From assembly GCA_947561715.1 (NCBI GenBank), contig OX387201.1, positions 15,142,001 through 15,206,000 on the forward strand: a stretch of 64,000 nucleotides of DNA, in the 5' to 3' direction. A program made the translations under genes and the position numbers. The stretch comes from Ascidia mentula. Lineage: Eukaryota > Chordata > Ascidiacea > Phlebobranchia > Ascidiidae. Shown here piece by piece: positions 1 to 64,000 of this stretch. Below the pieces are notes generated by a model, which did no database searches, had not been told where the DNA came from, and worked only from the letters and a program-made list of their open reading frames with translations. Position 1 is the first letter of the stretch. Every line of letters starts with the position of its first letter.

Positions 1-640
1 ATACATTTGGTAAAAGCAGTTGATATTTTACAGAAAGTTAGTATTTCTATGTTTTGTTGTTGCTAACGTACCTGTCGGACTCTTTGTAAAATGTTGGGTA
101 TCCTGATATGCAGCCGGTGGATGTGTTTGCGCAGTCGCAGTAAAAATCGCCTGGTTTCTTCGTGGGTAGTTCATCACTCCAATCGCCGCACTGGTTGAAT
201 TTGTCGAATTTCCAGGCCATTGGAATGCACCCTGATCCCCAAGTGCAGTTGCTTTCTTTTCGACACGCACAGGCGAACATTGCCTCGGGACACACACAAT
301 CAATGTTGTCGAATGGTCCTGTGCACTTCCCTGAAGTAAAGATTGCCATTTTGGTTATGTGTATAGCATTTATTCGTGCGCCGTTATTGCAATTATTATT
401 GACAAATACAAATAACCTGACAATGGGTGTAAAGTTTTGTTTCTACAAATTTATTTGGAAATTTGCTCGTTGCTTATCACCCACGCCAAGTCGGTCGATT
501 TTTGTTTGGTTTATTTTATTTAAATATTGTTAGCAAACTTTCTTACTTTGCGTACTATTTTCTGAAATCGTGTGTTGCGCAGTAGACCAGCTCCAGATAA
601 GAATCACACAAAAGAGCTTTGGGCAGTTTGAGGAAATCAT
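1..640 (-). CDS. LDLa-repeat rhodopsin-like GPCR, 5' exons only (rest lies left of window)
   Basis: Exon 1 is 640-547. It encodes a signal peptide (MISSNCPKLF, hydrophobic core, then STAQ) and ends in a strong donor (AAA|GTAAG, phase 1). Exon 2 is 330-72 and encodes two cysteine-rich LDLa-like segments ending in CGDWSDE and a following partial repeat; it ends at AG|GTACG, phase 2. The two exons match 29004-28911 and 28694-28436 of the complete copy, which shows how the gene continues: one large exon beyond position 1. Product: an N-terminal secretion signal and LDLa ectodomain of a cell-surface receptor. Exon calls rest on splice consensus, phase agreement and conservation between the copies. 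Confidence 0.8.
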
Positions 641-739
641 TTTCTAAGAAATAAAAAGTGTATCTGTTGAAACAGGATTGGTTTCAAATTATAGAAATAT
701 TTGACGATGAAAATATACAATCTTCGTGGAGGTGCTGCC

Positions 740-746
740 TTTTATA
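740..746 (-). promoter_or_regulatory. TATA box of the left GPCR gene
   Basis: TATAAAA on the minus strand, about 100 bp upstream of the GPCR start codon at 640, in a GC-richer context. The same box lies at 29104-29110 in front of the complete copy. Confidence 0.55.
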
Positions 747-2870
747 TCCGCGCTCAAAGTAGACATCTTTTGTATTTAGTTTTTTTAAGAAGGATGACGA
801 TATAGTGCATTTCAAACTAATTCTGCAAATGATGCGTAAACCGTCACAACAATTTTTTCGGAAACATTTAAATAACGGGGCACTAAAAATCATGTTCATT
901 TTGCTGTCCATATCTTATAGGCCTACGAGATACAACTCGGTGTGGAATTCCACATTTTCAAACAAAAAGAATTTAAAGCTTACCTTGAAGAATACTTTTT
1001 AAACAAGAAATGTGATTCCTGAACAACTTGAAACAGTATAATGTCCAAGATATAGTAAAATCATGAAATAAATTTACACACGTGTTTTATACATAAAGTC
1101 ATACCGCTAATACGTATTTAATATTGTTGGGCATGCAACAAGCTAATATTAACATTTATCACGTTAGAAACGCAAAATTCATATACTATGTGAAAACAAT
1201 AAACAGTATTTTGTTACAACGGAAACTGCAGATTAAATGCGCTTATATACCTTCATGTTTAAGCTGATCATAACAGTCTGGATGACTCTCACAAGGTATA
1301 CCTTCCCTCAATTTATACATTTAATCTATATCCGTTGTGGGTATGGCGCGTCATGTGCCCCGTGTGGTTAAATCCAAAATAAGACAGCACAGCGTCGTAT
1401 TTCACCACTCACCAAGCAATTCACCGACTCATATATCCCATTTTTATTTTAACCAAAGCGCACTGAGAATCATTAGTAAAGAAAAGCGCAGGTAAAATCT
1501 GTTTTTCACGTGCGGCGAATCTGTCCAAATCCGATAAAAGCGACACAAGTCGTGCAAACATACTTTTTCTGTGCTGTCGGTAAGGACGCTGTGAAGTGCG
1601 TGGACTATCGTAAATAAACAATGCCAAATTCACATGTGAAAAATAACAATAGTGTATGCAGTGTCCCCACAAAATATGAAAAATCTACAGTATGCCTTCT
1701 AGCAAACACTTTAGTTGGTTTCAAACATGTTTTTTTCTTGTGGTTATATTCACGACAAGCCATTCAAGTCTGATAGCTTACAATCAACCACACGCAAACG
1801 CACTGGTGTGTAATACAACACACGTGGGACGGCTGTTTCTGGGTGGGATCAACATCTTAAAGTATCGCATTGTCTTTCACCACAACCTATGTAGCCAAGA
1901 GGTTGACATATATTCAGCTATCATTGCTTCGTCATGTGTTACTGAGGAAAGCACACCGCAATCATGTAAATTGAACCGTTGAAGTGTCATGGCCTGAAAG
2001 CGCTGACATTAAATAAGAATCTAGTGTAGCCGAAATTGTGTAATGAGATCTCTTGAACTATTGACATGTTCGAACTGAAATATCTCGACATTAAATAGGT
2101 CACCCATTATGAACTCTCGTTGTTTCAATACCAGTCGTTGAGAATTTTGGTCTCTACAAATTAGTTTAAGTGAAAGCGATTATTTTACCAGAAGTAAAAC
2201 CAGCAAGTCGTTATAAAATTTTTACAGTCCAACATCATAAAATGCGGTGAAAACAAGACAAAATCTTTTCCCAAAATTTGCGCATTCTAACGAGCGATGC
2301 AGTTGCTTCATTTATCTAAAATTATTCACTTTATCTCTGATGAAAAAATAAAATCTGCATAACTGAATATAGCCACAGGAATAAGCTTTGTGTTCTATTA
2401 CACAGTAACAATTAACAGCACTGCTCTGCGGGGAACAGGTCTCAAATCAACGACAGTGAACACATAAGCCTTGCGAACCAACCAGTGCGATCAGGAACGT
2501 AATATGTCCCCTACGTAACTTGACGTTAAAGTGAATTTAATTTGTATTTGCAATATTTGCAATGTAGGTTTGTTGCAAGTTCGTAATCTGGAAAACATTC
2601 TTTCCTGCCAACGTTTAGTTGACAATTTCAACATCCATATACTGTCTTCTTGTCGAACTGTAAGTTCATAATGACTTTTTATTTGTTGTATAATTCATAA
2701 TGACTTTTTATTTGTACATAAATTACAAATTAAAGCATTATGTTATTCTTGTGGGGACTGAAATATTTTTGAATACCGAAGTGGATTCTGCGCACACCAG
2801 AAACGCTCTAGAACCACAAACGTATACGTTTAGCGAGTATAGTTATTGCAATGAAATCAGTTTCATTTAG

Positions 2871-3201
2871 TTATTCCAGACAAATGTAAAAATTTAAATT
2901 CCCACTCTTTATTTCTTGGTAATTCTCATATTGATTCTCACTTATTTTACACAACTCGTAAACTTTTACGCTCGCTAACCCCTTGCGTTTATCACACACT
3001 TTGTAGCATAGTACGTCTATAGTCAAATATGTATTTTGTGTGATGTTGGTGAACTGTTGCGACCCATAAAATTCGATGTGTGAACACAAGTTTGGGAAGG
3101 TCAGGTCTACACTTAACAACTCCATTGATAGAGAAATATCCCTCGAGATTAATAAAAATATGATCTACTTTAACATGTTTTACTCCGTATTCTTGTTCCA
3201 T
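2871..3201 (-). other. Low-confidence small ORF pair, unknown function
   Basis: Two overlapping minus-strand frames, 3201-2992 (69 codons) and 3125-2871 (84 codons, cysteine-bearing), both survive in unit B (31607-31386 and 31519-31265). The unit-B copy has a 12-bp indel that keeps frame. No family is recognised and no splice model was found. They may be remnants of a small gene or chance ORFs kept by recent duplication. Confidence 0.15.
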
Positions 3202-3848
3202 ACATTGGAACTGTCACGATAGATTAACTGTCATGATAGCAACAGAGTGTATTCCCAAAAACATAATGAGTGGTTTTGTCGCAGGTCAAATCAACCATAC
3301 AAAATCACGCATTAAAACACACTATTTGTGCTTCAGATCTTCAGTTGCGGGTTCAATAAAAACACACGGACCCACATCTTGAAAGATCAGATTTGGGTCA
3401 TTCAACGAAGTCATGTGTCTAAACGGTTGTCACGTATTCAGCTGTCGTTGGTTCGTCAGATTTTACCGAGAAAAGCACATGGCAACCACGCAAAGATAAC
3501 GCAAAAGTGTCATGACCTGACAGCGCTGACGTTAAATGGGAATGCTTTTGGCCTCAATTCTGTAATTACATATCTATTGAACTTTAGACCCATTCAAACT
3601 GAAATGTCGCGATATTTATCATATATATATTTTCCTCCGATATATGAAAGCACAGACCACGATAGTACAATGTTTCCATGACAACAAAATATTATCAGCA
3701 GCAAGCGACTATTTCTTCAACAGAACGATAAAAACTAGCAAGTCGGCCCTAATTGGTAAAGCGCCACAGCGTAACATACAAATATAACAAGCCTTGCTCA
3801 CAATTGTGTTGTTGAAAACAGCATAGTTTCTTAATTGAATACGATTAA

Positions 3849-4034
3849 ATGGTGCCAACTACAGACTACACTGGTGAACACATTGTTTGCCTGCCCCCGC
3901 GAAACTACGCCAACAACAACTACCATTTATTTGTTGATGTCGGAACCAATCCAAAGACAGGAAACATACGAGCCATGCAAACTGACCACTCAATTGCTTC
4001 ATTCGTTCCAAGCTTCAGGCATACCAGGAATTAG
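3849..4034 (+). CDS. Small hypothetical ORF (61 aa)
   Basis: An open frame starting MVPTTDYTGEH and ending FRHTRN-stop. It looks more coding-like than its surroundings: it is locally GC-richer, has varied codons and reads as a mixed soluble sequence. It is unchanged in unit B (32254-32439), but the flanks are also nearly identical, so conservation adds little. It could be a short gene, a terminal exon or a relic. No family recognised. Confidence 0.2.
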   Translation: MVPTTDYTGEHIVCLPPRNYANNNYHLFVDVGTNPKTGNIRAMQTDHSIASFVPSFRHTRN

Positions 4035-5531
4035 ATGCGATTAATAAGCGAAGTAGGGTACTTAACTTGGCGTTACACTGAATTGTGTTTTTGTCGTGAT
4101 GTCGTAATCAATAAAATGCCGTTTACTTAACGTAATTTCTTTGAATATGCAACTACGACTTGGCGAAAGCCTAAAAAATGTTGTAAGGTTTAAAGGTTGC
4201 CAAAAAGCGCCACACCGCATAGACCAAAGCACAGCGTTTTTTTTTAAGAAAGCTTTACGGCACATATAGGTTCAGGCTTCAACATGTAAGTCAACAGTGA
4301 CTTAAAAGTAGTTTTGACAGTTTTTGTGATAAGTTTTGACAGTTTTTGTGATATAGACTTACAACAAAAGCCAAATTTTAGGTCTTTTTGTTGTTAAATT
4401 CTCCCTGTTTCCGGGGATTATGTTCCATTTTACTATTTTAGGATATTTTTCTCCAAGGTGCAGTTTACCAGGGATCCTTTTTTTAACTACACAGAAAAGC
4501 GTGGCTTCGCAACCTGGTGTCGTAAAAATGTTTACAAAACACATGAGATATTCACGAACTGTGCGACCGGTCTTAAACAAGAGTTACCCAAGACGTGGCT
4601 TCGCAGCCTGGCGAAACAAGAGTTACCCAAGACAAGAACAATTGGCACGAAAATTCAACAGGGACAGGCAAGATCACATATGAGTCTGTGAGAGCTACGG
4701 GTCACACCGTTAACAGCTCGCTAAAATTACATAATAACCTTTTCGCAATGAAATGCGAATCTATCATGCTATCCACTACACAATACTTCTTTAAAATTGT
4801 GTTTGCCATCATAATCTAACACTAATGCTCCTACGAACCAGCTAGACCTGGCTTAGATCTAATTTGGTAACCAAATGGTCAGCCAATATATCGATCGAAC
4901 GTTGAATGAATGTTTACTGATCATAAAACTAAACACCTGGTCTCAAATCGTTCTGCCTCATTGAATTTACCACCGCAAAATATGCCGATTTTTTGGCATA
5001 CCACCGCAAAATATGCCGATGTAAGTTTTTTATGACAAAGTGACAGTTCAATTATATTCAATTATCAATCATAAATTCTTTGTATTTTTAACATGGATGA
5101 TTGCTATCATGTTTTACAAGGAAATCAGTGTTAGCATGGCAGAAATCAAATTGCTCAAATTTTATGAAAATATTTTGCATTTACCAAGTAGTTTGATACA
5201 CCATGGTTAATGGCGGTTGTATATTCACCACAAAGTGGAAGTCTTGCAGGCTATTTAGCAGACAAGATCGTTGTAAGTAACACCATAGCTACACTGATAA
5301 GACCTGTTAGGTCGAAACAGTGGCCCTGACCGAAGCTCACAATAAAAAAAAAACGCTGTTGGCGTTATTGCTTGTACAATATTCCATTTGCAGCATTGCG
5401 ATTGACATAATAAAGGACCAAAGTAAAAATTCCAGCACTGCTTATGAAAAAATTCATCGTTTAGCTGCCGTATGGCTGCTGCAAAATTTAAGTTAAAAGC
5501 GATACTGATAGGCAACTACTTGATTGCAAGT

Positions 5532-5537
5532 TTTATT
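5532..5537 (-). promoter_or_regulatory. Polyadenylation signal of W/EGF gene A
   Basis: AATAAA on the minus strand about 60 bp after the stop codon of the 24-exon gene. Its equivalent in unit B is 33946-33951. Confidence 0.55.
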
Positions 5538-5594
5538 CACAAAATGTACAGTCCAGATTACAGAATTATAGTTGATATTGCAATATGGGTATCT

Positions 5595-8500
5595 TTACAC
5601 AATTTGAGTTTCGCACAGGGCTCCAGTAAACCCGTCCGCACATCCACAAACTCTTCCATCAACTTGATTATAACAAGTTCCTCCATTTTGACAAGCAGGC
5701 AGAAACTTTTCGGCACCTAAAAAATATCAAACATCACCATAGGCAGTAGTTTTAGTTACCGAAGAACATTTGATATCGCGTTGACGCTGGTTTGTCGTTT
5801 TTATACCGATTTTGTTTGTATTGTTTTATTTATTATTACATTAATAAACCATTTATACAACTGCAGTGTAGTCCCAACATCACATTTATTAGCGATGTTT
5901 TGATAGTTCATTACGAAAAGTAGATGAAAAATAACTTTTCGAGATGCCACTTATAAAGTTGCAGGTTATTTTCACATGTTGTATAGCCTTTCATTAATTA
6001 ACAAATGTAACAAATGCCTAAAGAAATCATATTTTCGACAAATTATAACCAAAAAGTACGCACTGAAGTGTGCCGTCCAATACAACTTTACTGTGGTTTG
6101 TCCCCAACCAGATTTCGTGATATCAGTGCGTTTTACTGCAGCCCGGAAGCCCCAAGGAAGCACTTCAAGGACAACAGCACTGAAAGTGTCGCTGTATATG
6201 CTCGAACCTCTCGCAGACACGCTCACGTTTGTTGCCACCGAGCTCATGCATCTGCTGTATGCCACATTGATGGATTTAGAGTAAGGGGGAACACGTGTGA
6301 GGGATCCGATCCTTTTTCTTCCATTTGTTCTGATAACTGGAGAATGTACAAATGTTTCCATGTTATTGTTTGTGATTGCAAAATATATATGTACAAAAAA
6401 ATCATGAGATCTCATGTTTTTGGCGATTTTCTGCGCTAAATTGAACTAAACAATTTTTGTATGTGATGGCATTGTTTTGATTTTTTATATATTTTCTTTA
6501 CTAAACAATAAATCGAAACTGTTGCCCTGTGTATACAGCTCCAAAAAAGGAATTGTTTTCCTACAATTAAAGACAAATTTTCGGTCCATTGCTTCAATAT
6601 TATTTGTTTGCAAAACATGTTGTAGAAGCATTCGAGGCACTACAACTCAACTTGCGTTATAAACTTTCCTAATTGGTGATATTTGATATGGTAACTTGCC
6701 TATTTCGCAGTTTGTTCCAACTCTGTCTTCGTTACATGTACAGTTATAACCGTTATCATACTCTGTACAAGAACTGCCACTTTGGCATGGGTTTGGGTAA
6801 CAATATAACATTGCTGTAAAAAACAGATAGTATTAAATATAAAAGGTATTTATTAATTCAGACTGAAAGAATCTGTATCATTGGGACGTATCTATCTAGG
6901 AAATTCTTGACTGAAATTATCCTTCAAAAATTTTCGTGACTAAAAATGAGGGACAGCATATGGTAAAGTAATCGTACCTGCTTCGCAAAATTCCCCCTTA
7001 AATCCTGGACGGCAATGACACTGTCTTCCATCAGCTGTATTTGTGCATCCAGTTGCATATATGCATGGGTCGCGAAGGTAAGCGCGCGTTTCTAAAACAG
7101 ACAATAGGAAGGATCAGTTGTGGTTGAGCTTAATGATTATTACGATTATTTTACTTGCATATGTCGAACTTATTTACGAAGGCAACATATCTATTTGTAA
7201 ATAAAACTACTTTTGGAGAGAATATAAAAATATAGCAAGTCAAAATACTGCAGTTTTGTCCTATGTGAAGGATTTCAGTTGCGGCACTTAATCAAATATA
7301 TAGATACTAGTGTCCGCAATCACTTGGATGTAAAATATTTACCAAATATGGCTCTGTATCGCATGTAGATGGTTTGGTCCCATCCTTCTCCGGGACGATC
7401 AGTCCTTTGTACGAGCGCTCGGAATCCCCAAGGATATATATCGAGAATGGTGTGATTAAAAGTATCGGAATAAGCTGTTGAGCCGGCAACAGTTGCGTTG
7501 ACCACATATGCAACACCAGTGTAACAACGGTCATAAACAACGGTGATGATTTTTCCGTATGGTGGCCCAGTGACAACTGGTAACGAAGGTATGTGCTCCA
7601 ACTTTCGAATGGCTGGTTCTAATCAAAACAAAAATTGTCGCAAATGGTGCAGTGATTCCTATTACATTTTTTTGTATTTGACGCAGAAATTTACCGCCAC
7701 GTATACTACATTATTTCGGGTTTGTGATGCAATGCTTGTTTCAAAATTTTGTTTCCACTTTTTGCAACAAATAGTATTAGTCATAATAATTTTAAGCTCT
7801 TACCAAATGCTGAATCACGCTATGAATCAATATATACTTCAATAGAGTTTGGATTACTTACCAACGTGGCATCTGTCTCCTGTGTAGGGTTCTGGACAAT
7901 TACACCTGAAGTAGCTGTGAGAGGGTACACAAGTTCCACCGTTCATACAAGGTGACGACGCGCAATGGGTTTGTCCTAAAAATGCGTGAAAAACACTTAA
8001 TTTTAAATTTAAAACTATTCGGAGGCGGTTTTACGTACGAGTTTCGCAATATCGTCCAGTTGTACGGATTCGACAATCGCAAATACTTCCATTCACAGCG
8101 TTAAGGCAAAACCCTCCGTTCTGACACGGGTTGAAAGAAAAGTTCACAGAATCTAAAACCAAATAGTTAAAAATAACCATTGTTTACTTGTTCCTGAACT
8201 TACTGAAATAAGATTCCACATTAAGGGCAACTGCCTCATAGAGTGGATTTGTTCCTTTGTTCTTTCTCCAAACTTTCACTTTGAAGCCCCAGCTGTAAGC
8301 TTCGTACACATTCACTCCGGCGTTTTGACCGTAACCACTTACACCCGTAGCATTTACTTCGTAAGGAGCTTCCCTCATGCAGGAGTTGTAGAGAATTACT
8401 GCGGTTGTACTCGATGCAGTTGTGTTTTCAAACGTAACGGGCGTGCGGTAAACATGGTAACCTGTGAAAATTGTTTGAGATTGATTTGTGCTGTTACTTT

Positions 8501-9486
8501 GTTGGAAAATAAATGTAAATAAAAAATAAATTCCTTAATGCCACCACTCAAGGAATCCAAACAGAAATTAAACAACAATGGAAAGTTGCATATAAAGAAA
8601 AGTGGTCAAATCCTAATGCACAAAATCAAGTGCTATAGATGTTGCAAAGTTGACTTCAATGCTTCTTAAACTACGAAAAAAGTAAATCCAACAATTGTTA
8701 CCTTTGTCACAGTTCTTTCCCCCAGTTTGCCCTGGACAGGAACATTGGTAATCGTTTTCAAGTTCGGTACAACTTCCCCCGTTGCATGGGTTCGGGTAGC
8801 AGTGAATCAAAGCTGATCAAGAATATTATTTATTACTAGCTACAGAAAAAGTTGCAAAAATTTTTTTCGAAACGTTTTGAAAGTATTGCAGGCATTTTAT
8901 TAATTTACTATATTGCAATTTTGTAGTGCTTTCATATACAGTAATCGAAATATTATCATCACAAATTAATTGACCATCCTTACTATACGCAATGTATTAG
9001 CTGACTTACGAGTTTTGCAGAACTCTCCGACAAACCGTTCAGTACAGTGACAAGTTTGTCCGTCCTCACTATTGGTGCAAAGTGCTCCATTTAAACAAGG
9101 GTTGTTTTCATAATCGTACGAATCTGAACATTAAAAGTTGTCGTTTTAATATTTAAGTGGCAAAATAATCTATCCATTATAAGTTACAAAAAGACAAAAT
9201 CAATAAACATTCTTACCAAAATAAGCCGTCCATTGCATTTCTACATCACTTTGTCCCCAATTAGTTTGGCGGATCCTCCGTACCATGGATCGAAATCCCC
9301 AAGCAAATATTTCGAGGATTTCGACTTCGAAAGTATCGGAGTATCTTGAAGCGCCACTAGCGGTCGCTGTGACCTCATTAGCAATCCCGCTATAGCAACG
9401 ATCGTAACTCACAACTATCTCTTTGCCAGGTTCGGACGAATATCTGTGAGATCCTACCCGTGCAGTACCTTGTATCCATGGCCCCT
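5595..9486 (-). other. Second 12-exon half of W/EGF gene A (exons 14-24)
   Basis: Exons 14-24 pair one-to-one with exons 2-12. W exons of 258 bp with the unusual SWGF motif and an NPxxE segment occur at exons 5 and 17. The HCASSPCM EGF is at exons 7 and 19, the CYPNPC or CFPNPC type at 4/16 and 10/22, RTTGRYCET at 6/18, and the GEFCE type at 9/21. The gene therefore arose by duplicating a block of four W-EGF-EGF triplets. The equivalent of exon 13 is missing because exon 24 carries the stop. Confidence 0.75.
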
Positions 9487-12400
9487 CTGGAAGAAAAACA
9501 CATTAAATATATTGGAAAGGAACCAACCCGCAGTCAGGAGAGACATGGTTACCGCAAAAAATTATGTTCATATTCAAAAATATTTCGTTATGTGGATTTA
9601 AATAAAAGATATGAAGAATAACAAAACTTGTCACAAGTTCTTACGGATATCGCAAGTTTTTCCTTTCCAGCCTTTCGGGCAATTGCATTCATAACCACCC
9701 GCCTGTTCAATACATTCACCTCTCTGGCATGGATTGGAAAGACAATGAACAAGTTCTAAAAATAGGATCGTAAATTCAAGTAACTTATGCGTAACATATT
9801 TAGTGCATTTAACGAAGTCAACGTAAACGAAAATTTACGTAGGTTGAGAAAAATGATCTGTATTAACCGTTAATAAAATGCAAGCAGTGTTTGAAATTTC
9901 ATGGCGTATTAATTCGAACTCACGTATTTCACAAAATCTTCCTGCGTACTCCGGTGAACAATCGCAAATACGTCCTTCCATGCTGTTGCGACAAGTTGCA
10001 CCATTTTGGCAAGACAACCACAAACTCGACTTTAAGTCTGTGGCATGAAAGTATTTCGCTTAGCTTCACGATATTCTAACACCAGTCCAAACAAATATAA
10101 TTGAAATTCTAAACAACATTTCTTACCAAAGACAGCTGTCCAGGATAGCTGAACCCGACTTTGACCCCAACCTTCTCTAGGTCTGTCGGTTCTTCGCACC
10201 ACAGCGGTAAAACCCCAAGGTTGGTTATCGGTGACGGTGGCGTTGAAAGTATCGCTGTATCGGCTTTCACCGGCCGCTGAAACGTCAACCCTGCTGATAT
10301 TTTTGTCCTGGCATTCATCGTAAACAACTTTGATGATTTTTGAATAGGGTTCCACTCTTTCCTGACTCCCCACTCGCACCGATCCACTCATGCTTATGAC
10401 TGTAAAATGATTTAGTACGTATCTGAAATGACGACTGATACACATTGGGAAAACTATTGAGCCAAATCGCCTCTATGCTAACAAAGCAGATATACTTTTT
10501 AATTGAATAAGGAGATTGTGTAAAAAGCGCTCCATAAAATATTTCGTTATGTTTATCTGCTATTTCATGAGCCAATGTACAATTCATTGCACAACCCATG
10601 TGAAACTCTTATCTGGTTTCTTGCTTACCTGTCTCGCAATGCTTGCCCGTCCTATTATTTGGACATGAGCAGTTGTATCCGTTTACATATTCCGTACAAA
10701 GGCCAGTGTTACAGGGATTGGGAAAACAGTAAACCATCGCTGAAAAATAAATTTTTGTGTTAACCGCAACATGCCATTGTGAGATTGTTTGAAAGCCTAT
10801 TTTTTCCAACCTGGAGTGTAAGTTTGTTTAGTATTTTCCCAAAAAAAGGCCTAGAGCTACAATTGGAAACAATTTGTGAAATTGCTCACCAAGTTCGCAA
10901 AACTCTCCTTTGTAGCCTGGATCACAGTGACAAACTCTTCCAGATTCAGCATTGTTTGTACAACTTGAAGAATGTAAACACGGGCTTTGTTTAAATGCCT
11001 GCGTTTCTAAACATAAACCTCTATGTTTGTTAAAGTAACGATACAGTGGTATTTCATGTACATGATTCAGATTTACAAGGGAAATAAACTTTTAAAACGT
11101 TCAAATTTACTTGGGTAATATGTAACTTACCAAAAATTATCGTGTATTTGAGATAAAGGGTCTGCCCCCATCCTTCACGACTATCAGTTCTCTGAATGAG
11201 TCCACGAAATCCCCAAGGGTATATTCCGAGCGTGGTGTAGTTGAATGTATCGAGATATAAACCTGATTTTACCACTGTGGCATTGACTGATAAAGCAAGA
11301 CCACTCAGACAGGTACCATAGACAATTTCAACCGTTTTTCCGTATGTGGGCGGTCTTGCTCTTCGCAGGCTTCCAACATAATAACGTGAACGTAGCCCTG
11401 GTTCTGAAGAAAGACAACAGCAGGTTGAGTCAGACAAGCGACCATGGTTAATAAACTAAGCAGGGCACATAAATACGTGCATACAATAGTACATTTGTAC
11501 AGTTTGTTTAGGGCGTGTGCAACCGATCTGCTTTCCATCAAAATGAATGTACTGCAGACTTCACTGTTGGTGGGCATTATTCTCATAGTGACTGAGTAGT
11601 AAGCTAGTCTTGTTTTTATTCATAACGTATTCTTTGTTCTTTTTGCCATACAGTCAAACAGATTATGTATGGTTTTGTTTGGTAGGGAGATTTTTGGTCA
11701 AACATGCTGTTGATTGGTGTGCTATGTCTATAAAACAACATTACCAAGTTCGCATCTATCTCCATCCCATCTTTCTGGACAAATGCATCGGAAGAAGTCA
11801 TTTTCAGGAATACAAGTTCCTCCGTGCATGCATGGCGATGACGCACAATGTGTAACGTCTTTAAATACAGAAAATGACATAAAACGAACAATTATCAACG
11901 ATCCTTACATAAAAATGTCAAAGTGCCACACAAAAACAAAACCAACCCGACATTACATGGCAATAATAAGTTCCACAAATTTTTGTTGGTGTTTATATTT
12001 TTTACAGTTCGTAGTTTAATCGAGGATTTACTGAGTATGCATTTGGCGCCCACACACTTCTCTGTATTGGAATAAACACATGAGAAATAAAAAATTGCTT
12101 ACGTGTTTCGCAGTATCTTCCTGTCGTTCGAACGGGACAAACACAGATTGATCCGTTTGCAGTGTTTTCACAAGTTCCGCCGTTTTGGCAAAGACTGCCT
12201 GGTGGGTTGAGAGTGTCTGCGTACGTAACATGTTTATCATGCGGTAAGTCGCAGACATAATATATAACAGAAATATTAAACGCTGCAGTTTGTGTCACAA
12301 CCCAACACACTGCCTTTTGTACGTACGTACAGCGAACCGTCAGAAAATACAATCTTTTTGGAACAAAAGGTGTACGTTTGTTATTTTTCACCAGAAGAAC

Positions 12401-14161
12401 GTCAGATTGGTAATTCATTATGATACCTGGTGGTCACAACCCATTTACAGTTTTCAAACTGCCATTTGCCGTTTATTGTCAAAGCTATGTCACATATTAG
12501 GTAAACTAGAAATTTTGGAATGTATTGTACTCATTTCGTCTTATACCGTATACTGCAATCCATTCAACTATCGCAGTTTCAAAACCAGGATTTGTTCCCA
12601 GATCATTCAATCTCCAAAATTTGGCTCTAAATCCCCAGCTGAAAACTTCCAACGCCTTTCCACCGACGTCACGTGACACATTTGATTTGACAGCGAGTCG
12701 AACTTCGGATGGCGAAACACTTTTGCACTCCGTGTACAGAATAGTTTTCGTCATGCTGTTTGTGCCCTCCTCAAATGCAACACTTAACACACCGTCGTAA
12801 TACGCTGCAGGAAAAAATACAAAGAATTAAATGTTTCCCTTTAATTGTATGAAAACATCTTGACACTGATTAGAGTAAGTTATGTTGTTTTTTGCTTAAT
12901 TTCAAGCCATGAGCACATGAGAATAACACTTGCCATTGTCGCACTTCTTCCCTGTTCTTCCAGGCCGACATGTACACTTGAAATCATCTGTAAGTTCTGT
13001 GCATTCGTCGTAATTACAGGGGTTCGGGTAACAATATACGTAACCTGAAATGCTTTGTAGGTTAACCAGCAGACATAGGTAATCTATACAATACAGCGCT
13101 TTGTGTGTGTGCGTTTCATTACGGAAAGAAAAGTTTCGTTTTTCTTTAAACGACACTTTGCTGATTCTGTTTTAAACCTGTTAGTTTGTGTGTATGTTAT
13201 TACGTGAAGAACAGGTCAGAATCTTCGTTCTTGGGTTAATGCAGACATTATGCACTATTGCCACATGCCGAATTTACTCGAATGCAAACGAGTTGCAAAG
13301 AAACTCCCCGAGCTCTTTGATGACTTCCTATTACAACAACTTCACCGTACTGTGTTGGCAGTATTTCCCATAGTTCTCTTGATTGCATGAGCAAGTCCTT
13401 CCATTCTCGCTGTTGTCGCATCTGGCTTCATTTTGACACGGATTATTATAGAATTCGGGAGTTTCTGTTGAAGAATGTGGTCGTTACATTTCTAGAATGT
13501 AATAACTTTGCACTGATGAAAAAGATCGAAATTTCCGATAACAATATTATTGGACAAGTACATGCAATGACTTTTACCTCCGACATACTTCTGCTGAAAC
13601 GAATTTGATACCAAGTTGTTTTATGAGCATTACAGGCAAAGACGCTATGCAACATTTTACCGTAAAAGGCTTTCCAGTTCATATAGACTCCTCTTTGTCC
13701 CCAATCATTTCTCTGTGCATCCGTCCGCTGAATAACAGCACGGAATCCCCACGATTGTATCTCAATTATTGCTGCAATAAAAGTGTCCGGCCATCTTGAT
13801 TTTCCGGTAACAACAGCAGTTATGTTTTTAGCTTCGCCAGTGTAGCATCGGTTGTACACAACAGTAATATTCTTGACATCCCCACGCCGATTGCTGCCAA
13901 CCTTTGTCCTGCCGCTGTGGTAATTCACGCCTAAAAATGCATTGAACAAGTGTAAATGTTAAACTGCTATGTTTTACAGTGTGTCGTTGTCAAAATATTT
14001 AATGATTAATGTGAAATGGTTGCAGACAATCGAGGTAACAATTTGATACGAATAACTGAAAATATCGACTATTCACTTTGATTGTTACAAAACTTACCAT
14101 TTTGAGTTACAGCCACTTGCAAAAATACAGAAGCAATAATTAGAATTCCAATCATTGCCAT
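5595..14161 (-). CDS. Secreted modular W/EGF protein, gene A (24 exons, ~1307 aa)
   Basis: Exons: 14161-14098, 13930-13661, 13464-13351, 13044-12934, 12804-12547, 12216-12103, 11858-11745, 11403-11131, 11006-10890, 10739-10629, 10399-10127, 10037-9924, 9755-9645, 9486-9217, 9123-9010, 8812-8702, 8461-8204, 8152-8039, 7975-7862, 7618-7343, 7091-6978, 6813-6700, 6336-6064, 5716-5595. Exon 1 is a signal peptide (MAMIGILIIASVF...). The rest is [W-EGF-EGF] x7 + W-EGF, one module per exon, all phase 1-1. The W domain (~88 aa; YxxC, DTF, WGF, WxQ, ending near FG) is unrecognised and has one cysteine. EGFs after W have five cysteines; second EGFs have six. There is no membrane segment and the protein ends CETQIV-stop, so it is extracellular. 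Donors after exons 4 and 22 are GC. Splice models follow consensus sites and phase; no transcript was seen. Confidence 0.87.
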
Positions 14162-14225
14162 AATCTGATTTGTTTCGGCTTCGTTTCGTGTTCGGCACTC
14201 TGAGTTGTCTCGCCCATTGGCAATG

Positions 14226-14232
14226 TTTTATA
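14226..14232 (-). promoter_or_regulatory. TATA box of W/EGF gene A
   Basis: TATAAAA on the minus strand, ~65 bp upstream of the ATG at 14161, which implies a very short 5' UTR. It is conserved at 42646-42652 and 51141-51147 in the other copies. Confidence 0.6.
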
Positions 14233-14860
14233 CTTTGCTTGTCCGTTACGCACGAATGGTGCAAGACTGCATTTTTTTTCATTATTTGAAAACTTCTTTT
14301 CCCTCACGTATCTTGCGCAACGCCGAAATGCGTGGGCTGCTGGTCACATTACAACAGATCATGCAATTGTAAAGTTCAAACAAAGTTCGCCCGACTTTGT
14401 GTATTGATTTCTTATTTCATTTGATTTTCAATATCATTTGCTATTTATATACAATGGTGTTTATCGGAATAATTCAGTTCAATTTACAACACCAATTACT
14501 TTTCGACCCTATATACAGCAGCTTCACATATCTGATAATATATTTTTTATACCTGTAACGCTTGTTTGTTTTGTTTCGATTGTTTTTGTTTTATACAATT
14601 TCCTAATCCAAGCAGAACTGTTAACGTGGTGCCAAACATTCAGCGCACGCATTTCACAGACATGCTGTCATGATGCCCTGAGGCTGTATTGAGCTTGTAC
14701 ATTTATCAAGCTTGTACATTTACCGACTGCGTGGGTGTCCATTGCTAATGTTGGGCACACACGTTTTGTAATAACGTACTTCAGAAGTTCGTCGAAGTCT
14801 GGAATTTCCAACAACAAACAGAAACCCAGGAACACAACTCACGGGTTTTCCCATAATTCT

Positions 14861-15056
14861 GAGTATAAAGAGACTGGCCCATATTGCTATTAACACCGTC
14901 ATGTTTAAAAGAAGACGTTTCGGCACTTATGCCATCAAAAACTTATGCTACACCAATCGCGTCGTTCAAACTGTTGATGGCATAAGTTTTTGCCGAAACG
15001 TCTTCTTTTGAAACATGGCAGTGTTAATAGCAATATGGGCCAGTCTCCTTATACTC
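14861..15056. mobile_element. Foldback repeat with hammerhead-like arm (unit A)
   Basis: Two ~65-bp arms in inverted orientation (14861-14925 and 14991-15056) share GACTGGCCCATATTG and GAAGACGTTTCGGCA, around a ~65-bp centre. The inner part of each arm matches the repeat at 22441 and 58860. The right half holds a degraded hammerhead-like core (CTGTTGA...GAAACGTC, 14971-15003; the A of CTGATGA is changed). It is probably a non-autonomous or terminal piece of a Penelope-like element in head-to-head arrangement. Confidence 0.6.
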
Positions 15057-16040
15057 AAAACAGAAACCCGGTAAAGCAAATGTGCACATGTTTAGCCCGA
15101 AAACGAGTCCGAACTGTCACAGTATCATTCTACGTACACAAGTTTTTCGGTTTTGCTTCAACTAGGTTAACTACGCACAGTAGTATATCAATATGTTAAC
15201 TTTATTCCACAAGACTAATTGTATTTGCGGCTTGGTAACGCGATTGATTTAGAATGTGTTCTAAATTGATCAAAAAAAAGACTGACAGGTAACCAATGTT
15301 GTATCAAAGCGCACAATTATGATCAACAGTGCATGGGGTAGCGTCAGACCAAGATGTTGCAAGCATAAGTGAACTGCCAGCTGCGCAAATTTGACGTAGC
15401 AAAATATGTCACATATCTTATATGTTGTTAACTTACTGCAATTGTTACAAATTCACGTAAATATTGTAAATTTAAACTGATTTCAAAACATGCAAAATTT
15501 CACTTGAACAAAACCGTCGGGCAAATTTATGATATATGCAAGTGAAAGACATTCACTACACAAATATTGCGAAACACGCTAATCAGCTTTAATCTTGGGA
15601 GAGGCGCTTAGTAATCCAGAACGTATATTTACTGAAGCCAATCTTATACTTGATCGTCAATTGCGTCTGGCGAATTTGATGATTTCGTCATAGCGGTTAC
15701 ATATATATTGCCACTACTTAACCTTGCAAGTTGTCTCGATGATGTTGGAGCATTAAAGGTCGGCTAACCTGCTGGCTAGTTACCACTAAATTGTTTATCC
15801 ACTTATTCACTTGACTGAGAGGTGGACAGGAGGTTTAATCCGAATATTTGTTTATTTAAAGAAAAGAATGCAAATAAACGATTGAGTTTTAAATGGAATA
15901 AAATCAAATGGGCCAAATCGATCAAAATCGAAATAGACTGATAAAAAACGGCGAATGCGTTACCGTATAGAACAGGAATAAAATGCGATACTAAAAGAGA
16001 AAGGCAGTGGGCTCCTAAATACCATGGATGTTTAAGTCTC
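15057..16040. other. Intergenic, shared with unit B (51960-52961)
   Basis: AT-rich sequence without coding signal. It aligns with unit B with more differences than the genic parts and stops aligning at about 16040 / 52961, the edge of the non-homologous blocks. Confidence 0.55.
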
Positions 16041-16104
16041 AATCATTACAATTGCCTGTCAAACACAAACTCCCCGAATGAAGGAATACGAAGAACAATC
16101 CTTA

Positions 16105-16395
16105 TTAAAGTAGTTTCCGCGGCAAGGCCAGATAGTGCCGTGCACAAAAGTTTCTTTTGCGAATATGTGAGGTATGCGGTGCGTTGTCGACTTCGCTGCG
16201 GCGGCTTGTGGGAGTGATCCGGTTGGCGAGAAAGTTTTTCAAAGTACGGTTGGTGTTGAGGGCTCTTCTGGTTTTCCCGAAGTAGACATCCTCGCACTCT
16301 CCATGTGGAATTGAGTAAACCACTCCTTTCGGTTCCGCTGCTTCCATGGCAATGTGGTGCGACAATAAACTACGAAGTGTTGTATGGGGCCTCAT
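16105..16395 (-). pseudogene. Penelope-like retroelement fragment: end of RT region and GIY-YIG start
   Basis: The minus-strand frame contains MRPHTTLRSLL followed by GVVYSIP, then a cysteine and VYFGKTRRALNT. This is the usual link between the end of a Penelope-type reverse transcriptase and its GIY-YIG nuclease (VYxIPCxxC...YxGxTxR). The frame upstream of 16395 is broken by a stop, and RT-like TETLQRML residues lie in another frame, so it is decayed. It is absent from unit B. Confidence 0.6.
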
Positions 16396-16493
16396 GTAGA
16401 CCCTAATCCCAGGTCAGCATCCGCTGTAAAGTTTCGGTGTGCGTGGGGGCATAGGGAAGAGTCCTGAAAACCAGAATTAAGGAGCACCGCCGC

Positions 16494-16723
16494 GCCGTTG
16501 CATCAAAAGACGCATGTGGGACAGTGTTGGCCATAAAGGTCATCGGATTGCCTTCGACAAGGCTAAGGTTTTGGAAAAGGAGGTGGATCATGCAAAGCGC
16601 CTTTTCCTAGAAGCGCTCCATATCCATAAAAACAATCGCTGTGTCAATGATAAGGAACAGTGCCTGTATTTCTCGGTGTTTCAAAATAACTTTAGCTGTA
16701 ACTGTTGTTCTCCGCCCTTCTAA
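16494..16723 (+). pseudogene. Penelope-like GIY-YIG C-terminal fragment, inverted
   Basis: The plus-strand frame reads WDSVGHKGHRIAFDKAKVL, then AKRLFLEALHIHKN. This is the C-terminal part of the same type of GIY-YIG domain (...DKVLxxE...KRxxxEALHIHK). It lies on the opposite strand from the N-terminal piece at 16395-16105, so the element was broken by an inversion or built from two insertions. Confidence 0.55.
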
Positions 16724-17952
16724 TAACATCTAGTGATTTCACAAGCGATGTTAGCGTTATAATTTTTCGTGTTGGTACGTTTTCTTGGGGTTAGCTGCGT
16801 GCTGTAAAGTAACTTTACCCTGAGGAAACCTTGGATAACAGGAGAGGTGTAACCCATGCAGAAAATCTGGGAACTTTAACTACTGTAAAATATCATGTAC
16901 AGCTCAAACGTGTAGAAAATGTACAGAACAGAAATTATCATGTACAGAAATTAAGCAAACACACGCTTCTAGCGGCGTGTATATGTTTTCTGTTTCGTTT
17001 TTTTGGGTGCGGTCAACGGAGAGTGTGCGTGGCAGAACTAAAATCCGTTTTTTTCTGAAAGAAAGGCCTAGTTTGGATTAATCCCACGGTGTTTATTAAA
17101 GACGTACTTACTGGTTGAAGCAGACCATACGAACATTCCGGAAGAAAACAACTGTCACTCTATTGACAAGAACGTTAGACCGTGCAGTGGTGATAGTTGG
17201 AAAAGACTTAAACTAAAATCTGATGCCGTGTTAGCCTTTCCGCTGATGCAGTGAAAAATTTAAGTATTGTTCAAAAATTTAAAAGGGACATATAAATGTA
17301 CGTCGAGAAATTCAATGTTGTGGCGACCGAACTACATTGTTTGCCTGTGCATCGAAGCGTGCTATCGCTTTTTTCCCGTGTCGCGGTTGCTGCTTTTACA
17401 TACTCGCGTTTTTGTATTGCTCGCTCTTGCTTTGACAGAAGCATCAACCGCTTTAGTGTCATAATATTTTATAATGGATTAGTGTAAGACCGCTTCATAA
17501 AAGATGGGAACTAGTGGTTTAACTAGTTGTATGTCATAGTAATAGGCTAGCAAAAAGTACGTACGCACCAAGCAGCACTACAACCTGCAAAAAATTTTAC
17601 GGGAACTCCCACCATGTAATTTGCAGTTGCGAAATCAGAACAAAGAACTTGTTTCGCGTTTTCAAAAATGGTTCCCTATTCTCGTATATAGCTAGTTCGT
17701 TACTGTAGGCTTCATCTTACGTGAGCAATTGAAAGTTATAAATGTGTTATTGAGATGTAATGTTAAAAATATTTTTCTTCGTTAGCACAGTATGTAGATC
17801 TCGAGCAAGCAAGCACACGACAGAAATGCATGACAACTGTGTTTTTTGCTTTTAAGCAAAAAAAAATATTCTACTGCTTGGGTGTTCAAAAATCAGATAG
17901 CTGCTTGAGCGTAGTAGTCAAAAGCGCTGACTGCAATACAATTTGTTGCAAA
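16724..17952. other. Intergenic, unit-A specific
   Basis: About 1.2 kb with no gene, RNA or repeat I can support. It contains a short cluster of TCATGTACAG-like words at 16893-16950. No counterpart in unit B. Confidence 0.4.
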
Positions 17953-18440
17953 ATGGGAGGATCCAATCAAAGTAAACCACTTGACGACGAGTTCAAAACC
18001 AAAAGGAACATATCTAATGGTAGGCTGAAAATTGCAAGTAGTTGAATGTTCAATGAAGTGATCGAAAAGTATCATATATTACTCAAAATGTATGTGAAAT
18101 TGCTCATAAGTCAAGGTGACATTTGTGCAGAAACTAAAGGAATGTCACAGACACTAGTCCAAACGAGACAAAAAATATCTTGATGCTTGAGTGGTTTCAG
18201 GCACTCCGAGAATTTTTATGTTATTATTTTCATCATTGCATTGGAAAAATTTCTTTAACATCTACCAACGTAATTAAACGTTTTTTTTTATGCATTAAAC
18301 AGATAAGGCGATGTGTTGTGGAAATTGCGGGGAAAGAGTTTTGGAAACCAAAGATATCTTGAAAAGAACAGGAAAAGAACCAAAGAAGAGCAGAGAGGTT
18401 CCAATCAGTGCTTTCATCCCAAAACCAACTCAAGTTGTCA
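17953..18440 (+). CDS. Candidate two-exon small coding segment upstream of plus-strand W/EGF gene
   Basis: ATG at 17953 in good context (AAAATGG) opens MGGSNQSKPLDDEF and ends at a phase-1 donor (17953-18019). A second phase 1-1 exon at 18303-18440 (138 bp), behind a good polypyrimidine tract, encodes MCCGNCGERV... and a lysine-rich end. Its donor phase matches the EGF exon at 18481, so it could be joined to that gene. It has no hydrophobic signal, however, and EGF domains need secretion. It may instead be an independent small protein (MGGSN resembles an N-myristoylation start) or chance. Absent from unit B. Confidence 0.2.
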
Positions 18441-18480
18441 GTAGGAGATCTATGCTTTTTATAAAAATTGATATTTGCAG

Positions 18481-21400
18481 AGCTTGTGTACTGTTATCCA
18501 AACCCATGCAATGGTGGAGTGTGCTCAGAAGATGAAAGCGGTTATAATTGCGCATGCCCAGACGGAGCGACCGGACGCAATTGCTCAATCGGTAAGATGT
18601 TCACCTTTTGCCCCTTGTACAGTTTCCGTTCAAGCAGAACCCTTTAAAACAGCGGCACTGATCGGCAAAAGCTGAGCTTTTACCAACTTGGTTAAAGTTT
18701 TATTCTGCAAGTTGGTACTGTTTTTAGGTTACGCGACTGGACAAAAAAGTCTTAACATCAGCACTTGGGAGTCGGAGTCATTAAACATGAGTGTGACATA
18801 CGATTCTTGCAAAATTGAAAATGCTACCCATGTGGAATTATCCATTGATGGCGAAGTGTCTTCTTTGGTGCAAGTGAAACTTCAGAAAATATTTAATTGG
18901 GGTTTTGTAGTCATTTTATCAAAACGGACTGCTGTGAAAATAAACTGGAGTTTAATACCGATTCGACTCGAATGGAAAGCCCGCTTTGGTAAGATTTAGT
19001 TGTACCTCGATGGATGTGAATCAATACGACACAGAGTGTTTTTTGTAACAACTCAGTAACATTGATGGTGTTTTCCGCACCCAAGTCACTTTGTTTCTTG
19101 CAGGCAATATGCATACCGGTGGTAGTTTTTGAGTAAAAAATCATTCGTAATATTCCCTTTCTGCATCACTAGCAAAATCGTGTTTAGCAATATCTGTTGC
19201 TAGCAATTCTGTAAAGAAATAAAGATAGATGTGGTTTGTCGTTAATCGGTTTACAATTCCGACACATATTTTTTAGTCTGCAAAGAACGGAGGTTAGTTT
19301 CTGCAAGCGTACATACCGTTAAACCGTATTCTTAATTTTCCCGCAGAGTCATTATATTTTGAAAACAACTGCAATAACCAAGGAGTATGTATAAATACTG
19401 AAAATGGGACTGCATGTACATGTCAAGGACGTTACACTGGAAAATACTGCGAGACAGGTCAATTAGTCCCTATCCCATTGTGTTTTTATTTGTAGTTTTT
19501 GTCTTCTCGTGGTGTAATTTGAACGGCACATTTGTTATTAGTTCTCCCATATTGTCAAGGCAAGCCTTGTTTGAACAACGCAGTATGTGAGGACCTGTCT
19601 TATGGATATAAATGTTACTGTGCCCCGGGATTTGGTGGGGATAACTGTGAATATGGTATGTATGTGTTTGCGTTTCAAACAAACCCCCTGTTAATAGCGT
19701 TACATACTTTTTGTCACGATTTTCAGTTCAAAAAGTAATCCATTCAAAATAATTTGCACACCGTTCTAATACAGTTATTAAAATGTTTTCATTTCCACTA
19801 AATAAATCGACCCCGGACTTTGATAGCTTAAAATTAAAAATGATTTTTTTTGCATTTTCTCGGTATATATTTATTTGAATATTTATTATATAGCTCAAAT
19901 CAATTAACCTAAAATACTTTTAATTAAGGTAACTAAGTCATATCGTTTCGTTGCAAGGTGTCCATAGTGACATATTGCTGCTTCCGGCAGAAATGGATAG
20001 AACTTACACATACAAGTATGTCGTGTTCAATTCCTGTTACGTCGAAGAACCAATCCGTGTAGATTTGGAAGTGTTGAACCTGGGGAATTATCACCACTAT
20101 TTTTCCTCAAGGGTTTATCAAAAGTACCGAAACGGCTTTCATCTGGGTGTTTACAGAAATTATTACCGACCTGTCGTTCAAACCATAACTGAGTATCGAA
20201 TCCGCTACTCGGCAATTTTTGGTAAATAAACCGTCATCCTACTGCATGATTGCCAATTTTGGATCGAATTTCCTTCTAGAGAAAACTTGATTAGGTTTGT
20301 GATCAAATGGAAAACCGTTCGTGACTGAAAATCAAAATTTTGCTCCTATTTAAGAATAGTCTTTACATCTTTCATAGCATTTACCTTTGTGCATCTCGCA
20401 CTTACAAGTAATTTAATTAAGATTTCATCAGTGCAAATGTGTATCGCAGCGTCGACAAACTTTACCGACAATCCCTGCAAAAACAATGCTGAATGCACTG
20501 TTACAAACAGGGATGACTTTTTCTGCAACTGTACTAAACCATTCCGTGGTCAACTTTGCCAAAAGAGTAAGTTTTTCTGCACTTTGAAACGGTTGCTCAC
20601 TTTTTCAGCAATTCATTTTGTCCAGAGATAATTAAATGCTCATCACGACCGTGCCGAAACGGTGGTACATGCAACGACACGGAAATAGGTTACAGGTGCA
20701 CGTGCAAAGATGGTTATAAAGGATCGCATTGTGCACAAGGTAAATGGGTTGGTATAGAAAATACAATATTTGTATTTATGTGATAGTGTGTCGCGAAATC
20801 ATGTTCACATCACAAACAAGTGAAACCAAACATGTTTCGGCTCATTTTAGTTTGCCATGAGTTCTTGCAAATAGGTTGATTAGTCACCAAATATCGACAA
20901 CGCATTATAACACACCAATTAGCATGATAAGTTATACACCACTGTCAATTAAAGTTCATCAAACTTAAAAAAAATTGCATTTAATTGCATTAAAAAACAA
21001 ATGAATGTTTTAAATTTTTCAAGTGTTTAAGGTTCGGATTTGTCAACAGGGAGCGTCTAATAACCTGTGAATTAACATTTCTACGTTGCGATTCACGCGT
21101 CTCTAAAAATGGGTACTAACGTAAATAAAGGTCAACGACAATCACCGTAAAAAAATTTAAAATTTGGGATGTTTTAAAAAAATATAAGCATTGTAAAAAA
21201 AAAATTTCAAACCTGTTTTTACGTTATTGATATTTACAAACTGTGTAAAAGCTTAAAAATAACGCGTCTGGTCATTTTTTTCTTTAGTTCGATTTACCGG
21301 AAATTATTCATTGGAAATAAAATCGGGTCGGGTTGCCTCAACAACAGTTAATGTTGTTTACGACGACTGCCATAACCGATTGGCGAAGGAGATCCAGGCG

Positions 21401-22237
21401 GAAGCTTTCATCAACAAATCTGCCAACTTGTTTTTAAATGTGGAAAATGTTCAAGTCCAACCGTGGGGATTCACCGCTGCTGTTCGACGAAAAGATGGCC
21501 GAAGTAGTTGGGGCACATACAGGATATATATCAATTACATTGCATGGTTTGGTGAGTATTTTGTTTTTGCGGAGGTCCTCAATTGATCAATTTTTAGGCA
21601 AGATTTGTTGGCACTTGCGCGGAATAGTATTTCTAAAAAAAAATTGAGGGAAAAACATCTAGAAATGAAATATGCGTCTATCACAACAACATATCCGCAC
21701 TTATTTTATTTGAACTGATTTTCACATTTAAAAACTGCTCTTGGTATTACTAGACGATAGAAGTACCCAGAGTGAGATGTGCTATAATGGTGGAAGATGT
21801 GAAAACGTATTAAATGGACCCATCTGCCATTGTAAACCTGGATTTATAGGAAGGCAGTGCAAAAAAGGTAAATGGCCAAACACAATAAATCAAATTCTCA
21901 CCAAAATTTAAACCCATGTTTGTTAAATTGCTACAAGCTAATTGTGTACTTTAGTTGACCATTGCCTGAGCAATCCATGTTACAACGGTGGAAAATGTCA
22001 AAATGATGAAAAAACTGGATTTACATGTGAATGTCTTGATGGATTTGTTGGAGTCAAATGTTCTGTTGGTTAGTTTTTTACTGAAGGAATCACATCAACG
22101 ATGTCTTAAATCGTTCTGTTCCAAACGCACATTGTCTCACAAGGTTGTATTTTTTTACAGATGTAGCTGCTTTGAAAAAATCATCATATTCCTCTGACAC
22201 GATTGACGTCGACAAATCGAAAGATATGCTTTATTAA
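18481..22237 (+). CDS. W/EGF protein, plus-strand paralogue A (5' end not found)
   Basis: Exons: 18481-18591 EGF, 18728-18988 W, 19347-19457 EGF, 19542-19655 EGF, 19958-20221 W, 20450-20566 EGF, 20626-20739 EGF, 21288-21551 W, 21754-21867 EGF, 21955-22068 EGF, 22161-22237 tail. All are phase 1-1 and give about 553 aa. The same rule holds as in the minus-strand gene: W has one cysteine, the next EGF five, the second EGF six. The second W (19958) keeps its cysteine but has lost WGF. The protein ends in a 25-residue charged tail ([12 protein letters not shown]...KDMLY) without a membrane segment. The first visible exon is a second-type EGF, so a W, an EGF and a signal peptide should precede it; none is seen upstream. 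The gene is either 5'-truncated or has distant exons. Confidence 0.78.
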
Positions 22238-22350
22238 CACGACTTCGAGCGTTTGCTATCCACACTCAATGTATAAAACCGATTAGTGTATTTCGTATGA
22301 TTTGTGTGTCCGTTGTCTGTCACATGTACATTGAGCTCCAGTTCTACTTG

Positions 22351-22356
22351 AATAAA
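22351..22356 (+). promoter_or_regulatory. Polyadenylation signal of plus-strand W/EGF gene A
   Basis: AATAAA 114 bp after the stop codon at 22237. The same signal lies at 58755-58760 in unit B. Confidence 0.55.
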
Positions 22357-22440
22357 TAGTAATGCATTTCACGTTTCGCGAAAAAAACACTATTTTGGTT
22401 AGGTACACATCTCACGGATTTACACATAATTTTAAGAAGA

Positions 22441-22620
22441 AAAAGACTGGCCCATATTGTTGTTAACATTGTCATGTTTAAAAGAAGACGTTTCGGCAAG
22501 AACTTATGCCATCATCAGTTAGAATGACGCGGTTGGTGTAGCTCCATCTTTATAAGGAGCGGACCTGACGAACGTCACAGATAAGGCTCGCGCGGGTGGT
22601 GACGTCATGTTGTTATCGGC
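22441..22620 (-). mobile_element. Penelope-like terminal repeat with hammerhead-like motif (unit A)
   Basis: It begins with the same sequence as the foldback arms (GACTGGCCCATATTG ... GAAGACGTTTCGGCA) but continues into unique sequence rather than a mirrored arm. On the minus strand it reads CTGATGA, a GGCA/TGCC stem with a loop, and GAAACGTC (22518-22487). This is the layout of the stem-III-less hammerhead variants associated with Penelope-like retroelements. One unpaired base after CTGATGA departs from the canonical form. Confidence 0.5.
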
Positions 22621-22647
22621 CACACACCACTTGAGGGCGCAGTATGC

Positions 22648-22731
22648 GACGCAAACCGCAAAAGTACACAATAAACAGCATGTTTCTTTTGTGTTTTATG
22701 CCGTTTATTGTGTACTTTTCCGTTTTGCGTC
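22648..22731. repeat. 34-bp inverted repeat (hairpin), unit A
   Basis: Left arm 22648-22681 and right arm 22698-22731 share GTACACAATAAAC / GTTTATTGTGTAC with about 3 mismatches and a 16-bp loop. It lies within the repeat region after the hammerhead-like motif. In unit B (59061-59145) the right arm has lost part of the pairing. Confidence 0.6.
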
Positions 22732-22837
22732 TTCTTAGCTCTATTTCTTAGTCTTCTTTGTCGCGCAATCGCAGCAATTATCTTTTTGTTTGTGCCGCGA
22801 CTATGATATCGCCCTATATATTTGCGACTCTTTCCAC

Positions 22838-22960
22838 AAATAATCAGAGATCATGGTTTTCGGTCTAACAGATCACAAAGTGATCTCACAGATCTTGGCT
22901 TTTGGTCTCATAGATCATAACATCAGTCCACCAGACCAAACTTAGTCCAAAAAAACAGAG
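22838..22960. repeat. Short imperfect direct repeats (GATC-rich)
   Basis: Two ~27-bp units of the form GATCxTGGxTTTxGGTCT...AGATCA stand side by side, followed by a third partial unit with GACCAAA. Repeated in unit B at about 59263-59370. Probably part of the same transposon-derived region. Confidence 0.4.
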
Positions 22961-23696
22961 ACCATCGGTGACGCGACCTACAGCCAGCATGATGTCAGAA
23001 AAAGTAAGTCGCTACCTCGTAAGGCGGCCGAGTAACCCGCGTTCATACATTTGTCAACTAACATCCCTCTGGTCAGAACGAGACTCCTCGTGACAGTCTT
23101 GATGTTGGGTTCGCAGAGATACAATTCCATCTAAACCTTCCAACAAAACATTTAAGTACTTTATTACACGACATGCTTTGCAAAACATTAGCAATAGACA
23201 CCCACGCAATATGTAACAACTTGAAACAACCTCCGGACATAGCGGTATGTCTGTACTTGCCCGGTGCGATAGCCAGCAAAATCAGCATTATATTTAGGAC
23301 GGGGATGTTAAACTAGGATTTTGATCATCAGAAACGAAATTACTTTTGTGATGCTGTTGTAGTTTCTAAAAAGGTTATTGGTGCCATGAATACAATTGCA
23401 TTATTTCGGTAAGAACGGATTTGTGCATACAACAGTATATCTTGGAAATATCAACTTAAATAGCGCATACAAATAAATTTAAAAATGCTGTTTCAACTGT
23501 TAAATACGTGAGTTCAATTATTTAATTAATATCATGACATTTTTGAATATTGCTTTAATTGCTTTCAAACAACGGTAAGAACAAATACAAATAATTCTTC
23601 TCTACCAATTTCATTTTTGCCTTCGTCAAATGTATTGCAAGAAGATGTAAAGCATAATTTACTGAACTCTACGCTCCTATTTTTAGGACTTGTTCA

Positions 23697-24085
23697 TTGT
23701 CTTTCTAACCCATGCCATAGAGGTGAATGTATTGAACAGACAGGTGGTTATGAATGCATAATTGCTCGAATGGCTGGAAAGGAAAAAACGACATCCGTAA
23801 GAACGTGCAACACATTTTGCAGTTCCAGGTCTTTATGCTTCTTTATATTACATTCGTGAAACGATTTTTTTTAATGAAATTTTTTTTAAGTTTTGCGGTA
23901 ACCATGTCCGTCCTGACTGCGGGTTGGCTCCTTTACAATATATTTAATGAGTTTTTCTTCCAGAGGGGCCATGGATACAAGGTACTGGGTAGGGTCTCAC
24001 AGATATTCGTCCGAACCTGGCAAAGAGATAGTTTTGAGTTACGATCGTTGCTATAGCGGGGTTGCTAATGACGTCACGTTAGTTG
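23697..24085 (+). pseudogene. Decayed EGF and W exons, inverted relative to gene A
   Basis: 23697-23796 matches exon 13 of the minus-strand gene (LVHCLSNPC, GECIEQTGGYEC), but an indel breaks the second half of the EGF. 23964-~24085 matches the start of W exon 14 up to YSGVAND and then diverges before WGF. Splice sites are partly kept. This is a relic of a W/EGF gene fragment in plus orientation. The unit-B copy keeps one more exon. Confidence 0.7.
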
Positions 24086-24946
24086 ATAATGGTCAAGTGT
24101 GGTGATTATATTACAATATATCACTATGTAACCACAAAAGCAGAATTTGTTCTTGAAAACTCAGCAAGATCCGTGTTAATAAATTACCGTTTTTGTAGTT
24201 GATATCACGTTTAACTTTGTTTACCAGAGCAAAATCTGCCTCAATGGAAAATCAGAATTTGGTATCGAAGGAACACTTCTTTTTTTGACATATTTTTTTT
24301 TCTTTTTAAAGGTCCAAAATATCTCCATCGTTTGTCAAAACTGAGAAACTTGCTATACCCAAGTTGATGAAAGAGTTATATGTACAGATGGACCGTGCAT
24401 TTGATGGGAATAAATCGGATGGTTATCAACAACCCTGCGCCAAACTTAATGCAAACACATTTGAAATGATACATATACTAAAATCAACCGTTTGCACCAA
24501 AACATTCGTTCAAGACGATGTCTGATTTTCGTGTTGGTTTCTATTCAACAATAATAAACACAACATAATGTTTTCAACATATTCAACAACCATGTTATGC
24601 AATTGTTTGCTTTTTCCACGTTTCCACAAAAGTATGGACATTGCTGATGGCTGCTTCAAAATTTTAAGTAACTTTTCTATTAGACATTTGTCGCAAGTGT
24701 GTAACGTTTGTGAAGGTTAAGTAGATAATTAGGAAGCCAAAACACACCGGGTGGTTTCATATAAATATGTCATTCTATGTAGGCTTATATAGCAAACAAT
24801 GATTCGTCAAAACAAAGGGCGCAACTAGAGCCATGAAAATTGATTGATTGATTTAACAGTCACTGTATATACAAATATGTACAAACATTCGACCAAAAGT
24901 TATTCTGGAAAACACAAAATATTACAAAGGGAGTCAACGGGCTTGT
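24086..24946. other. Intergenic and GPCR 3' flank
   Basis: About 860 bp after the decayed W exon, including the 3' UTR of the GPCR on the minus strand. A polypyrimidine tract with an AG at 24275-24311 resembles an acceptor, but no convincing coding follows it. No clear AATAAA was found for the GPCR. Confidence 0.4.
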
Positions 24947-27900
24947 TTAGGTGTTGTTTGCCGGAGGATTTTCGATCTCTTCCAACAACATGTCCGAATT
25001 GCGTTTAGATGTTGCGTTGCGTTTAGACGAACCGCTTCCGGAGGTAACAAACTTATCCGACGTCTTCCTGCTGATATATCGTTTGGTCTCGTCAAACCTA
25101 TCAGCGATAATATTGGAGTAAAGTATCGGGTTTAGGGCGCTGTTTATTGGCAGAAGGATGCAGGCGCTTGCCACGTATGTTTCTGTGGGCATCTTGACAC
25201 CTGCCAAGCTCAAATAACCCATGATACAAACTGGAATCCAGCAGCAAAAATCAGTTGCGATAAGTCGGAATATTCTCCTCTGTAACCTTGTACTGGTGTT
25301 CGAACTCTTTGAGTTTTTCATACGGTTGCTCGCCTTATAAATGTAGCAGTAAACGGCAAAGATGTAGAAGAACATTAGAAAATTGATGGTGATAATAAGG
25401 GCTGAATATTCCCAGCCTCGTTCGTCACTCGTTGCAAACAGACGAGGCAAACACACACTTGTTTCACCGTAATAACCGAATTCGCCGCGTATCGAGTTGG
25501 GAAATGCATCGGAGACAATGTGTTTTGCTTCCGACCATCTTAAAACGACCTTGTTTGAGATATTTCTGGCGAGTTGTAGCATTGTCTCTACATTTATATC
25601 CTGAGAACCAAAGAAGTAATTGGAAAACCATACGGTTGTTTGAAAGTACTCAATTTTGAACTTGATCAGTGGAAGTACTGCTATGATCACAGCAAAACCC
25701 CATGCCAGAAACGTTGTGAGGATGGCTACGGTTTTAAATTCGATTTGGCGTCCAAGCATAGGATTGTGAACCGTAGATAACCTGAATGTTGTCATTGCGG
25801 TCATGACAAAAGCGGACGCCTCGCAGGACGTAATAGCCAGGGCGCCCAGACTCGAACAGCTCCAACTGGTTCTCCAGACGCGGTCGTGAATGCAGTACGA
25901 GCCTTTGAAGGAAACCCCAACCGACACTACGCTTAAGAGATATACACCCATAAGAAAATCAGCAACGGAGAGGTTGAGAATGAACATGTTGTTGCATTTT
26001 GTTATGGTATTCATAGAATTTGCCTGGTACAAGATTTTTGCTGTTGTCAGGAAAACTGCAGAGTTTCCAATAATTGCCAACATGCCCATAATCCAGAAAA
26101 ATGCTCTAAAAACTAAACTGGCGATCATTTCGTATCGGTTTGAAAATGTTGTAAGACATTCGTCGCTGCCATCCTGACAGTTTGTGATGCCATTCTCCAC
26201 AAACTTTATATCGATGGAATATACATTGCCCGAGAAGCATTTAAATCGTGTACTGCGGCAGAGCTGAACGGCCTCGTCACTTCCATCATTGCAGTCAAAA
26301 ACTCCATCACAAACTAAACCAGAAGAGATATTTTGTTTTCGGTTCGCGCATTCCATCCATTTCCCTTTGCACAGAGTAGTTGCCTCATCTGATTCGTCGT
26401 CGCAATCCACAAAACCGTCGCAAACCCTTGACAGTGCGATGTTAACGTTATTGATGTTATGAATGCAGTAAAATCGTGAAGCGTTGCAGTATTGTTCTCC
26501 TTGCAGTGCGCATTGTGGGCTGATACCATCGATCCCGAACGTTTTTTCGACCACCCCATTGCAAAAACGAACTTTGGTGTCGATTTTGGACCGTTGCCAC
26601 AGGGTCTTAATGCTTCGTACACACGAAGTTTGACAAAAGGCTGGTGGATTGGGACAATCACTACATTCGTCCTCGAACAATTTACACTCTGGATTTCCGT
26701 CGCATTTTCTTACCATTTCGAAGCCATTCCATGTCAGGCACTGCATAAATTTATCTGCAGTTTTGCTGCAACTACAGTATTTAGTGTTATAACCAGTGCA
26801 GTCTACTTTTGGGTTGCACAAGGCCTCTGTCATGTTCACACAGCTCGCATTGCATTGTATCTGTCCGGTGGGACATGAGCCACGTATTTCGTTGCAAATT
26901 GTCATATTTTTGCAAAAGCATTCGTCCGACAAATCGTAACAGTCAGCAATGCCATCGCAAACCTGACTTGGCGAAATCATTAAACGGCGGTCCAGGCACT
27001 GAAAGCATCTGAATTCACCTTCGACGAAACATAAATCCGATCGGTCGGCACAGTTTGGCAAGGAGTCGTAAAGATTCGCTTGCGGCAAACTACAGACAGA
27101 TTTCCTGGTCGTGCCAGAGCAGCGAAATCCAAATCTTTCGCACCGTTCGTCGCTGTCATCGTTGCAGGATGATCCGACCGCACTGTTATCATCGCAGAAG
27201 TATTTGTTATCAATAAAATTTCCGTCTTGACATTGAAAGAGTTCTTTGCGTTGTTTGCCCATACCAGTGATATACCTTTTACCACTGACGCAAACTTCTT
27301 CATCAGGCGAGCATCGGTAGTTGTATAATGTGCTGATTAAAATTCCTTTTCCAGTGACGTTGTAATAAGATTGTGACTGATCACAATTAAACACAGTGAC
27401 TTCATTTCCACACCAAGCTGGTGTCACCTTGCAGGAATGGTGAAGGGATTCCAGTTGAGTGCAGTTAAGCTCATCTGTCCAGTCCCCACAGTCGTTGACG
27501 CCGTTGCAAACTTTTTCATGATTGATACATCCACTCAAAGGGCACTTGTTGCTATAGCAACCGCATTGGAATTTGGCACACGTACAGTTCATCTCGTCCT
27601 CCGCTTGCGGACAATCCTGACTCCCGTCGCATCTCCGTTTCATGTCGATGCATCCTTTGATACTTCCACAGCCGCCAGGTTGTTTGTAGCAATTGCAAGC
27701 AAACTGGTTCGCTTTGCACGTGCAGTTTCTTTCGTCACTCCAATCACCGCATTCTGATTTTCCGCTACATTTGAAATGAAATCCCCATGGTAAACAGCCT
27801 GGAGATTTCGTGCAATTGAGAGTGGAATAACAATCACACTCAAAATAACCTTCGCCGCAACTGCAGTTTCTTTCATCCGACCAATCGCGACAATCGTTGT

Positions 27901-29004
27901 AGCCATCGCAGACTTTTTTATCTGGAACACAACCCTCGCAATTCCTCTGTCCCAAACAGTCACATTTGAAGTATTTTTCTGGGCAACTGCCTGCCGGTTC
28001 ATCACTTCTGTCGAAGCAATCGTCCTTTCCGTCATTTACCCAACTATTCGGTACACACGGCGTAGTGCATCCGTCGTTCACCTTTCCGTAACATGCGCAC
28101 ATCGTTTGGTTTTTTGAACAGGGATTCGGACAGTTTTTTTCATCACTCCAATCGCTGCAACTTGGTCTCTGGTCACATCTATATGACCAACAATTTGCTT
28201 AATTTTACTTGCTTATGGATTGAATATATATGAAGATGTAAAATAATATGCTTGTGACATTATTGGCACAGGAATATTTGTGGCTACAGAATGTTTGCAA
28301 TTAAACACCACGCTAAGTTCAAAAGCCGAAGAAAAACAACAAACGAACTGTGGCAGAAATAAAAATACATTTGGTAAAAGCATTTGATATTTTACAGAAA
28401 GTTAGTATTTCTATGTTTTGTTGTTGCTAACGAACCTGTCGGACTCTTTGTAAAATGTTGGGTATCCTGATATGCAGCCGGAGGATGTGTTTGCGCAGTC
28501 GCAGTAAAAATCGCCTGGTTTCTTCGTGGGTAGTTCATCACTCCAATCGCCGCACTGGTTGAATTTGTCGAATTTCCAGGCCATTGGAATGCACCCTGAT
28601 CCCCAAGTGCAGTTGCTTTCTTTTCGACACGCACAGGCGAACATTGCTTCGGGACACACACAATCAATGTTGTCGAATGGTCCTGTGCACTTCCCTGAAG
28701 AAAAGATTGCCATTTTAGTTATGTGTATAGCATTTATTCGTGCGCCGTTATTGCAATTATTATTGACTAATACAAATAACTTGACAATCGGTGTAAAGTT
28801 TTGTTTCTACAAATTTATTTGGAAATTTGCTCGTTGCTTATCACCCACGCCAAGTCGGTCGATTTTTGTTTGGTTTATTTTATTTAAATATTGTTAGCAA
28901 ACTTTCTTACTTTGCGTACTATTTTCTGAAATCGTGTGTTGCGCAGTAGACCAGCTCCAGATAAGAATCACACAAAAGAGCTTTGGGCAGTTTGAGGAAA
29001 TCAT
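24947..29004 (-). CDS. LDLa-repeat rhodopsin-like GPCR, complete (3 exons, ~1194 aa)
   Basis: Exons: 29004-28911 (signal peptide), 28694-28436 and 28178-24947. The AG|A junction is phase 2 and restores an LDLa repeat ending CSDWSDEKNC. The ectodomain (residues ~30-790) has about 11 LDLa-type repeats (for example CDGYNDCRDWSDE, CGDWTDE, CDDESDE, CNDGSDE). A single uninterrupted 7TM domain starts near residue 800: TM1 with GN, TM2 LSVADFLMG, TM4 with WGF, TM7 NPILYS. The DRY site after TM3 reads TFR. The tail is rich in Ser, Lys and Arg. No leucine-rich repeats or GPS motif were seen. The layout recalls invertebrate LDLa-GPCRs (GRL101 or relaxin-receptor relatives). It acts at the cell surface; its ligand is unknown. 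Confidence 0.88.
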
Positions 29005-29103
29005 TTTCTAAGAAATAAAAAGTGTATCTGTTGAAACAGGATTGGTTTCAAATTATAGAAATATTTGACGATGAAAATATACAATCTTCGTGGAGGTGCT
29101 GCC

Positions 29104-29110
29104 TTTTATA
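29104..29110 (-). promoter_or_regulatory. TATA box of the complete GPCR gene
   Basis: TATAAAA on the minus strand, 100 bp upstream of the ATG at 29004. Identical context to 740-746. Confidence 0.55.
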
Positions 29111-32100
29111 TCCGCGCTCAAAGTAGACATCTTTTGTATTTAGTTTTTTTAAGAAAGATGACGATGTAGTGCATTTCAAACTAATTCTGCAAATGACGCG
29201 TAAACCGTCACAACAATTTTTTCGGAAACATTTAAATAACGGGGCACTAAAAATCATGTTCATTTTGCTGTCCATATCTTATAGACCTACGAGATACAAC
29301 TCGGTGTGGAATTCCACATTTTCAAACAAAAAGAATTTAAAGCTTACCTTGAAGAATACTTTTTAAACAAGAAATGTGATTCCTGAACAACTTGAAACAG
29401 TATAATGTCCAAGATATAGTAAAATCATGAAATAAATTTAAACACGTGTTTTATACATAAAGTCATACCGCTAATACGTATTTATTATTGTTGGGCATGC
29501 AACAAGCTAATATTAACATTTATCACGTTAGAAACGCAAAATTCATATACTATGTGAAAACAATAAACAGTATTTTGTTACAACGGAAACTGCAGATTAA
29601 ATGCGCTTATAGACCTTCATGTTTAAGCTGTTCATAACAGTCTGGATGACTCTCATAAGGTATACCTTCCCTCAATTTATACATTTAATCTATATCCGTT
29701 GTGGGTATGGCGCGTCATGTGCCCCGTGTGGTTAAATCCAAAATAAGACAGCACAGCGTCGTATTTCACCACTCACCAAGCAATTCACCGACTCATATAT
29801 CCCATTTTTATTTTAACCAAAGCGCACTGAGAATCATCAGTAAAGTAAAGCGCAGATAAAATCTTTTTTTCACGTGCGGCGAATCTTTCCAAATACGATG
29901 CATGCGGAAACGCTGTGGGAACAAATCCAACAAAAGCGACACAAGCCGTGCAAACATACTCTTCCTGTGCTGTCGGTAAGGACGCTGTGAAGTGCGTGGA
30001 CTATCGTAAATAAACAATGCCAAATTCACATGTGAAAAATAACAATAGTGTATGCAGTGTCCCACAAAATATGAAAAATCTACAGTTTGCCTTCTAGCAA
30101 ACACTTTAGTTGGTTTCAAACATGTTTTTTTTCTTGTGGTTATATTCACGACAAGCCATTCAAGTCTGATAGCTTACAATCAACCACACGCAAACGCACT
30201 GGTGTGTAATACAACACATGTGGTACGGCTGTTTCTGGGTGGGATCAACATCTTAAAGTATCGCATTGTCTTTCACCACAACCTATGTAGCCAAGAGGTT
30301 GACATATATTCAGCTATCATTGCTTCGTCATGTGTTACTGAGGAAAGCACACCGCAATCATGTAAATTGAACCGTTGAAGTGTCATGGCCTGAAAGCGCT
30401 GACATTAAATAAGAATCTAGTGTAGCCGAAATTGTGTAATGAGATCTCTTGAACTATTGACATGTTCGAACTGAAATATCTCGACATTAAATAGGTCACC
30501 CATTATGAACTCTCGTTGTTTCAATTCCAGTCGTTGAGAATTTTGGTCTCTACAAATTAGTTTAAGTGAAAGCGATTATTTTACCAGAAGTAAAACCAGC
30601 AAGTCGTTATAAAATTTTTACAGTCCAACAGCATAAAATGCGGTGAAAACAAGACAAAATCTTTTCCCAAAATTTGCGCTTTCTAACGAGCGATGCAGTT
30701 GCTTCATTTATCTAAAATTATTCACTTTATCTCTGATGAAAAAATAAAATCTGCATAACTGAATATAGCCACAGGAGTAAGCTTTGTGTTCTATTACACA
30801 GTAACAATTAACAGCACTGCTCTGCGGGGAACAGGTCTCAAATCAACGACAGTGAACACATAAGCCTTGCGAACCAACCAGTGCGATCAGCAACGTAATA
30901 TGTCCCCTACGTAACTTGACGTTAAAGTGAATTTAATTTGTATTTGCAATATTTGCAATGTAGGTTTGTTGCAAGTTCGTAATCTGGAAAACATTCTTTC
31001 CTGCCAACGTTTAGTTGACAATTTCAACATCCATACTGTCTTCTTGTTGAACTGTAAGTTCATAATGACTTTTTATTTGTTGTGTAATTCATAATGACTT
31101 TTTATTTGTACATAAATTACAAATTAAAGCATTATGTTATTCTTGTGGGGACTGAAATATTTTTGAATACCGAAGTGGATTCTGCGCACACCAGAAACGC
31201 TCTAGAACCACAAACGTATACGTTTAGCGAGTATAGTTATTGCAATGAAATCAGTTTCATTTAGTTATTCCAGACAAATGTAAAAATTTGAATTCCCACT
31301 CTTTATTTCTTGGTAATTCTCACATTGATTCTCACTTATTTTACACAACTCGTAAACTTTTACGCTCGCTAACCCCTTGCGTTTATCACACACTTTGTAG
31401 CATAGTACGTCTATAGTCAAATATGTATTTTGTGTGATGTTGGTGAACTGTTGCGACCCATAAAATTCGATGTTCGACCACAAGTTTGGGAAGGTCAGGT
31501 CTACACTTAACAACTCCATTGATAGAGAAATAGATTGTAGTTTTTCCCTCGAGATTAATAAAAATATGATCTACTTTAACATGTTTTTCTCCGTATTCTT
31601 GTTCCACACATTGGAACTGTCACGATAGATTAACTGTCATGATAGCAACAGAGTGTATTCCCAAAAACATAATGAGTGGTTTCGCACAGGTCAAATCAAC
31701 CACACAAAATCACGCATTAAAACACAATACATGTGCTTCAGATCTTCAGTTGCGGGTTCAATAAAAACACACGGACCCACATCTTGAAAGATCAGATCTG
31801 GGTTATTCAACGAAGTCATGTGTCCAAACGGTTGTCACGTATTCAACTGTCGTTGGTTCGTCAGATTTTACCGAGAAAAGCACATGGCAACCACGCAAAT
31901 ATAACGCAAAAGTGTCATGACCTGACAGCGCTGACGTTAAATGGGAATGCTTTTGGCCTCAATTCTGTAATTACATATCTATTGAACTTTAGACCCATTC
32001 AAACTGAAATGTCGCGATATTTATCATATATATATTTTCCTCCGATATATGAAAGCACAGACCACGATAGTACAATGTTTCCATGACAACAAAATATTAT

Positions 32101-33945
32101 CAGCAGCAAGCGACTATTTCTTCAACAGAACGATAAAAACTAGCAAGTCGGCCCTAATTGGTAAAGCGCCACAGCGTAACATACAAATATAACAAGCCTT
32201 GCTCACAATTGTGTTGTTGAAAACAGCATAGTTTCTTAATTGAATACGATTAAATGGTGCCAACTACAGACTACACTGGTGAACACATTGTTTGCCTGCC
32301 CCCGCGAAACTACGCCAACAACAACTACCATTTATTTGTTGATGTCGGAACCAATCCAAAGACAGGAAACATACGAGCCATGCAAACTGACCACTCAATT
32401 GCTTCATTCGTTCCAAGCTTCAGGCATACCAGGAATTAGATGCGATTAATAAGCGATGTAGGGTACTTAACTTGGCGTTACACTGAATTGTGTTTTTGTC
32501 GTGATGTCGTAATCAATAAAATGCCGTTTACTTAACGTAATTTCTTTGAATATGCAACTACGACTTGGCGAAAGCCTAAAAAATGTTGTAAGGTTTAAAG
32601 GTTGCCAAAAAGCGCCACACCGCATAGACCAAAGCACAGCGTTTTTTTTAAAGAAAGCTTTACGGCACATATAGGTTCAGGCTTCAACATGTAAGTCAAC
32701 AGTGACTTAAAATTGTAAGTTTTGACAGTTTTTGTGATATAGACTTACAACAAAAGCCACCTTTTAGGTCTTTTTGTTGTTAAATTCTCCCTGTTTCCGG
32801 GGATTATGTTCCATTTTACTATTTTAGGATATTTTTCTCCAAGGTGCAGTTTACCAGGGATCCTTTTTTTAACTACACAGAAAAGCGTGGCTCCGCAACC
32901 TGGTGTCGTAAAAATGTTTACAAAACACATGAGATATTCACGAACTGTGCGACCGGCCTTAAACAAGAGTTACCCAAGACGTGGCTTCGCAGCCTGGCGA
33001 AACAAGAGTTACCCAAGACAAGAACAATTGGCACGAAAATTCAACAGGGACAGGCAAGATCACATATTAGTCTGTGAGAGCTACGGGTCACACCGTTAAC
33101 AGCTCGCTAAAATTACATAATAACCTTTTCGCAATGAAATGCGAATCTTTCATGCTATCCACTACACAATACTTCTTTAAAATTGTGTTTGCCATCATAA
33201 TCTAACACTAATGCTCCTACGAACCAGCTAGACCTGGCTTAGATCTAATTTGGTAACCAAATGGTCAGCCAATATATCGATCGAACGTTGAATGATTGTT
33301 TACTGATCATAAAACTAAACACCTGGTCTCAAATCGTTCTGCCTCATTGAATTTACCACCGCAAAATATGCCGATTTTTTGTGCTCATTTATTACATGTA
33401 AGTTTTTTATGACAAAGTGACAGTTCAATTATATTCAATTATCAATCATAAATTCTTTGTATTTTTAACATGGATGATTGCTATCATGTTTTACAAGGAA
33501 ATCAGTGTTAGCGTGGCAGAAATTAAATTGCTCAAATTTTATGAAAATATTTTGCATTTAAGCAAGCTTTTCGGTTCAACTTGCGGTTACTGTTGGGTTA
33601 CACCAAGTAGTTTGATACACCATGGTTAATGGCGGTTGTATATTCACCACAAAGTGGAAGTCTTGCAGGCTATTTAGCAGACAAGATCGTTGTAAGTAAC
33701 ACCATAGCTACACTGATAAGACCTGTTAGGTCGAAACAGTGGCCCTGACTGAAGCTCACAATAAAAAAAAACGTTGTTGGCGCTATTGCTTATACAATAT
33801 TCCATTTGCAGCATTGCCGTTGGCATAAAGGACCAAAGTAAAAATTCCAGCACTGCTTATGGAAAATTCATCGTTCAGCTGCCGTATGGCTGCTGCAAAA
33901 TTTAACTTAAAAACGACACTGATAGGCAACAACTTGATTGGAAGT
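29111..33945. other. Intergenic region of unit B, no firm gene
   Basis: Equivalent of 747-5531. It differs by small indels: an extra ~50 bp near 29880-29930, loss of one copy of the 21-bp repeat near 32715, and an alternative segment at 33375-33400. It includes the same two weak ORFs (31607-31265 minus, 32254-32439 plus). Confidence 0.55.
32254..32439 (+). CDS. Small hypothetical ORF, unit-B copy (61 aa)
   Basis: Same 61-codon frame as 3849-4034, unchanged at protein level. The first difference lies just outside the stop region. Function unknown; it may not be a gene. Confidence 0.2.
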   Translation: MVPTTDYTGEHIVCLPPRNYANNNYHLFVDVGTNPKTGNIRAMQTDHSIASFVPSFRHTRN

Positions 33946-33951
33946 TTTATT
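33946..33951 (-). promoter_or_regulatory. Polyadenylation signal of W/EGF gene B
   Basis: AATAAA on the minus strand ~58 bp after the stop at 34009. Confidence 0.55.
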
Positions 33952-34008
33952 AACAAAATGTACAGTCCAGATTACAGAATTATAGTTGATATTGTAATAT
34001 GGGTATCT

Positions 34009-37000
34009 TTACACAATTTGCGTTTCGCACAGGGCTCCAGTAAACCCGTCCGCACATCCACAAACTCTTCCATCAACTTGATTGTAGCAAGTTCCTCCAT
34101 TTTGACAAGCAGGTAGAAACTTTTCGGCACCTAAAAAATATCAAAGATCACCATAGGCAGTAGTTTTAGTTACCGAAGAACATTTGATATCGCGTTGACG
34201 CTGATTTGTCGTTTTTATAACGATTTTGTTTGTATTGTTTTATTTATTATCACATTAATAAACCATTTATACAACTGCAGTGTAGTCCCAACATCACATT
34301 TATTAGCGATGTTTTGATAGTTCATTACGAAAAGAGATGCCACTTATAAAGTTGCAGGATATTTTCACATGTTGTATAGCCTTTCATTAATTAACAAAAG
34401 TAACAAATGCCTAAACAAACCATATTTTCGACAAATTATAACCAAAAAGTACGCACTGAAGTGTGCCGTCCAATACAACTTCACTGTGGTTTGGCCCCAA
34501 CCAGATTTCGTGATATCAGTGCGTTTTACTGCAGCCCGGAAGCCCCAAGGAAACACTTCAAGGACGACTGCAGTGAAAGTGTCGCTGTATGTGGTCGAAC
34601 CTCTCGCAGACACGCTCACGTTTGTTGCCACCGAGCTCATGCATCTGCTGTATGCCACATCGATGGATTTAGAGTAAGGGGGAACGCGTGTGAGGGAACC
34701 GATCCTTTTTCTTCCATTTGTTCTGATAACTGGAGAATGTACAAATGTTTTCATGTTATTGTTTGTGATTTTAAAGTATATATGTACACCAAAATAATGA
34801 GATCACATGTTTTTGGCGATTTTCTGCACTAAATTGAACTAAACAATTTTTTTATGTGATGGCATTGTTTTGATTTTTTACATATTTTCTTTACTAAACA
34901 ATAAGTCGAAACTGTTGCCCTGTGTATGCAGCTCAAATAAAGGAATTGTTTTCCTTCAATTAAAGACAAATCTTAGGTCCATTGCTTCAACATTATTTGT
35001 TTGCAAAACATGTTGTAGAAGCATTCGAGGCACTACAACTCAACTTACGTAATAAACTTTCCTAATTGGTGATATTTGATATGATAACTTGCCTATTTCG
35101 CAGTTTCTTCCAACTCTGTCTTCGTTACATGTACAGTTATAACCGCTATCATATTCCGTGCAAGAACTGCCACTCTGGCATGGGTTTGGGTAACAATATA
35201 ACATTGCTGTAAAAAACAGATAGTATTAAATATAAAAGGTATTTATTAATTCAGACTGAAAGAATCTGTATCATTAGGACATATTTTTCTAGTAAATTCT
35301 TAAATGAAATTATCTTTCGAAAATTTTCGTGACTAAAAATGAGAGGCAGCATATGGTAAAGTAATCGTACCTGCTTCGCAAAATTCCCCCTTAAATCCTG
35401 GACGACAATGACACTGTCTTCCATCAGCTGTGTTTGTGCATCCAGTTGCATATATACATGTGTCGCGAAGGTAAGCGCGCGTTTCTGAAACAGACAGTAG
35501 GAAAAGTCAGTTGTGGTTGAGCTTAATGATTATTACGATTATTTTACTTGCATATGCCGAACTTATTTGCGAAGGCAACATATCTATTTGTAAATAAAAC
35601 TACTTTTGGAGAGAATATAAAAATATAGCAAGTCAAAATACTGCAGTTTTGTCCTATGTGAAGGATTTCAGTTGCGGCACTTAATCAAATATATAGATAC
35701 TAGTGTCCGCAATCACTTGGATGTAAAATATTTACCAAATATGGCTCTGTATCGCATGTAGATGGTTTGGTCCCATCCTTCTCCGGGACGATCAGTCCTC
35801 TGTACGAGCGCTCGGAATCCCCAAGGATAGATATCGAGAATGGTGTGGTTGAAAGTATCGGAATAAGCTGTTGAGCCGGCAACAGTTGCGTTGACCACAT
35901 ATGCAACACCAGTGTAACAACGGTCATAAACAACTGTGATGATTTTTCCGTATGGTGGCCCAGTGACAACTGGTAACGAAGGTATGTGCTCCAACTTTCG
36001 AATGGCTGGTTCTAATCAAAACAAAAATTGTCGCAAATGGTGCAGTGATTCCTATTACATTTTTTTGTATTTGACGCAGAAATTTACCGCCACGTATACT
36101 ACATTATTTCGGGTTTGTGATGCAATGCTTGTTTCAAAATTTTGTTTCCACTTTTTGCAACAAATAGTATTAGTCATAATAATTTTAAGCTCTTACCAAA
36201 TGCTGAATCACGCTATGAATCAATATATACTTCAATAGAGTTTGGATTACTTACCAACGTGGCATCTGTCTCCTGTGTAGGGTTCTGGACAATTACACCT
36301 GAAGTAGCTGTAAGAGGGTACACAAGTTCCACCGTTCATACAAGGTGACGACGCGCAATGGGTTTGTCCTAAAAATGCGTGAAAAACACTTAATTTTAAA
36401 TTTAAAACTATTCGGAGGCGGTTTTACGTACGAGTTTCGCAATATCGTCCAGTTGTACGGATTCGACAATCGCAAATACTTCCATTCACAGCGTTAAGGC
36501 AAAACCCTCCGTTCTGACACGGGTTGAAAGAAAAGTTCACAGAATCTAAAACCAAATAGTTAAAAATAACCATTGTTTACTTGTTCCTGAACTTACTGAA
36601 ATAAGATTCCACATTAAGGGCAACTGCCTCATAGAGTGGATTTGTTCCTTTGTTCTTTCTCCAAACTTTCACTTTGAAGCCCCAGCTGTAAGCTTCGTAC
36701 ACATTCACTCCGGCGTTTTGACCGTAACCACTTACACCCGTAGCATTTACTTCGTAAGGAGCTTCCCTCATGCAGGAGTTGTAGAGAATTACTGCGGTTG
36801 TACTCGATGCAGTTGTGTTTTCAAACGTAACGGGCGTGCGGTAAACATGGTAACCTGTGAAAATTGTTTGAGATTGATTTGTGCTGTTACTTTGTTGGAA
36901 AATAAATGTAAATAAAAAATAAATTCCTTAATGCCACCACTCAAGGAATCCAAACAGAAATTAAACAACAATGGAAAGTTGCATATAAAGAAAAGTGGTC

Positions 37001-40000
37001 AAATCCTAATGCACAAAATCAAGTGCTATAGATGTTGCAAAGTTGACTTCAATGCTTCTTAAACTACGAAAAAAGTAAATCCGACAATTGTTACCTTTGT
37101 CACAGTTCTTTCCCCCAGTTTGCCCTGGACAGGAACATTGGTAATCGTTTTCAAGTTCGGTACAACTTCCCCCGTTGCATGGGTTCGGGTAGCAGTGAAT
37201 CAAAGCTGATCAAGAATATTATTTATTACCAGCTACAGAAAAAGTTGCAAAAAATTTTTTAGAAACGTTTTCAAAGTATTGCAGGCATTTTAGAAATTTA
37301 CTATATTGCAATTTTGTAGTGCTTACATATACAGTAATCGAAATATTATCATCACAAATTAATTGACCATCCTTACTATACGCAATGTATTAGCTGACTT
37401 ACGAGTTTTGCAGAACTCTCCGACAAACCGTTCAGTACAGTGACAAGTTTGTCCGTCCTCACTATTGGTGCAAAGTGCTCCATTTAAACAAGGGTTGCTT
37501 TCATAATCGTACGAATCTGAACATTAAAAGTTGTCGTTTTAATATTTAAGTGGCAAAATAATCTATCCATTATAAGTTCCAAAAAGACAAAATCAATAAA
37601 CATTCTTACCAAAATAAGCCGTCCATTGCATTTCTACATCATTTTGTCCCCAATTAGTTTCGTGGCTCCTCCGTACCATGGATCGAAATCCCCAAGCAAA
37701 TATTTCGAGGATTTCGACTTCGAAAGTATCGGAGTATCTTGAAGCGCCACTAGCGGTCGCTGTGACCTCATTAGCAACCCCGCTATAGCAACGATCGTAA
37801 CTCACAACCATCTCTTTGCCAGGTTCGGACGAATATCTGTGAGACCCTACCCGTGCAGTACCTTGTATCCATGGCCCCTCTGGAAGAAAATAATATTGGA
37901 AAGGAACCAACCCGCAGTCAGGGGAGACATGGTTACCGCAAAAAAATATGTTCATATTCAAAAGTATTTTGTTTTGGTTTTCAATATAATGAAGCAAAGA
38001 TATGAAGAATAATAAAACTTGTCACAAGTTCTTACGGATATTGCAAGTTTTTCCTTTCCAGCCTTTCGGGCAATTGCATTCATAACCACCCGCCTGTTCA
38101 ATACATTCACCTCTCTGGCATGGGTTAGAAAGACAATGAACAAGTCCTAAAAATAGGCGCGTAAATTTAAGTAAATTATGCTTAACATCTTCAGGCAATA
38201 CATTTAACGAAGTCAACGTAAACGAAAATTTCAATTGGTTGAGAAAAATGATCTGTTTTATACTAAACCGTTAATAAAATGCAAGCAGTGTTTGAAATTT
38301 CATGACGTATTAATTCGAACTCACGTATTTCACAAAATCTTCCTGTGTACTCCGGTGAACAATCGCAAATACGTCCTTCCATGCTGTTGCGACAAGTTGC
38401 ACCATTTTGACAAGACAACTCCAAACTCGACTTTAAGTCTGTGGCATGAAGGTTTTTCGCTTAGCTTCACGATATTCTAACACCAGTCCAAACAAATATA
38501 ATTGAAATTCTAAACAACATTTCTTACCAAAGACAGCTGTCCAGGATAGCTGAACCCGACTTTGACCCCAACCTTCTCTAGGTCTGTCGGTTCTTCGCAC
38601 CACGGCGGTAAAACCCCAAGGTTGGTTGTCGGTGACGGTGGCGCTGAAAGTATCGCTGTATAGGCTCTCACCGGCCGCTGAAACTTCCACCCTGCTGATA
38701 TTTTTGTCCTGACATTCATCGTAAACAACTTTGATGATTTTTGAATAGGGTTCTACTCTTTCCTGACTCCCCACTCGCACAGATCCACTCATGCTTATGA
38801 CTGTAAAATGATTTAGTACGTATCTTAAATGACGACTGATACACATTGGGAAAACTATTGAGCCAAATCGCCTCTATGCTAACAAAGCAGAATTCATTTT
38901 TAATTCAATAAGGAGATTGTGTAAAAAGCGCTCCATAAAATATTTCATTATGTTTATCTGCTATTTCATGAGCCAATGTACAATTCATTGCACAACCCAT
39001 GTGAAACTCTTATCTGGTTTCTTGCTTACCTGTCTCGCAATGCTTGCCCGTCCTATTATTTGGACATGAGCAGTTGTATCCGTTTACATATTCCGTACAA
39101 ACGCCAGTGTTACAGGGATTGGGAAAACAGTAAACCATCGCTGAAAAATAAATTTTTGTGTTAACCGCAACATGCCATTGTGAGATTGTTTGAAAGCCTA
39201 TTTTTTTCCAACCTGGAGTGTAAGTTTGTTTAGTATTTTCCTATTTAAGGCCTAGAGCTCCAATTGGAAACAATTTGTGAAATTGCTCACCAAGTTCGCA
39301 AAACTCTCCTTTGTAGCCTGGATCACAGTGACAAACTCTTCCAGATTCGGCATTGTTTGTACAACTTGAAGAATGTAAACACGGGCTTTGTTTAAATGCC
39401 TGCGTTTCTAAACATAAACCTCTATGTTTGTTAAAGTTACAATACAGTGGTATTTCATGTACATGATTCAGATTTACAAGGGAAATAAACTTTTAAAACG
39501 TTCAAATTTACGTGGGTAATATGTAACTTACCAAAAAGTATCGTGTATTTGAGATAAAGGGTCTGCCCCCATCCTTCACGACTATCAGTTCTCTGAATGA
39601 GTCCACGAAATCCCCAAGGGTATATTCCGAGCGTGGTGTAGTTGAATGTATCGAGATATAAACCTGATTTTACCACTGTGGCATTGACTGATAAAGCAAG
39701 ACCACTCAGGCAGGTACCATAGACAATTTCAACCGTTTTTCCGTATGTGGGCGGTCTTGCTCTTCGCAGGCTTCCGACATAATAACGTGAACGCATTCCG
39801 GGTTCTGAAAAAAGACCAAAGCGGCAGGTTGAGTCAGACAAGCGACCATGGTTAATAAACTAAGCAGGGCACATGAATACGTGCACACAGTTGTACATCT
39901 GTACAGTTTGTTTATGTCGTGTACAATCGGTCTGCTTTCCATCAAAATTAATGTACTGCAGACTTCACTGCTGGTAGGCGTTATTCTCTTAGCGCTGGAG

Positions 40001-42581
40001 TAGTAAGCTAGTCTTGTTTGTATTCATAACGTATTCTTTGTTCTTTTTGCCATACAGTCAAACAGATTATGTGTGGTTTTGTTTGGTAGCGAGATTTTTG
40101 ATCAAATATGCTGTTGATTGGTGTGTTATGTCTATAAAACAACATTACCAAGTTCACATCTATCTCCATCCCATCTTTCTGGACAAATGCATCGGAAGAA
40201 GTCATTTTCAGGAATGCAAGTTCCTCCGTGCATGCATGGCGATGACGCACAATGTGTAACGTCTTTAAATACAAAAAAAATGACATAAAACGAACAATTA
40301 TCAACGATCCTTACATAAAAATGTGCCAAACAAAAAACAAAACCAACCCGACATTTCATGGCAATAATTAGTTCTACAAATTTTTGTTGGTGTATATATT
40401 TGTTGTAGTTCGTAGTTTAATCGAGAATTTACTGAGTATGCATTTGGCGCCCACACAGTTCTCTGTATTGGAATAAACACATGAGAAACAAAAAAATGCT
40501 TACGTGTTTCGCAGTATCTTCCTGTCGTTCGAACTGGACAAACACAGATTGATCCGTTGGCAGTGTTTTCACAAGTTCCACCGTTTTGGCAAAGACTGCC
40601 TGGTGGGTTGAGAGTGTCTGCGTACATAACATGTTTATCATGCGGTAAGTCACACGCATGATATATAACAGAAATATTGAACGCAGAGTTATGCATTACA
40701 ATCCAACGCACTGACTTTCACCGTTGATTGTCAAAGCTATGTCACATATTAGGTAAACTACAAATTTTGGATTGTATTGTACACATATCGTCTTACCGTA
40801 TACTGCAATCCATTCAACTATCGCAGTTTCAAAACCAGGATTTGTTCCCAGATCATTCAATCTCCAAAATTTGGCTCTAAATCCCCAGCTGAAAACTTCC
40901 AACGCCTTTCCACCGACGTCACGTGACACATTTGATTTGACAGCGAGTCGAACTTCGGATGGCGAAACACTTTTGCACTCCGTGTACAGAATAGTTTTCG
41001 TCATGCTGTTTGTGCCCTCTTCGAATGCAACACTTAACACACCGTCGTAATACGCTGCAGGAAACAATACAAAGAATTAAGTGTTTCCTTTTATATGAAA
41101 TGAAAACATTTTGACACTGATTAGAGTAAGTTCTGTTGTTTTTTTGCTTAATTTCAAGCCATGAGCAACTGAGAATAACACTTGCCATTGTCGCACTTCT
41201 TCCCCGTTCTTCCAGGCCGACATGTACACTTGAAATCATCTGTAAGTTCTGTGCATTCGTCGTAATTGCAGGGGTTCGGGTAACAATATACATAACCTGA
41301 AATGCTTTGTAGGTTAACCAGCAGACCATAGGTAATCTATACAATACAATGCTTTGTGTGGGTGGGTGGGTGGGTGGGTGTTTTTACGGAAAGAAAAATT
41401 TCGTTTTTCTTTAAACGACACCTTGCTGATCCTGTTTTAAAGCTATTAGTTTGTGTGTATGTTATTACGTGAAGAACAGGTCAGAATCTTCGTTCTTGGG
41501 TTAATGCAGACATTATGCACTATTGCGACTTGCCGAATTTACTCGAATGCAAACGAGTTGCAAAGAAACTCCCCGAGCTCTTTGATGACTTCCTATTACA
41601 ACAACTTCACCGTACTGTGTTGGCAGTATTTCCCGTAGTTCTCTGGATTGCATGAGCAAGTCCTTCCATTCTCGCTGTTGTCGCATCTGGCTTCATTTTG
41701 ACACGGATTATTATAGAATTCGGGAGTTTCTGTTGAAGAATGTGGTCGTTACATTTCTAGAATGTAATAACTTTGCACTGATGAAAAAGATCAAAATTTC
41801 CGATGAAAAAACAATAAACAACACCGGATCGGTGAACCAAGCCACCCTGGTAGGCTGTCGATCGATACCGTATCTGTATAGCTGAGTAAAACTTTTAAGT
41901 CAATGTCTCAGACGGCTCTTTTAAAGATGTTTTTATTTTTTTAAATTTCCGATTACAATATTATTGGACAAGTACATGCAATGACTTTTACCTCCGACAT
42001 ACTTCTGCTGAAACGAATTTGATACCAAGTTGTTTTATGAGCATTACAGGCAAAGACGCTATGCAATATTTTACCGTAGAAAGCTTTCCAGTTCATATTT
42101 ACTCCTCTTTGTCCCCAATCATTTCTCTGTGCATCCGTCCGCTGAATAACAGCACGGAATCCCCACGGTTGTATCTCAATTATTGCTGCAATAAAAGTGT
42201 CCGGCCATCTTGATTTTCCGGTAACAACAGCAGTTATGTTTTTTGCTTCGCCAGTGTAGCATCGGTTGTACACAACAGTAATATTCTTGACGTCGCCACG
42301 CCGATTACTGCCAACGTTTGTCCTGCCGCTGTGATAATTCACGCCTAAAAATGCATTGAACAAGTGTAAATATTAAACTGCTCTTTTTTTGAATTACAGT
42401 GTGTCGTTGTCAAAATATTTAATGATTAATGTGAAATGGTCGCAGCCAATCGAGGTAACAATTTGGTACGAATAACTGAAAATATCGACTAATCACTTTG
42501 ATTCTTACAAAACTTACCATTTTGAGTTACAGCCACTTGCAAAAATGCAGAAGCAATAATCAGAACTCCAATCATTGCCAT
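34009..42581 (-). CDS. Secreted modular W/EGF protein, gene B (24 exons, ~1307 aa)
   Basis: Exons: 42581-42518, 42344-42075, 41729-41616, 41296-41186, 41054-40797, 40617-40504, 40262-40149, 39804-39532, 39407-39291, 39140-39030, 38800-38528, 38438-38325, 38146-38036, 37879-37610, 37516-37403, 37205-37095, 36854-36597, 36545-36432, 36368-36255, 36011-35736, 35484-35371, 35206-35093, 34729-34457, 34130-34009. Every exon has the same length as in gene A. Both GC donors (after exons 4 and 22) and all W/EGF cysteines are kept, so it looks functional. Amino-acid changes cluster in W exons 11, 14 and 23. Exons 16-20 and their introns are nearly identical to gene A. The second intron carries a 139-bp insertion. 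Upstream lies a piggyBac element and then a half copy of the same gene reading towards it. Confidence 0.86.
41358..41380. repeat. Microsatellite (GGGT)n
   Basis: About five GGGT units in intron 3 of gene B, where gene A has a short GT run. A typical slippage expansion. Confidence 0.7.
41795..41953. mobile_element. Short insertion with 10-bp target duplication in intron 2 of gene B
   Basis: The 139 bp at 41805-41943 are absent from copies A and C. They are flanked by two copies of AATTTCCGAT (41795-41804 and 41944-41953), which occurs once at the empty site near 13529. One end is A-rich (GAAAAAACAATAAACAAC), the other T-rich. Size and target duplication suit a SINE or other short non-autonomous element. 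No definite tRNA-like promoter boxes were identified. Confidence 0.6.
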
Positions 42582-42645
42582 AATCTGATTTGTTTCGGCT
42601 ACGTTTCGTGTTCGGCACTGTGAGTTGTCTCGCCCATTGGCAATG

Positions 42646-42652
42646 TTTTATA
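42646..42652 (-). promoter_or_regulatory. TATA box of W/EGF gene B
   Basis: TATAAAA on the minus strand 65 bp upstream of the ATG at 42581. Confidence 0.6.
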
Positions 42653-43291
42653 CTTTGCTTGTCCGTTACGCACGAATGGTGCAAGACTGCATTTTTTTCA
42701 TTATTTGAAAACTTCTTTTCCCTCACGTATCTTGCGCAACGCCGAAATGCGTGGGCTGCTGGTCTCATTACAACAGATCGTGCAATGGTAAGTTCAAACA
42801 AAGTTCGCCCGACTTTGTGTATTGATTTCTTATTTCATTTGATTTCCAATATCATTTGCTATTTATATACAATGGTGTTTATCGGAATAATTCAGTTCAA
42901 TTTGCAACACCAATTACTTTTCGACACTACAGCAGCTTCACATATCTGATAATATATTTTTTATACCTGTAACGCTTGTTTGTTTTGTTTCGATTGTTTT
43001 TGTTTCAAACAATTTCCTAATCCAAGCAGAACTGTTAACGTGGTGCCAAACATTCAGCGCACGCATTTCACAGACATGCTGTCATGATGCCCTGAGGCTG
43101 TATCGAGCTTGTACATTTACCGACTGCGTGGGTGTCTATTGCTAATGTTGAGCACACACGTTTTGTAATAACGTACTTCAGAAGTTCGGCGAAATCTGGA
43201 TTTTTTAAATTTCAACAACAAACAGAAACCCAGGAACACAACTCACGGGTTTTCTCATAATTCTGAGTATAAAGGGAATCAAACATGACTA

Positions 43292-43295
43292 TTAA
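43292..43295. repeat. TTAA target-site duplication, left
   Basis: TTAA directly before the terminal repeat CCCTTTAAGTACGGAG. Its partner is 46335-46338. Confidence 0.9.
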
Positions 43296-46200
43296 CCCTT
43301 TAAGTACGGAGCCGAGATTTGCGATTTTGCCAATAAACGAGTGTAAGTTTTTAAACGACCATATCTCCACAACGGCAGGTGCTAGACACAAAATCAAAAC
43401 ACCAAAAATGCAGTATTTGTTCTCATTTTTGCATACATGCAAAAAGTAAATTGTTATTTTCAGCTTGCTTTCTATAAAATTTGAAAATACGCAATATTTG
43501 TCTGAAATTTTAGGTCAAAATAATAAAATGCCATATTTTTGTCCACAAACTGCCTTGAAAACAACGTTGTTCTCATTGGATGTAAGAACAAGGCCTAAAC
43601 TTTAATTCCAGCTGTTTTATAGGGATACTTTACATTGAAATTTTTCGAGTTTTGTTACGTTTTAGAAAGTGTTAAATTTTTTTTACTTCAAAATTTCGGT
43701 GCATAGATACCCTTTTCAAGGGAAGTTAGTTGTTCATTATATGTTCTTTTGGCGTTTGGTTATTTATTGTGCAATAACTTTTCCAGTTATTTAGCAACAA
43801 TTTTTGAGAAAAATATATATAGGCCTACTAATACAATGGCAAAAAGGTTTTACACTGCCGATGAAGTGGAGGAAATAATTCACCAAGCTGATGAATTATC
43901 AGGCAGTGAATTTGATGAAAGTGAAAGTGAAGATGAACTAGATCTCATAGACACTCCGGTAAATAAGCAAGCAATGTTTTTTTTTGAACAATTTAGCAAT
44001 AAATATGAGCAAAATCTCCTAGATAATTAGATAAATAAGTAAGCATTGAGTAAAGTGTAGTTTAGTTACAGGTTGACTTGGAGGCAAGTTTGTGTGCACA
44101 GCAAGAGAAGGTGAGGTGTGAAGAAGAAAGAGAGTCAGATAGATGTATTGCTGGCAACAGAAAAGCTTTCTTGCAGTCAGCAACCAAAAGAGCCAAAAAA
44201 AGACAGATTAGGCAACAGGGTACCGACAGAAGCCGCTCTCCAGGCCAGTCTAGAAACTCCCCAGTGGATGAGTTTTTTTGGGAGCTGTATCCAATACAGG
44301 CATCTGTGTCTGCCTCTGATTATGTAGATGATTGGTTATGTAGGTTCAGTGGTTCACCTCTCGGGTTTGCAAGACACGACATGAATAATGCCACACCAAT
44401 GGATTTTTTTAGTCTGTTTCTAAGTGAAGAATTCTGGATGTTGCTTGTAAACCAAACCAATCTATATGCTGAAAATTGCTTGAAAATCAACACTCAGTCT
44501 GTACAATGGAAACCTGTGGAAATAGTGGAAATGAAAATATTTATTGGATTGAGGCTTTTGATGGGTTTGGTAACTAAACCAAAAATTTCAGACTACTGGT
44601 GCACTGCAGGCCCAACAAAAACTCCAGAGTTTACAAATTACATGAAAAGAGATAGATTTCAAAAAATCAGTTCATTTCTGCACTTTGTTGACAACAAACA
44701 TATAAAGAAGCGTGACGAACCAGGCTATGACAGACTTTTTAAAATTCGGCCAATTATTTCCATGTTTATTCCAAAGTTTGCGGAGCTATATTATCCCCAG
44801 AAGGAACTTTCTCTAGACGAGATGACCATACCTTTCAAAGGAAGAAGTTTTTTAAAGCAATATAATCCAAAAAAACCTAGTAAATGGGGTTATAAAGCAT
44901 TTGTTGTTGCCGAAGCATCCTCTGGATATTGCCTAAATTGGAAAATGTATTGTGGCAAAGAAGTACATGATGAAGCCAGTGGTAAAATTTCGAAAACTCA
45001 GCTGGTTGTTTTAAATCTTTTGCATGGATTTCAGAATAAAGGTCATGTTGTTTATATGGACAGCTATTACTCCTCTCCACATCTTGCGAAAGAACTGAGT
45101 AAATGTGGAATAGGTGTGTGTGGCACAGTCAATTATAATAGGAAAGGAATGCCATCAAGTTTGAAGCCATCCCAATTGCCCCTAAGAAAAGGTGATGATC
45201 CAGTTTTTGCCAAGTGTGGCAACCTTTTGACTTGTGCTTGGCAAGATGTCAAGCGTGTAACAATGCTTTCCACAGTTCATCACAGTGGATGCACTCCCAA
45301 AGAAATTAGAGACAAAAAATCGCCAACAGGTTTTCGCCAAATCAAGAAGCCATTTGCTGTGGACCAATACAACATGTTTATGGGTGGAGTGGACCTGTTG
45401 GACCAAAAATCAAAAGTTTATTTGTTTCCTCATCGAGCAAGGAAGTGGTATCGCAGAATTTTTGACATGTTATTGTCCATAGCAATCGTCAACAGTCATA
45501 TTTTGTATCAAACTGCACACAAAACCAAGATGGCACGACAGGCTTTTATACAAAAGATAGTTGTTTCGCTCCTGGGGTATAAAGAAATAGTGCATTCTAC
45601 AGTTTCTCGTGGTCACTATCCAGAAAAGTCATGCAGACGAGATTGCTATCACTGTTCGGATCGGAGAATTGGTCAACGCAAGTTGACCATGTACAAATGC
45701 TCTGGATGCCAAAAGCATTTATGCATTGATTGTTTTAAATTGTATCATGAAAGTTTGGGAATGTAAGAATTTGTATTTTGTGTTGTGTGAACTTTTTGTA
45801 ATTTTCTCGTTGTTGTTGCACACAGCTAAGGTGCTTATAGTGCATGTTTTGCTGAAAGCTATTTGCAATAATTCCACTTTACATGTGTCAAATTATTTCA
45901 TTTCATGAAAATAACTTTCTGGCAAAAAATATGTCAAAAAAGAAAAAATTAATCGACTTTTTTGTTGTTGTGATTATGACATCATCATGACGTCACAACT
46001 GAGGAAACATTTTTGGTTCAATTGAAAGCTTGGATCATCAGGTCCATTTTCACAATAGATCACCAGACGCTAAAAGCATTCGTTTAGGTAGTACGTGGAA
46101 GAAGTTAAAAAAATTGTTTGTTGCAAAAAAAAAAAAAAAAAATTTCGGAAACACTGAAATACTCAAAAAAGTCAAATACAAACATATGCTTAATTTTAGA

Positions 46201-46334
46201 TAAATATAATGTTTGGTCTTTTATGCTTTTAATGAGCTATTTGCTAACAAATTAGGACAAGTAACCAGCGTTTGACAATCCCAGAAAAAATATGTCATTT
46301 TGGGCACATATATGTGCCCTCCGTACTTAAAGGG
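43296..46334 (+). mobile_element. Intact piggyBac-family DNA transposon (3039 bp)
   Basis: Perfect 16-bp terminal inverted repeats (CCCTTTAAGTACGGAG at 43296-43311 and its complement at 46319-46334) are bounded by TTAA on both sides. The single gene inside has the catalytic residues of a piggyBac transposase. The element sits in the left arm of the foldback repeat. The undisturbed arm with a single TTAA is present at 51793-51796, so the empty site can be read directly in this window. This points to a recent, probably active insertion. Confidence 0.95.
43836..45766 (+). CDS. PiggyBac transposase (PGBD4-like), two exons, ~605 aa
   Basis: Exon 1 is 43836-43958 (MAKRFYTADEVEEI, acidic). A 113-bp intron (GTAAATA ... 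TTACAG) follows, then exon 2 at 44072-45766 in phase 0. Without splicing the first frame stops at 44030. The DDE/D core shows LSLDEMTIPF (first Asp), YMDSYYSSP (second Asp) and NMFMGGVDLLDQ (third Asp). The C-terminal cysteine-rich domain is CRRDCYHC...CSGCQKHLC.DC, the DNA-binding/zinc module of the family. The length fits an intact enzyme, which cuts and pastes at TTAA in the nucleus. No stops or frameshifts in the spliced frame. Confidence 0.9.
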
Positions 46335-46338
46335 TTAA
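46335..46338. repeat. TTAA target-site duplication, right
   Basis: TTAA directly after the right terminal repeat. It continues into CACTGTCATG, the same sequence that follows TTAA at the empty site in copy C. Confidence 0.9.
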
Positions 46339-46450
46339 CACTGTCATGTTTGAAAGAAGACGTTTCGGCACTTATGCCATCACAAAATTATGCTACACCA
46401 ATCGCGTCATTCAAACTGATGATTGCATAAGTTTTTGCCGAAACGTCTTC
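46339..46450. mobile_element. Foldback repeat interrupted by piggyBac and cut at a duplication junction
   Basis: The inner part of the foldback seen whole at 51766-51959. It contains a hammerhead-like core on the plus strand, CTGATGA ... GAAACGTC (46416-46447). Its right arm ends abruptly at 46450, where copy C begins (intron 13 sequence, equivalent to 9536), with 2-bp microhomology (TC). Confidence 0.7.
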
Positions 46451-46559
46451 AGGAGAGACATGGTTACCGCAAAAAATTATGTTCATATTCAAAAATATTT
46501 CGTTATGTGGATTTAAATAAAAGATATGAAGAATAACAAAACTTGTCACAAGTTCTTAC

Positions 46560-49500
46560 GGATATCGCAAGTTTTTCCTTTCCAGCCTTTCGGGCAATTG
46601 CATTCATAACCACCCGCCTGTTCAATACATTCACCTCTCTGGCATGGATTGGAAAGACAATGAACAAGTTCTAAAAATAGGATCGTAAATTCAAGTAACT
46701 TATGCGTAACATATTTAGTGCATTTAACGAAGTCAACGTAAACGAAAATTTACGTAGGTTGAGAAAAATGATCTGTATTAACCGTTAATAAAATGCAAGC
46801 AGTGTTTGAAATTTCATGGCGTATTAATTCGAACTCACGTATTTCACAAAATCTTCCTGCGTACTCCGGTGAACAATCGCAAATACGTCCTTCCATGCTG
46901 TTGCGACAAGTTGCACCATTTTGGCAAGACAACCACAAACTCGACTTTAAGTCTGTGGCATGAAAGTATTTCGCTTAGCTTCACGATATTCTAACACCAG
47001 TCCAAACAAATATAATTGAAATTCTAAACAACATTTCTTACCAAAGACAGCTGTCCAGGATAGCTGAACCCGACTTTGACCCCAACCTTCTCTAGGTCTG
47101 TCGGTTCTTCGCACCACAGCGGTAAAACCCCAAGGTTGGTTATCGGTGACGGTGGCGTTGAAAGTATCGCTGTATCGGCTTTCACCGGCCGCTGAAACGT
47201 CAACCCTGCTGATATTTTTGTCCTGGCATTCATCGTAAACAACTTTGATGATTTTTGAATAGGGTTCCACTCTTTCCTGACTCCCCACTCGCACCGATCC
47301 ACTCATGCTTATGACTGTAAAATGATTTAGTACGTATCTGAAATGACGACTGATACACATTGGGAAAACTATTGAGCCAAATCGCCTCTATGCTAACAAA
47401 GCAGATATACTTTTTAATTGAATAAGGAGATTGTGTAAAAAGCGCTCCATAAAATATTTCGTTATGTTTATCTGCTATTTCATGAGCCAATGTACAATTC
47501 ATTGCACAACCCATGTGAAACTCTTATCTGGTTTCTTGCTTACCTGTCTCGCAATGCTTGCCCGTCCTATTATTTGGACATGAGCAGTTGTATCCGTTTA
47601 CATATTCCGTACAAAGGCCAGTGTTACAGGGATTGGGAAAACAGTAAACCATCGCTGAAAAATAAATTTTTGTGTTAACCGCAACATGCCATTGTGAGAT
47701 TGTTTGAAAGCCTATTTTTTCCAACCTGGAGTGTAAGTTTGTTTAGTATTTTCCCAAAAAAAGGCCTAGAGCTACAATTGGAAACAATTTGTGAAATTGC
47801 TCACCAAGTTCGCAAAACTCTCCTTTGTAGCCTGGATCACAGTGACAAACTCTTCCAGATTCAGCATTGTTTGTACAACTTGAAGAATGTAAACACGGGC
47901 TTTGTTTAAATGCCTGCGTTTCTAAACATAAACCTCTATGTTTGTTAAAGTAACGATACAGTGGTATTTCATGTACATGATTCAGATTTACAAGGGAAAT
48001 AAACTTTTAAAACGTTCAAATTTACTTGGGTAATATGTAACTTACCAAAAATTATCGTGTATTTGAGATAAAGGGTCTGCCCCCATCCTTCACGACTATC
48101 AGTTCTCTGAATGAGTCCACGAAATCCCCAAGGGTATATTCCGAGCGTGGTGTAGTTGAATGTATCGAGATATAAACCTGATTTTACCACTGTGGCATTG
48201 ACTGATAAAGCAAGACCACTCAGACAGGTACCATAGACAATTTCAACCGTTTTTCCGTATGTGGGCGGTCTTGCTCTTCGCAGGCTTCCAACATAATAAC
48301 GTGAACGTAGCCCTGGTTCTGAAGAAAGACAACAGCAGGTTGAGTCAGACAAGCGACCATGGTTAATAAACTAAGCAGGGCACATAAATACGTGCATACA
48401 ATAGTACATTTGTACAGTTTGTTTAGGGCGTGTGCAACCGATCTGCTTTCCATCAAAATGAATGTACTGCAGACTTCACTGTTGGTGGGCATTATTCTCA
48501 TAGTGACTGAGTAGTAAGCTAGTCTTGTTTTTATTCATAACGTATTCTTTGTTCTTTTTGCCATACAGTCAAACAGATTATGTATGGTTTTGTTTGGTAG
48601 GGAGATTTTTGGTCAAACATGCTGTTGATTGGTGTGCTATGTCTATAAAACAACATTACCAAGTTCGCATCTATCTCCATCCCATCTTTCTGGACAAATG
48701 CATCGGAAGAAGTCATTTTCAGGAATACAAGTTCCTCCGTGCATGCATGGCGATGACGCACAATGTGTAACGTCTTTAAATACAGAAAATGACATAAAAC
48801 GAACAATTATCAACGATCCTTACATAAAAATGTCAAAGTGCCACACAAAAACAAAACCAACCCGACATTACATGGCAATAATAAGTTCCACAAATTTTTG
48901 TTGGTGTTTATATTTTTTACAGTTCGTAGTTTAATCGAGGATTTACTGAGTATGCATTTGGCGCCCACACACTTCTCTGTATTGGAATAAACACATGAGA
49001 AATAAAAAATTGCTTACGTGTTTCGCAGTAGCTTCCTGTCGTTCGAACGGGACAAACACAGATTGATCCGTTTGCAGTGTTTTCACAAGTTCCGCCGTTT
49101 TGGCAAAGACTGCCTGGTGGGTTGAGAGTGTCTGCGTACGTAACATGTTTATCATGCGGTAAGTCGCAGACATAATATATAACAGAAATATTAAACGCTG
49201 CAGTTTGTGTCACAACCCAACACACTGCCTTTTGTACGTACGTACAGCGAACCGTCAGAAAATACAATCTTTTTGGAACAAAAGGTGTACGTTTGTTATT
49301 TTTCACCAGAAGAACGTCAGATTGGTAATTCATTATGATACCTGGTGGTCACAACCCATTTACAGTTTTCAAACTGCCATTTGCCGTTTATTGTCAAAGC
49401 TATGTCACATATTAGGTAAACTAGAAATTTTGGAATGTATTGTACTCATTTCGTCTTATACCGTATACTGCAATCCATTCAACTATCGCAGTTTCAAAAC

Positions 49501-51076
49501 CAGGATTTGTTCCCAGATCATTCAATCTCCAAAATTTGGCTCTAAATCCCCAGCTGAAAACTTCCAACGCCTTTCCACCGACGTCACGTGACACATTTGA
49601 TTTGACAGCGAGTCGAACTTCGGATGGCGAAACACTTTTGCACTCCGTGTACAGAATAGTTTTCGTCATGCTGTTTGTGCCCTCCTCAAATGCAACACTT
49701 AACACACCGTCGTAATACGCTGCAGGAAAAAATACAAAGAATTAAATGTTTCCCTTTAATTGTATGAAAACATCTTGACACTGATTAGAGTAAGTTATGT
49801 TGTTTTTTGCTTAATTTCAAGCCATGAGCACATGAGAATAACACTTGCCATTGTCGCACTTCTTCCCTGTTCTTCCAGGCCGACATGTACACTTGAAATC
49901 ATCTGTAAGTTCTGTGCATTCGTCGTAATTACAGGGGTTCGGGTAACAATATACGTAACCTGAAATGCTTTGTAGGTTAACCAGCAGACATAGGTAATCT
50001 ATACAATACAGCGCTTTGTGTGTGTGCGTTTCATTACGGAAAGAAAAGTTTCGTTTTTCTTTAAACGACACTTTGCTGATTCTGTTTTAAACCTGTTAGT
50101 TTGTGTGTATGTTATTACGTGAAGAACAGGTCAGAATCTTCGTTCTTGGGTTAATGCAGACATTATGCACTATTGCCACATGCCGAATTTACTCGAATGC
50201 AAACGAGTTGCAAAGAAACTCCCCGAGCTCTTTGATGACTTCCTATTACAACAACTTCACCGTACTGTGTTGGCAGTATTTCCCATAGTTCTCTTGATTG
50301 CATGAGCAAGTCCTTCCATTCTCGCTGTTGTCGCATCTGGCTTCATTTTGACACGGATTATTATAGAATTCGGGAGTTTCTGTTGAAGAATGTGGTCGTT
50401 ACATTTCTAGAATGTAATAACTTTGCACTGATGAAAAAGATCGAAATTTCCGATAACAATATTATTGGACAAGTACATGCAATGACTTTTACCTCCGACA
50501 TACTTCTGCTGAAACGAATTTGATACCAAGTTGTTTTATGAGCATTACAGGCAAAGACGCTATGCAACATTTTACCGTAAAAGGCTTTCCAGTTCATATA
50601 GACTCCTCTTTGTCCCCAATCATTTCTCTGTGCATCCGTCCGCTGAATAACAGCACGGAATCCCCACGATTGTATCTCAATTATTGCTGCAATAAAAGTG
50701 TCCGGCCATCTTGATTTTCCGGTAACAACAGCAGTTATGTTTTTAGCTTCGCCAGTGTAGCATCGGTTGTACACAACAGTAATATTCTTGACATCCCCAC
50801 GCCGATTGCTGCCAACCTTTGTCCTGCCGCTGTGGTAATTCACGCCTAAAAATGCATTGAACAAGTGTAAATGTTAAACTGCTATGTTTTACAGTGTGTC
50901 GTTGTCAAAATATTTAATGATTAATGTGAAATGGTTGCAGACAATCGAGGTAACAATTTGATACGAATAACTGAAAATATCGACTATTCACTTTGATTGT
51001 TACAAAACTTACCATTTTGAGTTACAGCCACTTGCAAAAATACAGAAGCAATAATTAGAATTCCAATCATTGCCAT
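46560..51076 (-). CDS. W/EGF half-gene, copy C (13 exons, signal peptide + 4 x W-EGF-EGF)
   Basis: Exons: 51076-51013, 50845-50576, 50379-50266, 49959-49849, 49719-49462, 49131-49018, 48773-48660, 48318-48046, 47921-47805, 47654-47544, 47314-47042, 46952-46839, 46670-46560. They are open and phase 1 throughout, with the TATA box and signal peptide intact; the GC donor after exon 4 is kept. The only protein change from gene A that I found is R to S next to YCET in exon 6. Sequence stops in intron 13, so there is no terminal exon or stop of its own. The exon 13 donor could splice to exon 2 of gene B (42344) in the same phase, across the piggyBac element. That would give a ~1967-residue protein with 12 W and 23 EGF domains. 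Otherwise the transcript ends in intronic or transposon sequence. Confidence 0.78.
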
Positions 51077-51140
51077 AATCTGATTTGTTTCGGCTTCGTT
51101 TCGTGTTCGGCACTCTGAGTTGTCTCGCCCATTGGCAATG

Positions 51141-51147
51141 TTTTATA
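51141..51147 (-). promoter_or_regulatory. TATA box of W/EGF copy C
   Basis: TATAAAA 65 bp upstream of the ATG at 51076, same context as gene A. Confidence 0.6.
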
Positions 51148-51765
51148 CTTTGCTTGTCCGTTACGCACGAATGGTGCAAGACTGCATTTTTTTTCATTAT
51201 TTGAAAACTTCTTTTCCCTCACGTATCTTGCGCAACGCCGAAATGCGTGGGCTGCTGGTCACATTACAACAGATCATGCAATTGTAAAGTTCAAACAAAG
51301 TTCGCCCGACTTTGTGTATTGATTTCTTATTTCATTTGATTTTCAATATCATTTGCTATTTATATACAATGGTGTTTATCGGAATAATTCAGTTCAATTT
51401 ACAACACCAATTACTTTTCGACCCTATATACAGCAGCTTCACATATCTGATAATATATTTTTTATACCTGTAACGCTTGTTTGTTTTGTTTCGATTGTTT
51501 TTGTTTCAAACAATTTCCTAATCCAAGCAGAACTGTTAACGTGGTGCCAAACATTCAGCGCACGCATTTCACAGACATGCTGTCATGATGCCCTGAGGTT
51601 GTATCGAGCTTGTACATTTACCGACTGCGTGGGTGTCTATTGCTAATGTTGAGCACACACGTTTTGTAATAACGTACTTCAGAAGTTCGGCGAAATCTGG
51701 ATTTTTTAAATTTCAACAACAAACAGAAACCCAGGAACACAACTCACGGGTTTTCTCATAATTCT

Positions 51766-51959
51766 GAGTATAAAGGGAATCAAACATGACTATTAACACT
51801 GTCATGTTTGAAAGAAGACGTTTCGGCACTTATGCCATCACAAAATTATGCTACACCAATCGCGTCATTCAAACTGATGATTGCATAAGTTTTTGCCGAA
51901 ACGTCTTCTTTTAAAACATGACAGTGTTAACAGCAATATGGGCCAGTCTCTTTATACTC
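51766..51959. mobile_element. Intact foldback repeat with empty piggyBac site and hammerhead-like core
   Basis: Inverted arms share TTAACACTGTCATGTTT / AAACATGACAGTGTTAA and the GAAGACGTTTCGGCA block. A single TTAA at 51793-51796 marks the uninterrupted target of the piggyBac insertion seen at 43292-46338. CTGATGA...GAAACGTC lies at 51874-51905 on the plus strand. The outer left arm differs from unit A (14861-14900). Confidence 0.7.
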
Positions 51960-52961
51960 AAAACAGAAACCCGGTAAAGCAAATGTGCACATGTTTAGCC
52001 CGAAAACGAGGCCGATTTGTCACAAAATCATTCTACGTACACAAGTTTTTCGGTTTTGTTTCAAGTAGGTTAACTACTCACAGTAGTATATCAATATGTT
52101 AACTTTATTCCACAAGACTAATTTTTTTTGCGGCTGGGTAACGCGATTGACTTAGAATGTGTTCTAAATTGATCAAAAAAAGACTGACAGGTAACCAACG
52201 TTGTATCAAAGCGCTCAATTATGAGCAACAGTGCACGGGGTAGCGTCAGAGCAAGATGTTACAAGCATATATCAACGGCCAGTTGCGCAAATGTGACGTA
52301 GAAAAATATGTCACATATCTTATACGTTGTTAATTTACTGCAATTGTTACAAATTCACGCGGGTAAATATTGTAAATTAAAACTGATTTCAAAACATGCA
52401 AAATTTCACTTGAACAAAACCGTCCGGCAAATTTATGATACATACAAGTGAAAGACATTTACTACACAAATATTGCGAAACACGCTAGTTAGCTTTATAC
52501 TTGGGAAGGGCGCTTAGTAATCCAGAACGTATATTTACTGAAGCCAATCTTATTACTTGATCGTCAATTGCGTCTAGCGAATTTGATGATTTCGTCACAG
52601 CGGTTATGTCTGTTGCCTATAGCTACCCTTGCAATTTGTCTCGACGGTGCTGGGGCAATAAGTCGCATTAAAGGTCGACTGACCTGCTGGCTATTACCAC
52701 TAAATTGTTTGTCCACTTATTCACTTGGCTAAGAGGTGGACAGGAGGTTTAATTCGAATAATTGTTTATTAAGAAAATAGAATGCAAATAAACGATTAAA
52801 TTTTGAATAGAATAAAATCAAATGGGTCAAATAGATTAAAAACGAAATAGACTGGTGAAAAACGACGAAAGCGTTACCGTATAGAACAGGCAGTTACATG
52901 AAATGCGACACTGAAAGAGAAAGGCAGTGGTCCCCTAAATACCATGAACATTTGAGTCTCT
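51960..52961. other. Intergenic, shared with unit A (15057-16040)
   Basis: AT-rich, no coding signal. Homology with unit A ends at about 52961. Confidence 0.55.
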
Positions 52962-53060
52962 AGCCCAGTATTTTTCAACCTTTTTGAGCCACGGAACACT
53001 ATTTTTATCAAAATAATCTTGCGGAACACCAAATTGTTGGAAATACTGCGCGGCATTGTA
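52962..53060. mobile_element. Possible hAT-type transposon terminus
   Basis: CAGTATTTTTCAACC, then TTTTTGAGCCACGGAACAC, resembles the terminal sequence of many hAT elements and their short derivatives. The opposite terminus was not found, so only one end may be present. It starts exactly where unit A and unit B stop matching. Confidence 0.35.
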
Positions 53061-53166
53061 CTTAACCAGCAACAGGCTCGCGCTATTACATTCTTATCAT
53101 TACAAAACGAATCTTTTTTTTTCACAACAATGAAACATTCAAACTGATGATAGTGGATAATTACTT

Positions 53167-54690
53167 TCATAAAAACGATTTTCGCAGTTCTTTTCCGTGC
53201 CGACCTAAATCCCCCAACAACAAACTGTTCCACAGCGCAATTTTCGGAAGATAGTTGTCACAAAACTTTGATATTATTTTTGGACAGAAGAACGCATTGG
53301 TTGGGTTGGAATCCGATGACGAAAAACCAGATTTCGCTGCAATAATTACCTTTTTGAAATGCTGTGAAAATCGGTTTTCATTGCAACTTGGTTGAAACGA
53401 GTCTTGTTCGTCTTCTTCTTCTTGACCTGTTTCAGACCACGTGGCGCAATATTCCATTGTTTCTTTGTTTATTTTTTTACTTAAAATGTCCCAACTGGAT
53501 TGAGCTATTTGGTGTTCATTTTCGCAAAAAACCCGCGTTGCGTGAAACAAAATGTCGCCGATTTCTTCCATACTGTTGGCGGCCACCAACAATGCCATGA
53601 TATACATAGATTCCATGCACCTTTTTTTATTTAATCCACAAAGTTGTTTAAAATTTTTCATTATATGACTCGTGCATAAATGAAGAAACGGTTTTTCGTT
53701 TAATTGTCTGTTGGTAGCCGCCCCAGATACAATAGAATAACACCTATCAGCGTACGATTCGAAATCTTCTATCATATATTCCGTTAACAAAGCGCGAATT
53801 ATGGCCATGGAACCATCGCAAATAATAAGTTTTACCCTTGTTTTTCCAGCAAATTTTTTTTCATCACTTTTAAACGTTTTCAAAAAATGAGAAATCGATG
53901 TAACGTTATGCCTATTGGTGACAGATGTCGCAACAGCTAAAGGTGCGGTGCCTTTGGTGGGATTTCTTACTACAATTTCATAGGCGTAGAAATGCGAATG
54001 ATTTTTTTGTTTTTTACAACGCTTTCGGTGGCATCAATATACATTATGTCGACCTTTGGTGAAATTTGTGTTGTAAATCAACAAACACCAATCGGCGAGT
54101 TTCGAGTCAAAACTGGAAAATGTTGATAAAACCTCAGTTATTTTTCTGATTTGTACATTGGGCATGCTCCTACCTTTCTTTTGCAAAGGGACATTACAAG
54201 CTGTTGCGCTGTCAACGGGTGCGTTACAAGACATTTCTTTTATAATTTTAACAGGCGTATTAGAGGACGTTTCTTCCTTAATTTTAACAGGGGTATCAGA
54301 AGCGGATGCGTCAAGTGACCAATCACAAAATGCGTTTCCCGTAGAAACATCCTAACCTTCAACAAAACTGCTTGACGAAGCACAAAGGTTTTCAACATTA
54401 GCAAGGGCTTCAATTATTTTTACAATGTTCTTTACCCAAAAGCGTTTTAGTCGCTTCGCTTGTTGATTAATTTTCGGCTTAGATAGTTTACCTTTAAAAT
54501 AGGTTTTTGTCAGTTGTCTCCATGCGGAAACAGAATGGGGGACGAACAAAAGGTATTTGCTTAAAGCTTCAACAAACAGTTTTGTTGTTATTTCACCTGA
54601 AGCACATCGTGGTATGTCACAAGTGCTTTGGACTCTTCGCTGTACGTTGCTGCTTCGTGTTTTAGGTACCGTGGGGCCTTTAGAATAGTG
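53167..54690 (-). pseudogene. MULE-like (DDE) transposase relic
   Basis: Best frame is 53883-53167. Upstream frames (54690-54355, then 54354-54034) continue the protein after one in-frame TAG at 54352-54354 and at least two frameshifts near 54050 and 54020. Motifs: YIDATESVV (first acidic residue), KLIICDGSMAII (second) and LCTSHIMKNF (CxxH, typical of MULE transposases). The N-terminal part has SAWRQL and lysine-rich stretches. Clearly broken. Terminal inverted repeats were not identified. It occupies the slot that should hold the 5' end of the plus-strand W/EGF gene of unit B. Confidence 0.55.
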
Positions 54691-54855
54691 AGTAGTTATA
54701 TTAAGATGTTAATTTTTTTTTATTTTATCTTACCTGCACACGACTTGGATTGTGCTGTCGGATACGCTCAGAGCGCAGTGATGTGTTATCATTGCAAAGT
54801 TCATATTGGCTGGAAACATGTTCCGAGGAATAACAGTGAAACCACCACTTTGTAG

Positions 54856-57800
54856 CTTGTGTACTGTTATCCAAACCCATGCAATTGTGGAAGGTGCTCA
54901 GAAGATGAAAGCGGTTATAATTGCGCATGCCCAGACGGAGCGACCGGACGCAATTGCTCAATCGGTAGGATGTTCACCTTTTGCCCCTTGTACAGTTTCC
55001 GTTCAAGCAGAACCCTTTAAAACAGCGGCACTGATGGGCAAAAGCTGAGCTTTTACCAACTTGGTTAAAGTTTTATTCCGCAAGTTGGTACTGTTTTTAG
55101 GTTACGCGACTGGACAAAAAAGTCTTAACATCAGCACTTGGGAGTCGGAGTCATTAAACATGAGTGTGACATACGATTCTTGCAAAATTGAAAATGCTAC
55201 CCATGTGGAATTATCCATTGATGGCGAAGTGTCCTCTTTGGTGCAAGTGAAACTTCAGAAAATATTTAATTGGGGTTTTGTAGTCATTTTATCAAAACGG
55301 ACTGCTGTGAAAATAAACTGGAGTTTAATACCGATTCGACTCGAATGGAAAGCTCGCTTTGGTAAGATTTAGTTGTACCTCGATGGATGTGAATCAATAC
55401 GGGACAGAGTGTTTTTTGTAACAACTCAGTAACATTGATGGTGTTTTCCGCACCCAAGTCACTTTGTTTCTTGCAGGCAATATGCATACCGGTGGTAGTT
55501 TTTGAGTAAAAAATCATTCGTAATATTCCCTTTCTGCATCACTAGCAAAATCCTGATTGTTGAACATGTTTGTTAGCGGTAAATGTTTAGCAATATCTGT
55601 TGCTAGCAATTCTGTAAAGAAATAAAGATAGATGTGGTTTGTCGTTAATCAGTTTACAATTCCGACACATATTTTTTAGTCTGCAAAGAACGGAGGTTAG
55701 TTTCTGCAAGCGTACATACCGTTAAACCGTATCCTTAATTTTCCCGCAGAGTCATTATATTTTGAAAACAACTGCAATAACCAAGGAGTATGTATAAATA
55801 CTGAAAATGGGACTGCATGTACATGTCAAGGACGTTACACTGGAAAATACTGCGAGACAGGTCAATTAGTCCCTATCCCATTGTGTTTTTTTTTGTAGTT
55901 TTTGTCTTCTCGTGGTGTAATTTGAACGGCACATTTGTTATTAGTTCTCCCATATTGTCAAGGCAAGCCTTGTTTGAACAACGCAGTATGTGAGGACCTG
56001 TCTCATGGATATAAATGTTACTGTGCCCCGGGATTTGGTGGGGATAACTGTGAATATGGTATGTATGTGTTTGCGTTTCAAACAAAACCCCTGTTAATAG
56101 CGTTACATACTTTTTGTCACGATTTTCAGTTCAAAAAGTAATCCATTCAAAATAATTTGCACACCGTTCTAATACAGTTATTAAAATGTTTTCATTTCCA
56201 CTAAATAAATCGACCCCGGATTTTGATAGCTTAAAATTAAAAATGATTCTTTTTGCATTTTCTCGGTATATATTTATTTGCATATTTATTATATAGCTCA
56301 AATCAATTAACCTAAAATACTTTTTAATTAAGGTAACTAAGTCATATCGTTTTATTGTAAGGTGTCCACAGTGAAATATTGCTGCTTCCGGTAGAAATGG
56401 ATAGAACTTACACATACAAGTATGTCGTGTTCAATTCCTGTTACCTCGAAGAACCAATCCGTGTAGATTTGGAGGTGTTGAACCTGGGGAATTATCACCA
56501 CTATTTTTCCTCAAGGGTTTATCAAAAGTACCGAAACGGCTTTCATCTGGGTGTTTACAGAAATTATTACCGACCTGTCGTTCAAACCATAACTGAGTAT
56601 CGAATCCGCTACTCGGCAATTTTTGGTAAATAAACCGTTATCCTACTGCATGATTGCCAATTTTGGATCGTATTTCCTTCTAGAGAAAACTTGATTAGGT
56701 TTGTGATCAAATGGAAAACCGTTCGTGACTGAAAATCAAAATTTTGCTCCTATTTAAGAATAGTCTTTACATCTTTCATAGCATTTACCTTTGTGCAGCT
56801 CGCACTTACAAGTAAGTTTGTTAAGATTTCATCAGTGCAAATGTGTATCGCAGCGTCGACAAACTTTACCGACAATCCCTGCAAAAACAATGCTGAATGC
56901 ACTGTTACAAACAGGGATGACTTTTTCTGCAACTGTACTAAACCATTCCGTGGTCAACTTTGCCAAAAGAGTAAGTTTTTCTGCACTTTGAAACGGTTGC
57001 TCACTTTTTCAGCAATTCATTTTGTCCAGAGATAATTAAATGCTCATCACGACCGTGCCGAAACGGTGGTACATGCAACGACACGGAAATAGGTTACAGG
57101 TGCACGTGCAAAGATGGTTATAAAGGATCGCATTGTGCACGAGGTAAATGGGTTGGTATAGAAAATACAATATTTGTATTTATGTGATAGTGTGTCGCGA
57201 AATCATGTTAACATCACAAATAAGTGAAACCAAACATGTTTCGGTTCATTTTAATTTGCCATGAGTTCTTGCAAATAGGTTGATTAGTCACCAAATATCG
57301 ACAACGCATTATAACACACCAATTAGCATGATAAGTTATACACCACTGTCAATTAAAGTTCATTAAACTTTAAAAAAAATTGCATTTAATTGCATTAAAA
57401 ACAAATGAATGTTTTAAATTTTTCAAGTGTTTAAGGTTCGGATTTGTCAACAGGGAGCGTCTAATAACCTGTGAATTAACATTTCTACGTTGCGATTCAC
57501 GCGTCTCTAAAAATGGGTATTAACGTAAATAAAGGTCAACGACAATCACCGTAAAAAAATTTAAAATTTGGGATGTTTTGAAAAAATATAAGCATTGTAA
57601 AAAAAAATTTTTAAACCTGTTTTTACGTTATTGATATTTACAAACTGTGTAAAAGCTTAAAAATAACGCGTCTGGTCATTTTTTTCTTTAGTTCGGTTTA
57701 CCGGAAATTATTCATTGGAAATAAAATCGGGTCGGGTTGCCTCAACAACAGTTAATGTTGTTTACGACGACTGCCATAACCGATTGGCGAAGGAGATCCA

Positions 57801-58641
57801 GGCGGAAGCTTTCATCAACAAATCTGCCAACTTGTTTTTAAATGTGGAAAATGTTCAAGTCCAACCGTGGGGATTCACCGCTACTGTTCGACGAAAAGAT
57901 GGCCGAAGTAGTTGGGGCACATACAGGATATATATCAATTACATTGCATGGTTTAGTGAGTATTTTGTTTTTGCGGAGGTCCTTAATTGATCAATTTTTA
58001 GGCAAGATTTATTGGCACTTGCGCGGAATAGTATTTAAAAAAAAATTTGATGGAAAAACGTCTAGAAATGAAATATGCGTCTATCACAACAACATATCCG
58101 CACTTATTTTATTTGAACTAATTTTCACATTTAAACAACTGCTCTTGGTATTACTAGACGATAGAGGTACCCAGAGTGAGATGTGCTATAATGGTGGAAG
58201 ATGTGAAAACGTATTGAACGGACCCATCTGCCATTGTAAACCTGGATTTATAGGAAGACAGTGCAAAAAAGGTAAATGGCCAAACACAGTAAATCAAATT
58301 CTCACCAAAATTTAAACCCATGTTTGTTAAATTGCTACAAGCTAATTGTGTACTTTAGTTGACCATTGCCTGAGCAATCCATGTTACAACGGTGGAAAAT
58401 GTCAAAATGATGAAAAAACTGGATTTACATGTGAATGTCTTGATGGATTTGTTGGAGTCAAATGTTCTGTTGGTTAGTTTTTTACTGAAGGAATCACATC
58501 AACGATGTCTTAAATCGTTCTGTTCCAAACGCACATTGTCTCACAAGGTTGTATTTTTTTACAGATGTAGCTGCTTTGAAAAAATCATCATATTCCTCTG
58601 ACACGATTGACGTCGACAAATCGAAAGATATGCTTTATTAA
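54856..58641 (+). CDS. W/EGF protein, plus-strand paralogue B (5'-truncated)
   Basis: Exons: 54856-54964 EGF (partial), 55101-55361 W, 55750-55860 EGF, 55945-56058 EGF, 56362-56625 W, 56854-56970 EGF, 57030-57143 EGF, 57692-57955 W, 58158-58271 EGF, 58359-58472 EGF, 58565-58641 tail with stop. Apart from exon 1 the structure is identical to paralogue A. Homology with unit A begins exactly at the first exon (54854). The sequence before it is unrelated, and the only AG there leaves 109 bp, breaking the phase-1 rule. Exon 1 has also gained an extra cysteine (NPCNCGRC instead of NPCNGGVC). No signal peptide was found. It is likely a 5'-truncated or dying gene, though the later exons remain open. 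Confidence 0.65.
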
Positions 58642-58754
58642 CACGACTTCGAGCGTTTGCTATCCACACTCAATGTATAAAACCGATTAGTGTATTTCGT
58701 ATGATTTGTGTGTCCGTTGTCTGTCACATGTACATTGAGCTCCAGTTCTACTTG

Positions 58755-58760
58755 AATAAA
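58755..58760 (+). promoter_or_regulatory. Polyadenylation signal of plus-strand W/EGF gene B
   Basis: AATAAA 114 bp after the stop codon at 58641. Confidence 0.5.
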
Positions 58761-58855
58761 TAGCAATGCATTTCACGTTTCGCGAAAAAAATTGTCGAAA
58801 CACTATTTTGGTTAGGTACACATCTGACGGATTTACACATAATTTTAAGAAGAAA

Positions 58856-59030
58856 AAGACTGGCCCATACTGTTGTTAACATTGTCATGTTTAAAAGAAG
58901 ACGTTTCGGCAAAAACTTATGCCATCATCAGTTTGAATGACGCGGTTGGTGTAGCTCCATCATTATAAGGAGCGGACCTGACGAACGTCACAGATAAGGC
59001 TCGCGCGGGTGGTGACGTCATGTTGTTATC
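58856..59030 (-). mobile_element. Penelope-like terminal repeat with hammerhead-like motif (unit B)
   Basis: Copy of 22441-22620. The minus strand reads CTGATGA, GGCA/TGCC stem, GAAACGTC (58931-58900). Confidence 0.5.
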
Positions 59031-60017
59031 GGCCACACACCACTTGAGGGCGCAGTATGCGACGCAAACCGCAAAAATACACAATAAACAGCATGTTTCT
59101 TTTGTGTTTTATGCCTTTTTTTGTGTACTTTTCCGTTTTGCGTCTTCTTAGCTCTATTTCTTAGTATTCTTTGTCTCGCAATCGCAGCAATTATCTTTTT
59201 GTTTGTGCCGCGACTATGATATCGCCCTATATATTTGCGACTCTTTCCACAAATAATCAGAGATCATGGTTTTCGGTCTAACAGATCACAAAGTGATCTC
59301 ACAGATCTTGGCTTTTGGTCTCATAGATCATAACATCAGTCCACCAGACCAAACTTAGTCCAAAAAAACAGAGACCATCGGTGACGCGACCTACAGCCAA
59401 CATAATGTCAGAAAAAGTAAGTTGCTACGTCGTAAGGCGGCCGAGTAACCCGCTTTCATACTTTTGTCAACTAACATCCCTCTGGTCAGAACGAGACTCC
59501 TCGTGACAGTCTTGATGTTGGGTTTCGCAGAGATACAATTTCATCAAAACCTTCCGACAAAACATTTCTTCGCGCCCCTTCAAGTACTTTATTACACGAC
59601 ATGCTTTGCAAAACATTAGCAATAGACACCCACGCAACATGTAACAACTTGAAACAACCTCCGGACATAGCGGTACGTCTGTACTTGCCCGGTGCGATAG
59701 CCAGCAAAATCAGCATTATATTTAGGACGGGGATGTTAAACTAGGATTTTGATCATCAGAAAGGAAATTACTTTTGTGATGCTGTTGTAGTTTCTAAAAA
59801 GGTTATTGGTGCCATGAATACAATTGCATTATTTCGGTAAGAACGGATTTGTGCATACAACAGTATATCTTGGAAATATCAACTTAAATAGCGCATACAA
59901 ATAAATTTAAAAATGCTGTTTCAACTGTTCTCTTGTTATTGCATAAGCTGCTGTAATGTCGCGAAAAGTCGCGAACAGTTTAAACATAATTTTTTGGACT
60001 GGTGTTAATATCGTGAA

Positions 60018-60708
60018 GCTAAAGTCGAATTTGGGGTTGTCTTGCCAAAATGGCGCAAATGGTTGGAACAGCGTGGAAGATGGCATATTGTATTGTTCAT
60101 CAGAATACACAGGAATATTCTGGGAAATACGTGAGTTCAATTATTTAATTAATATCATGACATTTTTGAATATTGCTTTAATTGCTTTCAAACAACGGTA
60201 AGAACAAATACAGATAATTCTTCTCTACCAATTTCATTTTTGCCTTCGTCAAATGTATTGGAAGAAGATGTAAAGCATAATTTACTGAACTCTACGCTCC
60301 TATTTTTAGGACTTGTTCATTGTCTTTCTAACCCATGCCATAGAGGTGAATGTATTGAACAGACAGGTGGTTATGAATGCATAATTGCCCGAATGGCTGG
60401 AAAGGAAAAAACGACATCCGTAAGAACGTGCAACATATTTTGCAGTTCCAGGTCTTTATGCTTCTTTATATTACATTCGTAAAACGATTTTTTTTAATGA
60501 AATTGTTTTTAAGTTTTGCGGTAACCATGTCCGTCCTGACTGCGGGTTGGCTCCTTTACAATATATTTAATGAGTTTTTCTTCCAGAGGGGCCATGGATA
60601 CAAGGTACTGGGTAGGGTCTCACAGATATTCGTCCGAACCTGGCAAAGAGATAGTTTTGAGTTACGATCGTCGCTATAGCGGGGTTGCTAATGACGTCAC
60701 GTTAGTTG
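60018..60708 (+). pseudogene. Decayed EGF-EGF-W exons, unit B
   Basis: 60018-60130 matches exon 12 (LSCQNGA, SSEYTG, WEIR; two EGF cysteines replaced). 60310-60419 matches exon 13 with the same indel as in unit A. 60587-60708 matches the first half of W exon 14. Order and orientation match an inverted piece of the W/EGF gene. Unit A has lost the exon-12 part through a ~200-bp deletion near 23500. Confidence 0.7.
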
Positions 60709-61562
60709 ATAATGGTCAAGTGTGGTGATTATATTACAATATATCACTATGTAACCACAAAAGCAGAATTTGTTCTTGAAAACTCAGCAAGATCCGTGTT
60801 AATAAATTGCCGTTTTTGTAGTTGATATCACGTTTAACTTTGTTTACCAGAGTAAAATCTGCCTCAATGGAAAATCAGAATTTGGTATCGAAGGAACACT
60901 TCTTTTTTTGACATATTTTTTTTTCTTTTTAAAGGTCCAAAATATCTCCATCGTTTGTCAAAACTGAGAAACTTGCTATACCCAAGTTGATGAAAGAGTT
61001 ATATGTACAGATGGACCGTGCATTTGATGGGAATAAATCGGATGGTAATCAACAACCCTGCGCCAAACTTAATGCAAACACATTTGAAATGGTACATATA
61101 CTAAAATCAACCGTTTGCACCAAAACATTCGTTCAAGACGATGTCTGATTTTCGTGTTGGTTTCTATTCAACAATAATAAACACAACATAATGTTTTCAA
61201 CATATTCAACAACCATGTTATGCAATTGTTTGCTTTTTCCACGTTTCCACAAAAGTATGGATATTGCTGATGGCTGCTTTAAAATTTAACTTTTCTATTA
61301 GAAATTGGTCGCAAGTGTGTAACGTTTGTGAAGGTTAAGTAGATAATTAGGAAGCCAAAACACACCGGGTGGTTTCATATAAATATGTCATTCTATGTAG
61401 GCTTATAGCAAACAATGATTCGTCAAAACAAAGGGCGCAACTAGAGCCATGAAAATTGATTGATTGATTTAACAGTCACTGTATATACATATATGTACAA
61501 ACATTCGACCAAAAGTTATTCTGGAAAACACAAAATATTACAAAGGGAGTCAACGGGCTTGC

Positions 61563-64000
61563 TTAGGTGTTGTTTGCCGGGGGATTTTCGATTTCTTCCA
61601 ACAACATGTCCGAATTGCGTTTAGATGTTGCGTTGCGTTTAGACGAACCGCTTCCGGAGGTAACAAACTTATCCGACGTCTTCCTGCTGATATATCGTTT
61701 GGTCTCGTCAAACCTATCAGCGATAATATTGGAGTAAAGTATCGGGTTTAGGGCGCTGTTTATTGGCAGAAGGATGCAGGCGCTTGCCACGTATGCTTCT
61801 GTGGGCATCTTGACACCTGCCAAGCTCAAATAACCCATGATACAAACTGGAATCCAGCAGCAAAAATCAGTTGCGATAAGTCGGAATATTCTCCTCTGTA
61901 ACCTTGTACTGGTGTTCGAACTCTTTGAGTTTTTCATACGGTTGCTCGCCTTATAAATGTAGCAGTAAACGGCAAAGATGTAGAAGAACATTAGAAAATT
62001 GATGGTGATAATAAGGGCTGAATATTCCCAGCCTCGTTCGTCACTCGTTGCAAACAGACGAGGCAAACATACACTTGTTTCACCGTAATAACCGAATTCG
62101 CCGCGTATCGAGTTGGGAAATGCATCGGAGACAATGTGTTTTGCTTCCGACCATCTTAAAACGACCTTGTTTGAGATATTGCTGGCGAGTTGTAGCATTG
62201 TCTCTACATTTATATCCTGAGAACCAAAGAAGTAATTGGAAAACCATACGGTTGTTTGAAAGTACTCAATTTTGAACTTGATCAGTGGTAGTACTGCTAT
62301 GATCACAGCAAAACCCCATGCCAGAAACGTTGTGAGGATGGCTACGGTTTTAGATTCGATTTGGCGTCCAAGCATAGGATTGTGAACCGTAGATAACCTG
62401 AATGTTGTCATTGCGGTCATGACAAAAGCCGACGCCTCGCAGGACGTAATAGCCAGGGCGCCCAGACTCGAACAGCTCCAACTGGTTCTCCAGACGCGGT
62501 CGTGAATGCAGTACGAGCCTTTGAAGGAAACCCCAACCGACACTACGCTTAAGAGATATACACCCATAAGAAAATCAGCAACGGAGAGGTTGAGAATGAA
62601 CATGTTGTTGCATTTTGTTATGGTATTCATAGAATTTGCCTGGTACAAGATTTTTGCTGTTGTCAGGAAAACTGCAGAGTTTCCAATAATTGCCAACATG
62701 CCCATAATCCAGAAAAATGCTCTAAAAACTAAACTGGCAATCATTTCGTATCGGTTTGAAAATGTTGTAAGACATTCGTCGCTGCCATCCTGACAGTTTG
62801 TGATGCCATTCTCCACAAACTTTATATCGATGGAATATACATTGCCCGAGAAGCATTTAAATCGTCTACTGCGGCAGAGCTGAACGGCCTCGTCACTTCC
62901 ATCATTGCAGTCAAAAACTCCATCACAAACTAAACCAGAAGAGATATTTTGTTTTCGATTCGCGCATTCCATCCATTTCCCTTTGCACAGAGTAGTTGCC
63001 TCATCTGATTCGTCGTCGCAATCCACAAAACCGTCGCAAACCCTTGACAGTGCGATGTTAACGTTATTGATGTTATGAATGCAGTAAAATCGTGAAGCGT
63101 TGCAGTATTGTTCTCCTTGCAGTGCGCATTGTGGGCTGATACCATCGATCCCGAACGTTTTTTCGATCACCCCATTGCAAAAACGAACTTTGGTGTCGAT
63201 TTTGGACCGTTGCCACAGGGTCTTAATGCTTCGTACACACGAAGTTTGACAAAAGGCTGGTGGATTGGGACAATCACTACATTCGTCCTCGAACAATTTA
63301 CACTCTGGATTTCCGTCGCATTTTCTTACCATTTCGAAGCCATTCCATGTCAGGCACTGCATAAATTTATCTGCAGTTTTGCTGCAACTACAGTATTTAG
63401 TGTTATAACCAGTGCAGTCTACTTTTGGGTTGCACAAGGCCTCTGTCATGTTCACACAGCTCGCATTGCATCGTATCTGTCCGGTGGGACATGAGCCACG
63501 TATTTCGTTGCAAATTGTCATATTTTTGCAAAAGCATTCGTCCGACAAATCGTAACAGTCAGCAATGCCATCGCAAACCTGACTTGGCGAAATCATTAAA
63601 CGGCGGTCCAGGCACTGAAAGCATCTGAATTCACCTTCGACGAAACATAAATCCGATCGGTCGGCACAGTTTGGCAAGGAGTCGTAAAGATTCGCTTGCG
63701 GCAAACTACAGACAGATTTCCTGGTCGTGCCAGAGCAGCGAAATCCAAATCTTTCGCACCGTTCGTCGCTGTCATCGTTGCAGGATGATCCGACCGCACT
63801 GTTATCATCGCAGAAGTATTTGTTATCAATAAAATTTCCGTCTTGACATTGAAAGAGTTCTTTGCGTTGTTTGCCCATACCAGTGATATACCTTTTACCA
63901 CTGACGCAAACTTCTTCATCAGGCGAGCATCGGTAGTTGTATAATGTGCTGATTAAAATACCTTTTCCAGTGACGTTGTAATAAGATTGTGACTGATCAC
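61563..64000 (-). CDS. LDLa-repeat rhodopsin-like GPCR, third copy (partial, continues right)
   Basis: Same large exon as 28178-24947 at an offset of 36616. The 3' part, from within the LDLa ectodomain through all seven membrane segments to the stop at 61563, is in the window. It is open throughout, with scattered substitutions (for example E to S after GRQI and R to S in LQLA-NIS). TM7 NPILYS and the TFR variant of the DRY site are unchanged. Its 5' exons lie past 64000. Confidence 0.88.
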   Translation of the reverse strand, partial: DQSQSYYNVTGKGILISTLYNYRCSPDEEVCVSGKRYITGMGKQRKELFQCQDGNFIDNKYFCDDNSAVGSSCNDDSDERCERFGFRCSGTTRKSVCSLPQANLYDSLPNCADRSDLCFVEGEFRCFQCLDRRLMISPSQVCDGIADCYDLSDECFCKNMTICNEIRGSCPTGQIRCNASCVNMTEALCNPKVDCTGYNTKYCSCSKTADKFMQCLTWNGFEMVRKCDGNPECKLFEDECSDCPNPPAFCQTSCVRSIKTLWQRSKIDTKVRFCNGVIEKTFGIDGISPQCALQGEQYCNASRFYCIHNINNVNIALSRVCDGFVDCDDESDEATTLCKGKWMECANRKQNISSGLVCDGVFDCNDGSDEAVQLCRSRRFKCFSGNVYSIDIKFVENGITNCQDGSDECLTTFSNRYEMIASLVFRAFFWIMGMLAIIGNSAVFLTTAKILYQANSMNTITKCNNMFILNLSVADFLMGVYLLSVVSVGVSFKGSYCIHDRVWRTSWSCSSLGALAITSCEASAFVMTAMTTFRLSTVHNPMLGRQIESKTVAILTTFLAWGFAVIIAVLPLIKFKIEYFQTTVWFSNYFFGSQDINVETMLQLASNISNKVVLRWSEAKHIVSDAFPNSIRGEFGYYGETSVCLPRLFATSDERGWEYSALIITINFLMFFYIFAVYCYIYKASNRMKNSKSSNTSTRLQRRIFRLIATDFCCWIPVCIMGYLSLAGVKMPTEAYVASACILLPINSALNPILYSNIIADRFDETKRYISRKTSDKFVTSGSGSSKRNATSKRNSDMLLEEIENPPANNT

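Follow-up and report, generated by a model that had tools for sequence, protein, structure and literature searches.

The window, that is, the whole 64-kb stretch of DNA analyzed here, carries genes in which a domain of about 90 residues encoded by one exon, called W below, alternates with EGF domains of five or six cysteines (EGF5 and EGF6). The 24 exons of the best resolved gene, on the minus strand, were spliced exon by exon into a reading frame of 1307 residues with a single terminal stop, and all introns are in phase 1 (Table 1). A signal-peptide-like start is followed by W, EGF5 and EGF6 seven times and then by W, EGF5 and the stop, which amounts to eight W-EGF5-EGF6 units, the last of them without EGF6. 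One cysteine is present in all W exons (8/8), five in all EGF exons directly after W (8/8) and six in all EGF exons not preceded by W (7/7), precisely as an earlier note on this DNA had claimed. For the EGF after W2, an acceptor 18 bases further downstream was rejected in favor of the site that gives the usual 114-base exon and a 9-residue junction. A seventh cysteine in the EGF match at 8691 is intronic, as the match overruns the exon, and the exon itself has six.

Table 1. Positions of the W-EGF genes and their domains in the window.
Feature	Position	Strand	Basis
Whole gene, 24 exons, 1307 aa	5595..14161	-	exon-by-exon splicing
Exon 1, signal-peptide-like start, MAMIGILIIASVFLQVAVTQN...	14098..14161	-	spliced model
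W1, 1 Cys	13661..13930	-	spliced model
EGF after W1, 5 Cys, first Cys absent	13351..13464	-	spliced model
EGF, 6 Cys, GC donor	12934..13044	-	spliced model
W2, 1 Cys	12547..12804	-	spliced model
EGF after W2, 5 Cys	12103..12216	-	spliced model and junction length
EGF, 6 Cys	11745..11858	-	spliced model
W3, 1 Cys	11131..11403	-	spliced model
EGF after W3, 5 Cys	10890..11006	-	spliced model
EGF, 6 Cys	10629..10739	-	spliced model
W4, 1 Cys; structure-modelled domain 10128-10397, Cys29	10127..10399	-	spliced model and AlphaFold
EGF after W4, 5 Cys	9924..10037	-	spliced model
EGF, 6 Cys	9645..9755	-	spliced model
W5, 1 Cys	9217..9486	-	spliced model
EGF after W5, 5 Cys	9010..9123	-	spliced model
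EGF, 6 Cys	8702..8812	-	spliced model
W6, 1 Cys	8204..8461	-	spliced model
EGF after W6, 5 Cys	8039..8152	-	spliced model
EGF, 6 Cys	7862..7975	-	spliced model
W7, 1 Cys	7343..7618	-	spliced model
EGF after W7, 5 Cys	6978..7091	-	spliced model
EGF, 6 Cys, GC donor	6700..6813	-	spliced model
W8, 1 Cys	6064..6336	-	spliced model
EGF after W8, 5 Cys, plus stop codon	5595..5716	-	spliced model
Plus-strand gene, span of domain matches	18483..22067	+	domain matches from HMM only
Domain order EGF6, W, EGF5, EGF6, W, EGF5, EGF6, W, EGF5, EGF6	18483..22067	+	HMM matches
Plus-strand gene, W domains	18730-18987; 19984-20220; 21293-21550	+	HMM matches
Plus-strand gene, EGF5 domains	19349-19456; 20452-20565; 21762-21866	+	HMM matches
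Second minus-strand copy, 8 W each then 5-Cys EGF	34009..42818	-	bounds from DNA match
Third minus-strand copy, truncated, W1-W4	46449..51315	-	HMM and DNA match
Second plus-strand copy, 3 W each then 5-Cys EGF	54856..58471	+	HMM matches

An HMM scan of the window returned 26 full-length W matches, distributed as 8, 8 and 4 on the minus strand and 3 and 3 on the plus strand. Every one (26/26) has a single cysteine, and the next EGF match downstream has five; this includes the three pairs of the plus-strand gene, for which the same had been proposed beforehand. Two broken W relics lie at 23965 (one cysteine) and 60588 (zero), and a plus-strand EGF at 54856 that does not follow W has seven cysteines, contrary to the six-cysteine rule as originally worded. 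The second minus-strand copy is about 96% identical to the first, and the third is 99.98% identical to positions 9534-14400. Minus-strand copies 1 and 2 are under purifying selection, with pN/pS values of 0.18 for W, 0.12 for EGF5 and 0.11 for EGF6. An Rfam scan of the window gave no match.

Cysteine rule across the genome

The genome scan comprised the window and 66 of 85 loci, the other 19 being L058 and L061-L068 (overlap with scanned loci) and L069-L078 (found via Pfam H_lectin). Within it, one cysteine in W and five in the next EGF were found for 119 of 136 W matches. The remaining 17 are fragments or lie at locus edges, apart from three pairs of special cases: two on C73 have no EGF behind them, two carry one extra cysteine, and two have three cysteines each and are again followed by an exon encoding a five-cysteine EGF. 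The combination that the earlier note had named as damaging to its proposal, a W with a cysteine followed by a six-cysteine EGF, was sought among all 136 matches and is absent for every complete W.

The identity of the missing cysteine was tallied in distinct EGFs of at least 30 aa on C69 and C71 only. There the first cysteine is present in 0/68 EGFs after W and in 80/84 EGFs not after W, and the second to sixth are kept in 68/68 EGFs after W, in agreement with the original reading that it is the first that is missing. Fisher's test on the contrast gives p = 1.5e-41, a value that should not be read as a real probability since related copies are counted as independent. The nearest non-close neighbor of an EGF5 is another EGF5 in 57/68 cases, and the first cysteine was therefore possibly lost only once or a few times; the copies are related, and the rule does not represent hundreds of independent events. 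At locus L083 on C71, W-EGF5 stands three times running without an EGF6 between, which identifies W plus EGF5 as the unit.

Of 94 pairs, 86 have 8-11 residues between the last aromatic of W and the second EGF cysteine; among the 54 pairs with a single possible acceptor all do, 39 of them with exactly 9. The EGFs after W lack the first of the six cysteines that characterize the EGF-like domain (PF00008); the only one submitted to that profile (window 12002-12433) scored 23.6 bits against a cut-off of 21.5.

Fold and relatives of the W domain

In an alignment of 50 diverse W domains, which have a mean identity of about 30% and fall into 27 single-linkage clusters at 40% identity, only one column is more conserved than that of the W cysteine, which is present in 48 of them. 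An AlphaFold model of W4 (pLDDT 96) is a six-stranded beta-sandwich whose predicted fold resembles the H-type lectins, a likeness that had escaped the earlier note. The closest known system is thus the H-type lectin domain as in the Helix pomatia and Helix aspersa agglutinins (2ccv, 4q56), the C-terminal domain of discoidin I/II (2w94, 2vme) and SLL-2 (3wmp). In the model, Cys29 lies in a loop directly after strand 2 (residues 19-25), and the EGF starts directly after strand 6 (83-89). Strands in the H-type lectin sandwich are all antiparallel and alternate; if those of W alternate likewise throughout, its cysteine and the start of the EGF would lie at the same pole.

Although the modelled W shares the six-stranded sandwich of the H-type lectin domain, it does not match the corresponding profile (PF09458): there was no match at E <= 10 in ten W- or EGF-bearing frames, the 13 weak matches in the genome are all below the cut-off and none lies at a W, and neither W nor EGF was found at the six loci scanned of the ten derived from PF09458. 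For W, Pfam gave only chance matches below threshold. No homologue outside this genome was found with an 11-row W alignment (E <= 0.01, 111 candidates) or with ten joined W domains, 876 aa in total (E <= 0.1, the 7993 candidates sharing most words); these searches used exact 5-residue words and length windows, through which distant relatives could escape. Against PDB sequences W gave one chance match, and the W profile none. A full-length protein search returned 522 matches, of which the 120 listed are EGF proteins by name and Pfam list, the best among them being the tandem EGF proteins Notch, Crumbs, Jagged and fibropellin; the W profile found no W in these 120 (best E 0.26). W is apparently a divergent, lineage-restricted family with a predicted H-type-lectin-like fold.

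Discussion

EGF domains pair their cysteines 1-3, 2-4 and 5-6, the first being the partner of the third. Once the EGF of the following exon has lost its first cysteine, the third would be left without a mate, and the W cysteine, in the loop after strand 2, could take the place of the first by forming a bond to the third that links the two domains within one chain. Such an intrachain disulfide is, we judge with fair confidence, the best explanation of our results, because it is the first cysteine that is lost, because of the topology of the modelled W, and because the junction is nearly constant. The earlier note had proposed the same replacement; its premise about the first cysteine stands and the junction speaks for it, and the bond itself we infer. 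W and EGF5 would then form one rigid unit of two domains and two exons, with the ordinary six-cysteine EGFs as spacers, and eight units would make a secreted multivalent rod, probably ligand- or glycan-binding.

The same cysteines could instead link chains, the W cysteine bonding a W cysteine or the third EGF cysteine of another chain to give disulfide-linked oligomers. H-type lectins are trimers with an N-acetylgalactosamine site, snail agglutinin has interchain disulfides, and the C73 protein described below has an odd cysteine total. Moreover, the unpaired thiol of five-cysteine NOTCH3 EGFs has been proposed to drive oligomerization (PMC10318516). However, oligomers require neither a five-cysteine EGF as the invariable next domain nor a near-constant junction, they give no reason why the partner of the third cysteine should be the one lost, and eight cysteines per chain would all have to be in register between chains, so that we consider this alternative unlikely.

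It seems quite unlikely, too, that the bond is intrachain and inter-domain but joins W to an EGF cysteine other than the third: the second to sixth cysteines and their surroundings are kept throughout, so that 2-4 and 5-6 can form and leave the third, whose pairing with the first is textbook knowledge. What is known, though, is limited to how many cysteines there are and which one has gone, and reshuffled pairing has a precedent in integrin I-EGF domains, whose pattern of 1-5, 2-4, 3-6 and 7-8 differs from that of ordinary EGFs (PMC12383024). In principle, a W-EGF5 cassette with two unpaired cysteines could have had a single origin and then been duplicated whole, with no bond involved. This would fit the grouping of EGF5 with EGF5 and the many recent tandem duplicates, but is very improbable in view of a W cysteine conserved amid divergent sequence, the first cysteine retained in EGFs not after W, the low pN/pS between minus-strand copies 1 and 2, and the harm done by free EGF thiols in NOTCH3 (PMC10318516).

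The preferred intrachain bond from W to the third EGF cysteine would make the pair a covalently closed supermodule over two separately spliced exons, a shuffling unit enforced by a disulfide: in this lineage the single-exon, phase-1 W could not move, be lost or duplicate without its EGF partner, and a five-cysteine EGF would predict a W even where sequence hides it. We lean, if only slightly, towards this view. As a rule, each extracellular module is regarded as an independent unit whose disulfides are internal. If true, an obligate disulfide between separately encoded neighbors would set a clear limit to free exon shuffling and could lend stiffness to a multivalent lectin-like rod. A missing first EGF cysteine would furthermore be a simple sequence flag for hidden partner domains, and W, judged by its model, would enlarge the H-type lectin fold by a divergent and apparently lineage-restricted family.

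The statement in the earlier note that no such domain pair had been described was too strong insofar that the integrin PSI and I-EGF1 domains show comparable chemistry: in integrin beta3, C13 of PSI bonds C435, the first cysteine of EGF1 (PMC12383024), and, as proposed here for W, a cysteine of another domain engages an EGF cysteine otherwise paired inside the EGF. Unlike W, however, PSI is distant from EGF1 in the chain; EGF1 itself belongs to the I-EGF type and has not lost its first cysteine, and the pair occurs once per protein and not as repeated neighbors with the first cysteine lost. Nor is W a PSI domain: it contains a single cysteine, Pfam detects no PSI in it, and its predicted fold differs. 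Notch, Crumbs, Jagged and fibropellin likewise have tandem EGFs on phase-1 exons, but no W is present in the 120 listed matches and their EGF disulfides are within the domain. The modules of LDLR fold without inter-domain disulfides (PMC4500599). HREP of gastropods also joins an H-type lectin to another extracellular module, in that case Ig in place of EGF, and the available portion of the report mentions no cysteine rule (PMC8878817). A literature search with most subscription journals outside its scope found neither an H-type lectin-EGF fusion nor an EGF without its first cysteine that has a partner in a neighboring domain.

Some W domains depart from the common pattern. Complete W domains with an extra cysteine and no evident partner occur at L081:4215 and L079:2045. 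The two on C73 have their cysteine and precede a cysteine-containing region that is not EGF, and the W cysteine is thus not always accompanied by an EGF partner; in the lower C73 copy, W and the next two exons, read by eye, hold 1+3+5 cysteines, an odd sum that could mean a bond between chains. In the W domains of C52 and C67 the usual column lacks the cysteine but one stands two columns further on, and the next exon encodes a five-cysteine EGF as recognized by cysteine spacing alone (two of five such loci listed); a Ca-type EGF directly after these W domains was rejected, since the HMM had passed over the intervening five-cysteine exon. Two five-cysteine EGFs without a W match in the C69 and C71 tally were likewise rejected as rule-breakers, each having a W or W-like exon upstream. 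For one, the W was found just beyond the scanned DNA (C69:15098900). The other, at L079:9622, is preceded by a W-like exon at L079:9217 with the motif FPEC. This exon scores 12.5 bits, where the highest of 1000 shuffles reached 8.0, and gives a weak five-stranded AlphaFold model (pLDDT 71.5). Here a five-cysteine EGF without a visible W pointed to a cryptic W-like exon, as the rule predicts.

Results

The window (C69:15142001-15206000) lies in a genome of 195.8 Mb and 79 contigs. Spliced exon by exon, its minus-strand gene has 24 exons and encodes 1307 amino acids with a single stop at the end; the introns are in phase 1 without exception and the internal exon lengths are all divisible by three. 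A signal-peptide-like exon is followed by seven W-EGF-EGF repeats and a final W-EGF pair, W being a one-exon domain of about 90 residues. The W exons contain one cysteine each (8/8), the EGFs after them five (8/8) and the remaining EGFs six (7/7). At exon level this bears out the earlier note for all eight pairs; its claim that an EGF without a preceding W has six cysteines holds for this gene, but not for the EGF at 54856 found in the window profile scan, which has seven. That scan returned 26 full-length W matches with one cysteine apiece, the next EGF match having five in 26/26, besides two broken W relics.

Querying the genome with a single W returned, at E <= 1, 143 matches spread over contigs C69, C71, C67, C52, C73 and C2. 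The cysteine scan took in the window and 66 of 85 loci, leaving out the C2 match, and in 119 of its 136 W matches a single cysteine in W was followed by five in the next EGF; with many of the tandem copies near-identical, these figures count matches, not independent events. The pairing proposed in the earlier note, a one-cysteine W and then a five-cysteine EGF, is what these 119 show; the other 17 are mostly fragments, locus edges and relics. Nine, among them both C73 W and otherwise fragments or matches at the edge of a locus, have one cysteine and no next domain within reach, two are complete with two cysteines and then an EGF of five, and four are cysteine-free fragments or relics, followed by an EGF fragment of three (2), an EGF of five (1) or nothing (1). 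The last two, on C67 and C52, have three cysteines each; as rule-breakers they were rejected, since the profile missed the true next exon, which from the spacing of its cysteines reads as a five-cysteine EGF.

When the complete and distinct EGFs of C69 and C71 are compared, the first cysteine (C1) is present in 0/68 after W versus 80/84 not after W, whereas C2-C6 are retained in 68/68, confirming which cysteine is missing. Phe or Tyr occupies the aligned C1 position in 43/68, and perhaps packs at the W-EGF interface. The 84 others total six cysteines in 77 cases, seven in 4, five in 2 and two in 1. Neither five-cysteine case proved an exception: the W of one lies beyond the DNA that was fetched, at C69:15098900, and the other has a cryptic W-like exon at position 9217 of locus L079. 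This exon contains FPEC, reaches 12.5 bits with the W profile (8.0 being the top of 1000 shuffles) and yields a modest model (pLDDT 71.5) with similar strand positions. It stands upstream of a five-cysteine EGF, and the cysteine rule thus foretold a domain absent from the profile matches.

Diverse W (51 kept at <85% identity, 50 used for column statistics, forming 27 single-linkage clusters at 40% identity) have a mean column identity of 30%. The W cysteine occurs in 48/50 and ranks second in column conservation, behind Phe63 and tied with Gly62. Its column lacks a cysteine only in the C52 and C67 W, which have one two columns on and two more at the positions numbered 3 and 61 in W4, the fourth W of the minus-strand gene. 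From the last W aromatic to EGF C2 there are 8-11 residues in 86/94 pairs when the acceptor is picked by pyrimidine content, and in 54/54 pairs with a single candidate acceptor (exactly nine in 39/54). Between minus-strand copies 1 and 2, pN/pS is 0.18 for W, 0.12 for EGFs after W and 0.11 for six-cysteine EGFs, low values that mark these as proteins under selection.

Discussion

In an ordinary EGF, C1 is bonded to C3. Loss of C1 would leave C3 without a mate, and the W cysteine would be the sole unpaired cysteine in the neighbouring domain. In the predicted model of W4 this cysteine (Cys29) comes directly after strand 2, and the EGF starts directly after strand 6. All strands alternate in H-type lectins; were they to do so in W, Cys29 and the EGF start would adjoin at one pole. 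The simplest reading is that the W cysteine bonds C3 within one chain, which would make the pair a single rigid unit and the whole protein a putative secreted rod bearing eight lectin-like heads. On C71 (locus L083) the pair occurs three times with no six-cysteine EGF in between, which argues that the partner is W and not that EGF.

One surplus cysteine in two complete W, and the C73 W, count against such a bond. The two W copies there (C73:5360001-5365000) keep the usual cysteine, with no EGF match behind them and 3 and 5 cysteines in the next two exons. Inheritance of the pair as such, by inertia, remains as a rival: the nearest resemblance of EGFs after W is mostly to one another (57/68), so C1 may have been lost in a single event and the loss then kept. 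Bonds between chains also remain, in view of the odd total (1+3+5) in the lower C73 copy, its exons read by eye; this copy is one base shorter than its neighbour near the W start. Altered EGF pairing is a further surviving rival.

The suggestion that no such domain pair had been described goes too far. Integrin beta3 offers a precedent for an EGF cysteine with its partner in a different domain: there PSI C13 is bonded to EGF1 C435 (PMC12383024). LDLR modules, whose disulfides stay inside each domain during folding (PMC4500599), and NOTCH3, where an unpaired EGF thiol is proposed as a disease driver (PMC10318516), suggest that a stable five-cysteine EGF is unusual unless partnered. In gastropods, H-type lectin domains are reported joined with Ig domains (PMC8878817); our literature search for one fused to EGF found none. 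Compared with these systems, W is a divergent H-type-lectin-like domain and the inter-domain EGF disulfide is inferred; what is new is that the two are joined in a repeated two-exon unit.

Other features

Features of the window
Position	Strand	Feature
14161-5595	-	Minus-strand gene (copy 1)
12934, 6700	-	GC in place of GT at the start of two introns of this gene
34009-42818	-	Copy 2
46449-51315	-	Third, truncated copy; 4867 bases, 99.98% identity to 9534-14400
23642-24077, 60020-60700	+	W/EGF exon relics, reverse orientation, near plus-strand genes; 79-83% identity to part of the minus-strand gene
24947-28198	-	Open frame, 1083 aa; LDL-receptor class A repeats and rhodopsin-type 7TM region
47-442, 28411-28806	-	Near-identical open frames with LDLa-like stretch
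44066-45766	+	Transposase-like open frame, PF13843 (DDE_Tnp_1_7)

Elsewhere in the genome, ten loci (L069-L078, on C72, C52, C67 and C69) gave weak Pfam H_lectin matches, below cut-off. The one member of the near-identical pair scored in Pfam, 47-442, fell slightly below the LDLa cut-off. The third minus-strand copy either was duplicated very recently or stems from an error of assembly; just below its end lies the transposase-like frame, whose Pfam family is of piggyBac type.
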